Assembly: GCA_944381615.1 (NCBI GenBank)
Contig: CALWLT010000008.1
Span: 62,001 to 126,000 of the forward strand
DNA length: 64,000 nucleotides
Reading direction: 5' to 3'
Origin: an uncultured Lachnospiraceae bacterium
GTDB taxonomy: Bacteria > Bacillota > Clostridia > Lachnospirales > Lachnospiraceae
Every line of letters begins with the position of its first letter. Positions within the stretch are counted from its first letter, which is position 1. Shown piece after piece: positions 1 to 64,000 of this stretch. The notes beneath the pieces were generated by a model that made no database searches, was not told the DNA's origin, and worked only from the letters and a program-made list of their open reading frames with translations. The translations under genes were made by a program, and so were the position numbers.

Positions 1-1
1 C

Positions 2-718
2 CAGAAGGCGGCAAACGGCACGCTGCCGGCGGACGGGCAGGTGGTCAAATCCATCGTGACGACCAATCTGGTGGACGCGGTGGCCCGCCATTACCATGCG
101 GAGCTGATCGAGGTGCTGACCGGCTTTAAATGGATCGGGAAACAGATCCTCAAGACGGAGCAGGAGGGAAAAGGAACGTATCTGTTCGGCATGGAGGAGA
201 GCTATGGCTGCCTGATCGGGACCTATGCCCGCGACAAGGACGCGATCTCGGCCACGGCGGCGCTCTGCGAGGCGGCGGCTTATTATAAGGAAAAAGGGAT
301 GACGCTCTGGGACGCCATGCTGGCGATGTACGAGAAGTACGGCTATTATAAAGATGAAGTCAAATCCATCGGCCTGAAGGGAATTGAGGGCCTGGAGAAG
401 ATCCGGGCGATCATGGAATATTTCCGCGCCCACGCGCCGCAGGAGCTGGCAGGCTGCCGCGTTCTTGCCGTGCGCGATTACCAGGAGGATACGATCCGCG
501 ACTGCGAGAGCGGGCAGATCCGCCCCACGGGCCTTCCGAAGTCCAACGTGCTCTACTATGAGCTGGAGGATAACGCCTGGCTCTGCGTGCGCCCGTCCGG
601 AACGGAGCCCAAGATCAAGTTTTACTACGGGGTCAAGGGAAGCTCGCTGGAGGACGCCGGGGAGAAATCTGCGAAGATGGGCGAGGCGGTTCTCTCGATT
701 GTGAACGGGCTGCTCTGA
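2..718 (+). CDS. Phospho-sugar mutase, C-terminal part (gene enters from left edge)
   Basis: The reading frame is open to the left edge, so this is the C-terminal 238 residues of a longer protein, normally about 570 residues. The family interconverts hexose 1- and 6-phosphates in the cytoplasm, feeding cell-wall and glycolipid precursors. The fragment carries the sugar-binding loop GMEESYG (near nt 190-210) and the C-terminal phosphate-binding loop RPSGTEPKIKF (near nt 588-620), both typical of the PgcA/Pgm type. The catalytic-serine and metal-binding loops lie outside the window. A GTG at 41 is only an internal codon. A strong hairpin with T-run follows at 783-835. Whether the substrate is glucose or mannose phosphate cannot be told from this part. 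Confidence 0.88.
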   Translation, partial: QKAANGTLPADGQVVKSIVTTNLVDAVARHYHAELIEVLTGFKWIGKQILKTEQEGKGTYLFGMEESYGCLIGTYARDKDAISATAALCEAAAYYKEKGMTLWDAMLAMYEKYGYYKDEVKSIGLKGIEGLEKIRAIMEYFRAHAPQELAGCRVLAVRDYQEDTIRDCESGQIRPTGLPKSNVLYYELEDNAWLCVRPSGTEPKIKFYYGVKGSSLEDAGEKSAKMGEAVLSIVNGLL

Positions 719-782
719 TCGCGCCCGGGGACCGGGCGGGATCTCTTCCGCCCGGAAAAATACCGGAAAAGCACAGAAAAAT

Positions 783-835
783 GGAACCGCCGCTCAGATG
801 ATGCGTCTGCATCTTCCGGGCGGCGGCTCCGTTTT
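783..835 (+). terminator. Rho-independent terminator after phospho-sugar mutase
   Basis: GGA-CCGCCGC pairs with GCGGCGG-CTCC across an AT-richer loop that has its own small hairpin, followed by GTTTT. It lies 65 bp after the mutase stop codon. Confidence 0.75.
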
Positions 836-1057
836 GGGAATGGTAGGTATATATAAAAAAGAAATTGGCTAGGGGGGGCCGGACGGTTTTGAAGCCGTCC
901 GGTATGAGTATGAAAAAGCTTTCTTATTTCAAGCAACACTTGAAACAAAGGCCTGTCATCCTTCCGGATAACATAGTTGTATTATAAAGGGGATTTGTGA
1001 CAAAAGTGTGTACCGCCGATAAAAAAAGGATAAACATAATAAAAAAACAAAAAACCC
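836..1057. other. Intergenic region before mreB with two inverted repeats
   Basis: No convincing gene. It holds a perfect 8-bp hairpin, CCGGACGG/CCGTCCGG (879-902, loop TTTTGAAG), without a T-run on this strand, and a perfect 7-bp inverted repeat, TTTCAAG/CTTGAAA (927-945). A 25-codon ORF at 910-987 would give a small basic peptide starting MKKLSYFKQH, but there is no good ribosome binding site in front of it. The 458 bp between the mutase and mreB are otherwise AT-rich leader and promoter DNA. Confidence 0.5.
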
Positions 1058-1086
1058 TTTCAAAAGAACTGGAAATTGTATATAAT
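1058..1086 (+). promoter_or_regulatory. Probable mreB promoter
   Basis: A perfect -10 box TATAAT (1081-1086) stands 17 bp after a weak -35 TTTCAA (1058-1063), about 90 bp before the mreB start. Confidence 0.5.
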
Positions 1087-1176
1087 AGTAAATGGTATAG
1101 TCTGCCTGCGGGATAAGGGCAGCTTTTTGTGACGTTTCAGAAAAAACAGAGCGATTTTTCAGGAGGAAGAATTACT

Positions 1177-2184
1177 ATGATGATGTCCAATGACATTGGA
1201 ATCGATCTGGGTACCGCCAGTATTCTTGTATATATTAAAGGAAAAGGCGTCGTGCTGAAGGAACCCTCCGTTGTGGCCATCGACCGGGATACCAACAAGA
1301 TCATGGCCATTGGCGAGGAAGCGCGGCTGATGATTGGAAGAACGCCGGGCAATATCGTGGCGGTCCGGCCGCTGCGCCAGGGCGTCATCTCGGATTACAC
1401 CGTGACGGAGAAGATGCTGAAGTATTTTATTAATAAGGCCGTGGGCAAGCGGACGCTGCGCAAGCCGCGGATCAGCGTCTGCATCCCCAGCGGGGCGACG
1501 GAAGTGGAGCGGAAGGCCGTGGAGGACGCCACGTATCAGGCGGGCGCGCGGGAGGTCTCCATCATTGAGGAGCCGGTAGCGGCCGCGATCGGGGCCGGGA
1601 TCGATATTTCCAAGGCCTGCGGCAACATGATTGTCGATATCGGAGGCGGTACGGCGGATATCGCCGTGATTTCGCTGGGCGGCACGGTGGTCAGCACCTC
1701 CATCAAGGTGGCCGGAGACGATTTCGACGAGGCTCTGGTGCGCTATATGAGGAAAAAACACAACCTGCTGATCGGCGAGAGAACGGCGGAGGAGATCAAG
1801 ATCAACATCGGGGCGGCCTACCGGCGGCCGGAGGTCGTGACCATGGAGGTCCGGGGACGCAACCTGGTAACGGGCCTTCCGAAGACGATTGTGGTTACCT
1901 CTGACGAGACGCTGGAGGCGCTGCGCGAGCCGGCGCTGCAGATCGTGGACGCCGTGCACAACGTGCTGGAGCGCACGCCGCCGGAGCTGGCGGCCGATAT
2001 CTTCGACCGCGGCATCGTGCTGACGGGCGGCGGATCGCTGTTAAGCGGCCTGGACGCGCTGATCGAGGAGAAGACGGGAATCACGACGATGATTGCCGAG
2101 GATCCGCTGACGGCGGTGGCCATCGGAACCGGCAAGTTTATCGAATTTGCTCACGGCGATCCCACGCCGAAGAGCTACGACTGA
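1177..2184 (+). CDS. mreB: Rod-shape-determining actin homologue, MreB/Mbl family
   Basis: A 335-residue bacterial actin that polymerises under the membrane and guides lateral cell-wall synthesis. Actin-fold signatures are in order: phosphate-1 loop IGIDLGTAS near residue 6, connect-1 EEPVAAAIGAG near 131, phosphate-2 DIGGGTAD near 153 and the adenosine motif GIVLTGGGSLL near 280. The start is ATG 1177, eight bases after AGGAGG (1161-1166); an in-frame GTG at 1129 has no such site and would add a non-homologous tail. It is isolated, not in the classical mreBCD operon, so it may be an Mbl or MreBH paralogue. The exact subtype cannot be settled by eye. Confidence 0.93.
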   Translation: MMMSNDIGIDLGTASILVYIKGKGVVLKEPSVVAIDRDTNKIMAIGEEARLMIGRTPGNIVAVRPLRQGVISDYTVTEKMLKYFINKAVGKRTLRKPRISVCIPSGATEVERKAVEDATYQAGAREVSIIEEPVAAAIGAGIDISKACGNMIVDIGGGTADIAVISLGGTVVSTSIKVAGDDFDEALVRYMRKKHNLLIGERTAEEIKINIGAAYRRPEVVTMEVRGRNLVTGLPKTIVVTSDETLEALREPALQIVDAVHNVLERTPPELAADIFDRGIVLTGGGSLLSGLDALIEEKTGITTMIAEDPLTAVAIGTGKFIEFAHGDPTPKSYD

Positions 2185-2366
2185 GCGGCTTTCTGCCTGA
2201 GAAAACCGTTTCCGGGAGCGGACGGGGCGCGGACGGTCTGAGCCGGCGTATACCCGGACGGCGCGGGGCAGAGGAGAACAAGGAGAAAATCAATGCAAGC
2301 GGGACGGCGCTTTGGCCTGGCAGAAGCAGGGAAAGCGCCGTCCCGTGGCGGATAGACGGACAGGAT

Positions 2367-4634
2367 ATGGCGACGGTAAAAGGATATATTGAAAAGATAA
2401 AATTCCGCAATGAGGAAAACGGCTACACGGTGCTCTCGGTCAGCGGCGCGGACGACGGCGAGGAGTACATTCTGGTGGGGACCTTTTCTTACGTCGCGGA
2501 GGGCGAGCTGGTCGAGGCGGAAGGCCGCATGACGCAGCACCCGGTTTACGGGGAGCAGCTGGCGGTGGAGCGCTATGAGATCAAGGCGCCGGAGGATACG
2601 GTTTCCATGGAGCGCTATCTGGCCTCCGGCGCGATCCGGGGCATCGGCGCGGCGCTGGCCGCGCGGATCGTGAAAAAATTCAAAGCCGATACCTTCCGCA
2701 TCATGGAGGAAGAACCGGAACGCCTGGCGGAGGTCAAGGGGATCAGCGAACGGATGGCCATGTCCATCGCCGGCCAGGTGGAAGAAAAGAAGGATATGCG
2801 CCAGGCGATGATGTTTTTGCAGGGCTACGGCATCTCGGTCAATCTGGCGGTCCGGATCTACCAGGAATACGGGCCGGCCATGTATTCCATCCTGAAGACG
2901 AACCCCTACCGGCTGGCGGACGATATCCCGGGCGTGGGATTTAAGATGGCCGACGAGATTGCCTCGCGGATCGGCATCAATACGGATTCTGATTTTCGCA
3001 TCAAGAGCGGAATTCTCTACACACTTCTGCAGGCCGCTGCCAGCGGCCATACATATCTTCCCGAGGAGGAGCTGGCGTCGCAGGCGTCGCAGCTGCTGCT
3101 CGTGGATCCGGATCAGATCGGAAAACACCTGATGGATATGCAGATGGATAAGCGCCTGATCATCCGGGAGGATGAGGAAAAGTGCCGCCAGGTTTACGCG
3201 TCGCAGTATTATTATCTGGAGCTGAACGTGGCGCGGATGCTGCACGATCTGAACATCCGGGGATCGGAGCCGGAGGATCGGATCCGGCAGCGGCTTCTGG
3301 CAATCCAGAGCGCGGAGCGCATCGAACTGGACGAGCTGCAGATCCGGGCGGTCATCGAGGCGGTCAACAGCGGCCTTCTGATCCTGACCGGCGGTCCCGG
3401 GACGGGCAAGACGACGACGATCAACACGATCATCCGCTATTTTGAGCAGGGCGATATGGAGATTCTCCTGGCGGCGCCGACGGGGCGCGCGGCCAAGCGG
3501 ATGACGGAGGCGACGGGGTATGAGGCGAGGACGATCCACCGCCTGCTGGAGCTTTCCGGCGCGCCGGAGAACGGCGAGAAGCAGGGAAGCCTGCCGATGC
3601 GCTTTGAGCGCAACGAGGAAAATCCGCTGGACGCCGACGTGATCATCATCGACGAGGTGTCTATGGTGGACATCCATCTGATGCACGCGCTTCTGCGGGC
3701 GGTCAACGTGGGAACGCGCCTGATTCTGGTAGGGGATGTGGATCAGCTCCCCAGCGTGGGGCCGGGAAATGTCCTGCGGGATGTGATTGAGTCCGGGCGG
3801 TTCCCGGTGGTAAGGCTGGCGCGGATCTTCCGGCAGGCGGCGCAGAGCGATATTATCGTCAACGCGCACCGCATCAACGCCGGGGAACCGATCACGCTGG
3901 GGAAACCGAGTCGCGATTTCCTGTTTGTGCGCCGGGAGGATCCCAACGCGATCATCAACGCCATGATCACGCTGGTGCGGGAGAAGCTTCCGGCTTATGT
4001 GAAGGCGGCGGTTTCGGAGATCCAGATCATGACGCCGATGCGGAAAGGGGCGCTGGGAGCGGTGCGCCTGAACGCGATTTTTCAGGAATACCTGAATCCG
4101 CCCGCGCCGGACAAGCCGGAGAAGGAAGCGGGAGACGCGGTATTCCGCCTCGGCGACAAGGTCATGCAGATTAAGAATAATTATCAGATTGAGTGGACGG
4201 CCTATAATTCGTACGGCGTGCCGGTGGATAAGGGGACGGGCGTTTTCAACGGGGATATGGGGATCATCCGCGAGATCAATCTGTTTGCGGAGCTTCTGAC
4301 GGTGGAGTTTGACGAGGGGAAACGGGTGGAGTATTCCTTCCATCAGCTGGAGGAGCTGGAACTGGCCTATGCCATTACCATTCACAAGGCGCAGGGAAGC
4401 GAGTACCCGGCCGTGGTCATCCCGCTGTGGAGCGGCCCCCGGATGCTGATGACGCGCAATCTGCTCTATACAGCGGTCACGCGGGCCCGCGCCTGCGTCT
4501 GCCTGGTCGGCGTATCCGGCGTGTTTCAGCAGATGGTGGAGAACGCCATGGAGCAGAAGCGGTACTCGGGCCTTCGCGGCCGGATTGAGGAGATCATGGA
4601 CGCGGATGTGCGCATGCCGGGACGGAGCGGATAA
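2367..4634 (+). CDS. recD2: RecD2-type ATP-dependent DNA helicase
   Basis: A 755-residue superfamily 1B 5'-3' helicase, the RecD-like form of bacteria without RecBC, involved in repair and replication-fork maintenance. An N-terminal OB/helix-hairpin-helix region (about 1-200) precedes the motor: Walker A GGPGTGKTTT near residue 341, Walker B IIIDEVSMVD near 425, motif III GDVDQLPSVGPG near 456, and the C-terminal motifs TIHKAQGSEYP near 670 and YTAVTRAR near 695. Length and domain order match the family. It ends 12 bp before a hairpin-forming repeat array that separates it from comF. The start ATG has only a modest GGACAGG site 5 bp upstream. Confidence 0.95.
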   Translation: MATVKGYIEKIKFRNEENGYTVLSVSGADDGEEYILVGTFSYVAEGELVEAEGRMTQHPVYGEQLAVERYEIKAPEDTVSMERYLASGAIRGIGAALAARIVKKFKADTFRIMEEEPERLAEVKGISERMAMSIAGQVEEKKDMRQAMMFLQGYGISVNLAVRIYQEYGPAMYSILKTNPYRLADDIPGVGFKMADEIASRIGINTDSDFRIKSGILYTLLQAAASGHTYLPEEELASQASQLLLVDPDQIGKHLMDMQMDKRLIIREDEEKCRQVYASQYYYLELNVARMLHDLNIRGSEPEDRIRQRLLAIQSAERIELDELQIRAVIEAVNSGLLILTGGPGTGKTTTINTIIRYFEQGDMEILLAAPTGRAAKRMTEATGYEARTIHRLLELSGAPENGEKQGSLPMRFERNEENPLDADVIIIDEVSMVDIHLMHALLRAVNVGTRLILVGDVDQLPSVGPGNVLRDVIESGRFPVVRLARIFRQAAQSDIIVNAHRINAGEPITLGKPSRDFLFVRREDPNAIINAMITLVREKLPAYVKAAVSEIQIMTPMRKGALGAVRLNAIFQEYLNPPAPDKPEKEAGDAVFRLGDKVMQIKNNYQIEWTAYNSYGVPVDKGTGVFNGDMGIIREINLFAELLTVEFDEGKRVEYSFHQLEELELAYAITIHKAQGSEYPAVVIPLWSGPRMLMTRNLLYTAVTRARACVCLVGVSGVFQQMVENAMEQKRYSGLRGRIEEIMDADVRMPGRSG

Positions 4635-4682
4635 TCGTTCAGCCGGAGGCGGCCGGGAAAAGTCCGGGAGAAGCCTGGAATA

Positions 4683-4831
4683 GGCGGCCGGGAAAAGCCC
4701 GGAACGGGCCGTCTGGGAGTAGCCTGGAACAGGCCGCCTGGGAAAAGCCCGGAACGGGCTGCCCGGGAGAAGTCTGGAATAGGCCGCCCGGGAAAAGCCC
4801 GGAACGGGCTGCCGGGGGAACGTCCGGAACG
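4683..4831 (+). repeat. 25-bp tandem repeat array, each unit a hairpin
   Basis: Six consecutive units of 24-25 bp (starting at 4683, 4707, 4732, 4757, 4782 and 4807), with a degenerate copy just before (about 4651-4682). Each unit contains a 5-bp stem around a GAA loop, e.g. GCCCG-GAA-CGGGC or GCCTG-GAA-CAGGC. Stem changes are compensated or become G-U pairs on the plus-strand RNA. Unit length is not a multiple of three. It occupies the recD2-comF gap (4635-4908). Confidence 0.85.
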
Positions 4832-4908
4832 GGCGGTCCAAAAAAGGCAGAGAGAAGGGGCAAAAAGAAGACAAAGGCAAAAAGCTCAGAAGGCAGAGGG
4901 GAGGGCGC

Positions 4909-5673
4909 GTGATCAGAAACGAAGAGATAGAAAAAACAGAGGGAGAGATGCTTTTGCGGCTTTGCGCCGCATTTCTGGACGCGCTGTTTCCGCGCCGCTG
5001 CCCGGTGTGCGGCGATATCGTGATGCCGAAGGGCGAACGGATCTGCCCGGAGTGCCTTTCGCGCCTTTCATTTGTCGCTTCCCCGGCCTGCAAAAAATGC
5101 GGCAAGGAGCTTTTGCAGGAGGAAGCGGAGTATTGTTCGGACTGCAGCCGGCGGCGCCGGAGTTTCGAGTATGGGATCGCGCTTCTGAATTACAATCAGG
5201 CGGCGGCGCGGTCGATGGCGGCGATCAAATACAAAAACAGGCGGGAGTATCTGGATTTTTACGCGCAGGCGGCGCTTTCGCGCCTGCGGGGGCGGCTTCT
5301 TTCCATGGAGGCAGAGTGCCTGGTCCCGGTTCCGATCCATCCGGCCCGGATGCGGAAACGGGGGTTTAATCAGGCGGAACTTCTGGCCCGGAAGCTGGGA
5401 GAAGGTCTGGGGCTTCCGGTCCGGACCGATCTGCTGTTTCGCTGCCGGAATACGGAGCCGCAGAAGGAGCTCGGGCCGCAGGGACGGCTGAAGAACCTGG
5501 AGAAGGCGTTTACCGCCGCGCCCGCCGCAGACGGCCCGGTGCCGGAGCGGGTCATCCTGGTGGACGACATCTATACGACGGGCAGCACGATAGAGGCCTG
5601 CTCGCGGGCGCTTGGGCGGGCCGGCGTAAAGAAAACATATTTTTTTGCACTTTGTATTGGACAAGGACGGTAA
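4909..5673 (+). CDS. comF: ComF family phosphoribosyltransferase-like protein
   Basis: A 254-residue protein of the ComF/GntX family, linked to DNA uptake in competent Firmicutes and to processing of imported or single-stranded DNA. The N-terminus has a four-cysteine zinc finger (CPVC..CPEC) and a second set of paired cysteines (CKKCG..CSDCS). The C-terminus has the PRPP-binding signature ILVDDIYTTGSTIE near residue 220. Start GTG 4909 follows GGGAGG; an internal ATG at 4948 with GGGAG in front is also possible and would shorten it by 13 residues. It sits downstream of recD2, as in related Clostridia; no other competence gene is present in the window. Confidence 0.9.
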   Translation: MIRNEEIEKTEGEMLLRLCAAFLDALFPRRCPVCGDIVMPKGERICPECLSRLSFVASPACKKCGKELLQEEAEYCSDCSRRRRSFEYGIALLNYNQAAARSMAAIKYKNRREYLDFYAQAALSRLRGRLLSMEAECLVPVPIHPARMRKRGFNQAELLARKLGEGLGLPVRTDLLFRCRNTEPQKELGPQGRLKNLEKAFTAAPAADGPVPERVILVDDIYTTGSTIEACSRALGRAGVKKTYFFALCIGQGR

Positions 5674-5759
5674 AGTGGGATATGATTATACGATGAGGGG
5701 AAATTTTCCGCCGGCGGCGGGAAGACCGATTACAGACTTGATTTAAAGGAGTGTTTATC

Positions 5760-6710
5760 ATGCAGGAACTGGAATACCGCCTGGTAAAAGAAGATTACAA
5801 AAGCTGGATTCGCTGGAATGTGAGAAAGCATGAATCAAAACGGCTGAAGCTGATTACGATCGCGCTGTACGTGGTGTTTCTGGCCGTTTTCCTGAGCGGG
5901 AATCTGCCCGCCGCGCAGGGCGATATGGTGGAGATTGCCAAGGTAATCGGCCTGGCGCTGATCGTGGGAGCGGCGATGCTCTATCTGGTTTCCAACAGCA
6001 ATCAGGAGCGGATGATCTGGAGCCGGACCGGCCTCAAGAAGATGGATAAAGCCGGCAAGTACCCGACGATTCATGTGCAGATGAACGATCAGTTTCTGAT
6101 TATGACGTCGGTAGGGCAGGATGTGAAGAAGACCTACAGCTACCGCGACATCGAGTGTATGGAAGAGATCGAGCGCCTGTTCCTGTTAAAGATGTCGGAT
6201 CAGACCTGGCAGTTCGTGGCCACGTCGGCGTTTGCGGATCAGGCGGCCATGGATGAATTTAAGGCGTTTATCGAGGCAAAGATGGCGGATGCGAAGGAGC
6301 ATCCGGAGCGCTATCCGGAGCCGGATGAGAGAAAGAAAGAAAAGAAGAGGGCGGCGGCGGGACGCGCCGCGGAGTCCATCGGGGACGACGACGGAGACGA
6401 CGAGGCGATGATCGCCAAGGTCGATACCAGCCGCATGGGCAAGATCGGAAAGATGGCTCATATCGTGGCGTCGCGGGCCGGCGGCCGGGAAGAGGAGCTG
6501 GAGACTGCGGAAGAAGCTGCGGCAGAGCCGGAGACCGCAGAGGGAACTGCAGCAGAGGCCGCAGCGAGCAGTGCTGCAGAGGCGGCGGAAGCCGAATCGG
6601 AGATGGCAGAGCCCGAAACAGCGGCAGAGCCGGAGACTGCGGCCGGGCCGGCAGAGAGCGAAACGGCGGCGGAGGTTTCCGGGGACGAAGCGGAAAAGCC
6701 GCAGGCGTAA
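5760..6710 (+). CDS. YcxB-like membrane protein with acidic Ala/Glu tail
   Basis: A 316-residue protein of unknown role. Two hydrophobic segments (about residues 31-50 and 58-80) form a hairpin in the membrane, followed by a soluble domain with the pattern of the YcxB-like family (QMNDQFLIMTS, then YRDIECMEEI). From about residue 240 the sequence turns into a low-complexity tail of alanine, glutamate and proline, probably disordered and cytoplasmic. The start is ATG 5760, eight bases after AAAGGAG; an in-frame GTG at 5751 overlaps that site. No partner genes point to a function. The acidic tail is not part of the usual family domain. Confidence 0.65.
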   Translation: MQELEYRLVKEDYKSWIRWNVRKHESKRLKLITIALYVVFLAVFLSGNLPAAQGDMVEIAKVIGLALIVGAAMLYLVSNSNQERMIWSRTGLKKMDKAGKYPTIHVQMNDQFLIMTSVGQDVKKTYSYRDIECMEEIERLFLLKMSDQTWQFVATSAFADQAAMDEFKAFIEAKMADAKEHPERYPEPDERKKEKKRAAAGRAAESIGDDDGDDEAMIAKVDTSRMGKIGKMAHIVASRAGGREEELETAEEAAAEPETAEGTAAEAAASSAAEAAEAESEMAEPETAAEPETAAGPAESETAAEVSGDEAEKPQA

Positions 6711-6755
6711 GAAAAAACAGAATCAGGCGCGCGGCCGTCAATGCGGGAAAATGTA

Positions 6756-6784
6756 TTGACGGCCGCAGCAATTTATGATATAGT
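6756..6784 (+). promoter_or_regulatory. Promoter of the rpmG-secE-nusG operon
   Basis: TTGACG (6756-6761) and TATAGT (6779-6784) are separated by 17 bp. The following 110-base leader contains a perfect 7-bp inverted repeat, ACGGGCG (6787-6793) and CGCCCGT (6862-6868), and a run of eight T residues. Confidence 0.75.
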
Positions 6785-6896
6785 AGACGGGCGAATGGAA
6801 GAAACCAGGTCTTTTTTTTATGCTCAAAAATCGGTTTTTGCCGGGAAGAGCAGGAAAAGGCCGCCCGTAAAATGAAAACAGATGGAGGTGGAAGTT

Positions 6897-7046
6897 GTGC
6901 GCACGAGAATTACACTGGCATGCACGGAGTGCAAGCAGCGCAATTACAACATGACGAAGGACAAGAAGACGCATCCGGACAGAATGGAGACGAAGAAGTA
7001 CTGCAGATTCTGCCGGACGCACACGCTGCACAAAGAGACGAAGTAA
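6897..7046 (+). CDS. rpmG: Ribosomal protein L33, zinc-binding type
   Basis: A 49-residue 50S subunit protein. It starts at GTG 6897 after GGAGGTGG (6884-6891). The sequence runs [18 protein letters not shown] and ends [14 protein letters not shown]. The four cysteines (9, 12, 36, 39) form the zinc site of the C+ paralogue, which many Firmicutes exchange for a zinc-free copy under zinc limitation. The position directly before secE and nusG is the usual one in Firmicutes. Confidence 0.95.
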
Positions 7047-7103
7047 GAGCAACTGGCTGATTCTGGGAGATCAGGCGCCCGCCTGAAAGGTTGGAGGACC
7101 ATT

Positions 7104-7307
7104 ATGAGCGATACAGAGAATACCAGAAAAGCGCCCAAAAAGAGCTACTGGGCAGGCCTTCAGGCTGAGTATAAGAAGATTATCTGGCCTGACAGGGAGA
7201 CGGTTATCAAGCAGACCGGCGCCGTTATCGCTGTGTCCGTCGCTTTGGGGCTGATTATTGCCGCGCTTGACACGGCGATCGTGTTTGGACTGCATTTTTT
7301 AGTGTAA
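7104..7307 (+). CDS. secE: Preprotein translocase subunit SecE
   Basis: A 67-residue single-span membrane protein, the small form found in Firmicutes. An amphipathic stretch with the family motif EYKKIIWPDR (about residues 22-31) precedes one transmembrane helix (about 41-63). It clamps the SecY halves of the protein-export channel. GGAGGACC precedes the ATG. It is followed after 16 bp by nusG, as is conserved in bacteria. Confidence 0.95.
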   Translation: MSDTENTRKAPKKSYWAGLQAEYKKIIWPDRETVIKQTGAVIAVSVALGLIIAALDTAIVFGLHFLV

Positions 7308-7323
7308 GGGCAGGGGTGAGGAT

Positions 7324-7839
7324 ATGGCAGAAGCAAACTGGTATGTAGTGCATACGTACTCCGGTTATGAGAACAAGGTCAAGGTCGATATCGAGAAGAC
7401 CATTGAGAACCGCAAGCTTCAGGATCAGATCCTGGAGGTATCCGTGCCGATGCAGGAAGTGATTGAAGTCAAGAACGGCGCCAACAAGCAGGTCGCCAAG
7501 AAGATGTTTCCCGGATACGTGCTGATCAACATGGTCATGAACGACGATACATGGTATGTGGTGCGCAACACGCGCGGAGTGACGGGATTCGTTGGCCCGG
7601 GCTCCAAACCGGTTCCGCTGACGCCGGAGGAGATGGAGAATCTCGGTTTCAGAGAGACCGGAGTCGTCGTTGATTTCGAGGTCGGCGACACCGTCGTCGT
7701 AACCGCGGGGGTCTGGCAGGACACCGTTGGTGTTGTCAAGTCCATCAACGAGAGCAAGCAGACCCTGGCCATCAATGTGGAGATGTTCGGCCGGGAGACG
7801 CCGGTAGAATTAAACTTCACGGACGTAAAGAAGATGTAG
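7324..7839 (+). CDS. nusG: Transcription elongation/termination factor NusG
   Basis: A 171-residue protein that binds RNA polymerase and couples it to Rho or the ribosome. The NGN domain begins [25 protein letters not shown] and [11 protein letters not shown] follow. The C-terminal KOW motif starts around [17 protein letters not shown] (near residue 121). Its length is typical for Firmicutes. It sits between secE and rplK, the standard arrangement. Confidence 0.97.
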
Positions 7840-7867
7840 CAGGACGGTTCCGACACCGTCGGGGCCC

Positions 7868-7895
7868 GTGGGAGGGAAATCCCCGCAAATACCAC
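7868..7895 (+). promoter_or_regulatory. Candidate L1-binding leader element before rplK
   Basis: A 28-base element starting GTGGGAGGGAAATCCCC and closing with CCAC: GTGG pairs with CCAC and GGG with CCC, leaving an asymmetric internal loop like the L1 site of 23S rRNA. An almost identical element of the same length lies before rplA. Autoregulation of L11-L1 operons by L1 is established in bacteria; assigning it here is inference from position, pairing and duplication. Confidence 0.6.
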
Positions 7896-7918
7896 ATTTT
7901 ATTAGGAGGTGCCAAGCA

Positions 7919-8344
7919 ATGGCAAAGAAAGTTACAGGATATATCAAACTGCAGATCCCGGCAGGAAAGGCTACGCCGGCTCCGCCGGTTGGTCCGGCGC
8001 TCGGACAGCACGGCGTTAATATCGTACAGTTTACGAAAGAGTTCAACGCGAGAACGGCCGATCAGGGCGACCTGATTATCCCGGTTGTGATCACGGTGTA
8101 CGCAGACAGAAGCTTCAGCTTCATTACCAAGACTCCGCCGGCTGCCGTTCTGTTAAAGAAGGCGTGCAAGATCAAATCCGGTTCTGCCACGCCCAACAAG
8201 ACGAAGGTAGCCACCATTTCCAGAGAAGAGCTGCAGAAGATTGCCGAGTTAAAGATGCCCGACCTGAACGCGGCCAGCCTTGAGGCTGCCATGAGCATGA
8301 TCGCCGGCACGGCAAGAAGCATGGGAATCACGGTCGCAGACTGA
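7919..8344 (+). CDS. rplK: Ribosomal protein L11
   Basis: A 141-residue protein of the GTPase-associated centre of the 50S subunit, beginning [20 protein letters not shown] with the signature [14 protein letters not shown] 7919 follows AGGAGGT (7904-7910) and gives exactly the usual family length; the in-frame codon at 7868 would run through the leader element. It is directly upstream of rplA. Confidence 0.98.
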
Positions 8345-8365
8345 TCGGAAATGTCATTTGAGAAC

Positions 8366-8393
8366 GTGGGAGGGAAATCCCCGACAATACCAC
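8366..8393 (+). promoter_or_regulatory. Candidate L1-binding leader element before rplA
   Basis: This is a second copy of the 28-base motif seen at 7868-7895, differing only in the internal loop (CGACAAT in place of CGCAAAT). It lies between rplK and rplA, 16 bases before the rplA start, and so overlaps its ribosome binding region. That suggests direct translational control of L1. Confidence 0.6.
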
Positions 8394-8409
8394 TGGGAGG
8401 TTTTTTAGA

Positions 8410-9105
8410 ATGAAAAGAGGAAAGAGATACGTAGAGGCTGCTAAGTTAGTAGACCGCGCAAATCTTTATGACACGGCAGAGGCGATCTCCATCGTAAAGA
8501 AGGCTGCTGTGGCTAAATTTGACGAGACGGTAGAAGTTCACATCCGGACCGGCTGCGACGGCCGTCATGCGGATCAGCAGATCCGCGGCGCCGTAGTCCT
8601 GCCCCACGGAACGGGCAAGACGGTCCGCATCCTTGTATTTGCCAAGGGACCCAAGGCGGACGAAGCTCAGGCGGCCGGCGCAGATTATGTTGGCGCCGAG
8701 GAGCTGATCCCGAAGATCCAGAACGAGGGCTGGCTTGATTTCGACGTCGTAGTGGCGACTCCGGACATGATGGGCGTGGTTGGCCGTCTGGGCCGTGTGC
8801 TCGGACCCAAGGGCCTGATGCCGAACCCCAAGGCCGGAACGGTTACGATGGATGTGACGAAGGCGATCAACGATATTAAAGCCGGTAAGATCGAGTACAG
8901 ACTTGATAAGACGAACATTATTCATGTGCCAGTAGGAAAAGCTTCCTTTACCGAGGAGCAGTTAGCGGACAACTTCCAGACGCTGATCGACGCTATCCTG
9001 AAGGCAAAGCCCGCCGCAGTAAAGGGCGCTTATTTAAAGAGCGTTACCATGACTTCCACCATGGGCCCCGGCGTAAAGCTGAACGTGGCGAAGCTGCTTG
9101 GCTGA
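8410..9105 (+). CDS. rplA: Ribosomal protein L1
   Basis: A 231-residue protein of the mobile L1 stalk; it also represses its own operon by binding mRNA. Characteristic stretches are [17 protein letters not shown] near residue 52 and the L1 signature around [19 protein letters not shown] near 122. The length is normal. GGGAGG precedes the ATG. The gene is followed by an unusual terminator/promoter structure. Confidence 0.98.
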
Positions 9106-9122
9106 TTCGGAAGCGCATAGAC

Positions 9123-9159
9123 ACATAAAATACCGGTTGACACGGCCGGTATTTTATGT
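9123..9159. terminator. 14-bp perfect inverted repeat after rplA, probable terminator
   Basis: ACATAAAATACCGG (9123-9136) pairs perfectly with CCGGTATTTTATGT (9146-9159). The 9-base loop TTGACACGG contains the -35 box of the next promoter. The A-rich and T-rich arms make it a plausible terminator in both directions. Confidence 0.7.
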
Positions 9160-9165
9160 TATATT
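9137..9165 (+). promoter_or_regulatory. Promoter of rplJ-rplL
   Basis: A consensus TTGACA (9137-9142), 17-bp spacer and TATATT (9160-9165). The -35 box lies in the loop and the spacer in the right arm of the inverted repeat at 9123-9159. Confidence 0.85.
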
Positions 9166-9174
9166 ATCAACCGT

Positions 9175-9292
9175 GTTAACTGCCGAAGACAGCAGGTGCC
9201 CCCAGGGCATAAGGATGTAACGCCTGCCGAGGAAACGAATGGAGAGCGTAAGTTTTCTGCCTTTCTGTCTTTGGACGGGAAGGCTTTTTTTT
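9175..9292 (+). promoter_or_regulatory. Ribosomal L10 leader with attenuator
   Basis: This transcript leader carries the conserved core CCGAAGACAGCAGG, then CCTGCCGAGGAAACG, as in the known Firmicute L10 leader bound by L10(L12)4. A terminator hairpin follows (GCCTTTC and GGAAGGC arms, then eight T, about 9259-9292). Binding of excess L10 is known to favour such terminators. It lies 100 bp upstream of rplJ. Confidence 0.88.
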
Positions 9293-9395
9293 CGCATTCA
9301 GGAACCTTTTCGCGGGAGGGCGGCCGCAGGCCGGATCCGGCGGGGAGGAGATGTTTACCAGGCGGTTAGAGAATAAGACAGGAGGTAAACCATCA

Positions 9396-9887
9396 ATGGC
9401 TAAAGTTGAACTGAAGCAGCCGATCGTGGCTGAGATTTCGGAATTATTCAACGGAGCTAAGGGCGTGGTACTCGTGGATTACCGCGGTCTGACGGTCGAG
9501 CAGGATACCCAGCTGCGCAAACAGCTGAGAGAAGCCGGCGTTACTTATAAGGTATATAAGAACACCATGATCCGTTTCGCCGCCAAGGGAACGCCCTGCG
9601 AGGCGCTGGAGCCCCATCTGGAGGGCCCGACCGCGCTGGCTGTATCCAAGGAAGACGCCACGGCTCCGGCGAGAATTCTGGCTGAGTTCGCCAAGAAGGC
9701 GGAGAAGCTGGAGATCAAGGCCGGTATCGTCGAGGATACGTATTACGATGCAGCGGGAATGCAGGTTATCGCGACCATCCCGTCCAGAGAGGTTCTTCTG
9801 GGAAGACTTCTCGGAAGCATGCAGTCCCCCATTGCAAACTTCGCACGCGTTATCAAGCAGATTGCGGAGAAGCAGGAGGAAGCGTAA
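9396..9887 (+). CDS. rplJ: Ribosomal protein L10
   Basis: A 163-residue stalk-base protein that holds the L12 dimers. It begins MAKVELKQPIVAEISELF and contains GAKGVVLVDYRGLTVEQD near residue 19, then YKVYKNTMIRFA. ATG 9396 follows AGGAGGT; an in-frame ATG at 9351 lies inside the leader and lacks a site. It is controlled by the L10 leader upstream and co-transcribed with rplL. Confidence 0.97.
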   Translation: MAKVELKQPIVAEISELFNGAKGVVLVDYRGLTVEQDTQLRKQLREAGVTYKVYKNTMIRFAAKGTPCEALEPHLEGPTALAVSKEDATAPARILAEFAKKAEKLEIKAGIVEDTYYDAAGMQVIATIPSREVLLGRLLGSMQSPIANFARVIKQIAEKQEEA

Positions 9888-9997
9888 AGACACGCCGTGT
9901 CCTCCCGGAGGGAGACAGGCACTATTCCGTATGCGGGCGGCGTGAGAAGACGGCCGCCGCGTGAAAATGAGAAAACAAGAACAGGAGGAATCTTAAA

Positions 9998-10372
9998 ATG
10001 GCAAAGTTAACGACTGCTGAATTTATCGAAGCGATCAAAGAATTATCCGTATTAGAGTTAAACGAGCTGGTAAAGGCCTGCGAGGAAGAGTTCGGCGTAT
10101 CCGCAGCGGCCGGCGTTGTTGTAGCGGCAGCGGGCGGCGCGGCTGAGGCGGCCGAGGAGAAGACCGAGTTCGACGTTGAGCTGACCGAGGTTGGCGCGAA
10201 CAAGGTTAAGGTTATCAAGGTTGTCCGTGAGGCGACGGGCCTGGGCCTGAAAGAGGCGAAGGAAGTAGTTGACGGCGCTCCGAAGGTAGTAAAGGCCGGC
10301 GTTTCCAAGGAAGAGGCTGAGGACCTGAAGACCAAGTTAGAGGCTGAGGGCGCAAAGGTTACCTTAAAGTAA
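9998..10372 (+). CDS. rplL: Ribosomal protein L7/L12
   Basis: A 124-residue acidic stalk protein that recruits translation GTPases. The N-terminal dimerisation helices ([20 protein letters not shown]), an Ala/Gly/Glu hinge (about 38-54) and the C-terminal factor-binding domain with [20 protein letters not shown] are all clear. ACAGGAGG precedes the ATG. A terminator follows directly; rpoB, which often follows rplL, is absent here. Confidence 0.98.
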
Positions 10373-10403
10373 TTTTGCATCCTCTGGCAGAGATGAGACA
10401 GGA

Positions 10404-10446
10404 GAGTTCGCGGCGCGCAGAACCGGTGCGCCGCGGGCTCTTTTTT
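10404..10446 (+). terminator. Rho-independent terminator after rplL
   Basis: The stem GAGTTCGCGGCGC / GCGCCGCGGGCTC (13 bp with two wobble pairs) is followed by TTTTTT. Confidence 0.9.
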
Positions 10447-10485
10447 CAAATATCCCGGAGCGCGGTTTGAGGGAGGACGAAAGTC

Positions 10486-11196
10486 ATGAAAAGGACGCAG
10501 GAGGAAGATCGGTATCAGGCGGTCAGAAACGGGATCCGGGCGGAGCTGGCGCAGTGCGACTGCGTGCTGGCCGGTCTGGGCGGCGAATGGGAAAAAGGGC
10601 GCGGCGGGGAGATCCGGAGCGCGTATCAGGCGCTTTCTTCGCTGCTTGCGGGGAAGAATTATTTTGTCGTGACGACGGCGACGGACGCGCGGATTTTTGA
10701 GAGCGGCCTGGCCCGGGAGCGGATTACGGCGCCCTGCGGGAATGTAAACTGGCTGCAGTGCGCCCGCGGCTGCACGAAGGATATCTGGGAGCGGGGCGAG
10801 ATTGGGGACGGGCGCTGCCCGCACTGCGGCGCGCCGCTGGTGCCCAACACGATCCAGGCAAACCCCTATATCGAGGAGGGGTATCTTCCGTCCTGGAACG
10901 CCTACCGGCAGTGGCTCTCGCATACGCTGGGGAAACGCCTTCTGATTCTGGAGCTGGGGGTCGGCTTTCGGACGCCCGCCGTGATCCGCTGGCCGTTTGA
11001 AAAGACCGTATACTTTAACCGGAAAGCGCATATGTATCGGATAAACGGGAGCTTCTTCCAGATTGCGGAGGAGATCCGCGATCGGGCCGTGCCCGTGGAG
11101 GCGTATTCGCCCGCCTTTGTCTGCCGGCTGGCCGAAGAAGCGGCGGAGGCAGAGCGCGGGAAAAACCGGGAAACTGACGCACAAAATTTACTTTGA
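10486..11196 (+). CDS. Divergent sirtuin (Sir2-like) protein
   Basis: A 236-residue Sir2-fold protein. Sirtuins cleave NAD to remove acyl groups or ADP-ribosylate proteins. Visible features are the NAD-region segment YFVVTTATDARIFESG (about 60-76), the zinc-ribbon cysteines CARGC (about 89-93) and CPHC (about 109-112), and ILELGVGFRTPAVIRWP near 151, corresponding to the C-terminal NAD site. The usual GAGxSxxSGIPDFR loop is missing, and the place of the catalytic His-Gly before the zinc ribbon reads APCGNVNW. It may act on NAD differently or only bind a ligand. Start ATG 10486 follows GGGAGGA. It stands alone between rplL and ung. Confidence 0.72.
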   Translation: MKRTQEEDRYQAVRNGIRAELAQCDCVLAGLGGEWEKGRGGEIRSAYQALSSLLAGKNYFVVTTATDARIFESGLARERITAPCGNVNWLQCARGCTKDIWERGEIGDGRCPHCGAPLVPNTIQANPYIEEGYLPSWNAYRQWLSHTLGKRLLILELGVGFRTPAVIRWPFEKTVYFNRKAHMYRINGSFFQIAEEIRDRAVPVEAYSPAFVCRLAEEAAEAERGKNRETDAQNLL

Positions 11197-11289
11197 AATG
11201 GCGTCAGGTCATTGTGAAGAAGCCGTCGATGTGCTAAAATCGAAAGAAAGACAAAAATCGCAGAGATCGACAGAAGAGGGGTTTGCGCA

Positions 11290-11964
11290 ATGGGAGCGAT
11301 AAGCAACGACTGGCTGGCGCCGATGAGCGGCGAGTTTAAGAAGCCGTATTACCGGAAGCTGTACGAGACGGTTAAGAGGGAGTATGAGACGCGGACCGTG
11401 TATCCGGACGCGGGAGATATTTTCAACGCATTTGATTTTACGCCGCTTTCGCGCGTGAAGGCGGTTATTCTGGGGCAGGATCCCTATCACGGGCCGGGGC
11501 AGGCCCACGGACTCTGTTTTTCCGTTAAGCCCGACGTGGAGATTCCGCCGTCTCTGGTCAATATTTATCAGGAGCTTCACGATGATCTGGGCTGCTATAT
11601 TCCCAACAACGGCTATCTGAAAAAATGGGCGGACCAGGGCGTTCTGCTCCTGAACACTGTGCTGACGGTGCGGGCGCATCAGGCCAATTCCCATCGGGGG
11701 ATCGGCTGGGAGGAGTTTACGGATGCGGCGATCCGCGTCCTGAACGAGCAGGACCGGCCGATGGTCTTTATCCTGTGGGGACGGCCGGCGCAGATGAAGA
11801 AGACGATGCTGACCAACCCGAAGCACCTGATCCTGGAAGCGCCGCATCCGAGCCCGCTGTCCGCGTACCGCGGCTTTTTCGGCAGCCGCCCGTTCAGCAG
11901 GACGAATGATTTTCTGAAGGCGCACGGGATAGAACCCATCGACTGGCAGATTGAGAATGTGTAG
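11290..11964 (+). CDS. ung: Uracil-DNA glycosylase, family 1
   Basis: A 224-residue base-excision enzyme that removes uracil from DNA. The water-activating loop GQDPYHG (near residue 61) and the leucine-intercalation loop HPSPLSAYRGF (near 186) are intact, as are LLNTVLTVRAHQANSH and VFILWG. Length and motifs match family 1. It starts after GAAGAGGGG and precedes uppP by 15 bp, so the two may be co-transcribed. Confidence 0.97.
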   Translation: MGAISNDWLAPMSGEFKKPYYRKLYETVKREYETRTVYPDAGDIFNAFDFTPLSRVKAVILGQDPYHGPGQAHGLCFSVKPDVEIPPSLVNIYQELHDDLGCYIPNNGYLKKWADQGVLLLNTVLTVRAHQANSHRGIGWEEFTDAAIRVLNEQDRPMVFILWGRPAQMKKTMLTNPKHLILEAPHPSPLSAYRGFFGSRPFSRTNDFLKAHGIEPIDWQIENV

Positions 11965-11979
11965 CGGAAAGGAGCGGGC

Positions 11980-12819
11980 ATGAGTTTTGTCGAGATTTTG
12001 AAAGTCATCGTGCTGGGGATGGTGGAGGGCTTTACGGAGTGGCTTCCGATCAGCAGCACGGGCCATATGATTCTGGTGGATGAGATCATTCATCTGGAGG
12101 TCAGCGAAGCGTTCCGCGAGGTCTTTATGGTCGTGATCCAGCTGGGCGCGATTCTGGCGGTCCTGGTCCTCTATTTTCACAGGCTGAACCCCTTTTCGCC
12201 GCGCAAGTCGGACGCGCAGAAGCGGGGGACGCTGCGGCTGTGGATGAAGATTGTCGTGGCCTGCATCCCGGCGGCGGTGGTCGGCCTGCCGCTTGACAAT
12301 TTTATGAACCGGCTGATGAACGGGTATGTGGTGTCGGCGATGCTGATCCTGTACGGCGTGTTCTTTATCGTTCTGGAAAACCGCAATACGCAGGCGCAGT
12401 TTCCGATCGAGCGGGTCACGCAGATTTCCTTCCAGACGGCGGCTTTGATCGGCTGTTTCCAGGTTCTGGCGCTGATCCCGGGGACCTCCCGTTCCGGCGC
12501 GACGATCCTGGGCGCGATGCTGATTGGCTGCTCGCGCAGCGCGGCGGCGGAATTTTCCTTTTTCCTGGGGATTCCGGTCATGTTCGGGGCCAGTTTACTG
12601 AAAATTGTCAAATATTTCATCGAGGGCGGCGGCTTTACGGGCGTGGAGGTCTTCTATCTGCTTCTGGGCATGCTGATCGCATTTGCGGTTTCCGTCTACT
12701 CGATCAAGTTTCTGATGGGTTATATCCGGCGGCACGATTTTAAATTTTTCGGTTATTACCGGATCGTGCTGGGAATTATTGTCCTCTCCTACTTCGGGAT
12801 TTCCGCGCTGGTGGCGTAG
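11980..12819 (+). CDS. uppP: Undecaprenyl-diphosphatase UppP/BacA
   Basis: A 279-residue integral membrane enzyme that dephosphorylates undecaprenyl pyrophosphate to recycle the wall-lipid carrier; it is also linked to bacitracin resistance. Signature motifs are EWLPISSTGH (about 21-30) and PGTSRSGATI (about 167-176), which form the active site. About seven hydrophobic spans fit the family. AAAGGAG precedes the ATG. Confidence 0.97.
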   Translation: MSFVEILKVIVLGMVEGFTEWLPISSTGHMILVDEIIHLEVSEAFREVFMVVIQLGAILAVLVLYFHRLNPFSPRKSDAQKRGTLRLWMKIVVACIPAAVVGLPLDNFMNRLMNGYVVSAMLILYGVFFIVLENRNTQAQFPIERVTQISFQTAALIGCFQVLALIPGTSRSGATILGAMLIGCSRSAAAEFSFFLGIPVMFGASLLKIVKYFIEGGGFTGVEVFYLLLGMLIAFAVSVYSIKFLMGYIRRHDFKFFGYYRIVLGIIVLSYFGISALVA

Positions 12820-12873
12820 CGGCCGGAGGATCGGCAGGGGGACGGGATCGGATTTCAGGGAGAAAGGCAGCAT

Positions 12874-14214
12874 ATGGATCTGTTTGATTACATGAGGGAG
12901 CAGGAGATAAAGCAGGAGGCACCTCTGGCCTCCCGCCTGCGTCCCTCGACGCTGGACGAGGTAGTGGGGCAGCGTCACATCATCGGAAAAGACAGGCTTT
13001 TGTATCGGGCGATCCGGGCTGACAAGCTCGGCTCGCTGATTTTTTACGGCCCGCCGGGCACCGGCAAGACGACGCTGGCCCGCGTGATCGCCAATACGAC
13101 CAGCGCCCGCTTCGTGCAGCTGAACGCGACCTCGGCGGGGAAAAAGGATATGGAGCAGGCGGTGCAGGAGGCAAAGGACGCCCTGGGGATGTACGGGCAG
13201 AAGACGATCCTCTTTATCGACGAGATCCACCGCTTTAACAAGGGGCAGCAGGATTATCTCCTTCCCTTCGTGGAGGACGGGACGGTGCTGCTCATCGGGG
13301 CGACGACGGAAAACCCGTATTTCGAGGTCAACGGGGCGCTGCTCTCGCGCTCGCGGATATTTGAGCTGAAGCCGCTGGAGAAGGAGGATATCAAACTCCT
13401 TCTGCGGCGGGCGGTAACGGACGTGGAAAAAGGGATGGGAAGCTACCGGGCGCAGATCACGGAGAAGGCGCTGGAGTTTCTGGCAGATATGGCGGGCGGG
13501 GACGCGCGGGCGGCCTTAAATGCCGTGGAGCTGGGGATCCTGACCACGGATCGCGGCGGCGACGGGATCATCCATCTCACGCTGGACGTGGCGCAGGAGT
13601 GCATTCAGAAGCGCGTGCTGCGCTATGATCGGGACGGGGACAGCCATTACGATACGATCTCCGCGTTTATCAAGAGCATGCGCGGCTCCGATCCGGACGC
13701 GGCCGTCTACTGGCTGGCCCGGATGCTCGAGGCCGGGGAGGACATCAAATTTATCGCGCGCCGGATCCTGATCTGCGCGTCGGAGGACGTGGGAAACGCC
13801 GATCCGCAGGCGCTTTCGGTGGCGGTCAGCGCGTCGCTGGCGGCGGAGCGGGTGGGCCTGCCGGAGGCGAAGATCATTCTTTCGCAGGCGGTCACGTATG
13901 TGGCCAGCGCGCCCAAGAGCAACGCGGCCTGCCTGGCGATTGCCGAGGCGGAGGAGGCGGTCAGGCGCACGGGGAACGCGCGCGTTCCGGCGCACCTGCA
14001 GGACCGCCATTACAGCGGAGCCGCGAAGCTGGGCCGGGGACTGGATTACCGCTATGCGCATGATTATCCGCACCATTATGTCCGGCAGCAGTACCTGCCG
14101 GATGAGCTGGAGGGGGCGTCCTTTTACCGGCCGGCGGACAGCGGTTATGAAAAAACGATTGCCGGATGGCTCGATTTCCTGCGCAGGGAGAGCGGGACGG
14201 AGGAAAAAAGCTGA
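12874..14214 (+). CDS. rarA: Replication-associated recombination ATPase RarA (MgsA)
   Basis: A 446-residue AAA+ clamp-loader-like ATPase that acts at stalled replication forks. Walker A GPPGTGKTTLA (near residue 60), Walker B LFIDEIHRFNKGQQD (near 113), sensor 1 GATTENPYFEVN (near 141) and the C-terminal MgsA domain around QDRHYSGAAKLGRGLDYRY (near 374) are complete. It is preceded by AGAAAGG, and a rho promoter follows. Confidence 0.96.
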   Translation: MDLFDYMREQEIKQEAPLASRLRPSTLDEVVGQRHIIGKDRLLYRAIRADKLGSLIFYGPPGTGKTTLARVIANTTSARFVQLNATSAGKKDMEQAVQEAKDALGMYGQKTILFIDEIHRFNKGQQDYLLPFVEDGTVLLIGATTENPYFEVNGALLSRSRIFELKPLEKEDIKLLLRRAVTDVEKGMGSYRAQITEKALEFLADMAGGDARAALNAVELGILTTDRGGDGIIHLTLDVAQECIQKRVLRYDRDGDSHYDTISAFIKSMRGSDPDAAVYWLARMLEAGEDIKFIARRILICASEDVGNADPQALSVAVSASLAAERVGLPEAKIILSQAVTYVASAPKSNAACLAIAEAEEAVRRTGNARVPAHLQDRHYSGAAKLGRGLDYRYAHDYPHHYVRQQYLPDELEGASFYRPADSGYEKTIAGWLDFLRRESGTEEKS

Positions 14215-14223
14215 AATAAAAAA

Positions 14224-14251
14224 TTGATTTTTTGCAGAAACTGTTTATAAT
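14224..14251 (+). promoter_or_regulatory. Probable rho promoter
   Basis: TTGATT (14224-14229), 16-bp spacer, TATAAT (14246-14251), about 97 bp before the rho start codon. The leader between them is AT-rich; no terminator hairpin is obvious. Confidence 0.65.
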
Positions 14252-14347
14252 AAAAAACAGGAAGAGATATCCGAACGTTTCTTATTTCTTTTTGAATCCC
14301 CAGAATTCCATTTTCAGGAACCATTCAACAGCAGTAAGGAGAATTAT

Positions 14348-16192
14348 ATGAGAGAAAAGTTACAGACTCTGCCGCTGGTGCAGCTGAGAGAGCTGGCGAA
14401 GGCACAGGGACTTAAGGGCGTGACGACCCTGAAAAAAGCAGAAATCATAGACAGGCTCTGCGAGATTGCGCAGGCGCAGGAGACGGCAAAGGCTGCGAAG
14501 GCGGAGCCGGCGGGGAGACAGGAAGAAGCCCCGCAGGAAGCGTCCGGGCATGGCAGGGAAGCGGGAAGCAGAGAACGGGCGGCAGAGACCGGAAGATCGG
14601 AGGGCGGAAGAATAGAGGCCGGAAGATCGGAGACCGGAAGAACAGAAGCCGGAAGATCGGAGGACGGAGTTCATGCGCTGCGGCGCGAGCAGCCGGCAAG
14701 GCGCGAGAATGCACGCCGCGAGAACGGCCGTGAGAACGGACGCCGCCGTGACGAGACGAGAAAGCGGGAATACGCGCCGAGAGAGGAGACGGGCCGTGAC
14801 GAGATGAGGAAGCGGGAATACGCGCCGAGAGAGGAGGCGGCCCGCGACGGCTACGCTGCGCGGGAGACAGCCCGCACGGAGGCGGTTGCGGCACGGGAGG
14901 CGGCCGTGCGCGGAGAAGCAGCCGTGCGCGGAGAAGCGGCGCAGCAGCGGGAGAGCGCGCAGCCCATGGAGAGCGGCGCGGCGCGGGCGGAAACGGAATA
15001 CCAGGTTCACGCCGACAGCGCTTCCCGGGTAGAGGAATTCAAGAGCGACTTTCAGGAGCTGGACAGCGGCATCGAGGCGAACGGGATCCTGGAGGTCATG
15101 CCGGACGGCTTTGGCTTTATCCGCTGTGAGAATTATCTTCCCGGCGAGAACGACGTCTATGTGGCGCCCTCGCAGATTCGGCGGTTCAATTTAAAGACCG
15201 GCGATATCGTCCGGGGAAGCCGGCGCATCAAGACGGCCACGGAGAAATTTGCGGCCCTTCTCTATATTAATTCTGTCAACGGGTATCCCACCAGCATCGT
15301 GGAACGGCGTCCCAATTTTGAGAATCTGACGCCGGTATTCCCCAATGAACGGCTCCATCTGGAACGGCCGGGCCAGACGTCGACGGCCATGCGGGTCATG
15401 GATCTGCTCTCCCCCATCGGAAAGGGGCAGCGAGGCATGATCGTGTCGCCGCCCAAGGCAGGAAAGACGACGCTCTTAAAACAGGTGGCGGCGGCCGTCA
15501 AGACGAATCATCCCGAGATGCACCTGATTATCCTGCTGATCGACGAGCGGCCGGAGGAGGTTACGGATATCAAGGAGGCCATCCAGGGCCCCAGCGTGGA
15601 GGTCATCTACTCGACGTTTGACGAGCTCCCGGAGCGCCACAAACGCGTGTCGGAGATGGTCATCGAGCGGGCCAAGCGCCTGGTGGAGCACGGAAGGGAC
15701 GTTATGATCCTGTTAGACAGCATCACGCGCCTGGCGCGGGCGTACAATCTGGTCGTGCCGCCCAGCGGGCGGACGCTCTCGGGCGGTCTGGATCCGACGG
15801 CGCTGCACATGCCCAAGCGTTTCTTCGGCGCGGCGCGCAACATGCGCGAGGGCGGAAGCCTGACGATCCTGGCGACGGCGCTGATCGATACGGGAAGCCG
15901 GATGGACGACGTGATCTACGAGGAATTTAAGGGAACCGGCAACATGGAGCTGGTTCTGGACCGGAAGCTTTCCGAAAAGCGGATCTTCCCGGCCATCGAT
16001 ATTCTCCGTTCCGGCACGCGGCGCGACGATCTGCTCCTCTCCCAGGCGGAGGCGGAGGCGGTCGATATCATTCACAAGGCGACCAACGTGCAGAAGCCCG
16101 AGGAGTCGGTGGAGCGGATTCTCGATCTCTTCGCCAAGACGCGCAGCAACGCCGAGTTCGTGGAGATCACGCGCAAGCGCAGATTCTTCTGA
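14348..16192 (+). CDS. rho: Transcription termination factor Rho with long charged insertion
   Basis: A 614-residue hexameric RNA-dependent helicase. The Rho N-terminal domain (about 1-45) is followed by a low-complexity Arg/Glu/Gly/Ala segment (about 46-225) with internal repeats: [10 protein letters not shown]-type units near residues 82-115 and two near-identical copies of [10 protein letters not shown] near 139-165. The RNA-binding cold-shock domain ([19 protein letters not shown] near 245) and the motor follow: Walker [13 protein letters not shown] near 365, [13 protein letters not shown] near 397 and [21 protein letters not shown] near 479. The catalytic residues look intact. Unstructured insertions at this position are known in high-GC bacteria, Bacteroides and some Clostridia. 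Confidence 0.96.
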
Positions 16193-16198
16193 AAACAG

Positions 16199-16227
16199 TT
16201 GCAATCTTCTGCGGCTCATGATATAAT
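16199..16227 (+). promoter_or_regulatory. rpmE promoter and leader hairpin
   Basis: TTGCAA (16199-16204), 17-bp spacer, TATAAT (16222-16227). The 96-base leader that follows has a perfect hairpin GCCGCT-AAAA-AGCGGC (16258-16273). It could be an L31-type leader, but I cannot match it to a known class by eye. Confidence 0.75.
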
Positions 16228-16323
16228 ATCAGGGCTGTATTAACAGATAGAAGACGGGCCGCTAAAAAGCGGCGAATGGATACGCGGTCGGAAATCGCAA
16301 AGAAAAACAGAGAGGTGAATATC

Positions 16324-16533
16324 ATGAAAGAAGGAATCCATCCAGCCTACTATCAGGCGAAGGTTGTCTGCAACTGCGGCAATGAGTTTGTGACAGGCTC
16401 CACGAAGAAGGACATCCACGTAGAGGTCTGCTCCAAGTGCCATCCGTTCTACACCGGCCAGCAGAAGGCTGCTGCGGCGCGCGGACGCATCGATAAGTTC
16501 AACCGCAAGTACGGCCTCAACGCAGGCAAATAA
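16324..16533 (+). CDS. rpmE: Ribosomal protein L31, zinc-binding type
   Basis: A 69-residue 50S protein beginning [20 protein letters not shown]. The cysteines at 16, 18, 36 and 39 form the zinc site of the C+ type. ATG 16324 follows GAGAGGTG; the in-frame ATG at 16276 lies in the leader. Its position after rho and before the DUF1385 gene is conserved in Clostridia. Confidence 0.97.
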
Positions 16534-16546
16534 GTCGGAACCATGT

Positions 16547-16590
16547 AAGGGTTGGGTTTTAGTGGAAACATGAAACTCAACCTTTTCTTT
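16547..16590 (+). terminator. Terminator after rpmE
   Basis: GGTTGGGTTT pairs with GAAACTCAACC (one G-U), and TTTTCTTT follows. The next gene starts 46 bp later and has its own ribosome binding site, so this may be partial. Confidence 0.75.
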
Positions 16591-16635
16591 ATATTTCCGC
16601 AGCGGTGCAGAACAGAAGGAGAGACAGAGAGAAGA

Positions 16636-17607
16636 ATGAAGTATTCGGGAATTGGAGGTCAGGCCGTGATCGAGGGCATCATGATGATGAACCGGGACGA
16701 TTACGCGGTGGCGGTGCGCCGGCCTGACGGAGAGATAGAGGTAAAAAAGGACCGGTACGAGAGCATTACCAAAAAAGCGGCGTTTCTGCGCCTGCCCTTC
16801 GTGCGGGGGATTTTCCGCTTCGCCGATTCGATGATCGTGGGAATGAAAACCCTGACGTACTCCGCCAGTTTTTTCGAGGACGACGAGGAGGAGACGCCGG
16901 GGAAATTCGAGCAGTTTCTGGACCGGGTGTTCGGGGAGAAGCTGGAGAGCGCCATCATGGCGGCGGTAATGGTCTTTTCCTTTATCCTGGCGATTGCGGT
17001 GTTCATGCTGCTGCCGCTGGGGATCGCCGGCCTCTTTGAGGGGATCGTCCGATCGGAGCAGATCATGGCGGTGCTGGAGGGCCTGATCCGGATCGCGATT
17101 TTTATCCTCTATATCAAGTTGGTGTCGCGCATGGAGGAGATCCGGCGCACGTTCATGTATCACGGCGCGGAGCACAAGTGCATCAACTGTGTGGAGCACG
17201 GGCATCCGCTGACGGTGGAGAACGTGCGCGAAAGTTCCAAGGAGCACAAGCGCTGCGGAACCAGTTTTATCCTGATCGTGATGGTAATCAGCATCTTCTG
17301 CTTTATGATCATCCGCGTGGACGGGGTTGCGCTGCGGTTTGCCAGCCGCATCATCCTGATTCCGGTCATCGCCGGCATTTCCTATGAGATCCTGCAGCTG
17401 GCCGGGCGCAGCAATTCGCGGATGATGGATCTGGTCAGCCGCCCCGGTATGTGGATGCAGGGGCTGACGACGAAGGAGCCGGACGACTCCATGATCGAGG
17501 TGGCGATTGCGGCGACGGAAGCCGTCTTTGACTGGCGGAGCTATCTGGCGGAGAATTTCCCGGAATCGGATCGGAATTTCCCGGAGTCGGAGCAGAAGGC
17601 CGGATAG
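16636..17607 (+). CDS. yqhQ: DUF1385 membrane protein (YqhQ family)
   Basis: A 323-residue protein with the family start YSGIGGQAVIEGIMMMNRD. It has two pairs of hydrophobic spans (about 110-160 and 205-250) and the conserved histidine/cysteine-rich region YHGAEHKCINCVE near residue 173, seen as a putative metal site. The function is unknown, although the family is widespread in Firmicutes. ATG 16636 follows AAGGAGAG; translation from 16552 would run through the rpmE terminator. The neighbours prmC and prfA downstream are conserved; whether this reflects translation-related work is unknown. Confidence 0.85.
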   Translation: MKYSGIGGQAVIEGIMMMNRDDYAVAVRRPDGEIEVKKDRYESITKKAAFLRLPFVRGIFRFADSMIVGMKTLTYSASFFEDDEEETPGKFEQFLDRVFGEKLESAIMAAVMVFSFILAIAVFMLLPLGIAGLFEGIVRSEQIMAVLEGLIRIAIFILYIKLVSRMEEIRRTFMYHGAEHKCINCVEHGHPLTVENVRESSKEHKRCGTSFILIVMVISIFCFMIIRVDGVALRFASRIILIPVIAGISYEILQLAGRSNSRMMDLVSRPGMWMQGLTTKEPDDSMIEVAIAATEAVFDWRSYLAENFPESDRNFPESEQKAG

Positions 17608-17635
17608 GAGAGCAGGCGGCACAGAGAGGTGCGGG

Positions 17636-18622
17636 ATGGAAGAATATGAAGGAAAAACCTGGCGCGGCCTCCTGGAAGAGGGGACGGCGCTTTTAAAAGA
17701 AGCGGGAGTCGGCGAGGCGCAGACGGACGCCTGGTATCTTCTCTCGGCGGCGTTCGGGATGGATCGGGTGCATTATTACCTGGAGCAGGATCGCGCGGTG
17801 CGCCCGGAACGGCTTTCGTCCGGGTACGGCGCATACCGGGAGTTTCTCGCGAAGCGGGCGGCCCGGATTCCGCTTCAGCAGATCCTGGGCAATCAGGAAT
17901 TTATGGGCCTTACGTTTGCCGTGGACGAGAACGTGCTGATTCCCCGGCAGGATACGGAGACGCTGGTGGAGGCGGTCCTGCGCGCGCATACCGATCCGCA
18001 GACAACGGTGCTGGATCTGTGCACCGGTTCCGGCTGCATCGCCGTCAGCCTGGCGGTGCTGGGCGGTTACGGCAGCGTGACGGCCTCGGATATTTCCGGG
18101 GCGGCGCTTAAGGTGGCGCTGAAAAATGCGAAGCGCCTGTTTCTGATCCGGAAGGGAACGGTACGCTCGCAGTCGTTTCGCCTGTCGGAGCAGCCCTGGA
18201 AGCGGGAGCTGCGCACCTGGATCGCGCAGGATGCGGCGGGAAACGGGGTCAGGGAACAGTCGCTTACGCTGCTGCAGAGCGACTGCTTCCGGGAGTTTGA
18301 GCCGGAGGCGGTTTACGATGTGATCGTGTCCAATCCCCCGTATATCCCCTCGGCGGTCATCGGGACGCTGGAGCCGGAGGTGCGGGATCACGAGCCGCGG
18401 ATTGCCCTGGACGGCATGGAAGACGGGCTGCATTTTTACCGGGTACTGGCGCTGGAATGCAGCAGGCATCTGCGCCGGGGCGGAATGGTTTATTTTGAGA
18501 TCGGCTGCGATCAGGCGGCGGCGGTTGGCCGCATCCTGGAGATTGCCGGCTACAGCGGGGTGGAGACGATCCGGGACGCGGCGGGCCTGGATCGCGTGGT
18601 TAGCGCCTGCTGGATGCGATAG
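17636..18622 (+). CDS. prmC: Release-factor glutamine methyltransferase PrmC
   Basis: A 328-residue SAM-dependent enzyme that methylates the glutamine of the GGQ motif in RF1 and RF2. The SAM-binding motif [15 protein letters not shown] (near residue 125) and the catalytic NPPY (near 233-236) are present. The segment between them (about 160-215) is longer than in typical PrmC and basic-rich. ATG 17636 follows AGAGAGGTG. It is directly upstream of prfA, its substrate gene, 13 bp apart. Confidence 0.94.
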
Positions 18623-18635
18623 AGGAGGAAGAGGA

Positions 18636-19706
18636 ATGTTTGACAGACTGGACGATTTACTGATCCGCTATGAAGAGCTGATGCAGGAATTAAACAGCCC
18701 GGACGTGGCGGGGGATCCCGCCCGTTTCCGGAAGCTGATGAAGGAACAGTCCGACCTGGCGCCCATTGTGGAGGCGTACCGGGAATATAAGAAGGCGCAG
18801 CAGGACATGGAAGACAGCCTGGCGCTCCTGGAGGAGGAGAGCGATGAGGAGCTGCGGGAGCTGGCCAAGGAGGAGCTCTCGGAGGCGAAGAAAAACATCG
18901 CGTCCCTGGAGCAGAAGCTGAAGGTGCTGCTGCTCCCGAAGGATCCCAACGACGATAAGAATGTCATCGTGGAGATCCGGGCCGGGGCCGGCGGGGATGA
19001 GGCGGCGCTGTTTGCCTCGGAGCTCTACCGGATGTACGTGCGCTTCGCGGAGCGCAACCGCTGGAAGACGGAGCTGGTGAGCGTCAGCGAAAACGGGATC
19101 GGCGGGTTTAAGGAAGTCGTGTTCCTGATCAACGGCCAGGGCGCGTATTCCAAGTTAAAATACGAGAGCGGCGTGCACCGCGTGCAGCGGGTTCCGGAGA
19201 CGGAGTCGGGCGGCCGGATCCACACCTCGACGGCGACGGTAGCCATTATGCCGGAGGCGGAGGAGGTCGACGTCGTGATCGATGAGAAGGATATCCGCAT
19301 CGACGTGATGCGCGCGTCCGGCAACGGCGGCCAGTGCGTCAATACCACCGATTCGGCGGTGCGCCTGACGCATATTCCGACGGGAATCGTGATTTACAGC
19401 CAGACGGAGAAATCCCAGCTGCAAAATAAAGAGAAAGCCTTCCGGCTGCTGCGCTCCAAGCTTTATGATCTGGAACTGGAGAAGCGGCAGAATGAGGAGG
19501 CCGAGGCGCGGCGCAGCCAGATCGGGACCGGCGATCGCTCGGAGAAGATCCGCACCTACAATTTCCCGCAGGGGCGGGTTACGGAGCACCGGATCAAGCT
19601 GACGCTCTATAAGATCGATTCGGTAATGGACGGCGATCTGTATGAGATCATCGACAGCCTGATCGCCGCCGATCAGGCGGCGAAGCTGGCCAAGATGAAC
19701 GAATAG
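18636..19706 (+). CDS. prfA: Peptide chain release factor 1
   Basis: A 356-residue factor that reads UAA and UAG. It has the catalytic GGQ at residues 231-233 ([18 protein letters not shown]) and the anticodon-like PxT as PET within [15 protein letters not shown] 18636 follows AGAGGAGGAAG and gives the normal family length; the longer reading frame back to 18402 lies inside prmC. It is coupled to prmC. Confidence 0.98.
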
Positions 19707-19737
19707 GGCGCGGCAGAGGAGAAGGAGGGGACGTCAG

Positions 19738-20226
19738 TTGGAACGGAGAGATAAAGTCAATTATTACCTGGACCTGGCGGAGGTCGTGTCGCAGCGGAGC
19801 ACCTGCCTGCGCCGCCATTACGGGGCGGTTATCGTAAACAACGACGAGGTTATTTCCACCGGGTACGTGGGCGCGCCCCGCGGGCGGAAAAACTGCACGG
19901 ACATCGGCCGCTGCATCCGCGAGGAGCTGCACATCCCCCGGGGGGAGCGCTATGAGCTGTGCCGCAGCGTGCACGCCGAGGCCAACGCGATCATCAGCGC
20001 TTCGAGGGAGCGGATGATCGGGGCGTCGCTTTATCTGGCGGGCGTGGACGGCCGGACGGGGGAGTACATCGAGCATTCCAGCAGCTGTTCCATGTGCAAG
20101 CGGATGATTATCAACGCGGGGATCCGGCGGGTGTATATTCGCGACTCGAAGGATGCGTACCGCGTCGTGGAGGTAGAGGACTGGATTCAGAATGACGAAT
20201 CGCTGGAAGGAAAATTCGGATACTGA
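19738..20226 (+). CDS. Deoxycytidylate (dCMP) deaminase family protein
   Basis: A 162-residue zinc-dependent deaminase of the ComEB type that converts dCMP to dUMP for thymidylate synthesis. The zinc ligands are HAE (CRSVHAEANAI near residue 80) and the later pair CSMC (near 117-120). It is probably a TTG start at 19738, nine bases after GGAGGGG; no ATG lies near the expected N-terminus. The 3' end overlaps the sortase gene by 35 bp. Confidence 0.9.
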   Translation: MERRDKVNYYLDLAEVVSQRSTCLRRHYGAVIVNNDEVISTGYVGAPRGRKNCTDIGRCIREELHIPRGERYELCRSVHAEANAIISASRERMIGASLYLAGVDGRTGEYIEHSSSCSMCKRMIINAGIRRVYIRDSKDAYRVVEVEDWIQNDESLEGKFGY

Positions 20227-21109
20227 CGGAAAAAACAGGGCGAAACGCCCGGATCCGGACGCCGGGAAAACGGGGCGAAAGAGGAACAACGGGTTCCGGA
20301 ACGCAGGGCTTTTGCTGCTCTGCGCCGGGGCCGTTTTGTTATTTGCGGGGACCGGGCCGGAGTGCGGGACTGCGGACGGGAAAACAGGAGAAACCAGCGG
20401 GATCGCGGACGGGAAAGCCGGGGAAAGCGGCGGGATCGCAGTGGAAGAAGCGGTAAGAAACAGCGAACCTGCGGACCGGGAAGCGGAAGGAAGCGGCGAT
20501 CCTGCGGAGCGGGAAGCGGGAGGAAGCGGCGGGATCGCGGACGGGCGTCAGATTGATTTCGGCGCGCTCTGCGCGGTCAATCCGGATACGGTGGCCTGGC
20601 TTTCCATTCCGGGGACGTCCATCGACGGCCCTGTCGTCCAGGCGGCGGACAACGGGACGTACCTGAATCGGGATTTTGAGGGGAGGCAGAGCGCCGCCGG
20701 AACGCTTTTTTTAGACTGTGACAGCGATCCGGATTTCATGGGAAGGCATTCCGTCATTTACGGGCACCATATGAAGGACGGCGGCATGTTTGCGCCGCTT
20801 GTGAAGTTCCGGGAGGAGGAGTTCTTCCGGGAGCATAAAGAGATCGATCTGTATCTGCCGGATCGGACGCTGCGCCTTCTTCCGGTGGCGGCCGTCGTCT
20901 GCGGATCGGACGGCAGGAGGCGGAAAACCCGTTTCGGCAGCCGGGAGGAGCTGGCGGCCTATGCGGAGGAGATGACGGCCGGCTGCCCGTTTCGCCGCCC
21001 GCTTCCGGAGACGTTAAACCGGCTGTATTCGTTTGTGACCTGCAGCTATGAAACGGAGGACGCGCGGACGGTTGTGTATGCGGTTCCCGCCGGGGAGACG
21101 GCCGGGTAG
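20192..21109 (+). CDS. Class B sortase
   Basis: A 305-residue membrane-anchored cysteine transpeptidase. After a basic N-terminus there is one transmembrane helix (about 35-54), then a low-complexity linker (about 58-115) of repeated Gly/Glu/Ala/Arg units such as REAGGSGGIADG, and then the sortase domain. Catalytic His is in IYGHHMKDGGMF (near 190), Cys in FVTCSYETED (near 283) and Arg in ARTVVYAV (near 291). Sortases attach proteins to peptidoglycan or build pili. No substrate with a sorting signal lies nearby. The start is uncertain because the gene begins inside the deaminase gene; it may be translationally coupled. Confidence 0.88.
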   Translation: MTNRWKENSDTDGKNRAKRPDPDAGKTGRKRNNGFRNAGLLLLCAGAVLLFAGTGPECGTADGKTGETSGIADGKAGESGGIAVEEAVRNSEPADREAEGSGDPAEREAGGSGGIADGRQIDFGALCAVNPDTVAWLSIPGTSIDGPVVQAADNGTYLNRDFEGRQSAAGTLFLDCDSDPDFMGRHSVIYGHHMKDGGMFAPLVKFREEEFFREHKEIDLYLPDRTLRLLPVAAVVCGSDGRRRKTRFGSREELAAYAEEMTAGCPFRRPLPETLNRLYSFVTCSYETEDARTVVYAVPAGETAG

Positions 21110-21146
21110 AATTGCCTGGCAGCGCTCCTTCGGGGCGGGCTCCGCC

Positions 21147-21199
21147 GCCGGTTTTACAGGGTTTGCCGCCCGGTTTCCCCTGTACACCGGCGTTTTTTT
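21147..21199 (+). terminator. Terminator after the sortase gene
   Basis: GCCGG and TACAGGG (21147-21162) pair with CCCTGTA and CCGGC (about 21178-21191), followed by GTTTTTTT. The right arm overlaps the -35 box of the next promoter. Confidence 0.8.
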
Positions 21200-21209
21200 A
21201 TGCTATAGT
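21181..21209 (+). promoter_or_regulatory. Probable rfbA promoter
   Basis: TGTACA (21181-21186), 17-bp spacer, TATAGT (21204-21209). A second TATAGT occurs at 21213-21218. The -35 box lies inside the right arm of the sortase terminator. Confidence 0.55.
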
Positions 21210-21286
21210 ACGTATAGTGCCGGATTCTGTCCTGTGCGGGCGGAAGAACGGGAAATGCTGAGAGAAATGGGAAAAGGAGAAGAAAC

Positions 21287-22180
21287 ATGAAGGGTATTGT
21301 TCTGGCGGGCGGTTCGGGAACGCGCCTGTATCCGCTGACGCGGGTTACGTCCAAGCAGCTCCTGCCGATCTATGACAAGCCGATGATTTATTATCCGCTC
21401 TCGGTGCTGATGAACGCTGGGATCCGGGATATTCTGATTATTTCCACGCCGGAGGATACGCCGCGCTTTGAGGAGCTGTTCGGCGACGGCCATCAGTTCG
21501 GCATCCATTTAAGCTACGCGGTGCAGCCGAGCCCCGACGGCCTGGCGCAGGCGTTTATCATCGGGGCCGATTTCATCGGGACGGATTCGGTGGCCATGAT
21601 CCTGGGCGACAATATTTTCCAGGGGCAGGGGCTGGTCAAGCGTCTTAAGGCGGCGGCGTCCCGGGAAACGGGCGCGACGGTGTTCGGCTATTACGTGGAC
21701 GATCCGGAGCGCTTCGGCATCGTGGAGTTTGACAGCCAGGGGAAGGCGATCTCCATCGAGGAGAAGCCGAAGCATCCCAAGTCCAATTACTGCGTGACGG
21801 GCCTTTATTTTTATGACAACCGGGTCGTGGAATACGCGAAGAGCCTGAAGCCGTCGGCCAGAGGCGAGCTGGAGATCACGGATCTCAACCGCATTTATCT
21901 GGAGAACGGCGAACTGGACGTGATCCTGCTGGGCCAGGGCTTTACCTGGCTGGATACGGGGACGCACGAGTCGCTGGTGGAGGCGACGAATTTCGTGAAG
22001 ACGGTGGAGACGCACCAGCACCGCAAGATCGCCTGCCTGGAGGAGATCGCGTTCCAGAACGGCTGGATCAGCCGGGACGAGGTGCAGGCCGCGATCGAGG
22101 TATACAGAAAGAATCAGTACGGAACCTATCTGCAGGATGTCCTGGATGGAAAATACGTGGACAAGCTGCATCAGGATTAG
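21287..22180 (+). CDS. rfbA: Glucose-1-phosphate thymidylyltransferase
   Basis: A 297-residue enzyme that makes dTDP-glucose from glucose 1-phosphate and dTTP, the first step of dTDP-sugar synthesis. The nucleotide-binding start [13 protein letters not shown] (residues 5-17), then [16 protein letters not shown] and MILGDNIF are diagnostic of RmlA. It is the first gene of an rfbA-rfbB-rfbD group. Confidence 0.97.
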
Positions 22181-22196
22181 ATAAGAGGAGAGCAAG

Positions 22197-23222
22197 ATGA
22201 AAATCATTGTGACGGGCGGCGCCGGCTTCATCGGCGGAAATTTTGTACACCACATGGTAAAGAAATATCCGGAGGACGAGATCCTCAATCTGGATCTTCT
22301 GACCTATGCGGGCAATCTGGAGACGTTAAAGCCCATCGAGGATCGCCCCAATTACCGCTTTGTGCGGGGCGATATCGCGGATCGGGAATTTGTGTTTGCG
22401 CTGTTTGAGAAGGAAAAGCCGGATATGGTGGTCAATTTTGCGGCCGAGAGCCATGTGGACCGCTCAATCACGGATCCGGAGGTGTTTGTGCGCACCAACG
22501 TCATGGGTACGACGACGCTTCTGGACGCCTGCCGGACGTACGGGATCTCCCGCTATCATCAGGTGTCGACGGACGAGGTGTACGGGGATCTGCCGCTTGA
22601 CCGGCCGGATCTGTTCTTCACGGAGGAGACGCCGCTGCACACCTCCAGTCCTTATTCTTCTTCCAAGGCCAGCGCGGATCTGTTTGTCCTGGCCTATCAC
22701 AGGACCTACGGCCTGCCGGTCACGGTATCGCGCTGCTCCAATAACTACGGGCCGTATCATTTCCCGGAGAAGCTGATCCCGCTGATGATCAGCCGCGCGC
22801 TGGCTGACGAGCCGCTTCCCGTGTACGGGGACGGGGCCAACGTCCGCGACTGGCTGCACGTGTCGGATCACTGCGAGGCCATCGACCTGATTCTGCATAA
22901 GGGGCGCGTGGGCGAGATTTACAACATCGGCGGGCACAATGAGCGCACGAACCTGGAGGTTGTGAAGACGATCCTGCGGGCGCTCGATAAGCCCGAGAGC
23001 CTGATCCGGTTCGTGAAGGACCGGCCGGGCCACGATCGCCGCTACGCGATCGATCCCACGAAGATTGAGACGGAGCTGGGCTGGAAGCCGAAGTATAATT
23101 TCGATACCGGCATCCGGCAGACCATCGACTGGTATCTGAACAATGAGGACTGGTGGAAGCACATCATCAGCGGCGAGTACACCGGCTATTTTGAGAAAAT
23201 GTACGGGGAGCGTCTGGCATGA
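22197..23222 (+). CDS. rfbB: dTDP-glucose 4,6-dehydratase
   Basis: A 341-residue short-chain dehydrogenase-type enzyme that converts dTDP-glucose to dTDP-4-keto-6-deoxyglucose. It shows the NAD loop TGGAGFIGGNF (near residue 6), STDEVYGD (near 122), and the catalytic Tyr-Lys pair YSSSKASADLF (near 155). It overlaps rfbD by four bases (ATGA), so the two are coupled. Confidence 0.97.
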   Translation: MKIIVTGGAGFIGGNFVHHMVKKYPEDEILNLDLLTYAGNLETLKPIEDRPNYRFVRGDIADREFVFALFEKEKPDMVVNFAAESHVDRSITDPEVFVRTNVMGTTTLLDACRTYGISRYHQVSTDEVYGDLPLDRPDLFFTEETPLHTSSPYSSSKASADLFVLAYHRTYGLPVTVSRCSNNYGPYHFPEKLIPLMISRALADEPLPVYGDGANVRDWLHVSDHCEAIDLILHKGRVGEIYNIGGHNERTNLEVVKTILRALDKPESLIRFVKDRPGHDRRYAIDPTKIETELGWKPKYNFDTGIRQTIDWYLNNEDWWKHIISGEYTGYFEKMYGERLA

Positions 23223-24079
23223 AAGTACTGGTAACGGGTGTAAAGGGCCAGCTTGGCTTTGATGTGATGAGAGAACTGGAAGCGCGCGGGATGGAGGGCG
23301 TCGGCGTGGACGTGGAGGAGATGGATATCACGGATGCCGGAGCCTGCCGCCGCGTGATTGACGCGGCCGATCCGGATGCCGTCATCCACTGCGCCGCATA
23401 TACTGCAGTAGATGCGGCGGAGAAAAACTGGGAGCTCTGCCGCCTCGTCAACGCGGACGGAACGCGCCATATCGCGCAGGTCTGCCGCGACCGGGACATC
23501 AAGATGATGTACATCAGCACGGATTACGTCTTTAACGGGCAGGGGACGCGCCCCTGGGAGCCGGACGATGAAAGGGAGCCGCTCAATGCCTACGGCCGTT
23601 CCAAATACGAGGGCGAGCTGGCGATTGAGGAGCTTCTGGAGAAATATTTTACCGTGCGCATCGCCTGGGTGTTCGGCGTCAACGGGAAGAATTTTATTAA
23701 AACCATGCTGCGCCTGGGGAAAGAGCGGGGCGCGGTCAGCGTGGTAGACGATCAGATCGGATCGCCGACGTACACGCAGGATCTGGCCCGCCTGTTGGTG
23801 GATATGATTCAGACGGAGAAATACGGCCGCTATCACGCGACCAACGAGGGCCTGTGCAGCTGGTATGAGTTTGCGGTGGAGATTTTCCGTCAGGCCGGCC
23901 TGGATGTGGCCGTGACGCCCGTCAGCACGGCGGAATATACGGCGATGTACCCCGGGCAGGCGAGACGGCCGATGAACAGCCGCATCAGCAAGGAAAAGCT
24001 TTCGCAGAACGGATTTGAGCGCCTGCCGGCCTGGCAGGACGCCCTGGGGCGCTATCTGAAGGCGATCGGGGAGATTTAA
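23219..24079 (+). CDS. rfbD: dTDP-4-dehydrorhamnose reductase
   Basis: A 286-residue NADPH-dependent enzyme that produces dTDP-L-rhamnose. The N-terminal TGVKGQLGFDV loop, ISTDYVFNGQG (near residue 100), the catalytic YGRSKYEGE (near 124) and IGSPTYTQDLA (near 178) match RmlD. The 3,5-epimerase RmlC (rfbC), required between RfbB and RfbD, is not in this cluster or window. Confidence 0.95.
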   Translation: MKVLVTGVKGQLGFDVMRELEARGMEGVGVDVEEMDITDAGACRRVIDAADPDAVIHCAAYTAVDAAEKNWELCRLVNADGTRHIAQVCRDRDIKMMYISTDYVFNGQGTRPWEPDDEREPLNAYGRSKYEGELAIEELLEKYFTVRIAWVFGVNGKNFIKTMLRLGKERGAVSVVDDQIGSPTYTQDLARLLVDMIQTEKYGRYHATNEGLCSWYEFAVEIFRQAGLDVAVTPVSTAEYTAMYPGQARRPMNSRISKEKLSQNGFERLPAWQDALGRYLKAIGEI

Positions 24080-24155
24080 AACGGCGAAAGGTTCTGAACA
24101 ACAGCCCGTGAAGGCGCGGGCGGACGGATTTGAAAAAGAGGAGGACATCGGAAAG

Positions 24156-25514
24156 ATGGGTAAATATTTTGGCACGGACGGGTTCCGCGGCGAGGCCAAC
24201 GTCGATCTGACGGTGGAGCACGCCTACCGCGTGGGACGGTTCCTGGGCTGGTATTACGGGCAGCAGCAGCCGGACGGCGGGCGCTGCCGCATCGTGATCG
24301 GGAAGGACACCAGAAGAAGCAGCTATATGTTTGAGTACGCGCTGGTGTCCGGGCTGACGGCGTCGGGGGCGGACGCGTATCTGCTTCATGTGACGACGAC
24401 GCCCAGCGTTTCCTACGTGGTAAGGACGGAGGAATTTGCCTGCGGGATCATGATTTCCGCCAGCCACAATCCCTACTACGACAACGGGATCAAGGTCATC
24501 AACGGGCGCGGCGAGAAGCTGGAAGAGGCGGTTATTGAAAAGATCGAGAGCTACCTGGACGGGAAGATGGGAGAGATTCCCTTTGCCCGCCGCGACCGCA
24601 TCGGGCGCACCGTGGATTTTGCGGCCGGCCGCAACCGCTATGTCGGCTACCTGATTTCCATCGCCACCCGCTCCTTTAAGAATATGCGGGTCGGCCTGGA
24701 CTGCGCCAACGGGAGCGCCTCCTCCATCGCCAAAAATGTGTTTGACGCGCTGGGGGCGGAGACGCATGTGATCCACAACAGCCCCGACGGCCTGAATATC
24801 AATACGGACTGCGGTTCCACGCACATCGGCCGGCTGCAGGCGTTTGTGCGGGAAAACCGTCTGGACGTGGGATTCGCCTATGACGGGGACGCCGATCGCT
24901 GCCTGGCGGTGGACGAGAACGGCGAGCTGGTGGACGGCGACCGGATCCTGTACATCTGCGGGAAATATATGAAGGAGCAGGGGACGCTGGTCAACAACAC
25001 CGTGGTCACGACGGTCATGTCCAATTTCGGCCTCTACAAGGCGTTCGACCGCGAGGGCATCGCCTATGAGAAGACGGCGGTGGGCGACAAGTACGTCTAT
25101 GAAAATATGGCGCAGAACGGTCACTGCCTGGGCGGCGAACAGTCGGGCCACATTATTTTCAGCAAGCACGCCACGACGGGGGACGGGATCCTGACTTCCT
25201 TAAAGATCATGGAGGTCATGCTGGAGAAAAAGGAGCGGCTGGCAAAGCTGGCCTCGGAGGTTACGATCTATCCGCAGGTGCTGAAAAATGTGCGGGTAAA
25301 GGATAAGAACGCGGCGCAGGAGGACGGCGATGTGCAGGCTGAAGTGCGGCGCGTGGCGGACCTTCTGGGCGATGCGGGAAGGATTCTGCTTCGCCAGAGC
25401 GGGACGGAGCCGCTGATCCGCGTGATGGTCGAGGCGCCGACGGACGCGGTCTGCGGGCAGTACGTCGATCAGGTCATCGGGATGATGAAAAAGAAGCATC
25501 ATGTGCTGGAATAA
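24156..25514 (+). CDS. glmM: Phosphoglucosamine mutase
   Basis: A 452-residue enzyme that converts glucosamine 6-phosphate to 1-phosphate for UDP-GlcNAc and peptidoglycan. It begins MGKYFGTDGFRGEAN; the phosphoserine loop ISASHNPYYDNGIKV has its serine near residue 102; the metal loop is YDGDADRCL near 246; the C-terminal phosphate loop RQSGTEPLIRVMVE is near 410. ATG 24156 gives the usual N-terminus; the in-frame start at 24108 would add 16 unrelated residues. Confidence 0.94.
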   Translation: MGKYFGTDGFRGEANVDLTVEHAYRVGRFLGWYYGQQQPDGGRCRIVIGKDTRRSSYMFEYALVSGLTASGADAYLLHVTTTPSVSYVVRTEEFACGIMISASHNPYYDNGIKVINGRGEKLEEAVIEKIESYLDGKMGEIPFARRDRIGRTVDFAAGRNRYVGYLISIATRSFKNMRVGLDCANGSASSIAKNVFDALGAETHVIHNSPDGLNINTDCGSTHIGRLQAFVRENRLDVGFAYDGDADRCLAVDENGELVDGDRILYICGKYMKEQGTLVNNTVVTTVMSNFGLYKAFDREGIAYEKTAVGDKYVYENMAQNGHCLGGEQSGHIIFSKHATTGDGILTSLKIMEVMLEKKERLAKLASEVTIYPQVLKNVRVKDKNAAQEDGDVQAEVRRVADLLGDAGRILLRQSGTEPLIRVMVEAPTDAVCGQYVDQVIGMMKKKHHVLE

Positions 25515-25552
25515 AAGGACAGCGCGAAGCAGGAAAGAGGGAAGAGACGGGA

Positions 25553-26056
25553 ATGCGGGAGCAGCTGACGCCGGGAGACGTAAAGAAGATCCAGGAAGAA
25601 ATTGAATATCGGAAGCTGGTGGTGCGCAAGCGTGCGATCGAGGCGGTCAAGGAGGCCCGGGCGCAGGGGGATCTGAGCGAGAATTTTGAGTATTACGCGG
25701 CCAAGCGGGATAAAAATCAGAACGAGAGCCGCATCCGCTATCTGGAGAATATGCTGAAAAACGCGAGGATCATATCGGATCGCTCCCGCCCGGACGAGAT
25801 CGGGATGAACGATACGGTTACCGTGTATTTTGAGGATGACGACGAGGAAGAGACCTACCGGCTGGTCACGAGCATCCGCGGCGATTCCATGAAGGGGCTG
25901 ATTAGCATCGAATCGCCGCTGGGGCGCGCCATCCGCGGCCGTCACGTGGGCGATCGGGTTACCGTGAAGGTCAGCGAGAAAAGCCAGTATGAGGTTATCA
26001 TCCGGGCGATCGAAAAGACCGGCGAGCAGGAGAGCGATCAGATCCGGATCTACTGA
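25553..26056 (+). CDS. greA: Transcript cleavage factor GreA
   Basis: A 167-residue factor that rescues backtracked RNA polymerase. The N-terminal coiled coil carries GDLSENFEYYAAKRDKNQNE (near residue 42) with the conserved acidic tip. The C-terminal FKBP-like domain includes SPLGRAIRGRHVGD (near 122) and a final segment with VKVSEKSQYEVIIRAIE. The coiled-coil sequence is somewhat divergent, so a Gre-type paralogue is possible. Confidence 0.9.
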   Translation: MREQLTPGDVKKIQEEIEYRKLVVRKRAIEAVKEARAQGDLSENFEYYAAKRDKNQNESRIRYLENMLKNARIISDRSRPDEIGMNDTVTVYFEDDDEEETYRLVTSIRGDSMKGLISIESPLGRAIRGRHVGDRVTVKVSEKSQYEVIIRAIEKTGEQESDQIRIY

Positions 26057-26143
26057 CGGCCTGTGGAGGAAACGGGATCGCCGGGCGGCGGGGCGAAACG
26101 GGTTTTTGGGAGGAACAGAAGAGAGAAAGGGGTGCTTGAAACG

Positions 26144-26671
26144 ATGACGAATGAGGTAATTCGGGCCATGCAGGAGCGCAGGAGCGTGAGAAGCTTTAAG
26201 CCGGACGCGGTGCCGGAAGAGCTTCTGGAGGCGGTGCTCTCGGCGGGGGTTTACGCGCCGACGGGAATGGGGAAACAGTCGCCTATCATCCTGGCGGTCA
26301 CGGACCGGAAGCTGCGCGACCGGCTGTCGCGCATCAACGCGCAGATCGTCGGCAATCCGCAGATGGATCCGTTCTACGGGGCCCCGGCGGTGCTGGTGGT
26401 GCTGGCGGACAAAAGCTGTCCCACGTACCGCTACGACGGAACGCTGGTCATGGGCAATCTGATGCTGGCCGCGCACAGCGTGGGACTTGCCAGCTGCTGG
26501 ATCCACCGGGCGAAGGAAACCTTCGAGCTGGAGGAGGGAAAACAGATTTTGAAGGAGCTGGGCGTGGAGGGCGATTACGAGGGAATCGGCAACTGCGTGC
26601 TCGGGTATGCGGCTGAACCGCCGAAAAAAGCGGCTCCCAGAAAGGAACATTACGTTTATTATGCACGGTAA
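26144..26671 (+). CDS. Nitroreductase family flavoprotein
   Basis: A 175-residue FMN-dependent oxidoreductase. The N-terminal MQERRSVRSFKPDAVPEELLE (near residue 8) binds FMN phosphate; GVYAPTGMGKQS (near 35) and the C-terminal GYAAEPPKKAAPRKEHYVYY are typical. ATG 26144 follows GAAAGGGGTG; the longer frame from 26063 has an unlikely N-terminus. The natural substrate cannot be told. Its last 11 bases overlap the transporter gene. Confidence 0.88.
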   Translation: MTNEVIRAMQERRSVRSFKPDAVPEELLEAVLSAGVYAPTGMGKQSPIILAVTDRKLRDRLSRINAQIVGNPQMDPFYGAPAVLVVLADKSCPTYRYDGTLVMGNLMLAAHSVGLASCWIHRAKETFELEEGKQILKELGVEGDYEGIGNCVLGYAAEPPKKAAPRKEHYVYYAR

Positions 26672-27926
26672 CATCCGGGTGGCGGGTTTCCCGCTGCCTG
26701 CTTATTTTCTGCTCCTTTTTCTGGTTATCGGCTGCATGTATGCCGGCTGCGTGCCGGGCGGCATCGTGGGCGGGATGCTGGTGCTGATGGTCGTGGGAGA
26801 GGGGCTCAACAAGCTGGGAAACAGCATTCCGGTCGTGCGGACGTATCTGGGCGGCTCGGTGTTCTGTATCCTGGGCGCGGCGGCGATCCAGTCGCTGGGA
26901 CTGATTCCGCAGGATACGTTTGAGATCCTGGATCGCTTCGTCAACGAGGAAGGATTCCTGACCTTTTACATTTCGGCCCTGATCACGGGAAGCCTGTTTA
27001 ACATTGACCGGGGGCTACTTTTACGGGCGACGGTCCGCCTGGTTCCCACCGCGCTGATTTCACTGGCCGCGGGGATGGCGGCGTCCGGGTTTCTGGGGCT
27101 GGCGATGGGAGAGACGTTCCTGGAGGGGATTCTCTTTCTCGGCGTGCCGATGACCAGCGGCGGCATGACGGCGGGAACGGTGCCGCTTTCTTCGATCTAT
27201 TCGGCCGAGCTGGGGCTGGACGCCGGCGCGCTGCTGACGCGGATGGCGCCTGCCACGGTGCTGGGAAACTGCACGGCGATCGTGTTCGGCGGCGTAGCCA
27301 ACGATCTGGGACGCCGGTTTCCGTCCCTGACGGGAAACGGGACGCTGATCAACGACGGGCACGAGGTGCCGCGGCGCGAGCCGGTGGCGCTGACCATTCC
27401 CATGCTCTGCACGGGCCTGATCATCGCGCTCGTCTTTTACGGGGCGGGCGCGCTCTGCAACCGTTTCGTCCCGGTCATCCCCACGTACGCCTGGATGATC
27501 GGAGCGGTGCTGCTGGTCAAATGCTCGGGCGTGATGTCAAAGGAGCTGGAGGACGCCGCCGGCGAGTGGGGGCAGTTTGCCATCCATACCTGGACGGCGG
27601 CCACGCTGACCGGGATCGGGGCCACGCTGGTCGATCTGCGGACGATTCTTCACACCATCACGCCGTTTTACGTCCTGTCGGTTGTGCTGGTGGTAACGGT
27701 CATCACGCTCACGTCCTTTTTCGTGGGCCGTCTGATGGGCTTTTATCCGCTGGAGGCGTCGATCACGGCCGGCATGTGCACGACGAACATGGGAGGTTCG
27801 GGCAACGTGGCGGTATTAAGCTGCGCCAGGAGGATGGAGCTTCTGCCGTTTTCGCAGATCGTGACCCGCTCCTGCGGCGCGTTGATGCTGACGCTGGGCG
27901 GGATCCTGGTGCAGTTCCACGGATAG
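26661..27926 (+). CDS. 2-hydroxycarboxylate transporter (CitS/MleP family)
   Basis: A 421-residue secondary transporter of the 2HCT family, which carries citrate, malate or lactate with sodium or protons. It has about eleven hydrophobic spans. Two re-entrant-loop signatures are visible: GVPMTSGGMTAGTVPL (near residue 158) and CTTNMGGSGNVAVL (near 373). ATG 26661 overlaps the nitroreductase end; a longer frame from 26607 is less likely. The AAAGGAA site is about 16 bases upstream, so initiation may be coupled. Substrate unknown. Confidence 0.88.
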   Translation: MHGNIRVAGFPLPAYFLLLFLVIGCMYAGCVPGGIVGGMLVLMVVGEGLNKLGNSIPVVRTYLGGSVFCILGAAAIQSLGLIPQDTFEILDRFVNEEGFLTFYISALITGSLFNIDRGLLLRATVRLVPTALISLAAGMAASGFLGLAMGETFLEGILFLGVPMTSGGMTAGTVPLSSIYSAELGLDAGALLTRMAPATVLGNCTAIVFGGVANDLGRRFPSLTGNGTLINDGHEVPRREPVALTIPMLCTGLIIALVFYGAGALCNRFVPVIPTYAWMIGAVLLVKCSGVMSKELEDAAGEWGQFAIHTWTAATLTGIGATLVDLRTILHTITPFYVLSVVLVVTVITLTSFFVGRLMGFYPLEASITAGMCTTNMGGSGNVAVLSCARRMELLPFSQIVTRSCGALMLTLGGILVQFHG

Positions 27927-27971
27927 AGAAACGGAGAAAACGGCCGGACGGCCGGCGTGGGGAGTTAGGGT

Positions 27972-29042
27972 ATGAATATTTTTGTGGCGATCATGCTTTT
28001 TTTTGCGGCGCTGGGGCTTGTGGACAAGATTCTGGGAGGACGCCTGGGGCTGGCAGAGGATTTCGACCGGGGGCTGGAGACGATGGGCGGCCTGGCGCTC
28101 TCCACCGTCGGTTTTTATTCGATCGGGGTTTCCTATGTGCAGACGCACGCCGGAGAGATTGCCGGGCTCGCGGAGAATCTGCCGTTTGATCCCTCGCTGA
28201 TTCCCGGCTGCCTGCTGGCCCCGGATATGGGGGCGCTGGGGATCGCCCTGCGACTGGCGGCGACGCCGGCGCTGGCCGCGTTTACCGGCGCTCTGGTGTC
28301 GGGCGGCCTGGGAGCCACGATCGGCTATCAGCTGCCGGTGTTTCTGGCGGCGGTAAAGCGGGAGGAGATCCCGGAGCTGATGCGCGGTTTTATTTTCGGC
28401 CTCATTACCCTTCCGGCGGGCCTGCTTGTGGGAGGCCTGCTGATCGGCCTTACGCCGGCGCAGCTTTTCTTTAACCTGATTCCGGTGCTGCTTCTGTGCG
28501 TGTTTCTGATTGCGGCCTTTCTGCTGGTCCCGTCTTTTACGATGCGGCTCCTGATCGTGCTGGGCAACGCCATCCGCATCGTGAGCTTCGTGTTCTTTGC
28601 GATCGCGGCCTTCGGCGTGTTCATGCCGGAGCGTGCGCTGGTGGATCCGGCGCTGGCGTCGGAGATGCTCTCCATGGTGCTGCGCATGGTCGTCGTGGCC
28701 TGCGGCGGCCTGGTGCTCTCGCATCTCGCGCTGGAGAAGCTGGGCGGGCCGATCCGGGCGATCGGGGAACGGATGGGCGTCAACAATGAGTCGGTAATCG
28801 GCCTGGTGCTGAGCGCGACGCAGAGCCTGGCCATGCTGCCGCTTTTTACCTCCATGGACCGGCGGGGCCGGATCATAAACGCCGCTTTTTCGGTGGCCGG
28901 TGCCTATATCATCGGCGGTCAGATGTCTTTTGTGGCGTCGCTGGTCACGCCGGGCGAGCTTTCGGCCTATATGCTGTGCAAGCTGATCAGCGGCGTGCTG
29001 GCGGTGGCGGCGGCAATCCTGTTTGACCGGGGGAAAAATTAG
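27972..29042 (+). CDS. EutH-like ethanolamine/amine permease
   Basis: A 356-residue protein with about ten membrane spans, resembling EutH, the ethanolamine permease. Characteristic stretches are GLETMGGLALSTVGFYSIGV near residue 36, LLAPDMGALGIALRLA near 77 and NNESVIGLVLSATQSLAMLP near 273. No other eut genes are nearby, so its substrate may be another small amine or alcohol. It is convergent with the glycyl radical enzyme and shares the terminator at 29099-29150. Confidence 0.82.
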   Translation: MNIFVAIMLFFAALGLVDKILGGRLGLAEDFDRGLETMGGLALSTVGFYSIGVSYVQTHAGEIAGLAENLPFDPSLIPGCLLAPDMGALGIALRLAATPALAAFTGALVSGGLGATIGYQLPVFLAAVKREEIPELMRGFIFGLITLPAGLLVGGLLIGLTPAQLFFNLIPVLLLCVFLIAAFLLVPSFTMRLLIVLGNAIRIVSFVFFAIAAFGVFMPERALVDPALASEMLSMVLRMVVVACGGLVLSHLALEKLGGPIRAIGERMGVNNESVIGLVLSATQSLAMLPLFTSMDRRGRIINAAFSVAGAYIIGGQMSFVASLVTPGELSAYMLCKLISGVLAVAAAILFDRGKN

Positions 29043-29098
29043 CGGCCGCTGTTTTCCGGGAAGAAACGGAAGGGGAACGGTTCTGAAAAGCAAAAGGA

Positions 29099-29150
29099 AG
29101 GAGCCCCCTCCCGTGAATGGAAACATTCACGGGAGAGGGCTCCTTCTTTT
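29099..29150. terminator. Bidirectional terminator between convergent genes
   Basis: A near-perfect 20-bp stem, GGAGCCC/GGGCTCC and CTCCCGTGAATG/CATTCACGGGAG with a GAAA loop, is followed by TTCTTTT on the plus strand and by CCTTTTGCTTTT on the minus strand. It serves the EutH-like gene and the glycyl radical enzyme. Confidence 0.92.
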
Positions 29151-29201
29151 ATCTGAGAAGATTCATTTTAAATGGGTTCTGTCAGCTGTTTTGGAGTCCG
29201 A

Positions 29202-31655
29202 TCAGGCGAAGTTCTGCTCCGTTCTGTCGATGATCTCATCCTGCAGCGGCTTGTCGAGGTTGCGGAAGTGATCGCTGTATCCGGCTACGCGGACGATCAG
29301 GTCCTTGTACTCCTCCGGATGCTTCTGAGCTTCCTGCAGCATCTCGCGGTGTACTACGTTGAACTGGACATGGTGTCCGTCCATGTTGAAGTAGGTGCGG
29401 ATGTAGTTGGCCAGGTTGTTCAGGCCTTCCTCGCCGGCCAGGGTCTCAGGAGTGAACTTCTGATTCAGCAGCGTACCGCCGGTTCTTAAGTGATCCATCT
29501 TCGCGCAGGATCTGATAACTGCGGTCGGTCCGTTGACATCGGCGCCCTTCTCGGGGGAGATACCGTCGGATACCGGCTTGTGAGCCAGACGTCCGTTGGC
29601 GCTCGCGATCATGACGTCGCCGAAGTATACGTGGCAGGTGGTCGGAAGCATGTCGACGCGGTAGGAGCCGCCTCTCATGTTCGGACGAGCCGTTACGTTG
29701 TCCAGGAAGTAGTCGAAGACTTCCTTCATCAGGTCATCGGCGTAGTCGTCGTCGTTGCCGTATTTCGGAGTCTTGTTGGCAACCAGGTTATGGATATCCT
29801 CGTAGCCCTCGAAGTTCGCCTGCAGAGCCTTCAGCAGCTCATCCATGGTAAACTTCTTCTGATCAAATACGTTGTACTTCACAGCGGACAGGCAGTCGGT
29901 AATGGTTCCGATACCTACGCCCTGGATTACGCTCGTGTTGTAGCGGGCGCCGCCGGCGTTGTAGTCCATACCGTTCTCGATGCAGTCGCTGGTTACGATG
30001 GACAGGAACGGAACCGGCATATACTCGGCAAAGATCTGCTCGATGATGTTGGATCCGCGTACCTTGATGTCCAGGAAGTAGTTAATCTGTTTCTTGTAAG
30101 CATCCCACAGCTCGTCGTAGGTCTTGAAGTCTCTGGCGTCGCCGGTCTGAAGGCCAAGCTGCTTGCCGGTCATCTGATCTACGCCGTTGAACAGGGTCAG
30201 CTCGAAAATCTTCGGCAGGTTGAAGTAACCCTGAAGGATGTACGCCTCGGTACCGAACGCGCCGGTCTCCACGCAGCCTGAGGAACCGCCCTTGCGCGCG
30301 TCTTCCAGGCTCTTGCCGGCATTCATCAGCTCCTGTACAATAGCTTCCGTGTTGTAGAAGCAGGGCTGGCCCCATCCCTCGCGGGCGATCTCGCAGGCTC
30401 TCTTTAAGAACTTCTGCGGGTTCTTGCGGCTGATCTGTACGTTGGAGTTGGGCTGTACCAGTCTCATCTCATCCATGCAGTCCAGGATGATGTAGGAAAC
30501 TTCGTTGACGCCGTCCTTGCCGTCCGGGGTAATACCGCCGGTGTTGATGTTGCAGAAATCGGTGTAGGTAGAGCTCTCCTTTAAGGTAATGCCTACCTTC
30601 GGCGGAGCGGGCTGGTTGTAGAATTTTACCCACAGGCACTCCATCAGCTCCAGAGCCTGATCTCTCGTCAGGATGCCGTCCGCTACGTCTTTCTCGTAGT
30701 AGGAGCCAAGGTGCTGATCGAAATGTCCCGGTGAGTAGGCATCCCACGGATTCAGCTCGGTGGTTACGGCCAGATGCGTGAACCAATAGTGCTGAATGGC
30801 CTGCCAGTAGGTCTGCGGCTTGTGAGCCGGAACGACGTCGCAGTTGGCAGCGATCTGAAGCAGCTCTTTCTTTCTCTGCTCGTCGGTGCACTCCTCGGCC
30901 ATCTTTCTGGCCAGGTCTGCGTATCTCTTGCCCAGGATCATGATGGCGTCGCAGCAGATGCTCATGGCGTTCAGCTGGGCCTTTTTATCCAGAGCCTTGG
31001 GATCGTTCATGTAATCCAGGTTCTTGATGGCTTCCTTGATGTCGTTCTGATAGTCAAGATAGCCCTTCTTGAAAATGTTCTCGGAACCAACGGTGTGTCC
31101 CGGTCCGCGCTGCTCCATGAACTCGGTAAAGATACCGGCCTCATAGGCTGCCTTCCACTCGTCGGTCATCGCGTTGAGGATTTTGTGACGGGTGGAGCGG
31201 TTCTCCCAGTAGGGGATGATGAGCTCTTCCTGGGTCTTTAAGTCGTCTTCCGTTACGGTAAAGTTTACGATCTTACGGTCGTTCATGTTGTGCATATCCT
31301 GCAGCGTGTGGCAGCACAGCTCCGGGAAGGTGGGAGCGGACTGCGGGCCGTCGCCCTTCTCGCCGACAATCAGCTCGCCGTCGTCGATGCTGATCTTCTT
31401 GTTGCTGAAGAAATGCTTTAATACGAGAGCGCGCAGCTCCGGAACGGATACGGTTCCCTCGTACTTCTTGTAGACTTCCGTCTCCAGGACGGCACGCTCC
31501 ATGTAGATGTGGGGCTGCGTCGTCGTGCTGATCTTTCTCAGTCTGCGGATGCGTTCGTTCATGCCGCGCTCCTGGTTGCCGGAGTAGTCCTTTGCGTAAC
31601 CGCCGCCGCCACAGCAGCAGCTGGCCTCAGTTTCGAGTACTTTCTCGTCTGCCAT
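29202..31655 (-). CDS. hypD: Glycyl radical enzyme, HypD-like (trans-4-hydroxy-L-proline dehydratase)
   Basis: An 817-residue member of the pyruvate formate-lyase superfamily. The thiyl cysteine and acid pair sit in GGSSGCVETGAFG (Cys near 460, Glu near 462) and the radical glycine in VRVAGYSDHF (Gly near 792). The overall sequence, including PAPPKVGITLKESSTYTDF and MLPTTCHVYFG, is what I know of the HypD branch, which removes water from hydroxyproline to give pyrroline carboxylate; PFL is excluded because it has two adjacent cysteines. Other dehydratases of the superfamily remain possible, and no proC is nearby. Residues 13-19 read CCCGGGG, an odd N-terminal addition of about 30 residues. 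It is translated 2 bp after its activase, whose last two glycine codons form the AGGAGGT site. Confidence 0.85.
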   Translation of the reverse strand: MADEKVLETEASCCCGGGGYAKDYSGNQERGMNERIRRLRKISTTTQPHIYMERAVLETEVYKKYEGTVSVPELRALVLKHFFSNKKISIDDGELIVGEKGDGPQSAPTFPELCCHTLQDMHNMNDRKIVNFTVTEDDLKTQEELIIPYWENRSTRHKILNAMTDEWKAAYEAGIFTEFMEQRGPGHTVGSENIFKKGYLDYQNDIKEAIKNLDYMNDPKALDKKAQLNAMSICCDAIMILGKRYADLARKMAEECTDEQRKKELLQIAANCDVVPAHKPQTYWQAIQHYWFTHLAVTTELNPWDAYSPGHFDQHLGSYYEKDVADGILTRDQALELMECLWVKFYNQPAPPKVGITLKESSTYTDFCNINTGGITPDGKDGVNEVSYIILDCMDEMRLVQPNSNVQISRKNPQKFLKRACEIAREGWGQPCFYNTEAIVQELMNAGKSLEDARKGGSSGCVETGAFGTEAYILQGYFNLPKIFELTLFNGVDQMTGKQLGLQTGDARDFKTYDELWDAYKKQINYFLDIKVRGSNIIEQIFAEYMPVPFLSIVTSDCIENGMDYNAGGARYNTSVIQGVGIGTITDCLSAVKYNVFDQKKFTMDELLKALQANFEGYEDIHNLVANKTPKYGNDDDYADDLMKEVFDYFLDNVTARPNMRGGSYRVDMLPTTCHVYFGDVMIASANGRLAHKPVSDGISPEKGADVNGPTAVIRSCAKMDHLRTGGTLLNQKFTPETLAGEEGLNNLANYIRTYFNMDGHHVQFNVVHREMLQEAQKHPEEYKDLIVRVAGYSDHFRNLDKPLQDEIIDRTEQNFA

Positions 31656-31657
31656 AA

Positions 31658-32575
31658 TTAACCTCCTATGTTTGTATTGCTGTAACCGTGAGTGACAAAT
31701 ATATTTTTGAACAGTTCCATACGCTCCTTGTCGGGTACGCCAAAGATGCCTTCTTCGTCGTATGCCCTGTCCAGTTTTCCGTATTTGTGCTTTCCCGTGT
31801 TGTGATAGGGAAGCAGGTTGACCTGCGCGACGCTGATGTGGTTGGCCTGCAGGAAGTCGATAACCCGGTTCATGAAATCTTCCGTTGCGTTGACGCCTTC
31901 GATGGTGGGAATGCGGATGTTGATCCGGGCCCCGTCCGCGCTCAGTTTCTTCAGATTCTCCAGAATCAGTTCGTTGTCGACGCCGATGAAATGCTTATGT
32001 ACCTCGGGATCCAGCGCCTTGATGTCGTACAGGAACGTGTCCACATAGGGCAGGATCCGTTTGAAATTCTCGTAGGGCGCGTAGCCGCAGGTGTCGATGT
32101 TGACGCTGTAGCCCTTGCTGGAAAGAATCCGGCACAGCTTTTCAATATAGTCCATGTCCTGGCACATGACCTCGCCGCCGGAGAGCGTAACGCCGCCGCC
32201 GGATTCCTCGTAGAACATCCGGTCTTTCTCGGCTTCCTTGACCAGTTCTTCTACCGTATATTCCTTACCGGCAATCTCGCGGGCGTTCTGCAGGCACCAG
32301 TCGGTGCAGACACCGCAGGCGTTGCATTTCTCACGGTCCATGACCAGCTTGCCGTCAACGATGGCGTTGACGCCGCTGGGACATCGCTTGACGCAGGCCC
32401 CGCAGGCGGTGCAGCGGTCGTGGAAAAGCATCAGCTCTTTCTGATAGCGCTGGCTTTCCGGGTTGTGGCACCAGAGGCAGGACAGCGGGCATCCCTTGAA
32501 AAAGATACTTGTGCGGATGCCGTTCCCGTCGTGGACGGAGAACTTCTGAATATTAAATACATATGGAGTTGCCAT
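31658..32575 (-). CDS. Glycyl radical enzyme activase (radical SAM)
   Basis: A 305-residue radical SAM enzyme that places the glycyl radical on the adjacent HypD-like protein. The radical SAM cluster motif is CPLSCLWC (near residue 29-36), followed by two ferredoxin-type clusters, CTACGACVKRC (near 55) and CNACGVCTDWC (near 83), typical for activases of dehydratase-type glycyl radical enzymes. GGGVTLSGGEV (near 126) is the SAM-binding GGE motif. It is the first gene of the two-gene operon on the minus strand, under the promoter at 32630-32658. Confidence 0.93.
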   Translation of the reverse strand: MATPYVFNIQKFSVHDGNGIRTSIFFKGCPLSCLWCHNPESQRYQKELMLFHDRCTACGACVKRCPSGVNAIVDGKLVMDREKCNACGVCTDWCLQNAREIAGKEYTVEELVKEAEKDRMFYEESGGGVTLSGGEVMCQDMDYIEKLCRILSSKGYSVNIDTCGYAPYENFKRILPYVDTFLYDIKALDPEVHKHFIGVDNELILENLKKLSADGARINIRIPTIEGVNATEDFMNRVIDFLQANHISVAQVNLLPYHNTGKHKYGKLDRAYDEEGIFGVPDKERMELFKNIFVTHGYSNTNIGG

Positions 32576-32601
32576 CCGTTTGTAACCTCCCTCTTCTGAA
32601 A

Positions 32602-32658
32602 AACTAGACTGTGTTCTAGTTCTGAGTCTATAATACTACAAACGATGTAGGATTTCAA
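32602..32658 (-). promoter_or_regulatory. Promoter and operator-like palindrome of the activase-HypD operon
   Basis: On the minus strand TTGAAA (32658-32653), 17-bp spacer, TATTAT (32635-32630). Just downstream, at the expected transcription start, lies a perfect inverted repeat AACTAGA-CTGTGT-TCTAGTT (32602-32621). The position suits a repressor site. No regulator gene is adjacent. Confidence 0.72.
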
Positions 32659-33317
32659 TACTTATTTGAAAAATTATATAAAAAATCTCTGCTGCCTGAC
32701 AGAGATCAGGGCATCTTAACCAAAGGAAATGGGAAAGAGCAGAACCAGTACCGGAAATTTTCACAACAGAAAAAAATAAACGGGAAATAGCAAAATAAAT
32801 TTTAATATTATAGAAAATCAAGGAAAATTTATTCATATAAATGAAAACAAGAAGGCGGGCGCTGCGCCCGGCGCGGGATTCCTGCGCCGGCCGATGACAG
32901 AGTTAGAAGACCGCTGCAGGCGGAAAAGGGATAGATTACAATAAAAAGGTTGTGGAATGATCAAGAAAACGCTGTTTTATGTTTGTGATACATCCTGTTA
33001 TGATAACCCCGGCCCGTTGCTGATTACGACGGTAATCTTCATTTCGTGTTCTATTAAATAAGGTAAGGTTGACAGAGTATGAGAGAGATTCGGAAGGATA
33101 CGTATGACCTGCATGTGCAGGTTGCTCCCGATGCGGTAACGAGAAAAGGCGATGACCGGGCGCAGCTGGTACGGATGAAGCCGGGCGCCATCCTGATTAA
33201 CACGGCGCGAAGGCGTAAAAATCCGTAAAAATCTGCGGAAATCTGTCATCAAATCCGTCATAATACCGGCAGAAATGAAAGAATGACCGGCAAAATTCTG
33301 TAAAAAGCACCGGACGA
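32659..33317. other. AT-rich intergenic region between divergent operons
   Basis: This is the first part of a 1,047-bp gap. It contains AT-rich DNA (32659-32850), then a GC-rich block with two hairpins: GGGCGC-T-GCGCCC near 32855, and CCGGCGCGGG-ATT-CCTGCGCCGG near 32870-32893 with one wobble pair. A fragment of a dehydrogenase gene follows (33079-33228). No complete gene is visible on either strand. Confidence 0.6.
33079..33228 (+). pseudogene. Fragment of a D-2-hydroxyacid dehydrogenase gene
   Basis: A 49-codon open stretch contains LHVQVAPDAVTRK and MKPGAILINTAR, the latter being the signature after the catalytic loop of NAD-dependent D-2-hydroxyacid dehydrogenases (normally about 320 residues). 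Both the N- and C-terminal parts are missing, and the motif breaks off at INTARRRKNP with a stop. It is a remnant, perhaps left from a deletion that brought the tungsten genes next to the glycyl radical operon. Confidence 0.6.
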
Positions 33318-33346
33318 TTGACAAAAAATCGTTCCGGTGCTATACT
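33318..33346 (+). promoter_or_regulatory. tupABC promoter inside an inverted repeat
   Basis: Consensus TTGACA (33318-33323), 17-bp spacer, TATACT (33341-33346). The -35 box lies between the arms GCACCGG-ACGAT (33307-33318) and ATCGTTCCGGTGC (about 33328-33340), an inverted repeat with one unpaired base. Confidence 0.85.
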
Positions 33347-33377
33347 TTCCACCGTATCTGTATCTGAAAAAACGAAT

Positions 33378-33497
33378 AATTTCGAGCTGATTCGCCTAAA
33401 GGGCGGCGTTTTTGCGTCCGATGGCGGCCAGCCACTGGGTTTCGGGGGAAACTCCGGGGCCTCCCGCATTTGGAAAGAAATGCATTGGAAAGAAATT
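33378..33497 (+). promoter_or_regulatory. Moco/Tuco-type riboswitch candidate upstream of tupA
   Basis: A 120-base leader element. Closing stem AATTTC (33378-33383) pairs with GAAATT (33492-33497). It contains GGCGGCCAGCCACTGGGTTT, GGGGGAAACTCCGGGGCCTCCCGC and a final GGAAAGAAATT, which fit what I recall of the Moco RNA motif, known to sense molybdenum or tungsten cofactor. A related copy lies at 36369-36489. A possible expression platform is TTTCCTTC (33552-33559), which can pair with the tupA ribosome binding site GAAGGGAG (33606-33613). Confidence 0.75.
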
Positions 33498-33622
33498 GAG
33501 AGTAAAGCCGGACGAATTATTTTTATCTGTATCATATCGCTTCTATTCTGATTTCCTTCCCGTGTCAAAGCTTTTTTCAGAAAAGGAATCTATTTTAATT
33601 TTTCTGAAGGGAGACGGTAACA

Positions 33623-34663
33623 ATGAAAAAGACGAATCGAGTGCTGGCTCTGGCCATGGCGGCCGCGCTGGCAGGAACGATGACGGCCTGCTCGTCTGCA
33701 GCAGAGGAGACGGCGGCTGAGACGGAGGCGGCTACGGAGGCTGCCGAGACGGAGGCGGAGACCGAGGCGGAGGAGTCCTCTGAGGCGGCGGAGGCTGCCG
33801 GGGACGACGTGCTTCTGATGGCGACCACCACCAGCACGGACGATACGGGCCTGCTGGATTACCTGCAGCCGCTGTTTCTGGAGGACACGGGCATCGACCT
33901 GCAGTGGACGGCGGTCGGAACCGGCGATGCGATCCAGAAGGGCAAGGACGGCGAGGTTGATATCGTCCTGGTACACTCCAGAAAGCAGGAGGATGCTTTC
34001 GTAGAAGAGGGCTACGGCGTGGAGCGCTTCCAGGTTATGTACAATGACTTCATCATCATCGGGCCGAAGGACGGCGCGGTTGCCAAGTCGGACGACGTAG
34101 GCGCTGTGTTCCAGCAGATTCGCGATGAGGAGCTCGGCTTCGTATCCCGCGGCGACAATTCCGGCACGCACAACAAGGAGATCGGTATCTGGGAAGCGCT
34201 GGGAATCGAAGATTATGAGAGCAACCCCAACTATGTTTCCGCCGGCGCGGGCATGGGCGACACCATCAACATGGCGGACGAGATGGGCGCGTACTGCCTG
34301 TCTGACCGTGGAACCTGGCTGTCCAGAAAAGCGGATTATCCGGATATGGACATCGTGTGCGAGGGAAGCGACGACCTGCTGAACCAGTACGGCGTGATCG
34401 CGGTAAATCCGGAGAAATACCCGGATGTCAACAACGCCGCGGCCAACACGTTCATCGAGTGGATCTGCTCTCCGGAGGTTCAGGATCTGATCGCGGAGTA
34501 CGGCGTTGAGGAGTATGGCGAGCCGCTGTTCTTCCCGAATGCGGATCAGGGCGAGGCCGCCGCGGAGGAGACGGCTGCCGCTGAGGAAGCCGCCGCAGAC
34601 GGCGAGGCTGCTGAGACCGAAGCTGCCGAGGAAGCTGCCGAGACCGAGGCTGCTGCCGAGTAA
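33623..34663 (+). CDS. tupA: Tungstate ABC transporter, substrate-binding lipoprotein TupA
   Basis: A 346-residue exported protein. A signal peptide with lipobox-like end MTAC (Cys near residue 24) is followed by an Ala/Glu/Thr linker (about 25-62), then the binding domain starting LMATTTSTDDTGLLDYLQP, the TupA signature whose TTTS residues hold the oxyanion. VDIVLVHSRKQEDAF and FVSRGDNSGTHNKE are also typical. A second low-complexity Ala/Glu tail (about 310-346) ends the protein. It is preceded by a Moco/Tuco-type riboswitch candidate. Tungstate rather than molybdate is inferred from family type and the AOR gene downstream. Confidence 0.92.
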   Translation: MKKTNRVLALAMAAALAGTMTACSSAAEETAAETEAATEAAETEAETEAEESSEAAEAAGDDVLLMATTTSTDDTGLLDYLQPLFLEDTGIDLQWTAVGTGDAIQKGKDGEVDIVLVHSRKQEDAFVEEGYGVERFQVMYNDFIIIGPKDGAVAKSDDVGAVFQQIRDEELGFVSRGDNSGTHNKEIGIWEALGIEDYESNPNYVSAGAGMGDTINMADEMGAYCLSDRGTWLSRKADYPDMDIVCEGSDDLLNQYGVIAVNPEKYPDVNNAAANTFIEWICSPEVQDLIAEYGVEEYGEPLFFPNADQGEAAAEETAAAEEAAADGEAAETEAAEEAAETEAAAE

Positions 34664-34800
34664 AACGGATAAAAGGGCGGGCGCAATGTCCGCCCGCATG
34701 AACGGGGCGCTGCAAAAACAGGACTTTGATTTTGCGGCGCCCCGTTTTGCAGCGCGGGATCAGGCGGGCCGTTTCGCCTGGCCCGGCAGAGGAGAGAGAC

Positions 34801-35490
34801 ATGGAAGGATTTCATCAGATTTTTTCGGAATTTTTCGGCACGGTAGGCGTGGTGGACTCGATCCGGGTTACGCTGATCATGTCCTTTTTTTCCACGCTGA
34901 TCGCGTCGGCGCTCGGCATTTTTCTGGGACTTCTGCTGGAGAAACGGCAGTTTCCCGGAAAACGGGCGGTCATCCGCGTGAACCGCACGCTGATGGGCGC
35001 GCCGCCGGTGGTCATCGGCCTGCTGGCTTATATGCTGCTGCGCAAGAAAGGGCCGCTCGGCGATCTGCGGTGGGTGTTTACCATCCAGGGCATGGTGTTT
35101 GCCCAGGTGCTGATCATCACGCCGATCATCTGCGGCATGGTCTATTCCTATGCGGTGCGCACGGCGCCGGCCATCCGGGCGTTTGCCAGGACCATGGGGG
35201 CGGACGCGCGCCAGACGGGCTGGCTTCTTCTGCGGGAGATGAAGCAGGAGCTGTATTTCGCCGTGGTGTCCGGCTACGGCCGCTCCATCAGCGAGGTGGG
35301 CGCGGTGTTTCTGGTGGGCGGCAATATCAAGAACAATACGCGCACGATGACGACGGCGATCTCCACGCTGAAGGGAGCGGGGGATTATTACGAGGGCGTG
35401 TTTCTGGGCGTGATCCTGATGATTATGGCGTTTACGGTGCAGACGCTGGCGGATCATTTCCGAAAGGAGGGCGGCGATGAAAATCTTTAA
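34801..35490 (+). CDS. tupB: Tungstate ABC transporter permease TupB
   Basis: A 229-residue permease with about five membrane spans. The cytoplasmic EAA-like loop (FARTMGADARQTGWLLLREM near residue 129) contacts the ATPase, and YGRSISEVGAVFLVGGNIK near 160 is typical of TupB/ModB. ATG 34801 follows AGAGGAGAG; an in-frame ATG at 34726 overlaps the spacer after tupA. It overlaps tupC by 14 bp. Confidence 0.92.
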   Translation: MEGFHQIFSEFFGTVGVVDSIRVTLIMSFFSTLIASALGIFLGLLLEKRQFPGKRAVIRVNRTLMGAPPVVIGLLAYMLLRKKGPLGDLRWVFTIQGMVFAQVLIITPIICGMVYSYAVRTAPAIRAFARTMGADARQTGWLLLREMKQELYFAVVSGYGRSISEVGAVFLVGGNIKNNTRTMTTAISTLKGAGDYYEGVFLGVILMIMAFTVQTLADHFRKEGGDENL

Positions 35491-36253
35491 TCTGCGGAAA
35501 CAGATGGGGGATTTCTGCTTGCAGATTGACCGCATGGAGCTTGCGCCCGGCGTGGTGCACGGGCTGGTGGGTTCCAACGGCTGCGGGAAATCCACGCTCT
35601 CCAAGCTGATCATGGGGATCCTCACGCCGGATGGCGGGCGGATTGACTACGAGGGGCTGACGCCGCGGGATCTGACCATGACGAGTCAGAAGCCGTATCT
35701 GCTTCACGATACGGTGTATCAGAACCTGATCTATCCGCTGAAGGTGCGGGGGATCCGGCCGGACGAGGCGGAGGCGGACGCGTGGCTGGCGCGCTGCGGG
35801 CTGGAGGGGAAGAAGAACCAGTATGCGAGATCGCTGAGCAGCGGCGAGCAGCAGAAGCTTTCCTTTATCCGCGCGCTGATCTTCCATCCGTCCTTTATCA
35901 TTGTGGATGAGACCATGTCCAACCTGGATCCGGACAGCACGGAGCTGTTTGAGGAAATGATCCTGGAGCAGCAGCGCATCCGGCCGGTTACCTGGCTGAT
36001 CATCAGCCATCAGCTGATCCATATCCGCCGTCTCTGCGGCTGCGTGCATTTCATGGAAAAGGGACGGCAGATCGCGCAGGGGACGCCGGAGGAGATCCTG
36101 CTTTATCCGCAGCATCCCGCGATCCGAAGCTTCCTGGCCAGCACGGAGGTCTTTTACCGGGATCCGGAGGCGCCGGGGGCCGGGAAAGCGGCGGCCGGCC
36201 GCGAGGAAGAGCCGGAAAGACCCGCGGGAAACGGACGGGACGGAGAGAGATAA
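35477..36253 (+). CDS. tupC: Tungstate ABC transporter ATP-binding protein TupC
   Basis: A 258-residue ABC ATPase. Walker A GSNGCGKSTLSK (near residue 32), signature LSSGEQQKLSFIRAL (near 120), Walker B FIIVDETMSNLDPDS (near 139) and the switch His in IISHQ (near 175) are present. It completes the tupABC importer. The last 25 residues are an Arg/Gly/Glu tail. A second riboswitch-controlled unit begins 66 bp downstream. Confidence 0.93.
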   Translation: MKIFNLRKQMGDFCLQIDRMELAPGVVHGLVGSNGCGKSTLSKLIMGILTPDGGRIDYEGLTPRDLTMTSQKPYLLHDTVYQNLIYPLKVRGIRPDEAEADAWLARCGLEGKKNQYARSLSSGEQQKLSFIRALIFHPSFIIVDETMSNLDPDSTELFEEMILEQQRIRPVTWLIISHQLIHIRRLCGCVHFMEKGRQIAQGTPEEILLYPQHPAIRSFLASTEVFYRDPEAPGAGKAAAGREEEPERPAGNGRDGER

Positions 36254-36318
36254 AATTTTAACATGAGTGAAAACGATTGATTTTATTTTTACATAAATGA
36301 AAATCTTTTAAAAACGGC

Positions 36319-36347
36319 CATTGCTTTTTCTGTCTGACTGTGTTATA
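36319..36347 (+). promoter_or_regulatory. Promoter of the moeA-aor operon
   Basis: TTGCTT (36319-36324), 17-bp spacer, TATACT (36342-36347), 21 bp before the closing stem of the riboswitch. The preceding stretch from 36254 is AT-rich and holds nothing else recognisable. Confidence 0.72.
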
Positions 36348-36368
36348 CTTTACCATAAACAGACAGGT

Positions 36369-36489
36369 AATTTCGAGCTGCAGCTCCTGTCCGCGGGATC
36401 TGAGAGAGGACCGGGTGGAGAGGCGGCCAATGGGTATCGGGGGAAACCCGGATGCCTCCCGCATCGCCTGGATGCATCGGAAAGAAATT
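36369..36489 (+). promoter_or_regulatory. Moco/Tuco-type riboswitch candidate upstream of moeA
   Basis: The second leader element of the same class as 33378-33497. Closing stem AATTTC (36369-36374) / GAAATT (36484-36489), the shared blocks TTTCGAGCTG, GGCGGCCAATGGGT and GGGGGAAACCCGGATGCCTC, and the 3' GGAAAGAAATT. It controls a rho-independent terminator at 36606-36664, so ligand-dependent termination before moeA is likely (inference). Confidence 0.78.
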
Positions 36490-36605
36490 ACATTTGCGGC
36501 CGGCCGGGGGAACCGGCGGCGCGCAGGAGAATTTTGTTTCCGGGGACGACGGCGGCGCAGGCCGCGGCAGGCGGAGGATTACCTGAAGAAAGAGCCAGGC
36601 TGAGA

Positions 36606-36664
36606 GCCGGACCCGAAGCGGAAGCGTCCTGACAGGATGCGCGAGGGGCCGGTTTTTTGTTTTG
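36606..36664 (+). terminator. Riboswitch-linked terminator before moeA
   Basis: Stem GCCGGACCC / GGGGCCGGT with an inner hairpin GCGTCCT-GAC-AGGATGC, followed by TTTTTTGTTTTG. It stands between the riboswitch and moeA, with no gene ending before it, which marks it as an attenuator. Confidence 0.85.
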
Positions 36665-36708
36665 TAATAAGAAGCAGAGCCGGAGGATTCAGGAGGGAAC
36701 AAAATACG

Positions 36709-37956
36709 ATGAAGCTGCTGCAGGTTGATACGCTCCAGGAGGCGTTTGAGAAGCTCAGAGAGGCGGCTGAAGAGATGCCGCTTCGCACGGAGACAAAGGA
36801 GCTTTCCCGGGCCTTTGGGCGGATTCTGGCTGAGGACGTGCGATCGGAAGAACCGATTCCGGCGTTTCGCCGTTCCAGCGTGGACGGATATGCGGTCCGC
36901 AGCGCCGATACGGCGGGAGCGACGGACAGCATTCCGGTATTTCTGGAAGTGATTGAAGAGGTTGCCATCGGCCATCCGGCGCTTCGCCGGATCGGGCCGG
37001 GCGCCTGTGCCTATGTCCCGACTGGCGGGATGATCCCGGAGGGCGCGGACGCGATGGTCATGGTGGAGTACACCGAGCCGCTCGACGGGCGGCATGTGGC
37101 GGTCAATGCGTCGGTTCCGTACGGGAAGTTTGTTGTGGAAGCGGGAGAGGACGTCAAAAAGGGGGAGACGGTCCTGGCCCGCGGCACCCGGATCGATCCG
37201 GCCCAGGCAGGAGTCCTGGCTGCGGTCGGCGCATCCCGGGTCGAGGTTTACGCGCCGTGGAGAGTGTCGATTCTCTCGACGGGGGATGAGCTGGTGCCGG
37301 TGGATTGCGCGCCGGGACCGGGTCAGGTACGCGATATCAATACATGGACGCTCTCGGCCGCCGCGCTCCATCTGGGGATGGAGATCGTCGGAAGACAGGC
37401 GGTCGCGGACGACGAGGGGGCGCTGGAGGAGGCGATTTGCCGGGAGGCGTCCCGCTGCGATCTGCTGCTGGTGTCCGGCGGCAGCTCCCAGGGCAGGAAG
37501 GACGCCACGATGGAGGCGCTTGATCGGATATCCGGCGGCGGCGTTTTCACGCACGGCCTGGCGCTGAAGCCGGGCAAGCCGACGATTCTCGGGTATGACG
37601 CCGGCCGCCGGACGATCCTGGCGGGGCTGCCGGGCCATCCGGTAGCGGCGCTGACGGTTTTTTCTCTGCTGTTTGGCCGGCTCTGGAGAGAGCTGACCGG
37701 GCAGAGGGAACCGCTTCCCGTCCCGGCGAGGATGGATACGAATCTTCCCGCCGCGCCGGGCAAGGCAACGTGTGTGCCGGTGCGGCTGGCGCCGGAGGGC
37801 TGCGGCGCGGGCGGAACCGGGCTTTTTGCCGTTCCGCTTCTCGGAAAGTCCGGCCTGATTACCACGGTATCCGGGGCGGACGGCTACATCCTGATGGATC
37901 GGGATCAGGAAGGGATCCGGCGGGATGAGACGGTTTTGGTTTACCGCTATTTCTGA
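36709..37956 (+). CDS. moeA: Molybdopterin molybdenumtransferase MoeA
   Basis: A 415-residue enzyme that inserts molybdenum or tungsten into adenylated molybdopterin. MoeA landmarks are FGRILAEDVRSEEPIPAFRRSSVDGYAVR (residues 33-61; conserved SxVDGYA), VPTGGMIPEGADAMVMVE (near 104), LSTGDEL (near 188) and LPGHPVAALTVF (near 308). ATG 36709 follows AGGAGGGAA; translation from 36637 would start inside the attenuator. First gene of the operon moeA, moeA-PBP, MOSC, ferredoxin, aor, moaD. Confidence 0.94.
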   Translation: MKLLQVDTLQEAFEKLREAAEEMPLRTETKELSRAFGRILAEDVRSEEPIPAFRRSSVDGYAVRSADTAGATDSIPVFLEVIEEVAIGHPALRRIGPGACAYVPTGGMIPEGADAMVMVEYTEPLDGRHVAVNASVPYGKFVVEAGEDVKKGETVLARGTRIDPAQAGVLAAVGASRVEVYAPWRVSILSTGDELVPVDCAPGPGQVRDINTWTLSAAALHLGMEIVGRQAVADDEGALEEAICREASRCDLLLVSGGSSQGRKDATMEALDRISGGGVFTHGLALKPGKPTILGYDAGRRTILAGLPGHPVAALTVFSLLFGRLWRELTGQREPLPVPARMDTNLPAAPGKATCVPVRLAPEGCGAGGTGLFAVPLLGKSGLITTVSGADGYILMDRDQEGIRRDETVLVYRYF

Positions 37957-37971
37957 CAGGAGGCGTCCAGG

Positions 37972-39876
37972 ATGGGAAAGAGGAATCTGTATCTGAAAAA
38001 TACGCCGGTGGATGAGGCGTTGTCGAAATATCTGAAGGCGCTTGACGGCCTGCTGGTTCCGGAGCGGGAGGTTATCCCGGCGGCGGAAAGCCTCGGCCGG
38101 GTCACGGCGCAGGCGGTGTATGCCCGCTACTGCTCGCCGCTCTACAATGCGGCGGCGATGGACGGTATCGCCGTGGAGGCGGAGCGCACGAAGGGGGCTT
38201 CGGAGCGGGAGCCGCTTTTGCTGCGCGCGGGCGAGGATTTTACGGTGGTGGATACGGGCGATCCGATCCATGCGCCGCACGACGCGGTAATCATGGCGGA
38301 GGATCTGCTGGAGCAGGAGGACGGCTCCGTGCAGATCACGGAGGCGGCCGCCGCCTGGCAGCATGTGCGGCCCATCGGCGAGGACATCGTGGCGGGGGAG
38401 ATGCTGCTTCCGGGATACCATGTGATCCGGCCGATTGACATCGGCGTGCTGCTGGCCGGCGGGATCACGCAGCTGGAGGTCTGGAAAAAGCCTTCGGTGG
38501 CCATTTTCCCGACCGGCACGGAGATCATCGAGCCGGGCCAGGATCCGAAGGACGGGGATATCATCGAGTCCAATTCGCGGATGTTTGAGGCGATGGCCCG
38601 GGAGCAGGGGGCGGATCCCACGCGCTTTTCGCCGATTGCCGACGATTATGAGCGGCTCAGGCAGGCGGTTTCCGACGCGGTGGATTCGTTTGATCTGGTC
38701 ATTGTCAACGCCGGTTCCAGCGCGGGGACGGAGGATTACACGGTCCACGTGCTGCGGGAGCTGGGCGAGGTGCTGATTCACGGCGTGGCGATCAAGCCGG
38801 GCAAGCCGGTTATCCTGGCGATTGTCCGCGGCAAGCCGGTCATCGGCCTGCCGGGCTATCCGGTTTCCGCCTATATCAATTTTGAGAATTTCGTCATTCC
38901 GGTGTTAAACCGCCTGAGCGGCCGGACCGGCCGGACGGCGCCGCAGGCGGAGGCGGTTCTCTCGAGGCGGCTGGTATCGTCGCTGAAATACCGGGAATAT
39001 GTGCGCGTCAAGGTCGGCAAGGTGGACGACCGCCTGGTGGCTTCGCCGCTGGCGAGGGGCGCGGGGGCGGCCATGAGCCTCGTGCGGGCCGACGGCTTCT
39101 GCGTGATTCCGCAGAGCAGCGAGGGCGTGGAGGCCGGAGAGAAGGTCACGGTAGAGCTCTACCGGACGATGGACGAGATCGATCACACGGTGGTGGCCAT
39201 CGGCAGCCACGATCTGATCCTGGATGTGATGGCGGATCTGATGCCGGCGCTGTACCCCGGCAATTACCTTTCCAGCACGCATGTGGGCAGCATGGGCGGG
39301 CTGATGGCCCTGCGCCGCGGCGAGGCGCATCTGGCGCCGACGCATCTGCTGGACGAGGAGACGGGCGTCTATAATATCCCGACGCTTAAGCGGATGTTTA
39401 CGGAGCCCATGGCGCTGATCAAGGGCGTGGATCGGATTCAGGGCATCCTGGTCAAGAAGGGGAACCCGCTGGGGATCCGGGGGATCGCGGATCTGCCGGG
39501 CGTACATTACGTCAACCGCCAGCGCGGAGCGGGAACGCGCGTGCTGTTTGATTATCTGCTGAAGAAGGAAGGCATCAGCGCGGACGCGATCCGCGGCTAT
39601 GACCGGGAGGCGGCGACCCATATGGCGGTGGCGGCGGCCATCGCGGGGGGAGACGCCGACGCGGGAATGGGCATTGAGTCCGCGGCCCGGGCCATGGGCC
39701 TGGACTTTATCGAAGTGGGGCCGGAAGAATACGATTTTGCCGTTCCGGTGCGCTTTCTTGAGCTTTTGCATGTGCAGCGGTTCCTGGATGTGTTAAAGAG
39801 CCGGGAATTTGCAGAGCGCGTAGAGGCGCTGGGCGGATATTCGCTGCGCCAGACGGGAACGGTGCTGTATCTGTAA
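37972..39876 (+). CDS. MoeA-like protein fused to a periplasmic-binding-protein-like domain
   Basis: A 634-residue fusion. Residues about 1-400 are a second MoeA (SPLYNAAAMDGIAV near 58, IFPTGTEIIEPGQ near 178, IGLPGYPVSAYINFENF near 287). Residues about 410-634 form a ligand-binding domain of the PBP-like type found behind MoeA in Clostridia and archaea: SHDLILDVMADLMP near 419, HVGSMGGLMALRRGEAHLAPTH near 440, RQRGAGTRVLFDYLLKKEG near 520. That domain resembles oxyanion-binding proteins but has no signal peptide, so it should act in the cytoplasm. One MoeA may serve tungsten and the other molybdenum, which is inference. It is 15 bp after moeA. Confidence 0.88.
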   Translation: MGKRNLYLKNTPVDEALSKYLKALDGLLVPEREVIPAAESLGRVTAQAVYARYCSPLYNAAAMDGIAVEAERTKGASEREPLLLRAGEDFTVVDTGDPIHAPHDAVIMAEDLLEQEDGSVQITEAAAAWQHVRPIGEDIVAGEMLLPGYHVIRPIDIGVLLAGGITQLEVWKKPSVAIFPTGTEIIEPGQDPKDGDIIESNSRMFEAMAREQGADPTRFSPIADDYERLRQAVSDAVDSFDLVIVNAGSSAGTEDYTVHVLRELGEVLIHGVAIKPGKPVILAIVRGKPVIGLPGYPVSAYINFENFVIPVLNRLSGRTGRTAPQAEAVLSRRLVSSLKYREYVRVKVGKVDDRLVASPLARGAGAAMSLVRADGFCVIPQSSEGVEAGEKVTVELYRTMDEIDHTVVAIGSHDLILDVMADLMPALYPGNYLSSTHVGSMGGLMALRRGEAHLAPTHLLDEETGVYNIPTLKRMFTEPMALIKGVDRIQGILVKKGNPLGIRGIADLPGVHYVNRQRGAGTRVLFDYLLKKEGISADAIRGYDREAATHMAVAAAIAGGDADAGMGIESAARAMGLDFIEVGPEEYDFAVPVRFLELLHVQRFLDVLKSREFAERVEALGGYSLRQTGTVLYL

Positions 39877-39896
39877 CGGGATGGAGGAGGAAAAGG

Positions 39897-40364
39897 ATGG
39901 AGAACACAGCGGGAAGGGAAGGAACCGTCCGCGGGCTGTACGTGTTCCGGGAGCGGGGGCAGCCGGGCGAGCCGGCAGAGCGCGCTCTTTTTCAGAAGGA
40001 TAGGGGCATGGAGGGCGACCGGCATGCCACGGGCGGTAAGAGGCAGGTTACGCTGCTTTCCGGCGAGGTCCGCGAGTGGATGAACGCGCAGCCGCAGCCG
40101 GGACTCTGCTTTCGGCGCTACAAGGCCAATCTGGAGACGGAGGGCCTTGATACGGCCGCGCTGCGGCCCGGCATGGTCCTGCGGGCGGGAACGGCCTGCT
40201 TCAGGGTCAGCGGGGCCGGGAAGGAATGCTTTCCGGAGTGCGCCCTGTTCCGGGAGGGAGAAGCCTGCCGCCTTTCATCCGGAGCCGTGTTCCTGACGGT
40301 TTCAGAGACAGGAATGGTATTGAAAAATGATAAAATCAAAGTGACAGGAGGGGTTTCATTATGA
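39897..40364 (+). CDS. MOSC domain protein
   Basis: A 155-residue single MOSC domain. MOSC proteins bind or transfer sulfur to molybdenum-type cofactors through a conserved cysteine. The family pattern is seen in KDRGMEGDRHATGGKRQVTLLSGE (near residue 38) and in GAGKECFPECALFREGEAC (near 104), which contains the candidate catalytic Cys. A second, closer-to-standard MOSC gene sits in the moa operon. It overlaps the ferredoxin start by four bases (ATGA). Confidence 0.85.
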   Translation: MENTAGREGTVRGLYVFRERGQPGEPAERALFQKDRGMEGDRHATGGKRQVTLLSGEVREWMNAQPQPGLCFRRYKANLETEGLDTAALRPGMVLRAGTACFRVSGAGKECFPECALFREGEACRLSSGAVFLTVSETGMVLKNDKIKVTGGVSL

Positions 40365-40747
40365 AGCGGTTGGAAAAAGACGAATCGCTGTGCATTGGCT
40401 GCCGCCAGTGCGAGGAAGCATGTTCAAAAGCGTATTATAAGGTGTCGGATCCGGCAAAGTCCTGCATCCGCATCACGGACCGGGAGGACGGGACGCACGC
40501 CATTGCGATCTGCACGCAGTGCGGCAAATGCGCGGAGGTCTGCAACACCGGCGTGATCACGCAGGATGCAAAGGGCATTTTCCGCCTGAACCGGAAGGAG
40601 TGCGCCGGCTGCCTGATGTGCGTCGGCTTCTGTCCGGAGAATGTGATGGTACAGAGCGACGACCGGCTGGAGCCGTCCAAGTGCATTGCCTGCGGCCTGT
40701 GCGTGAAGGCATGCCCGACGGGCGCGATCCGGATGGTAGAAGAATAG
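40361..40747 (+). CDS. Ferredoxin-type 4Fe-4S protein of the AOR operon
   Basis: A 128-residue electron carrier with cysteine clusters CIGCRQCEEAC (near residue 11), CTQCGKCAEVC (near 48), CAGCLMCVGFC (near 78) and CIACGLCVKAC (near 105). These are four CxxCxxC-type units, so up to four [4Fe-4S] clusters. Genes of this kind commonly precede aor. It probably transfers electrons between AOR and the ferredoxin pool. Coupled at both ends. Confidence 0.9.
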   Translation: MKRLEKDESLCIGCRQCEEACSKAYYKVSDPAKSCIRITDREDGTHAIAICTQCGKCAEVCNTGVITQDAKGIFRLNRKECAGCLMCVGFCPENVMVQSDDRLEPSKCIACGLCVKACPTGAIRMVEE

Positions 40748-40759
40748 GAGGGAAACAGG

Positions 40760-42982
40760 ATGATTTGTATGTGCGATGTGCCGCGCTATGCCGACGCGGA
40801 TATGGAAGAAATCAGAAAAATGAGAGAGGCCCATACGGTCCTCAAGCATGTGGATTATGAGCCGAAGGAGCTGTATCACGGATATACGGACAAACGGCTT
40901 AAGATCGATCTGAGCAGCAATTCCGTGGAGATCCTGGATATCCCGGAGGAGGTAAAGGAGAAATTTACCGGCGGCAAGGGCTACTGCCTGCGCTATCTGT
41001 GGGACGACACCACGCCGGATACGAAGTGGGATTCGCCGGAGAACGCCATTACCATGTCGGCCGGCCCCATCGCCGGCATTACGCAGTACGCCGGAACCGG
41101 AAAATGCCTGGTCTGCACGATTTCCCCGATGACGGATATCCCGATTGACTCCAACGTGGGCGGTTATTTCGGGCCGTTCTTAAAGTTTTCCGGCTTTGAC
41201 GTGATTGAACTGACCGGCAAGGCGGAGGAAGACGTGATCATCGTGATCGACGGCAACAAGGGCACGATTTCCATCGAGAAGGCGCCGATGGAGCACCTGG
41301 ATTCCCATGTGCTGGGCGAGGAGCTGACCGCGATGTACGCCGAGGATGAGAACGACCGTAAGAACGTGGCGGTTGTCTGCTCGGGTTCGGCGGCGGAACA
41401 CTGCAATCTGTCGATGTTAAACTTTACGTTCTTTGATCCGAAGCGGAACGTGGTGCGCTTAAAACAGGCCGGCCGCGGCGGCATCGGACGCGTGTTTGCC
41501 AACAAGCACATCAAGGCGCTGGTCTGCCATTTTAAGGGCGTCAAGGCCAACCTGAACCATGTGTACGATATCAGCCTTCTGAATAAAGACGGCCTGAAGT
41601 TCCACCGCGAGGTGGCGACGCTGGACAACAAGCAGAACGCCATGAGAAAATCCGGTACGGCCTACTCTCTGCGGACGCTGAGCGATTACGATATCCTGCC
41701 GACCCGCAACTACAAATACGGCGGCACCGACCGGATCGACGAGATGGCTCCCGAGGTATGGCAGAACAAATGGCTGACGCAGGGTGGCGCCGACGGCTGC
41801 TGGTACGGCTGCTCGATGGCCTGCGCCAAGACGGCGGATCATTTCCTTCTGAAGACCGGTCCCTATAAGGGACAGCGCGTCTGCGTGGACGGGCCGGAGT
41901 ACGAGACGGCGGCCGGCCTGGGCCCGAACTGCGGCATTACCGATCCGCAGGCGATCCTGGAGCTCAATTTCTACTGCGACACCTACGGCGTGGACACCAT
42001 CTCCTACGGAACCATGACGGCGTTTCTGATGGAGTGCTATGAAAACGGAATCCTCAATAAAGAGAGAACCGGCGGCCTGGAGCTGACCTGGGGCAATATC
42101 GAGGCCGACCTGGAGATGCTGCACCAGATGGCGAGAAACGAGGGCTTCGGCAAGATCGCCGCGCTGGGCGCGCACAAGCAGAAAGAGTATTTCGCAGAGA
42201 TGGGCTGGGGCGATCCGGCGTTCATGAACGATATCGCCATGGAGCAGAAGGGACTGGAGTACTCCGAGTATTCGCCCAAGGAATCCCTGGCGCAGCAGGG
42301 CGGCTACGGCCTGACCAACAAGGGGCCGCAGCATGACGAGGCCTGGCTGATCTTCATGGATCAGGTCAACAACCAGATCCCGACGTTCGAGGACAAGGCG
42401 GAAGCGCTTTACTATTATCCGATGTTCCGTACCTGGTTCGGCCTTCTGGGCCTGTGCAAGCTGCCGTGGAATGATATCGTTCCGGCGGACAACAGCATGA
42501 CGGACGAGCCGGCCAAGGTTCCGGAGCACGTAGACAATTATCTGGATCTGTATTACGGCGTGACCGGAAAGAAGATCGACCGCGACGAGATGATCCGGAT
42601 GTCGGAGCGGGTTTACAATTTCCAGAGAATCTTTAACATCCGCCTGGGGAAGGGCCTGCGGAAGAATGACGCCATTCCGTACCGTTCCCAGGGTCCTGTG
42701 ACGGAGGAGGAATACCTCTCCAGACAGGAGCGCTACGACGGCCAGCTGGTAGAGCAGGTCGGCCTGACGCCGGAGCAGGTTCAGAGCATGACTCTGCAGG
42801 AGAAGATGGCGGCGACCAGACAGTACAGGGAGTCCATGTATGAGAAGCTGATCGACGCGGTTTATCCGAAGCGCGGATGGACGTTAAACGGCGTGCCGAC
42901 CGTCGCTCATCTGAAGGAGCTGGGCATGGATCTGCCGGAGCTTCTGGAGGTTGTAGAGCCTCTGCAGGATGTGCAGCCGTGA
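40760..42982 (+). CDS. aor: Aldehyde:ferredoxin oxidoreductase family tungsten enzyme
   Basis: A 740-residue W-pterin enzyme that oxidises an aldehyde to its acid, or the reverse. The N-terminal domain includes FTGGKGYCLRYLWDD (near residue 72) and SAGPIAGITQYAGTGKC (near 95) for the bis-pterin. The cluster cysteines are CWYGCSMAC (near 348-356) and LGLCKLPWND (near 570). It is longer at the N-terminus than archaeal AOR by about 45 residues; that extension starts MICMCDVPRYADADMEE and has two cysteines. The substrate is unknown: AOR, GOR and benzoyl-CoA-reductase-like branches cannot be separated by eye. The moaD gene overlaps its stop codon. Confidence 0.93.
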   Translation: MICMCDVPRYADADMEEIRKMREAHTVLKHVDYEPKELYHGYTDKRLKIDLSSNSVEILDIPEEVKEKFTGGKGYCLRYLWDDTTPDTKWDSPENAITMSAGPIAGITQYAGTGKCLVCTISPMTDIPIDSNVGGYFGPFLKFSGFDVIELTGKAEEDVIIVIDGNKGTISIEKAPMEHLDSHVLGEELTAMYAEDENDRKNVAVVCSGSAAEHCNLSMLNFTFFDPKRNVVRLKQAGRGGIGRVFANKHIKALVCHFKGVKANLNHVYDISLLNKDGLKFHREVATLDNKQNAMRKSGTAYSLRTLSDYDILPTRNYKYGGTDRIDEMAPEVWQNKWLTQGGADGCWYGCSMACAKTADHFLLKTGPYKGQRVCVDGPEYETAAGLGPNCGITDPQAILELNFYCDTYGVDTISYGTMTAFLMECYENGILNKERTGGLELTWGNIEADLEMLHQMARNEGFGKIAALGAHKQKEYFAEMGWGDPAFMNDIAMEQKGLEYSEYSPKESLAQQGGYGLTNKGPQHDEAWLIFMDQVNNQIPTFEDKAEALYYYPMFRTWFGLLGLCKLPWNDIVPADNSMTDEPAKVPEHVDNYLDLYYGVTGKKIDRDEMIRMSERVYNFQRIFNIRLGKGLRKNDAIPYRSQGPVTEEEYLSRQERYDGQLVEQVGLTPEQVQSMTLQEKMAATRQYRESMYEKLIDAVYPKRGWTLNGVPTVAHLKELGMDLPELLEVVEPLQDVQP

Positions 42983-43176
42983 AATTAAATAACCGCCCCT
43001 ACAAGGACTGGCATGAGGGGCTGACAATCCGCGGCGTCATGGAGCACATGAAATTTACCTGGCCCAAGCTGGTGGTCAAGGTCAACGGGACGCTGATCTG
43101 GCCGGAGGATTACGACCGGGTGGTATTAAAGGAGGAGGATGATCTGCAGATCATCCACCTGCTGGGCGGCGGTTGA
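42979..43176 (+). CDS. MoaD/ThiS-like sulfur carrier protein
   Basis: A 65-residue ubiquitin-fold protein, KLNNRPY at the start and LLGGG at the end. The C-terminal Gly-Gly accepts an adenylate, then a thiocarboxylate, and delivers sulfur to molybdopterin. Start GTG 42979 overlaps the aor stop (GTGA), so it is translationally coupled to AOR. It is closer to the tungsten-enzyme-linked MoaD family than to ThiS by context. No moaE accompanies it. Confidence 0.85.
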   Translation: MKLNNRPYKDWHEGLTIRGVMEHMKFTWPKLVVKVNGTLIWPEDYDRVVLKEEDDLQIIHLLGGG

Positions 43177-43188
43177 GAAAGCGCCGAG

Positions 43189-43241
43189 CGGGATGCCGCA
43201 AAATCGGGTTCAGACAACCGGGTTTGCGGCATCCCGTTTTT
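43189..43241 (+). terminator. Strong terminator at the end of the moeA-aor-moaD operon
   Basis: CGGGATGCCGCAAA pairs perfectly with TTTGCGGCATCCCG; the loop holds a smaller GGTT/AACC hairpin; TTTTT follows. Confidence 0.92.
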
Positions 43242-43261
43242 ATACGGACAGGCGGGGAAAT

Positions 43262-43370
43262 GAGAAAAAAGAGCCGGGAAAATGCGGCGGGGAAGAAAAA
43301 AAGAAGGCCTGAGAAATGCGGCGGGGAAGAAAAAAGAAGGCCTGGGAAATGCGGCGGGAAAATGAGATGA
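43262..43370 (+). repeat. Purine-rich tandem repeat of about 33 bp before moeB
   Basis: About two and a half to three copies of a unit of the form AATGCGGCGGGGAAGAAAAA followed by AGAAGGCCTG(A/G)GA. It is nearly all purine on the plus strand, directly before the ribosome binding site of the ThiF/MoeB-like gene. An ORF through it has no independent support. Confidence 0.7.
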
Positions 43371-43384
43371 GGAGGGACGGGAAA

Positions 43385-44158
43385 ATGTCGGAAAAGATGC
43401 CGGAAAGAAAACGGGAAACAAGCCGGGACGGCGCGCGCTATCTGCGGCACCGGATGCTGGCGCAGGTCGGAGAGGACGGACAGAAAAAGCTGGAAGAAAG
43501 CCGGGTTCTGATTGTGGGAGCCGGCGGGCTCGGCTCGCCGGCGGCCCTGTATCTGGCGGCGGCCGGCGTGGGGACGATTGGGCTGGCGGATTTTGACCGG
43601 GTGGATGTGAGCAACCTGCAGCGGCAGATCCTCTATACGGAGCTGGACGTGGGAAGAAAAAAAACGGAGGCGGCGGCCGCGCGGCTGCGGGAAAGGAACG
43701 GCGCGGTGCGGGTGCTGACGTATGAGGACGGGCTTACGGAAGAAAATGCGCGGGAGATCATCGGGAAGTATGATGTGGTTATCGACGCCTGCGACAATTT
43801 TCCGACCCGCTATCGGATCAGCGACGTCTGCATGGAGCTGGGAAAGCCGGACGTCTACGGGGCGATCTGCGAATTTATGGGGCAGGTCACGGTATTTGCG
43901 CCGGGCGGCCCCTGCCTGCGCTGCCTGAGCCCGGAGGATCCGGCCGCGGCGCCGGACGCCCGCGCGTTCGGCGTGCTGGGCGCCGTGCCGGGCGTGATCG
44001 GGAGTCTGCAGGCGGTCGAGGCCATGAAATGGATCCTGGGGACGGGCGGCAGCCTGAAGGGACGGATGCTGTTTCTCGATCTCCTCTCGATGCGGGCGGA
44101 TGAGATAGAAATCCCGGTCAATCCGCGCTGCAGCCGTCACGGGACAGGAAATTCCTAA
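43385..44158 (+). CDS. ThiF/MoeB/HesA family adenylyltransferase
   Basis: A 257-residue E1-like enzyme that adenylates the C-terminal glycine of MoaD/ThiS-like carriers. ATP loop VLIVGAGGLGSPAALYLAAAGVG (residues 40-62; GxGGLG), then DVSNLQRQILYTELDVG (near 73) and VIDACDNFPTRY (near 137). One zinc CxxC is present (CLRC near 179), while the second pair is reduced to a single Cys (NPRCSRHG). ATG 43385 follows GAGGAGGG. Its likely partner is the small MoaD-like protein immediately upstream, though a terminator lies between them. Confidence 0.88.
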   Translation: MSEKMPERKRETSRDGARYLRHRMLAQVGEDGQKKLEESRVLIVGAGGLGSPAALYLAAAGVGTIGLADFDRVDVSNLQRQILYTELDVGRKKTEAAAARLRERNGAVRVLTYEDGLTEENAREIIGKYDVVIDACDNFPTRYRISDVCMELGKPDVYGAICEFMGQVTVFAPGGPCLRCLSPEDPAAAPDARAFGVLGAVPGVIGSLQAVEAMKWILGTGGSLKGRMLFLDLLSMRADEIEIPVNPRCSRHGTGNS

Positions 44159-44164
44159 AAAGGG

Positions 44165-44193
44165 ATGACATTTTCACAGAAAGACGCTATAAT
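44165..44193 (+). promoter_or_regulatory. Promoter of the moaC-moaA-MOSC-mog operon
   Basis: ATGACA (44165-44170), 17-bp spacer, TATAAT (44188-44193). It is followed after one base by a 24-bp palindrome. The remaining leader to 44362 is GC/purine-rich and contains a direct repeat of GGCTGATCACAG (44266 and 44303). Confidence 0.82.
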
Positions 44194-44194
44194 A

Positions 44195-44218
44195 TGAAAA
44201 TACGGCGTCGTATTTTCA
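44195..44218. promoter_or_regulatory. 24-bp perfect palindrome at the moaC transcription start
   Basis: TGAAAATACG (44195-44204), four central bases GCGT, CGTATTTTCA (44209-44218). It begins one base after the -10 box, where a bound protein would block RNA polymerase. It does not look like the ModE consensus I know. Confidence 0.75.
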
Positions 44219-44362
44219 CGAATAAGAAAATGCGGCGCGAAAAGGAAGCAGAAAGCCGCGGCCGCGGCTGATCACAGACGCGCGGAGGAAAAAAGCGGCT
44301 GAGGCTGATCACAGGCGCGCGCGGCAGAAAGAAAACGGCCGCCGGGAGAAGGGGATAGAGAG

Positions 44363-44839
44363 ATGGAACAGAAGCTGACCCATTTTGACGCGGAAGGCAA
44401 CGCCGTGATGGTGGATGTCTCGGGCAAGAATATTACGAGCCGCACGGCGGTGGCCTCGGGAAAGATCCGGGTCAACGAGGCGGTCATGGAGGCGGTCCTG
44501 GCCGGCACGGTAGCCAAGGGCGACGTGCTGGGCGTGGCCCGGGTCGCGGGAATCATGGCGGTCAAGCGGACGCCGGATCTCATCCCCATGTGCCACACGC
44601 TGCTGATTACCAAATGCGGGATTGATTTCGAGATTGACCGGGAAAATCTGGAGATTCAGGCGATCTGTACGGCGAAGGTCGAGGGAAAAACGGGCGTGGA
44701 GATGGAGGCGCTGACGGGCGTGAGCGTGGCGCTTCTGACGATCTACGACATGTGCAAGGCGATCGACAAGCGGATGGAGCTGGGAGAAATTCATCTCGAG
44801 ACGAAATCGGGAGGAAAGAGCGGAGATTTTGTGCGATGA
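44363..44839 (+). CDS. moaC: Cyclic pyranopterin monophosphate synthase accessory protein MoaC
   Basis: A 158-residue enzyme for the second part of the first Moco step (3',8-cH2GTP to cPMP). The family start [17 protein letters not shown], then [13 protein letters not shown] (near residue 74) and [26 protein letters not shown] (residues about 110-135) are diagnostic. It overlaps moaA by four bases. Confidence 0.97.
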
Positions 44840-45816
44840 TTGACGGAGTGGGAAGAACGATTGATTATATCCGGATTTCTGTGACGGATCGCTGTAACCT
44901 GCGCTGCATTTACTGTATGCCGGAGGAGGGGGTGCCGCTTCTTCCTCACGATGAAATCCTGCGTTTTCACGAAATCTGGCGGATCGCGGAGATCCTGGCG
45001 AAAAACGGCGTGCGCCGGGTCAAGCTGACGGGAGGGGAGCCGCTGGTGCGGCGGCGGATCGCGGAGCTTGCGGCGGGGCTGAAACGGATTCCCGGAATCG
45101 ACAATGTGACCATCACGACGAACGGCGTGCTGCTGGAAGAGATGTATGACGAGCTGGTGGACGCGGGGATCGATGCGATTACCGTCAGCCTGGACACGCT
45201 CGACCGGGACACGTACTGCCAGATCACGCGCCGCGACGAGGCGGAACGCGTGAAGCGCGGCATCCGGACGGCGGTAGAGAAGGGGCGTGTGCCGCTCAAG
45301 ATCAACTGCGTGCCGGTGCTGGGGATGGAGAAACAGCAGATTTTCGAGATTACAGAGCTGGCGCGGACGGCGCCGGTTCACGTCCGTTTTATCGAGATGA
45401 TGCCCATCGGGACGGGCGGCCGCTTTGAGTTTCTTAGCGAGGAACGACTGCGGGCCGCGCTGGAGGAGCGGCTGGGGCCGCTGACTCCGTGCTCGGATGT
45501 GCCGGGAAACGGGCCGTGCCGCTATTTTGCCGCAGAGGACCATGTGGGGCGGATCGGGTTTATCAGCGCCGTCAGTCATCAGTTCTGTTCCGCGTGCAAC
45601 CGGGTGCGCCTGACGGCGGAGGGATTTTTAAAGACCTGCCTGCAGTATGACTGCGGCGTGGAGCTAAAGCCGCTTCTGCGATCGGGCTGCAGCGACGAGG
45701 TTCTGGAACAGGCGATCAAAAGGGCGCTTTCGGAAAAACCGGCGGGCCATCATTTTGGCGACGGCGCCGGCCAGCCGGGGAGCGACCGGCGGGGGATGTC
45801 ACAGATAGGAGGATAA
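44836..45816 (+). CDS. moaA: GTP 3',8-cyclase MoaA
   Basis: A 326-residue radical SAM enzyme that starts pterin synthesis from GTP. N-terminal cluster CNLRCIYC (near residue 19-26), the SAM region [10 protein letters not shown] (near 64), the second cluster [18 protein letters not shown] (near 251) and the C-terminal Gly-Gly tail (MSQIGG) needed for GTP binding are all present. ATG 44836 overlaps the moaC stop (ATGA). Confidence 0.97.
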
Positions 45817-45823
45817 AAGCCAT

Positions 45824-46291
45824 ATGGGAAGAGTGCTTGCCACCTGTACGAGCGAGATCAAGGGCGTACAGAAGAAGAATGTGCACAGAGTGCATCTGAT
45901 TGAGGATTTCGGGATTGAGGGGGACGCCCACGCGGGCAAATGGCACCGCCAGGTCAGCCTTCTCTCCCATGAGAAGATCGAGGCGTTCCGCGCCCGGGGC
46001 GCGGTCGTGGAGGACGGCGCGTTCGGCGAAAACCTGGTGGTGGAGGGAATCGATTTTAAGACCCTGCCCATCGGGACGAAATTTCGCTGCAACGACGTGG
46101 TGCTGGAGCTGACGCAGATCGGCAAGGAATGTCATCACGGCTGCGCTATTTTCCAGGCGATGGGCGACTGCATCATGCCGCGCGAGGGCGTCTTTACGCG
46201 CGTGCTGCACGGCGGCGAGATAAAAGAAGGGGATATGCTGGAAATTATGGAGATGCCGGAGACGGCGAAAGGGGAAGAACAGGGAGCATGA
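45824..46291 (+). CDS. MOSC domain protein in the moa operon
   Basis: A 155-residue MOSC protein: GIEGDAHAGKWHRQVSLLSHEKIE near residue 29 and the conserved cysteine stretch TQIGKECHHGCAIFQAMGDC near 101, with the candidate sulfur-carrying Cys. It is commonly encoded between moaC/moaA and mog in Clostridia, where it may handle cofactor sulfuration. It overlaps mog by four bases. Confidence 0.9.
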   Translation: MGRVLATCTSEIKGVQKKNVHRVHLIEDFGIEGDAHAGKWHRQVSLLSHEKIEAFRARGAVVEDGAFGENLVVEGIDFKTLPIGTKFRCNDVVLELTQIGKECHHGCAIFQAMGDCIMPREGVFTRVLHGGEIKEGDMLEIMEMPETAKGEEQGA

Positions 46292-46776
46292 GAGCGGCGA
46301 TCATTACATCCAGTGATTCGGGATATGCGGGAAAGCGGGAAGATTTAAGCGGGCCGGCGATCGAGGAGATGCTTAGGGAAGCCGGCTATGAGGTCGTCTC
46401 GCGGACGATCCTGCCGGACGATCAGGAGAAGTTGGAAGCGGAGCTGATCTCCATCTGCGACGAAGGGCGGGCGGATCTGATTCTCACGACGGGCGGGACC
46501 GGGTTTTCGCCGCGCGATGTGATGCCGGAGGCGACGGCGGCCGTGGCGGAGCGGATGGTGCCGGGGATTCCGGAGGCCATGCGTGCCTACAGTATGCAGT
46601 ATACCAAGCGGACGATGCTGAGCCGGGCGGCCAGCGGAATCCGCAGACAGACGCTGATCGTGAATCTGCCGGGCAGCCCCAAGGCGGTGCGCGAGTGCCT
46701 GGAGTATATTCTGCCGGAGCTGGAGCACGGCCTGCAGATCCTGCTGGGCGAGGCGGGCGAGTGCGCCAGACAGTAG
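46288..46776 (+). CDS. mog: Molybdopterin adenylyltransferase (MogA/MoaB)
   Basis: A 162-residue enzyme that adenylates molybdopterin before metal insertion by MoeA. IITSSDSGYAGKREDLSG (near residue 5), ILTTGGTGFSPRDVMPEAT (near 65) and IVNLPGSPKAVREC (near 130) are the MogA family motifs. It starts at ATG 46288, overlapping the MOSC stop (ATGA). It is the last gene of the moa operon. Confidence 0.94.
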   Translation: MRAAIITSSDSGYAGKREDLSGPAIEEMLREAGYEVVSRTILPDDQEKLEAELISICDEGRADLILTTGGTGFSPRDVMPEATAAVAERMVPGIPEAMRAYSMQYTKRTMLSRAASGIRRQTLIVNLPGSPKAVRECLEYILPELEHGLQILLGEAGECARQ

Positions 46777-46853
46777 GCCGCGGCCGGGTTTTATAACCGT
46801 GGATGAATATATCATAGGAATATTATAAAAAAAGCAACAATTTACGCTTTCCC

Positions 46854-46882
46854 TTTACTTCCTGAAAAAATAATGATAGAAT
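46854..46882 (+). promoter_or_regulatory. tetR promoter
   Basis: TTTACT (46854-46859), 17-bp spacer, TAGAAT (46877-46882). An inverted pair AATGAT (near 46872) and ATCATT (near 46898) spans the -10 and start region and could be the autoregulatory operator. Confidence 0.68.
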
Positions 46883-46933
46883 AGGATGAATTAATCATTA
46901 AGAAATTTCAACGTAGCGAGGAATATCATTAAA

Positions 46934-47536
46934 ATGGCTAAAGGGAACAATACGAAGACAAAAATTGCCCGCGTCGCGTGGAAGCTTTTTCATGAAAAGG
47001 GGTACGACGAGACGACGATCGACGATATCATTCAGGAGTCCGGTACCTCGAAGGGGAGTTTCTACCACTATTACAGCGGGAAGGATGATCTGCTGGTATC
47101 GCTCTCGGAGATTTTCGACGCGAAGTACGAGGAAGTGATCCAGACGCTGGATCCGGAGATGAACAGCTTTGACAAGCTTCTCTATCTCTGCTACAGCGTG
47201 CATGATCTGATTGCCGATGAGATTCCGATCGGGCTTCTGTCTTCCCTGTATTCTTCCCAGGTGGTCAAGAAGGGCGACAAGCATCTCTTAAATCAGAACC
47301 GGTTTTATTATAAGATGATCAACCAGCTGGTGGATGAGGGGCAGCGCCGGGGACAGATTACGCGCGATATGCCATATTATGAGATCGCTCACCTGTACGC
47401 GCTCTGCGAGCGCGCGATCATTTATGATTACTGCATTTCGGACGGCGAATACTCGCTCGGCGAGTATACGCGCCGGACGATGCCGCTGATCTTCGGCAGT
47501 GTGCAGGTTAAGGCGGACGGAGAGAAGAAGGACTGA
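46934..47536 (+). CDS. TetR/AcrR family transcriptional regulator
   Basis: A 200-residue repressor. The N-terminal helix-turn-helix reads GYDETTIDDIIQESGTSKGS then FYHYYSGKDDLL (residues about 24-55), the classical TetR DNA-binding segment. The ligand-binding C-terminal domain is not diagnostic. It ends 88 bp before a UvrA-like ABC protein in the same direction, a pairing often seen for resistance or stress functions, so it probably controls that gene and itself. Confidence 0.92.
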   Translation: MAKGNNTKTKIARVAWKLFHEKGYDETTIDDIIQESGTSKGSFYHYYSGKDDLLVSLSEIFDAKYEEVIQTLDPEMNSFDKLLYLCYSVHDLIADEIPIGLLSSLYSSQVVKKGDKHLLNQNRFYYKMINQLVDEGQRRGQITRDMPYYEIAHLYALCERAIIYDYCISDGEYSLGEYTRRTMPLIFGSVQVKADGEKKD

Positions 47537-47563
47537 CGTCCGGACGGGAAACAGGAAAGCAGA

Positions 47564-47596
47564 GGATGTTGCAGGCGGTTGCAGCATCCTTTTTTT
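47564..47596 (+). terminator. Terminator between tetR and uvrA-like gene
   Basis: GGATGTTGCA pairs with TGCAGCATCC (one G-U) around GGCGGT, followed by seven T. No separate promoter for the next gene is evident, so this may act as a partial terminator. Confidence 0.8.
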
Positions 47597-47623
47597 GTCC
47601 GGAGAGGAAAGGAGAACAGCAGG

Positions 47624-49876
47624 ATGAGAGACGATGGTTCCATTCAGATTGTGAATGCCAGCGAAAACAATTTAAAGCATGTATCACTTCGAATACCAAA
47701 AAAGAAAATAACGGTGTTTACCGGGGTGTCCGGCTCGGGGAAGTCGTCTCTGTGCCTGGATACGATCGCGGCGGAATCCCGCCGGGAGCTGAATGTGACG
47801 TTTCCCAGCTTCGTGCAGCAGTTTCTGCCTAAATATGGCCGCCCCGAGGTGGAGCGCATCGAAAATCTGCCGGTTACGATCGTGATCGATCAGAAAAAGC
47901 CGGTCGCCAACTCCCGCTCGACGGTGGGGACCTACACGGACATCTACGCCCTGCTGCGCCTTCTTTTCTCCCGCGTGGGCAAACCGTTTGTGGGCTATTC
48001 GGACAGCTTTTCCTTTAATCATCCCAGCGGCAAATGCGAGCGCTGCGACGGCCTGGGGGTCGTCACGGAGCTGGATATCCACAAGCTGGTCGATTTTGAC
48101 AAGTGCTTAAATGACGAGGGCGTCATCAAGTGGCCGGCCTTTACGACCGGCGCCTGGCGCTGGAAGCGCTACGCCTACAGCGGGCTGTTTGATCTGGACA
48201 AGAAGATAAAGGATTACTCGAAAGAGGAGATGGATCTGTTTCTCTATTCGCCGCAGATCCGCCTGAAGAACCCGCCGTCCAACTGGCCGAAATCGGCGAA
48301 ATACGAGGGAATTTATCCCCGGATGTACCGCAGCATCATTACCTCGAAGGAGGGCCAGCTGCATAAGAAGGAGCTCGACCGGATCGTCAGCACCTTTACC
48401 TGTCCGGCCTGCGGCGGCGCGCGCCTGAACGGGAAGATCCGCAGCTGCCGCATCAACGGCAAAAATATCTGCGAGGTGTCGGATATGCCGATCCCGGACG
48501 CGGCGGAATTTATCCGCGCGATCGAGGATCCGCTGGCGCGCGATATAAAAGTGGAAATCCTGAAGCGGCTGAACGCGCTGACGGAGATCGGCCTTGGCTA
48601 TCTCTCGCTAAGCCGGGGGACGGATACGCTTTCGGGCGGCGAGGCGCAGCGCATTAAGATTGCCCGCTATATCAATTCGCCGCTCACGGACATGATGTAC
48701 GTGCTGGACGAGCCGAGCGTGGGCCTGCACTCGCGCGACATCCAGAACCTGAAAAATTCGCTGATCAAGCTGAAAAATCACGGCAATACGGTCATGATTG
48801 TCGAGCATCACCGGGAGGTCATTTCCCTGGCGGATCACATCGTCGATATGGGGCCGGAGGCCGGGATTCACGGCGGTCAGATCATGTTTGAGGGAAGCTA
48901 TGAGGATCTGCTGAAGGCGGACACGATCACGGGCCGCATGCTGCGCACGAAGACGCCGCTCAAGACCAGTTACCGGCAGCCGACAGGCTGGTACCGGATT
49001 GAGGGGGCTGACCTGCACAATCTGAAACATATTACGGTCGATTTGCCGCTGGGCGTCCTGACGGTCATCGCCGGCGTGGCCGGATCGGGCAAGAGCTCGC
49101 TCATGGAATATTTTCGCGACCATTATCCGGAGGAGGTTATCTCGATTAGGCAGAAGGACATCGGCATCAATCTGCGCTCCACGCCGGCTACCTACCTGGA
49201 GATCGCCGACGAGATCCGCAGCCTGTTCGCGAAGGCCAATCACGTGGCTCAGGCGTATTTCAGCTTTAATTCCAAGGGCGCCTGCCCGGCCTGCCAGGGA
49301 AAGGGCGTGATCATTTCCGACATGGCGTATATGGATTCGATCGAGACGGTGTGTGAGGTCTGCCACGGAACGCGCTATTCGCAGGAGGTTCTCGGATATT
49401 TATATAAAGGAAAAAATATCGCTGAAGTCATGGATCTGACGGTGCGCCAGGCCATGCAGTTTTTTGAGGGCGAACCGTTTGTGAAAAAGCTGGATACGCT
49501 GATGCAGGTCGGCCTTGGCTACCTGCACCTGAACCAGTCGATGACGACGCTCTCCGGCGGCGAGCTGCAGCGGGTCAAGCTGGCCAGCAAGCTGGACGAG
49601 CGGGGGCAGATTTTTATTCTGGATGAGCCGACCGACGGCCTGCATCTGGACGACATCCGCCGCCTGATGCAGCTGTTCAACCGCATGACGGATCGCGGCA
49701 ATACGCTGTTTATCATCGAGCACAGCCTGGACGTGATGAAGGACGCCGATTATATCATCGAGCTGGGGCCGGGCGGCGGCATGGCGGGCGGAAATCTGCT
49801 CTATGCGGGCACGCCGGCCGGGATGCTCTCGGCGGAGCACAGCGTGACGAGGGAATATCTGAAGGAGAGCCTGTAG
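47624..49876 (+). CDS. UvrA2-like ABC ATPase (UvrA paralogue)
   Basis: A 750-residue protein, about 200 residues shorter than UvrA (about 940), as in class II UvrA2 proteins that lack the UvrB-binding region. Two ABC modules are seen: Walker A GVSGSGKSSLCLDT (near residue 36) with signature LSGGEAQRIKIARY (near 337) and DEPSVGLHSRD; and GVAGSGKSSLMEY (near 486) with LSGGELQRVKLASKL (near 645) and DEPTDGLHLDD. The zinc-finger cysteines CERCDGLG, CPACGGARL and CPACQGKG remain. UvrA2 proteins help survival against DNA-binding drugs. ATG 47624 follows AAAGGAGAACAG. Confidence 0.9.
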   Translation: MRDDGSIQIVNASENNLKHVSLRIPKKKITVFTGVSGSGKSSLCLDTIAAESRRELNVTFPSFVQQFLPKYGRPEVERIENLPVTIVIDQKKPVANSRSTVGTYTDIYALLRLLFSRVGKPFVGYSDSFSFNHPSGKCERCDGLGVVTELDIHKLVDFDKCLNDEGVIKWPAFTTGAWRWKRYAYSGLFDLDKKIKDYSKEEMDLFLYSPQIRLKNPPSNWPKSAKYEGIYPRMYRSIITSKEGQLHKKELDRIVSTFTCPACGGARLNGKIRSCRINGKNICEVSDMPIPDAAEFIRAIEDPLARDIKVEILKRLNALTEIGLGYLSLSRGTDTLSGGEAQRIKIARYINSPLTDMMYVLDEPSVGLHSRDIQNLKNSLIKLKNHGNTVMIVEHHREVISLADHIVDMGPEAGIHGGQIMFEGSYEDLLKADTITGRMLRTKTPLKTSYRQPTGWYRIEGADLHNLKHITVDLPLGVLTVIAGVAGSGKSSLMEYFRDHYPEEVISIRQKDIGINLRSTPATYLEIADEIRSLFAKANHVAQAYFSFNSKGACPACQGKGVIISDMAYMDSIETVCEVCHGTRYSQEVLGYLYKGKNIAEVMDLTVRQAMQFFEGEPFVKKLDTLMQVGLGYLHLNQSMTTLSGGELQRVKLASKLDERGQIFILDEPTDGLHLDDIRRLMQLFNRMTDRGNTLFIIEHSLDVMKDADYIIELGPGGGMAGGNLLYAGTPAGMLSAEHSVTREYLKESL

Positions 49877-49915
49877 CAGAATCCCGGGAAAGCAACCGTG
49901 CCTGTATCCGCCGTC

Positions 49916-51436
49916 CTACAGATATCGCCTCGCGTCTTTCAGGAAGGCGGCGATGATCAGCAGGAGGATGAAGGAAATGGGAAAGGCGGCGATGATGGCC
50001 ACGGTCTGCAGGTTGGCCATGGAGTTGTCGCTGAACACCAGGGCCATGGGGAGCAGGATCAGCATCAGGGACCAGAATACCTTGACCGCCATGTGCGGAT
50101 CCTCATCCTGCGTAAGCTCCCGGTAGGAGTAGGCGGAGGCGACGAGGGCGATGGCGTCGAAGCTGGTGGCGTAGAAGGCGACCATGGTCACGGCCAGCAG
50201 GATCAGGACCAGGGGCGCCAGGGGAAGCGTGCGGACAATGGCGGTAATCGTGGTGTAGAGATCGCCGCTCGCCGCGTAGAGGCCCATGACGTCCAGCCTG
50301 CCGGAGACCTGCAGCCCCAGGCTGTAATTGCCCAGGATGATGAAGCTTAAAAAGGTGCCGCCGAGCCCGAACACATAGCCGCCGAGGATGGTCTGGCGCA
50401 CGGTGCGGCCCCGGGAAATACTGCCGATGAAGAAGGGGGCGGCCACGCACCAGGTCATCCAGTATGCCCAGTAAAAGATCGTCCAGTTCTGGGGGAAGGA
50501 CGTCGTGCGCTGCGGATCCGTGTAGGTGGCAAGGCCGATAAAATTCTGGGCCAGGTTGCCGACGGAGGAAAAGCCGGTCTCAATGATATAGAGCGCTTCG
50601 CCGCCGGAGATGAGAACCCAGGCCAGGAGCGCGAAAAACAGGTATACGCAGGAGGAGGCCAGCCGGAGGATGCCGTGCATGCCGCCGACGACGGAGATGG
50701 TATAGACGAGGCAGGTCACGGCCAGGATCAGGATGGTAATCCATTTGCTGTTCGGGATGCCGAGCAGATCGGCGAGGATCTGGCTCATGAGCGGCGTGGC
50801 CAGGCTGAAAGTCGTCGCGGTCCCGGCTAACAGGGCAAAGACGGCCGTCAGATCGATAAGCTTTCCGGCGGCGCCGTCCGTGCGGCGGCCGAGAAGGGGC
50901 CGGCAGGCCTCGGAGTATTTCTGCTTGCGGCAGCCGCGGACATGGAGCATGAAACCGAAGGCGACGGCCAGGACGACGTAGAAGGCCCAGGGAATGGGGC
51001 CCCAGTGAAAGAGCGGATAGGTGCTGGCCCAGTCCTGAACGGATCCCAGCTCGGCGATATGGGGATCCTGCGCATAGAGGATCCACTCACAGAGGGAATA
51101 AAATAGGATATCGGCGGCCAGGCCGGAGGTAAACATCATTGAGCCCCAGGCGAAACCGGAGTATTTTGGCTGTTCGTCCGGTTTCCCGAGGCGCAGGGAG
51201 CCATAGCGGGAAAAAGCCAGATAGAGAGAAAACAGGAAGATTCCCAGGCCGACGGCCAGATACCAGGTGCCGAACACTTCGTCCAGAAACGAGCGGACGG
51301 CGGCCAGCGCATCGCGCGACGCTTCCGGGAAAGCGACGAAGCAGAGACAGAGAATGACGATAAAAAAGAAAGGAACGGCCATGGGAAGCCAGTCCAGCTG
51401 CCTGCGGACGGGCGTTTTGTTCAGATCCGCGTTCAT
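49916..51436 (-). CDS. BCCT family transporter (betaine/carnitine/choline type)
   Basis: A 506-residue membrane protein with about twelve spans. The BCCT segment YWAYWMTWCVAAPFFIGSIS (residues about 309-328), then RTVRQTILGGYVFG, is clear, as is the early FAWGSMMFTSGLAADILFY (near 89), part of the substrate region. The substrate cannot be assigned; betaines, carnitine and methylated amines are usual. The promoter with operator-like palindrome lies at 51447-51514. It neighbours an orphan glycyl-radical activase. It is convergent with the uvrA2 gene, 39 bp apart. Confidence 0.92.
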   Translation of the reverse strand: MNADLNKTPVRRQLDWLPMAVPFFFIVILCLCFVAFPEASRDALAAVRSFLDEVFGTWYLAVGLGIFLFSLYLAFSRYGSLRLGKPDEQPKYSGFAWGSMMFTSGLAADILFYSLCEWILYAQDPHIAELGSVQDWASTYPLFHWGPIPWAFYVVLAVAFGFMLHVRGCRKQKYSEACRPLLGRRTDGAAGKLIDLTAVFALLAGTATTFSLATPLMSQILADLLGIPNSKWITILILAVTCLVYTISVVGGMHGILRLASSCVYLFFALLAWVLISGGEALYIIETGFSSVGNLAQNFIGLATYTDPQRTTSFPQNWTIFYWAYWMTWCVAAPFFIGSISRGRTVRQTILGGYVFGLGGTFLSFIILGNYSLGLQVSGRLDVMGLYAASGDLYTTITAIVRTLPLAPLVLILLAVTMVAFYATSFDAIALVASAYSYRELTQDEDPHMAVKVFWSLMLILLPMALVFSDNSMANLQTVAIIAAFPISFILLLIIAAFLKDARRYL

Positions 51437-51446
51437 AGAGACCTCC

Positions 51447-51514
51447 TGTGTTCAAAAAATATAAAATTAATAAAATATTGAACACATTATAGCATGAAGC
51501 GGGGGGAAATACAA
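51447..51514 (-). promoter_or_regulatory. BCCT promoter with inverted repeat
   Basis: On the minus strand: TTGTAT (51514-51509), 17-bp spacer, TATAAT (51491-51486). Downstream, perfect 9-bp half-sites TGTGTTCAA (51447-51455) and TTGAACACA (51478-51486) are separated by 22 AT-rich bases; the second half touches the -10 box and the first lies just before the ribosome binding site AGGAGGT. Confidence 0.78.
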
Positions 51515-51566
51515 GATAAAACTCCGCGCTGCCGGATGCGATTACAAAACCTCGCGTCGGACGCGC

Positions 51567-52511
51567 TTACGCGCTTCTGGAACCGGACTGATCCGGAAGG
51601 ACGAGCGGTTCGGATCCGGCCGCCTGCCGCACGTTCAGGCCGAAGCCCTGCAGGGCGGCGATGTACTGGAGCGCGTTGAACGGGGACGGCGCGCCGCCGT
51701 TCTGTTCGCAGGGAGAAATGAGAAGCTGCCCGTTCTTGTAATTAGAAAACTGCTTCGGGGTCAGCAGGATCACGTCCTTTACCCGGTGCGCGGCCAGAAG
51801 CTTCCCGAACTGGGCGGCGTCATAGAGCGTATCGTTGATGCCGGGGACGATCGTCAGCCGCGCGGCGACCGGAATCCCGGAGGCGACGGCAAAATCCAGA
51901 TTTTCCAGGATCGACTGATTGGAGACGCCGGTATAGCGGACGTGCTTTTTCTCGCAGTAGTGCTTGATATCCATGATCAGGAGATCGGTATTGGCGGCGA
52001 GACGGGAGAAGGCGAGCGGCTTGGAAAAGCCGGTCGTCTCTACGGTCGTGCGGATGGAACGGCGATGGCATTCCTTCAGGAGAGCGGACGCAAACTCCGG
52101 CTGCAGCAGGGCGTCGCCGCCCGAGAGGATCACGCCGCCGCGCAAGCCGTAGCTTCCGGCGTCGGCCCCGATGACGTCCATGATCTCGTCCAGGCTCATG
52201 AGCATGGCGGCAAAGCGCAAAGTGCCCGGCGGGCAGTTCTGGACGCAGCTTCGGCAGCCGGTGCAGGAGTCCGGCGAAAAAACGAGCTTGTTGGAGACAA
52301 AGCGCAGGCTTCCCGCGGGACATTCCGCCTCGCACAGGCCGCAAAAAAGACAGCGTCTGCTGTCCCAGAGAATCTGTTTTGGCGGGGTTTTAAAGCGGGG
52401 GCCGCTGCACCAGGAGCACCGCAGGGGGCAGCCCTTAAAATAGATCGTCGTCGTCAGGCCCTGGCCGTCCGGCAGCGCGTTTTTTTCGATTTTAAAAATA
52501 TTTCCCTGCAT
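51567..52511 (-). CDS. Glycyl-radical-activase-like radical SAM protein, no enzyme partner nearby
   Basis: A 314-residue radical SAM protein built like glycyl radical activases: CPLRCSWC (near residue 29-36), two ferredoxin clusters CLFCGLCEAEC (near 54) and CTGCRSCVQNC (near 83), LRGGVILSGGDALLQPEF (near 122, the GGE-type motif as GGD), and a C-terminal barrel. The CNPE sequence usual after the cluster is CSGPRF here. No glycyl radical enzyme is next to it; the only one in the window has its own activase 19 kb away. It may act in trans or on a distant partner, or have another role. ATG follows CAGGAG. Confidence 0.82.
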   Translation of the reverse strand: MQGNIFKIEKNALPDGQGLTTTIYFKGCPLRCSWCSGPRFKTPPKQILWDSRRCLFCGLCEAECPAGSLRFVSNKLVFSPDSCTGCRSCVQNCPPGTLRFAAMLMSLDEIMDVIGADAGSYGLRGGVILSGGDALLQPEFASALLKECHRRSIRTTVETTGFSKPLAFSRLAANTDLLIMDIKHYCEKKHVRYTGVSNQSILENLDFAVASGIPVAARLTIVPGINDTLYDAAQFGKLLAAHRVKDVILLTPKQFSNYKNGQLLISPCEQNGGAPSPFNALQYIAALQGFGLNVRQAAGSEPLVLPDQSGSRSA

Positions 52512-52576
52512 GGTATACTCCTGCTCTGTGAAAGATCAAAATCAAAGATGACGCGGCGTCAACCCGCCGCGCCTTA

Positions 52577-52605
52577 ACTATAACACAATCGATTTTAAAA
52601 GTAAA
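52577..52605 (-). promoter_or_regulatory. Promoter of the orphan activase gene
   Basis: Minus strand: TTTACT (52605-52600), 17-bp spacer, TATAGT (52582-52577). Downstream is an inverted repeat GCGGCG (52553-52558) and CGCCGC (52565-52570), possibly an operator. Confidence 0.65.
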
Positions 52606-52744
52606 TGAAGCGCCGGGGTGCCGGACAGAGAAAGAAACAGGAGAAAAAAGTGTTTTTTCATTCAAAATGACAGAAATAGATTCTTTCTGCGCCGGCAGGC
52701 GCGGCCGTGCGCGCTGGGAATGGCTGGAAAAACGGGGGTTTGCG

Positions 52745-52773
52745 TTGACAGGCGGGGCGGGATTTATTATAGT
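52745..52773 (+). promoter_or_regulatory. Consensus promoter facing the 39-41 bp repeat array
   Basis: TTGACA (52745-52750), 17-bp spacer, TATAGT (52768-52773). No recognisable gene follows; the array at 52841-53080 and the terminator at 53167-53206 do. Confidence 0.75.
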
Positions 52774-52840
52774 AGAAACGGGCCCGCACACGTACATAGC
52801 GGATTCGGCCGCGGCGGGCGCGAAAGAGAATATGGTGCGC

Positions 52841-53080
52841 GGAGGCGGCCCGGAGGATACATTAAAGAAGAGGCGGAACGCGAAGGCGGCCCGGAGGATA
52901 CAAAGGAAGAAACGGGGCGTGAAGGCGGCTCGGAAAATACAAAGGAAGAAACGGGGCGTGAAGGCGGCCCGGAGAATACATTAAGGAAGAGGCGGAACGC
53001 GGAGACGGCCCGGAAAATACATAAGGAAGAGACGGAGCGCGGAGATGGTCCGGAAAACACGAAAGAAAAAACGTCAGAAG
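52841..53080 (+). repeat. Tandem repeat of 39-41 bp in a transcription-unit-like context
   Basis: Six units start at 52841 (41 bp), 52882 (39), 52921 (39), 52960 (41), 53001 (40) and 53041 (degenerate). Each begins GGAGGCGGCCCGGA-like and continues with ATACAAAGGAAGAAACG-like sequence; the array is purine-rich. In one frame the units read EGGPEDTKEETGR, in another AARRIQRKKRGVK, but unit-length changes shift the frame, so no long repeat protein is preserved. An ATG at 52832 opens a 50-codon basic peptide ending at 52984 without a good ribosome binding site. This is the main content of the 890-bp gap 52512-53401. Confidence 0.75.
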
Positions 53081-53166
53081 CGGGCGCGGGATACGCGAAA
53101 GAAGAAGGCCAAAAGACGGCAAAGCGACGCGCGAAAGAACGCCGGAGAGCGGGAAAGCGAAAAGAT

Positions 53167-53206
53167 AACGGGGATTTGATCGGAGGATCGGGTCCCCGTT
53201 ATTTTT
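53167..53206 (+). terminator. Terminator after the repeat array
   Basis: AACGGGGA (53167-53174) pairs with TCCCCGTT (53193-53200), followed by ATTTTTT. No known coding gene ends before it on this strand. Confidence 0.8.
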
Positions 53207-53302
53207 TCTGTGCACAAAGGTCCGGCGGAGGCGTTTCTTTTTTTCTGTGACAAATGTCTAATTTCTAAACAAAAATGAAACGTTTCTTTAGCGAAGGTGC
53301 GG

Positions 53303-53331
53303 TTGTATTTGCGGATCAAACTTGCTATAAT
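53303..53331 (+). promoter_or_regulatory. Promoter of the antiporter gene
   Basis: TTGTAT (53303-53308), 17-bp spacer, perfect TATAAT (53326-53331), 70 bp before the start codon. Confidence 0.75.
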
Positions 53332-53401
53332 TTGTGGCTAGTTGGGTTCGATTCAGGAATTTACTGACGGAATATTTGACAAGGATGGGAGGTCAACTGA
53401 C

Positions 53402-54844
53402 GTGAAAAAGATATTGGCATTTCTGGGAAGCCTGGGCCTGATGTGCCTGTCGTCGCCAATTTCCGCACTGGCTGCGGAGGAGGAGGGCGCGGCGGCCGCG
53501 GCGGTCCCGCTGTGGATGTGTATTCCCTTTGCGGGCCTGCTCCTTTGCATCGCGATCCTGCCGCTGGTAAAAGGCGAGTGGTGGGAGAAGCATCAGCCGC
53601 ATGCGGTGGCGGCCTGGTCCCTGGTGTTTGTGATTCCGTTCGCCGTGCTGTTCGGCGCGGGAAGCGCGCTGGAGACGGTGCTGGAATGTATGATTAACGA
53701 TTACCTGACATTTATTGTCCTGCTGTTCGGCCTGTTCTGTGTGGCGGGCAACATTACCATGAGCGGCGATCTGGCCGGTTCGCCCCGCGTCAACGTGGGA
53801 CTTCTGGCGCTGGGCACGCTGCTTTCCAGCTGGATCGGGACGACGGGCGCCAGTATGCTGATGATCCGTCCGGTCGTCAAGATGAACGCCTGGAGGAAGA
53901 GAAAACGCCAGATCGTGATCTTCTTCATTTTCCTTGTGTCCAATATCGGCGGCTGCCTGACCCCGATCGGGGATCCACCTCTGCTGATGGGCTTCATGCG
54001 CGGCGTCCCCTTCTTCTGGAGCCTGAAGCTTCTGCCCATCCTGATTTTCAACATGGTCGTGCTGTTAAGCGTTTTCTATGTGATTGACATGCACGCGTAC
54101 CGTCAGGATATTGCCAGCGGCCTGAAGCCGGATATCAGCAAGCCGGGCACGGAGGTCAAGCTGAGAGGCGTGCACAACCTGATTTTCCTGGTTATGATCG
54201 TGGCGGCCGTCATTTTAAGCGGAACGCTTCCGTCGATGCCGATGTTCCAGGACGCGCAGGGCAATACGCTGGGCATCCACATTTTCGGCGAGGTTACGCT
54301 CTCCTGGCCGGCGATCATCGAGATCGCGATCATCCTGCTGGCGGCGTTTTTATCCTTTAAGACGACGGATGTGGAGATCCGCCGCGAGAACCACTTTACC
54401 TGGGGTGCGATCCAGGAGGTCGCGGTGCTGTTCGTGGGCATTTTCATTACCATGCAGCCGGCGCTGATGATCCTGGAGGCCAACGGTTCCAGACTGGGCC
54501 TGACAGAGCCGTATCAGATGTTCTGGGCGGCCGGAGCGCTTTCCAGCTTCCTGGATAACACGCCGACCTACCTGGTGTTCCTGACGACGGCCGGTTCCCT
54601 GGGATTTACGGAGGGCATGGTCACGGCGCTGGGCACGGTGCCGGTCAAGATGCTGATGGCGATCTCCTGCGGCGCTGTGTTCATGGGAGCCAACACTTAC
54701 ATCGGAAACGCGCCGAACTTTATGGTTAAGTCGATCGCGGATGAGAACGGTGTGCGGATGCCGTCCTTCTTCGGATATATTTTATGGTCCCTGTCGTTCC
54801 TGATCCCGGTGTTTATCCTGGATATGCTTCTGTTCTTTTTATAA
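53402..54844 (+). CDS. Ion-transporter superfamily protein, sodium:proton antiporter/citrate-type
   Basis: A 480-residue membrane protein with a cleavable-looking N-terminal segment (MKKILAFLGSLGLMCLSSPISALAA) and about eleven further spans. The motifs SSWIGTTGASMLMIRP (near residue 142) and NIGGCLTPIGDPPLLMGF (near 182), repeated in the second half as SSFLDNTPTYLVF and MGANTYIGNAPNFMV, are characteristic of the ArsB/NhaD ion-transporter superfamily. Whether it moves sodium or a carboxylate is undecided. It starts at GTG 53402 after GGGAGGT; the frame back to 53342 overlaps the promoter leader. It is 16 bp before the kinase-like gene. Confidence 0.85.
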   Translation: MKKILAFLGSLGLMCLSSPISALAAEEEGAAAAAVPLWMCIPFAGLLLCIAILPLVKGEWWEKHQPHAVAAWSLVFVIPFAVLFGAGSALETVLECMINDYLTFIVLLFGLFCVAGNITMSGDLAGSPRVNVGLLALGTLLSSWIGTTGASMLMIRPVVKMNAWRKRKRQIVIFFIFLVSNIGGCLTPIGDPPLLMGFMRGVPFFWSLKLLPILIFNMVVLLSVFYVIDMHAYRQDIASGLKPDISKPGTEVKLRGVHNLIFLVMIVAAVILSGTLPSMPMFQDAQGNTLGIHIFGEVTLSWPAIIEIAIILLAAFLSFKTTDVEIRRENHFTWGAIQEVAVLFVGIFITMQPALMILEANGSRLGLTEPYQMFWAAGALSSFLDNTPTYLVFLTTAGSLGFTEGMVTALGTVPVKMLMAISCGAVFMGANTYIGNAPNFMVKSIADENGVRMPSFFGYILWSLSFLIPVFILDMLLFFL

Positions 54845-54860
54845 AGGGAGGTAGTCAGCC

Positions 54861-56006
54861 ATGAGTAATGAAGATAAAATCAGAGAACTGGCGGAACGGA
54901 TCTACGATCTGGACGCCGAGGTCTATGCTCATCTGGGATCTTCCCTGGGCCGCGTTTACAATTCGGATCGGGAGCGGTGCGTCAGCGAGCTGATGGAGCT
55001 GATGGTCACGCGTTCCCAGGCCAACCTGATCCGGAGCGAGCTGTCCCTGATCGGAAATATGGCCCGCACGATCAAAGACAAGGACGAGCGCCGGATGGTC
55101 ATGACGGAGTACAACCGCATCCTGCAGGAGGTCACGAGCCTGCCGGACAGCTTTGCCAGCGGCGACGTCATCAATATGGAGCTGGCAAACCTGAACGCGT
55201 TTAACCTGAAGAAACGTTTCTCCAAGGACGATCATCTGATCATTTGCATCAGCTGGACGTACGGCAGCGGCGGCGTCAACATCGGTTTCAAGCTGGCCGA
55301 CAAGCTGAAGATTAATTTCTACGACGCGGAGATTTTCGAGGCGGTTTTAAAGCGGTTTGAGATGGAAAAGGACGCCATGCAGGATCCGACCGGCTACGGC
55401 GTGCGCCCGGACGGTTCGCTTGTAGATACGCCCAGCGATGCCTTCAAGCCGGCCAGGCATCTGACGCTGCGCCAGCATTTTAAGGAGTTCAGCCGTTTCC
55501 ACGGCCTGCCCAAGAAAGACGCCGTGTTCTTCAACGAGAGCGATCTGCTGTGCGATATGGCGAAGAAGGAGGATTTTGTCATCCTGGGCCGCTGCGGCAA
55601 CGTGATTATGGAGAATAACCGCATTCCGCATATCAGTATCTTCATCACGGCGCCGTTTGAGCAGCGCGTCAAGCGGACGATGGAGATCCACAGCGAAATG
55701 ACGATCAAGCAGGCGAAGCAGTACTTAAAGAAGCTGGACCGCGAGAAAACGCACCATTACCGTTTCTATACGGGGCGCAAATGGGGCAACGCCAACAATT
55801 ATGACCTGTGCATTAACAGCGCCAGCTATGGCATCGACGGCACGGTAGATTTCCTTTACCGGATGATCAATGCGAGGACGAAGGGCGATAAGACGGTCCC
55901 GGCCGCGGACGCGGCGGATACGGCTGCGGCGGATACGGCCGCAAAGACGCCGGATACGGAGACCGCCGCGAAGGCAGAGCCGGCCGCCAGTCCGTTGGAG
56001 GCGTAA
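54861..56006 (+). CDS. Cytidylate kinase-like family protein
   Basis: A 381-residue protein. An N-terminal helical region (about 1-115), rich in Glu and Arg, precedes a P-loop kinase domain of the cytidylate-kinase-like family: ISWTYGSGGVNIGFKLADKL near residue 132, where most relatives have SREYGSGG, then FYDAEIFEAVLKRF and FVILGRCGNVIMENN near 237. The C-terminal 35 residues are Ala/Asp/Thr-rich. Close packing with the antiporter (16 bp) suggests co-transcription and a possible regulatory role for transport. Substrate unknown. Confidence 0.8.
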   Translation: MSNEDKIRELAERIYDLDAEVYAHLGSSLGRVYNSDRERCVSELMELMVTRSQANLIRSELSLIGNMARTIKDKDERRMVMTEYNRILQEVTSLPDSFASGDVINMELANLNAFNLKKRFSKDDHLIICISWTYGSGGVNIGFKLADKLKINFYDAEIFEAVLKRFEMEKDAMQDPTGYGVRPDGSLVDTPSDAFKPARHLTLRQHFKEFSRFHGLPKKDAVFFNESDLLCDMAKKEDFVILGRCGNVIMENNRIPHISIFITAPFEQRVKRTMEIHSEMTIKQAKQYLKKLDREKTHHYRFYTGRKWGNANNYDLCINSASYGIDGTVDFLYRMINARTKGDKTVPAADAADTAAADTAAKTPDTETAAKAEPAASPLEA

Positions 56007-56034
56007 AGAAATACGAAACACAGCAACGGGAAGA

Positions 56035-56078
56035 AAGCCGCTGCGGGACGAGAAAAAACGTCCCGCGGCGGCTTTTTT
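56035..56078 (+). terminator. Terminator after the kinase-like gene
   Basis: AGCCGC-T-GCGGGACG pairs with CGTCCCGC-G-GCGGCT around AGAAAAAA and ends TTTTTT, a very stable rho-independent terminator. Confidence 0.93.
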
Positions 56079-56302
56079 GGATGGCACGCCCGGCGTCAGA
56101 GCCGCATCCGCAGATCGGGAAGCTTGTGCAGAATGACGAGCAGTTTATGCAGGATGGTAATGCAGAAGTTCTTCTGGTTAAAACGGATAATGAGAATTCA
56201 GTCCGAGAGGTACATAAGATTGTAATTTTTAAGAAAAGGATTATAATAAAAATGAACGTAATAAAGGGAAAAAAGTTATTTTTTTAGAAAAGGTGTGAGA
56301 AT
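56079..56302. other. Boundary to the AT-rich CRISPR-Cas segment, with cas promoter
   Basis: Base composition changes from GC-rich to AT-rich between about 56110 and 56180. A promoter-like TTGTAA (56220-56225), 16-bp spacer, TATAAT (56242-56247) stands about 55 bp before the cas3 start. A 68-codon open frame (56081-56287) crosses the junction with no recognisable homology and is not called. There is no CRISPR repeat here. Confidence 0.55.
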
Positions 56303-58912
56303 ATAGTAGAAAAAATCAAATCTGTTTTATGGGCCAAAAGTAATCCGTTTAAATCTGTGTGGACACATGCCCGGGAAGCGGCTCTGGTCTCGGAATGCCT
56401 TCTTCTTTATAGCAACAGCGGTCTGAAAGAGTTGGGGTTGAATGGAATGCTGAATCTTGGAAAAGAAGAAAGTATCCGATTGAGTAAATATCTGGCAGGG
56501 ATGCATGATGGTGGGAAAATCCACCCGCTGTTTGTGCAAAAGGATGGAAGTGAACGGATTCGTGATTTTTTTATTACGAATGAAAAATTAAGATATCCAG
56601 ATCAGAATCTGATCGCAGGATATCGTCATGAACGGGGAAGCGGGCAAATGGCGATCCGGATTTGGGAAAAGGAGAACCGTTTTCAGGACAGGCGGACACG
56701 AAAGGCTTTGGCGGCAATTTTGCGACTGCATCATCAGGGAAAAGGGAAGAGTGGACGGAACGCGCCGGAACTCGAAAATGAGAAATGGCCTGGTGGGCAG
56801 GAATGGATTCGCTGTCAGGATGTATTTGAACGGCGTCTGTGGGAATGGCTGGAGCCGCCGGTGTTTAGTCTGAAGCAGGCGACGCAGGCAGATGCGGCGT
56901 GTATGCTGATGTTGGCAAATGTCATACTTGCTGATTGGATTGCTTCCGGCAGTTTTTTCTTTGATACAAACGAAGATACGCCGGAGCAGGAGATTAGGGA
57001 AAGAGCCTGTGACTTTTTGCGGCAGGCTGGGATGGTTCCGATGGCATTTCCGCGCGTGCATTCGTTTTGCACCCTGTGGCCTCAGATTCCAGAAGCTCAG
57101 AAACGCCCTCTGCAGAATGCACTGGATTGCTTCTTTGCGGAGACAGAGACGGAAGAATTACCGCAGATGATGATTCTGGAAGCACCGATGGGCGAGGGTA
57201 AGACAGAAGCGGGAATTTATGCGGCATTCCGGTTGATGGAATACTGGAAGAAAAATGGCTTTTACATAGCGCTTCCGACTTCTGCAACGGCGAATCAGAT
57301 GGAAATCCGTATGAACCGTTTCTTAAAAATGCATGGGGAACGTAATGCAAAACTGCTTCATTCCAGCGCGTGGCTTTTTGAATCGGAATTTCAGTTGGAG
57401 GAGGATGATGTCCATACAGAGGCGGAGCTGTGGCTGTCGTCGTCTAAACGGGGCCTCCTTGCCCCGGCGGCTGTAGGAACGGTAGATCAGGTAATGATGG
57501 CAGCAATGCGGGTTAAATATGGCGTGCTTCGTCTGGAGGGATTGGCAGGAAAAGTGCTGATTATCGATGAAGTGCATGCGTATGATGCCTATATGTCTGA
57601 TATCATCGGAAAACTTCTGGAGTGGTGCAAGGCGATGTCGGTGCCGGTAGTCATGCTTTCGGCGACGCTTCCACCGGGGCGAAAGCGGGGGATGATATCG
57701 TGTTATGCGGGAGAATTTATTTCCGAAGAAGGATATCCGATGATGACTGCTGTATATCGAGATGGGCAGGTCAGGCAAATCAGAGTCCCCGGAAGCTACC
57801 AGAAGAATACGGTTCGGGTGGAAATGTTTCCGCTTTTGGGAAGGCCGGTTCAGGTTGCAGAACAGGCTTTGAAGAAAATAGAGGATGGCGGGTGCGTCTG
57901 TGTTCTGATGAACACGATAAAAGAGGCACAGCAGGTATACCAATGTATCAGAGAAATGGCAGAACCGCAGGTACGGCTTCTTTTGTTTCATTCTGGTTTT
58001 TCAATGGGGCGGAGGGCGCAGATAGAAAAGCAGTGTGTGGAGTGGTTTGGCCCGGGTGGAAATCGGCCGCAAAAGGCAATTCTGGTTGCGACACAGGTCG
58101 TGGAGCAGAGTATTGATATTGATATGGATGCACTGATTACGGCAGTAGCTCCGATCGATCTTCTTTTACAGAGAGTCGGACGCATGCATCGGCGCAGGGA
58201 GACCTGGAGGCCGGATAACCTGAAGATACCGGTTCTTACGATTCTAATGCCGGAGTCCAGGGAGGATTATGGAGCTACAGAACTGATATATTATCGTTTG
58301 CTGCTGGAACGCACAGTTGCTGTGCTGGAGAAGAAGCATACACTCTCCATACCGGATGATATTCCGGAACTGGTGGAAATGGTATATGGTGAGGAATGCC
58401 GGGAAGATGACGATGTGGAGAATTTTCTGAAACGAAGTTTTCAGATTGAATTGCAGACAGGAGAAGGAATGCAGATGGAGTTGGGCTCTCCGCAGACAAA
58501 ACGGTTTGGACTGGCAGGGGAGATGCAGACTCTGCCTTGGAGTGATGAGGACGAGCAATTCCTGAATGCGAAAACCCGTTTGGGAGAGGTCACAAGAAAA
58601 ATTGCAGTTGTGCCGCAAAAGTTGTTCCAGAATGTTAAAGCGGTTTTGGATGCCGGACGGTATCCGGATCTTAAATTATCGCGGCAGGTACTTTTATACA
58701 GTGTGACGATTTCGGAAAGACAGTGCAGGGCATTGCATCTGGAGGACTCATCAATGATACTTCAGGGATCGGGGCGTCTGCATGCGGTATGGGTTTTCTG
58801 CTGCGATTCGGAGGAGAATGTATCGGCATGCGATACGCTGACAGTCCAGATTGGGGATGTGAGGCTTTCTCTGGATCGGGAGTTGGGGTTGTTTATTAAA
58901 AAGGAGGGGTAG
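56303..58912 (+). CDS. cas3: CRISPR-associated helicase/nuclease Cas3 (type I-E)
   Basis: An HD nuclease fused to a superfamily 2 helicase that shreds target DNA marked by Cascade. The HD motifs are WTHAREAALV, GMHDGGKIHPLF and LRLHHQGKG in the first 170 residues. The helicase has Walker A APMGEGKTEA, Walker B IIDEVHAYD, SATLPPG and QRVGRMHRRRE. The family N-terminus LWAKSNPFKS is encoded upstream of the first standard start (GTG 56357), and the open frame reaches back to AAAAGG. A start codon in the right place, eight bases after AGGTG, is ATA 56303, giving 869 residues; from GTG 56357 it would be 851 and lose the conserved WAKS. First gene of the operon. Confidence 0.9.
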   Translation: MVEKIKSVLWAKSNPFKSVWTHAREAALVSECLLLYSNSGLKELGLNGMLNLGKEESIRLSKYLAGMHDGGKIHPLFVQKDGSERIRDFFITNEKLRYPDQNLIAGYRHERGSGQMAIRIWEKENRFQDRRTRKALAAILRLHHQGKGKSGRNAPELENEKWPGGQEWIRCQDVFERRLWEWLEPPVFSLKQATQADAACMLMLANVILADWIASGSFFFDTNEDTPEQEIRERACDFLRQAGMVPMAFPRVHSFCTLWPQIPEAQKRPLQNALDCFFAETETEELPQMMILEAPMGEGKTEAGIYAAFRLMEYWKKNGFYIALPTSATANQMEIRMNRFLKMHGERNAKLLHSSAWLFESEFQLEEDDVHTEAELWLSSSKRGLLAPAAVGTVDQVMMAAMRVKYGVLRLEGLAGKVLIIDEVHAYDAYMSDIIGKLLEWCKAMSVPVVMLSATLPPGRKRGMISCYAGEFISEEGYPMMTAVYRDGQVRQIRVPGSYQKNTVRVEMFPLLGRPVQVAEQALKKIEDGGCVCVLMNTIKEAQQVYQCIREMAEPQVRLLLFHSGFSMGRRAQIEKQCVEWFGPGGNRPQKAILVATQVVEQSIDIDMDALITAVAPIDLLLQRVGRMHRRRETWRPDNLKIPVLTILMPESREDYGATELIYYRLLLERTVAVLEKKHTLSIPDDIPELVEMVYGEECREDDDVENFLKRSFQIELQTGEGMQMELGSPQTKRFGLAGEMQTLPWSDEDEQFLNAKTRLGEVTRKIAVVPQKLFQNVKAVLDAGRYPDLKLSRQVLLYSVTISERQCRALHLEDSSMILQGSGRLHAVWVFCCDSEENVSACDTLTVQIGDVRLSLDRELGLFIKKEG

Positions 58913-58916
58913 ACGC

Positions 58917-60383
58917 ATGGGGTTTGATCTGCTTACAGAACCGTGGATTCCGGTTTTAAAACCGGATGGAAGTACAGAGGAAGTGGGAATCCGGAAGCTG
59001 CTGCTTTCTGCACATCAGTATACGGAGATTACGGATTCAATTGTGACAAGAGAATATGGGGTCTATCGTTTCCTGTTTGCACTGCTGATGGATGCGTATC
59101 AGCCGGAAGATTCTGAGGCACTGGAAGAACTGTTAGAAGAAGGAAAATTTGACGCCGAGATATTGGAAGAATATTTTAAAAACTGCCAGAATGAGGGAGT
59201 CAGTTTTGACTTGTTTGATCCGATTCGGCCGTTCATGCAGGCAGGGCCGGATCTGGATATGGATGAAAAAATCTGTTCGGTCGCGAAATTGGAACCTGTG
59301 TATCCGAGTGGAAATAATCATGTTCATTTTGAACATCGATTTGAGGATACAGTTACCTTTTCTCCGGCGGAGGCAGCAAGAGCATTGTGCGCAGTAACAG
59401 CTTTCAGTACATCAGGAGTGCAGGGCTATCCTTCTACAGTTAATGGAGCGCCTCCAGTTTACGTGATTGTATGCGGTCGAAATTTGTTTGAAACACTGGT
59501 GCTGGGGATGGTTCCGCGTGTTTATACCACGGTGTATGATAATCCGCCGGTGTTGTGGCGTTGGCAGGGAAAGATTGAGCCCAAAAAAGAAGTGGCTTCC
59601 ACATCTCTGTTAATGGGGCTTACGTTCCCATGCCGCTATGTTCGTCTGATCGAAAAAGATGGAAAAGAAATCGAGAAGATGGTGTATGCGCAGGGAATGA
59701 ACTTTGTAGGATATGGATCTTACCAAGATCCGTACGTGGCGTACCGATATTCTAAAAAGGATGGGTCACGTTCCAGCATTAAGGCGCAGCCGGAGAAGGA
59801 ACTCTGGAGAGAACTGGGAGAATTATTGGACTGTAATGAGAATGGAGCGGCAATTGTACGTCAGGCAGAGGAACTGGTAAGGCGGGATCAGATGCAGGTT
59901 GTTTTGTATTCCGTTGTAACCCAGCAGGCTTCTTATCTGGATGCTGTGCGTGAGGAGTACCGTCTTCCGGCGGTTTTGTTGCGGACATGTTGGCCGACGA
60001 TAAAGGCTTGCCTGGAATATGTGGAAAAAAAGGGGAGGATGCTGAATGATGCGTTTAGAGAATTACAAAAAGCACTAGGCGAGGATGAAAAAAAAGATGG
60101 AATTATGACAGCAATATGCAGACGGAAGATGGCTGCGTTTTATGAAGATTGCCGGTATGCTTTTTTTGCTATGCTGCAGCCGCGTCTCGCTGAGGCGAAA
60201 AGCTCGGAGTGGGGTATGATTCACGGAGAGTGGAATGAAACCGTGCAAAGGTATGTGTTGAAAGAATATAATGCATTTATTGAAGAAACCGGGATGAAAG
60301 CCAGAGGAATGATCGCACAGCAAGAATGCCGGAAATACCTGTTTGATAAAAAAGAAACGCAGGAGAAAAGGAAGGGAAAGTAA
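58917..60383 (+). CDS. casA: Cascade large subunit Cse1/CasA (Cas8e)
   Basis: A 488-residue subunit that recognises the PAM and recruits Cas3. It begins with the family pattern FDLLTEPWIPVLKPDG, shows SFDLFDPIRPFMQAGPDLD (near residue 96) and AFSTSGVQGYPSTVNGAPP (near 162), and keeps the family length. AAGGAGGGG precedes the ATG. It follows cas3 after 4 bp. Confidence 0.93.
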   Translation: MGFDLLTEPWIPVLKPDGSTEEVGIRKLLLSAHQYTEITDSIVTREYGVYRFLFALLMDAYQPEDSEALEELLEEGKFDAEILEEYFKNCQNEGVSFDLFDPIRPFMQAGPDLDMDEKICSVAKLEPVYPSGNNHVHFEHRFEDTVTFSPAEAARALCAVTAFSTSGVQGYPSTVNGAPPVYVIVCGRNLFETLVLGMVPRVYTTVYDNPPVLWRWQGKIEPKKEVASTSLLMGLTFPCRYVRLIEKDGKEIEKMVYAQGMNFVGYGSYQDPYVAYRYSKKDGSRSSIKAQPEKELWRELGELLDCNENGAAIVRQAEELVRRDQMQVVLYSVVTQQASYLDAVREEYRLPAVLLRTCWPTIKACLEYVEKKGRMLNDAFRELQKALGEDEKKDGIMTAICRRKMAAFYEDCRYAFFAMLQPRLAEAKSSEWGMIHGEWNETVQRYVLKEYNAFIEETGMKARGMIAQQECRKYLFDKKETQEKRKGK

Positions 60384-60386
60384 ACG

Positions 60387-60902
60387 ATGGAAAAAGAAAA
60401 AACAGATTTTTTTGATCAGCTGGATCGTCTTTCCAAGGGAGAGCGAATTTTGCTGAAACGTGCCTGCGGTCAAACGTTGGAACGTTCAAGTGCAGCGACA
60501 AAACTGCTGTTTTACAGGTTACTTCCATATGGAACCGCTCAGTGGGAGGAGGAGCGATGGTTTGCGGTTGCATGCCTTCACTGTCTGGAGGATGCAGATT
60601 TGGAAAAAGAGAGACGGTTTCCGTTGGCCGTGCAGCTCAGAAAAGAAGCTGCCGGTGCGGGAAATGAGAGTGGGAAAAAGCGGGGGCAGATCCTGATGGA
60701 TACGGATTGGGATGAGGATGGTTTTTTTGTATCGAAGCTGTTTCGATTGGTAAAATATCTAAAACAGAAAGGATATGCGATTGACTGCGAGAGGCTGCTA
60801 AGAGATTTGCTGAGTTGGAATTCGGATAAGAAATACGCGCAAAAGCAGTGGGCGCGCGAGATGGTAATGAAAGAAAGCAGTGAGCAGACTGTTGAGAAGT
60901 AA
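60387..60902 (+). CDS. casB: Cascade small subunit Cse2/CasB
   Basis: A 171-residue, mostly helical subunit that stabilises the R-loop. The family has low conservation; the assignment rests on order (between cse1 and cas7), length, and patterns such as LSKGERILLKRACGQTL (near residue 15) and DEDGFFVSKLFRLVKYLKQKG. It starts 3 bp after cse1. Confidence 0.9.
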   Translation: MEKEKTDFFDQLDRLSKGERILLKRACGQTLERSSAATKLLFYRLLPYGTAQWEEERWFAVACLHCLEDADLEKERRFPLAVQLRKEAAGAGNESGKKRGQILMDTDWDEDGFFVSKLFRLVKYLKQKGYAIDCERLLRDLLSWNSDKKYAQKQWAREMVMKESSEQTVEK

Positions 60903-60920
60903 AAAGAGAGGAGAATATAA

Positions 60921-62042
60921 ATGTTAGTAGAGATTCACATGTTAAAAAACTATGCGCCGAGCAATTTAAACCGGGATGATACGGGTGCGCCGAAAAACTG
61001 CATGTTTGGGGGAGTGCAGCGGGGGAGAATCTCAAGCCAGTGTCTGAAACGGACCTGGCGCACATCGGAGTATTTTCAAGAGGAGATAGGAAAAGAACAT
61101 CTTGGAATTCGGACCAGATGTCTGCCAGATCTGGTTTTGGAAAAACTGTCTGATTCTGGTTTTCAGGAAGAATATCTGAATAAGATTCGTCGCAAGCTGA
61201 CCGGAATTGGCAATTCTGATGGTAGTGAAAATAAGAAAGATGATAAAACAGCGCAGATTGTTTTTTATACACCAGAAGATATCACTGCGGTAGCGGAAAA
61301 GATCAGAGAAAAGATGGAACTCTGTGCATCGGCAAAAGAAGTTGGCAATATCTCTGTGAAAGAGCTACAGGCGGATATGAAAAAGGGAAATGCTAGGGCG
61401 ATTACGCTGGATATGGCGCTGTTTGGCCGGATGGTTACTTCGGACGCATTTGCGGATGTGGAGGCAGCAATGCAGGTTGCGCACGCGATCAGTACGAATC
61501 GGGTTATCCTGGAAACAGATTTCTTCACGGCAGTAGATGACCAGATTGCCGGGAGTGAAGAGACTGGAAGTGGAATGATGGGAGACGTTGATTATAATTC
61601 ATCCTGCTATTATTTCTATGCGTCGCTGGATTTGGAGAAACTCCGAGAGAATCTGGAGAGCGCGCCAGAGCGGGAGGAACTGATGAAAAAGGTACTGCCG
61701 GTACTGATTGAAACGATGGCTTTCAGCAATCCGGGAGGGAAGCAGAATACGTTTGCCGCACATTCGCTTCCTAGTGCGATTCTGATAGAATGCAAGGAAA
61801 AGAAGGTTCCGGTCAGCTATGCGAATGCATTTGAGATTCCGGTTTTTGCGGATCGGAAAGGAGGACTGATTCTGCATAGCGTGGAAAAACTGGCGGAACA
61901 GGAAGAAAAAATGCGAGAAATTTACGGGCTTCCGGTAGAAAAACGCTTGTGGTTTACTACGGAAAAGGTTTCTCTTCCGGAAGAAGCGGCGGTAACGTGC
62001 ACCTCATTTAATGAGCTGATTTCTGCATTGTCGGAAATGTAA
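60921..62042 (+). CDS. cas7e: Cascade backbone subunit Cas7e/CasC (Cse4)
   Basis: A 373-residue RNA-binding protein that lines the crRNA in six copies. The signature NLNRDDTGAPKNCMFGGVQR then GRISSQCLKRTWRTSE (residues about 16-51) is characteristic of type I-E, as are ALFGRMVTSDAFADVEAAMQ (near 168) and PGGKQNTFAAHSLP (near 272). AGAGAGGAG precedes the ATG. Confidence 0.96.
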   Translation: MLVEIHMLKNYAPSNLNRDDTGAPKNCMFGGVQRGRISSQCLKRTWRTSEYFQEEIGKEHLGIRTRCLPDLVLEKLSDSGFQEEYLNKIRRKLTGIGNSDGSENKKDDKTAQIVFYTPEDITAVAEKIREKMELCASAKEVGNISVKELQADMKKGNARAITLDMALFGRMVTSDAFADVEAAMQVAHAISTNRVILETDFFTAVDDQIAGSEETGSGMMGDVDYNSSCYYFYASLDLEKLRENLESAPEREELMKKVLPVLIETMAFSNPGGKQNTFAAHSLPSAILIECKEKKVPVSYANAFEIPVFADRKGGLILHSVEKLAEQEEKMREIYGLPVEKRLWFTTEKVSLPEEAAVTCTSFNELISALSEM

Positions 62043-62054
62043 GGGGGAATAGCT

Positions 62055-62747
62055 GTGTCAAAGTGCACCTATCTGATTTTTCGTCTGGAAGGACCGCTTC
62101 AGAGTTGGGGCGAGCGCTCAAAATGGATATATCGTGATACAGCTGATTTTCCGTCTAAATCTGGGGTTGTTGGTCTGATTGCCTGTGCAATGGGGCTACG
62201 GAGAGAAGATCCTGAGATTGGAGAGCTGTGTCAGAAGCTTATGATGGCAGTGCGGGCAGAGCGAAGAGGAAGCCGTGTTATGGATTTTCACACGATTCAG
62301 TCGTTGCGAATGATGACGGCATCCCGTGGACAGCGAAACAAAAACGGAGAGTTGGGAACAATTTTATCATATCGCTATTATCTTCAGGATGCAAGTTTTC
62401 TGGTGGCATTGGACGGCGAATGGGAATTGCTAGAAAAAATAAGGCAGGCGTTGTCAGATCCACGCTGGCAGATTTACTTGGGAAGAAAGAGCTGTGTACC
62501 TTCAATTCCGGTTATAGGGAGCTGGTGCAGTGATTATGAAACGCTGGAACAACTGATGCGAAATTATCCCCTTGCCGAGAACGGAAGAAGAGCGGACGCT
62601 CAAATTCTTTATCAGCTTGACAGTGCGGATGAAAGCGGACAGATGCGGAGCGATATGCGGCTTGCGTCAGAAAAACGGGAGTATGCGCGGAGAAGAGTGA
62701 AGACGGGTCGGATTAACAGGGAGGAAATACTGCATGTATCTTTCTAA
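62055..62747 (+). CDS. cas5e: Cascade subunit Cas5e/CasD
   Basis: A 230-residue RAMP protein that caps the 5' handle of crRNA. LIFRLEGPLQSWGERSKW (residues 7-24) and TADFPSKSGVVGLIACAMGL are the Cas5e N-terminal signature. It starts at GTG 62055 after AAGGGGG and overlaps cas6e by 14 bp. Confidence 0.95.
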   Translation: MSKCTYLIFRLEGPLQSWGERSKWIYRDTADFPSKSGVVGLIACAMGLRREDPEIGELCQKLMMAVRAERRGSRVMDFHTIQSLRMMTASRGQRNKNGELGTILSYRYYLQDASFLVALDGEWELLEKIRQALSDPRWQIYLGRKSCVPSIPVIGSWCSDYETLEQLMRNYPLAENGRRADAQILYQLDSADESGQMRSDMRLASEKREYARRRVKTGRINREEILHVSF

Positions 62748-63336
62748 AATTATCTTAGATTTGAAACATCCTTCTGTACGGCAGGCACTATGGGATTGTC
62801 ATGATATGCACCGGAATGTACAGAAATGGTTTGATTTTTCCAGACAGCAGAGTATGGTATTGTATCGTCTGTATCAGAATCGGGAAAAGTATGTGCTTTA
62901 TGTGTTATCAAAGGACAGATTGCAGAACCTGGCTGGCAATGGCGCGTCTCTGGTTGGCTGCAGAGATATGGGAGAACTGGAGCAGGAAATGGCAGAGGGG
63001 AAATCATATCGCTTTGATTTGATGGCAGTTCCGAGTAAAAAAATAAAATCAGAGGGAAAAAACAGCCGTCGTATTGCATTGCGCGATCCAAAGGAATGTG
63101 CGGCTTGGCTGGCGCGCAAAGGGGAGCAGAATGGTTTTGAACTGCTTACAGTGATGCCGGAGCCTGGGGGAGTGGTTTCTGGTCAGCGTGGAACAAACCG
63201 GATTATATTTGATGCGGTACATTACAGGGGAGTTCTTCAAATAACTCGTGCAGATTTATTTCGGCAGGCATGGGAAAAAGGAATCGGTCCGGAAAAAGCA
63301 TATGGGATGGGGTTGCTTCTGCTGGTACAGGGGTAA
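62734..63336 (+). CDS. cas6e: crRNA endoribonuclease Cas6e/CasE
   Basis: A 200-residue nuclease that cuts pre-crRNA and stays in Cascade. N-terminal WDCHDMHRNVQKWF (about residues 21-34) holds the histidine region typical of Cas6e, and the C-terminal glycine-rich loop is GPEKAYGMGLLLLV. The middle has DAVHYRGVLQITRADLFRQAWEKGIG (about 156-181). It is coupled to cas5e by overlap. Confidence 0.95.
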   Translation: MYLSKIILDLKHPSVRQALWDCHDMHRNVQKWFDFSRQQSMVLYRLYQNREKYVLYVLSKDRLQNLAGNGASLVGCRDMGELEQEMAEGKSYRFDLMAVPSKKIKSEGKNSRRIALRDPKECAAWLARKGEQNGFELLTVMPEPGGVVSGQRGTNRIIFDAVHYRGVLQITRADLFRQAWEKGIGPEKAYGMGLLLLVQG

Positions 63337-63357
63337 GTTAAGTATGGAGACTGAAAT

Positions 63358-64000
63358 GTGAAAAAAGATTTTCATGAATTACCAAAATTGAGAGACAGTA
63401 TTTCTTATATTTATGTCGAACATGCTATCATTGAACGCAGTGATTCATCAATCATGCTGATTCAGAAAAGTGGACGAACTCCGATCCCGATTGCATCAAC
63501 AACCTGTCTGTTGCTCGGGCCAGGAACCAGTATCACACATGCGGCGATTCGTGCGATCTGTGAGAATGGGTGTATGGCCGTATGGTGCGGCGAGAGAATG
63601 GAGCATTTTTATGCTAGTGGCATGGGAGAAACGAGGAGTTCGAAAAATCTGATGCGGCAGGCAGAATTGTGCATGGATCAGGAAAAGCATCTGATGGTTG
63701 CCAGACGTATGTACGAGAGGCGTTTTCCCAGATTGCCGGAGCGGGAGTATACGCTTCAGCAGTTGAGAGGAATGGAGGGAATACGGGTCAGAGAAGCTTA
63801 CAAACTATCGTCACGAAGGACAGGAGTTATATGGAAAGCCCGTGATTATAAGCACACAGACTGGGATGCTTCTGATCCGATCAACCGGGCGCTTTCAGCT
63901 GGAAATGCGCTTTTATACAATGTCTGCCATGCAGCTGTTGTCTCTCTTGGATATTCCCCAGCTTTAGGATTTGTGCATACTGGCAAAATGTTGTCTTTTG
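63358..64000 (+). CDS. cas1: CRISPR adaptation integrase Cas1, type I-E (runs off right edge)
   Basis: The first 214 codons of Cas1e, which with Cas2 integrates spacers. It opens at GTG 63358 (MKKDFHELPKLRDSISYIYVE), 7 bases after TGGAGA, and contains SGRTPIPIASTTCLLLGPGTSITHAAIR (residues about 39-66), AICENGCMAVWCGERMEHFY and the C-terminal-side active-site segment LGFVHTGKMLSF. An overlapping ATG at 63356 is followed at once by TGA. The rest of cas1, cas2 and the array must lie beyond 64000. Confidence 0.95.
   Translation, partial: MKKDFHELPKLRDSISYIYVEHAIIERSDSSIMLIQKSGRTPIPIASTTCLLLGPGTSITHAAIRAICENGCMAVWCGERMEHFYASGMGETRSSKNLMRQAELCMDQEKHLMVARRMYERRFPRLPEREYTLQQLRGMEGIRVREAYKLSSRRTGVIWKARDYKHTDWDASDPINRALSAGNALLYNVCHAAVVSLGYSPALGFVHTGKMLSF

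Follow-up and report, generated by a model that had tools for sequence, protein, structure and literature searches.

P3-less Moco/Tuco RNAs on either side of a tungstate importer in a Lachnospiraceae genus are probably sensors of the tungsten cofactor

Why is a single tungstate importer bracketed by two copies of the same kind of regulatory RNA, and which form of the pterin cofactor do they read? We addressed these questions in a window of 64,000 nucleotides from the 2.58-Mb draft genome (G000) of an uncultured Lachnospiraceae bacterium, and in a comparison of eight genomes of its genus, which include Clostridium fessum SNUG30386 (G222). An initial annotation had suggested that the two elements are Moco/Tuco-type riboswitches acting through two different output mechanisms, with a ligand that is more likely tungsten cofactor than molybdenum cofactor. 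The family concerned (RF01055), its group lacking the P3 stem and the match of this group with tungsten use were described by Regulski et al. 2008 (PMC2408646), a work that already used tupA and tupB as markers of tungsten and reported organisms with several copies, including tandem ones. Direct binding tests are precluded by the instability of the cofactor (PMC2408646), and we found no direct demonstration of a Tuco riboswitch in the literature searched.

Two aptamers and their lengthened P5

A cmscan search of the window gave three family matches, two of which are RF01055 (Moco/Tuco RNA). Rfam places element 1 at 33368-33496 (66.3 bits, E 9.7e-14) and element 2 at 36359-36503 (39.5 bits, E 7e-6), both above the curated cut-off of 36 bits. 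These matches are far beyond chance and recur at both sites in four other congeners, which confirms the assignment. Both elements have P1, P2, P4 and P5 around the conserved junction (CGAGC, GGGT, GCCTCCC, GGAAAG) and carry a GAAA loop on P4, and the P3 columns of the model (gugg..ccac) are deleted in both alignments, as in the Tuco form. At the position of the tetraloop receptor in P2, element 1 has the usual CCTAA..GATGG and element 2 reads CCTGT..GGTGG; members without the receptor have been published (PMC2408646), the GNRA loop and its receptor being usual rather than universal. The coordinates first given for the elements were borne out, together with the gene order that puts element 1 before tupABC and element 2 before the moeA/AOR operon (Table 1). 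The closing stem AATTTC/GAAATT and the blocks TTTCGAGCTG and GGAAAGAAATT are indeed common to the two elements, and GGCGGCCA is found in both, in a MAFFT register relative to GCCA.TGGGT that differs slightly between them.

Table 1. Features of the locus, in window coordinates.
Feature	Coordinates	Strand	Evidence and remarks
Sigma-70-like promoter TTGACA-17-TATACT	33318..33346	+	11/12 matches; ~30 nt upstream of aptamer 1
Element 1, P3-less Moco/Tuco RNA aptamer	33377..33498	+	RF01055 66.3 bits; P1 = 33377-33383 / 33492-33498
Element 1 extended P5 hairpin GCATTT-GGAAAG-AAATGC	33466..33483	+	Loop repeats GGAAAG core; stem kept in 10 elements of 5 species, repeat in 4/5 element 1 copies
Hairpin over tupA Shine-Dalgarno (GAAGGGAG, 33607-33614), candidate translational output	33571..33613	+	-13.7 kcal/mol, z -2.7
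tupA, tungstate-binding protein	33623..34663	+	NF041772 E 1.6e-77, 260 bits, below curated cut-off of 400
tupB, permease	34801..35490	+	NF038017 above cut-off; NF041773 (TupB) E 3.1e-34, below cut-off
tupC, ABC ATPase	35477..36253	+	Placed after tupB; conserved in 5 species
Element 2, P3-less Moco/Tuco RNA aptamer	36367..36491	+	RF01055 39.5 bits; P1 = 36367-36374 / 36484-36491; P5 hairpin 36461-36475
Predicted intrinsic terminator after element 2, stem and six T	36604..36658	+	-27.1 kcal/mol, z -3.4, 0/200 shuffles as stable
moeA homologue	36709..37956	+	
moeA with C-terminal PBP-like domain (PRK14498 type)	37972..39876	+	NF011068 755 bits, over cut-off
MOSC-domain protein	39897..40364	+	NF011069 partial match
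4Fe-4S protein, probable AOR electron-transfer subunit	40361..40747	+	
Tungsten-type aldehyde:ferredoxin oxidoreductase (AOR)	40760..42982	+	PF01314 329 bits, PF02730 158 bits
MoaD/ThiS-like sulfur carrier	42988..43176	+	PF02597 27.2 bits
moeB/thiF-like adenylyltransferase	43316..44158	+	
moaC	44363..44839	+	ORF; homologous gene at equivalent place in G302; named by sequence similarity
moaA	44830..45816	+	ORF; matches moaA regions of relatives
MOSC protein and overlapping mogA/moaB-type gene	45824..46776	+	TIGR00177 over cut-off for mogA/moaB-type gene

The pair of RNAs flanking tupABC, some 3 kb apart, is present in five of the eight genomes of the genus, three of which have a third copy. Element 1 aptamers are 70-84% identical between species, versus 53-67% for the leader that follows, and the element 2 orthologues of the four other species score 44-57 bits. 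Boxes equivalent to the promoter of element 1 were seen by eye in the relatives. A reading of the AOR as a YdhV-like, possibly molybdenum-holding enzyme was rejected, E. coli YdhV being only ~26% identical, over the N-terminal domain.

P1 has seven pairs in element 1 and eight in element 2, and its register in element 1 needed correction. Rfam sets the 3' strand on the first GGAAAG (33472-33477), whereas the second one (33487-33492) proves to be the homologous strand when element 1 is compared with element 2 and with its counterpart in G301, whose first copy is disrupted; the end initially given for element 1 (33497) is therefore better than that of the Rfam alignment. The first copy lies in a lengthened P5 of the form GCAUY..RRUGC, followed by AUYGGAAAG, which is found in elements 1 and 2. 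This stem persists although its bases change (GCAUC/GAUGC, GCAUU/AAUGC, GCAUC/GGUGC) in ten of ten elements from five species, and among 84,980 genomes (species), a set that may lack the record of the window itself, an exact-pattern scan matched the long P5 only in members of this genus. The loop is variable in element 2; in element 1 it repeats GGAAAG in four species, giving a CCTCCCGCATTTGGAAAGAAATGCATTGGAAAGA that is identical there. Such identity of a 34-nt block prompted the idea that the repeat is a second, competing P1 strand, a reading that we now favour less: since element 2 and G301 retain the stem without the repeat, the stem, not the repeat, is the conserved feature.

Outputs of the two leaders

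The proposed site of termination after element 2 (36606-36664) corresponds to a predicted intrinsic terminator, and counterparts of different sequence follow element 2 in C. fessum, G302 and G299, where they beat 20 of 20 shuffles; taken alone, the hairpin of G299 is no stabler than its own shuffles (z -0.05), and G301 gave no clear counterpart. A terminator thus stands between the element 2 aptamer and the first gene in at least four species. The leaders of the third RNA (element 3, below) also carry terminators. In constrained equilibrium folding, seven leaders belonging to element 2 or 3 gave no clear change of the terminator with P1, and no switching pair that would link the two was found.

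The leader of element 1 looks different, with no terminator-like stem after the aptamer in the window, C. fessum and G302. Instead, the Shine-Dalgarno sequence of tupA is predicted to be paired inside a hairpin (33571-33585/33599-33613) whose stability relative to shuffles is z -2.7, -3.1 and -2.7 in these same three genomes. The hairpin is weaker in G299 (z -2.0) and absent in G301 (z -0.2); that z lies below -2.5 in only three of the five species counts against the translational part of the scheme. The sequence singled out initially as anti-Shine-Dalgarno (33552-33559) could form eight pairs with 33607-33614, but is out-competed by 33571-33585 in the predicted fold. Constrained equilibrium folding in five species, with P1 forced or forbidden, had no clear effect on access to the Shine-Dalgarno, and the hairpin is predicted in both states. 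The notion of two output mechanisms thus stands in part: it keeps the terminator after element 2 and a terminator-free element 1 with a Shine-Dalgarno hairpin in several species, and it loses the specific anti-Shine-Dalgarno pairing, while equilibrium folding shows no clear dependence on P1.

Element 1 might also control transcription by means of a terminator overlooked by simple scans, in which case both copies would have the same type of output. Two relatives offer some material for this in the stretch from aptamer 1 to tupA: a GC stem and then GTTTTCTTC in G299, and in G301 a stem predicted ahead of a T-rich sequence. We regard this as rather unlikely, given that the window, C. fessum and G302 have Shine-Dalgarno hairpins at this place and no terminator-like stem.

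Tungsten or molybdenum

Within the genus, the RNA follows the use of tungsten. RF01055, TupA and AOR co-occur in five of the eight genomes (G000, G222, G299, G301, G302), and family searches found all three absent from the others (G300, G303, G304), which carry ModA and molybdenum enzymes of the xanthine-oxidase family. ModA is also present in G000, G222 and G302, and the xanthine-oxidase-family enzymes follow its distribution. Enzymes of the DMSO-reductase (PF00384) and sulfite-oxidase (PF00174) families are absent from all eight genomes, in searches that detected their positive controls. In G299 and G301, searches for ModA and for PF00384, PF02738 and PF00174 enzymes came back empty: these two have TupABC and AOR without a molybdenum importer or enzyme detectable by such searches, AOR being the sole pterin metalloenzyme found, and they keep both RNAs. 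The drafts are 95-100% complete with 6-7% contamination, which slightly limits such absences in the genus comparison.

The same association is seen at a broader scale. RF01055 was surveyed across the family (299 genomes) and the order (392 genomes); together with the genus this gave 100 elements, which we classified by eye from their sequence for the presence of P3. Among 60 Clostridia with a single type of RNA, a strong match to AOR or TupA was found in 31 of the 34 genomes with only P3-less elements versus 3 of the 26 with only P3-bearing ones (Fisher p 2e-10, relatedness not corrected). Similarly, AOR or tupA lies within 9.5 kb of 43/64 P3-less elements versus 1/36 P3-bearing elements. The survey repeats on new genomes the correlation between P3-less RNAs and tungsten published in 2008.

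We conclude that elements 1 and 2 are probably P3-less RF01055 riboswitches that sense Tuco and repress tungstate import and the cofactor/AOR operon. When plentiful, Tuco (the tungsten form of the pterin cofactor) would be bound by both elements; bound element 1 would switch off import by TupABC, presumably at the level of translation, and bound element 2 would switch off the operon that encodes the cofactor-assembly proteins and the tungsten AOR. That binding represses is taken by analogy from E. coli moaA (PMC2408646), and each aptamer would be coupled to its output, even if equilibrium folding predicts no switching pair. The initial preference for tungsten over molybdenum thus finds support in comparisons within the genus and across Clostridia, which point to Tuco, and is incomplete, as a third P3-less copy precedes a molybdenum-type enzyme.

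This third RF01055 RNA (G000:C5:37040-37163, 64.6 bits) also lacks P3. The genes for a C-GCAxxG-C-C protein and for a molybdopterin-dependent aldehyde oxidoreductase (match to NF045668 at 1139 bits, over cut-off) lie downstream of it. In C. fessum, the co-directional cluster that follows this RNA additionally has modABC, a nucleotidyltransferase, moaC and moaA; the tup-aor operon of this species has neither moaC nor moaA within the stretch examined. Both the enzyme in the source genome and the content of the C. fessum cluster speak against the Tuco reading. Several roles may be envisaged for the third RNA: it may control the synthesis of the precursor of both cofactors, it may shut off the molybdenum enzyme when the tungsten counterpart is served, or it may sense Moco despite the missing P3.

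Could P3-less RNAs bind the pterin cofactor without discriminating tungsten from molybdenum, their company of tungsten genes merely mirroring the metal in use? The position of the third RNA before molybdenum-type genes is in line with this idea, as are two genomes (G084 and G319) in which a P3-less RNA precedes modABC. We nevertheless consider it unlikely: the genomes of the genus that use only molybdenum carry no RF01055 RNA, P3-bearing RNAs adjoin molybdenum genes in related genomes, and the E. coli RNA does discriminate between the tungsten and molybdenum cofactors (PMC2408646). A further point against the Tuco reading is that deletion of P3 in the E. coli RNA abolished regulation and did not change specificity (PMC2408646).

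Another feature separates the RNAs. Elements 1 and 2 close P5 with a C-G pair, whereas the third RNA has the U-A pair that most P3-bearing RNAs have, and this split is seen in each of the three genomes of the genus that carry a third copy. Across Clostridia, the closing pair is C-G or G-C in 36 of 43 P3-less RNAs near tungsten genes, 2 of 8 near molybdenum genes and 3 of 36 P3-bearing ones. The P3-less group could then comprise two specificities marked by the closing pair, with C-G in the RNAs of tungsten genes and U-A in that of molybdenum genes. This seems improbable, and because of the seven exceptions near tungsten genes and of shared ancestry we keep the pair as a determinant of metal choice only as a lead.

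Finally, it is very improbable that element 2 is a decayed, functionless copy with a score barely over the cut-off and a CCTGT bulge in P2 in place of the usual CCTAA receptor, as part of the score loss is due to the long P5, and the element keeps an eight-pair P1, the GAAA tetraloop, the conserved junctions, a terminator that beats all its shuffles and well-scoring orthologues in four species.

Relation to known systems

The elements resemble the published P3-less subgroup (PMC2408646) in their core sequence, in having P1, P2, P4 with a GAAA loop and P5, in adjoining genes for tungsten transport, cofactor synthesis and AOR, and, should element 1 act on translation, in the presence of terminator and ribosome-site outputs in one organism. 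They differ from it by the lengthened P5 and, in most copies of element 1, by the second GGAAAG in its loop. They share the family and overall fold of the E. coli moaA leader, which in contrast has P3, holds its ribosome site in P1 itself and responds to Moco, not Tuco (PMC2408646). As with the triple P3-less RNAs of Syntrophomonas wolfei, several copies serve one cofactor and transport locus, but there the three stand in series before one operon (PMC2408646), whereas each of the two adjacent operons here has one of its own. The tungsten user Eubacterium limosum is likewise known to carry Moco RNAs (PMC5651825); a word search of recent papers on gut tungsten biology (PMC11980592, PMC13328260) found no mention of riboswitches.

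The kind of switch, the proposal that P3-less RNAs sense Tuco and the occurrence of both output types in one organism were thus already known (Regulski et al. 2008, PMC2408646). What is new is 1) the comparison within one genus; 2) the tungsten-only genomes that keep the RNA; 3) the corrected register of element 1; and 4) the third RNA on the molybdenum side as a test case. Since 2008 the assignment has been based on correlation, and the genus now offers a clean natural comparison: the RNA persists in genomes in which searches found no molybdenum enzyme and is lacking from the molybdenum-only relatives, which fits the published idea that the P3-less form reads the tungsten cofactor. If the closing pair of P5 did mark two specificities, these bacteria would have paired sensors of Tuco and Moco, both P3-less, and the choice of metal would not be set by P3. 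Clostridium fessum, a named isolate, has two RNAs on the tungsten side and one on the molybdenum side, which could be compared in one cell.

Sequence variants within the two aptamers

In element 1, the RF01055 aptamer lacking stem P3 that stands upstream of the tungstate importer genes tupABC, the P5 loop holds a second GGAAAGAAAT (33466-33492), possibly an alternative 3' strand for P1, which is the same in four species of the genus and changed in the fifth (G301). In element 2, the P3-less aptamer upstream of the moeA-aor operon, the tetraloop receptor of P2 (36374-36430) reads CCTGT instead of the CCTAA kept by its orthologues in the other four species.

Neighbouring features and further RF01055 RNAs

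Locations of other window features and of P3-less RF01055 RNAs elsewhere
Feature	Location	Remarks
Ribosomal protein L10 leader (RF00557)	9165-9299	74.7 bits; ordinary
PFL-like glycyl radical enzyme, together with its activating enzyme	29202-32575	divergent from the tup locus
Short remnant, probably a gene fragment	33100-33230	similar to the D-2-hydroxyacid dehydrogenase motif for cofactor binding (MKPGAILINTAR)
Third P3-less RNA of the genome holding the window (G000)	G000:C5:37040-37163 (L002 1501-1624)	
Two P3-less RNAs of a related genus (G205)	G205:C5:60683 and 60927 (L039 1690-2069)	244 nt apart; upstream of tupABC

The third RNA has a terminator and stands upstream of a molybdopterin-dependent aldehyde oxidoreductase; the C. 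fessum version of this cluster also includes modABC, moaC and moaA. The tandem RNAs of G205 have unlike P5 closing pairs (C-G and U-A), and after the first come, in order, a terminator, a promoter-like sequence and the second RNA, which lies near the ribosome site.

The P5 closing pair across Clostridia

We compared this pair over 100 RF01055 elements of Clostridia. It is C-G in most P3-less RNAs adjoining tungsten genes, and U-A both in most P3-bearing RNAs and in P3-less RNAs adjoining molybdenum genes.
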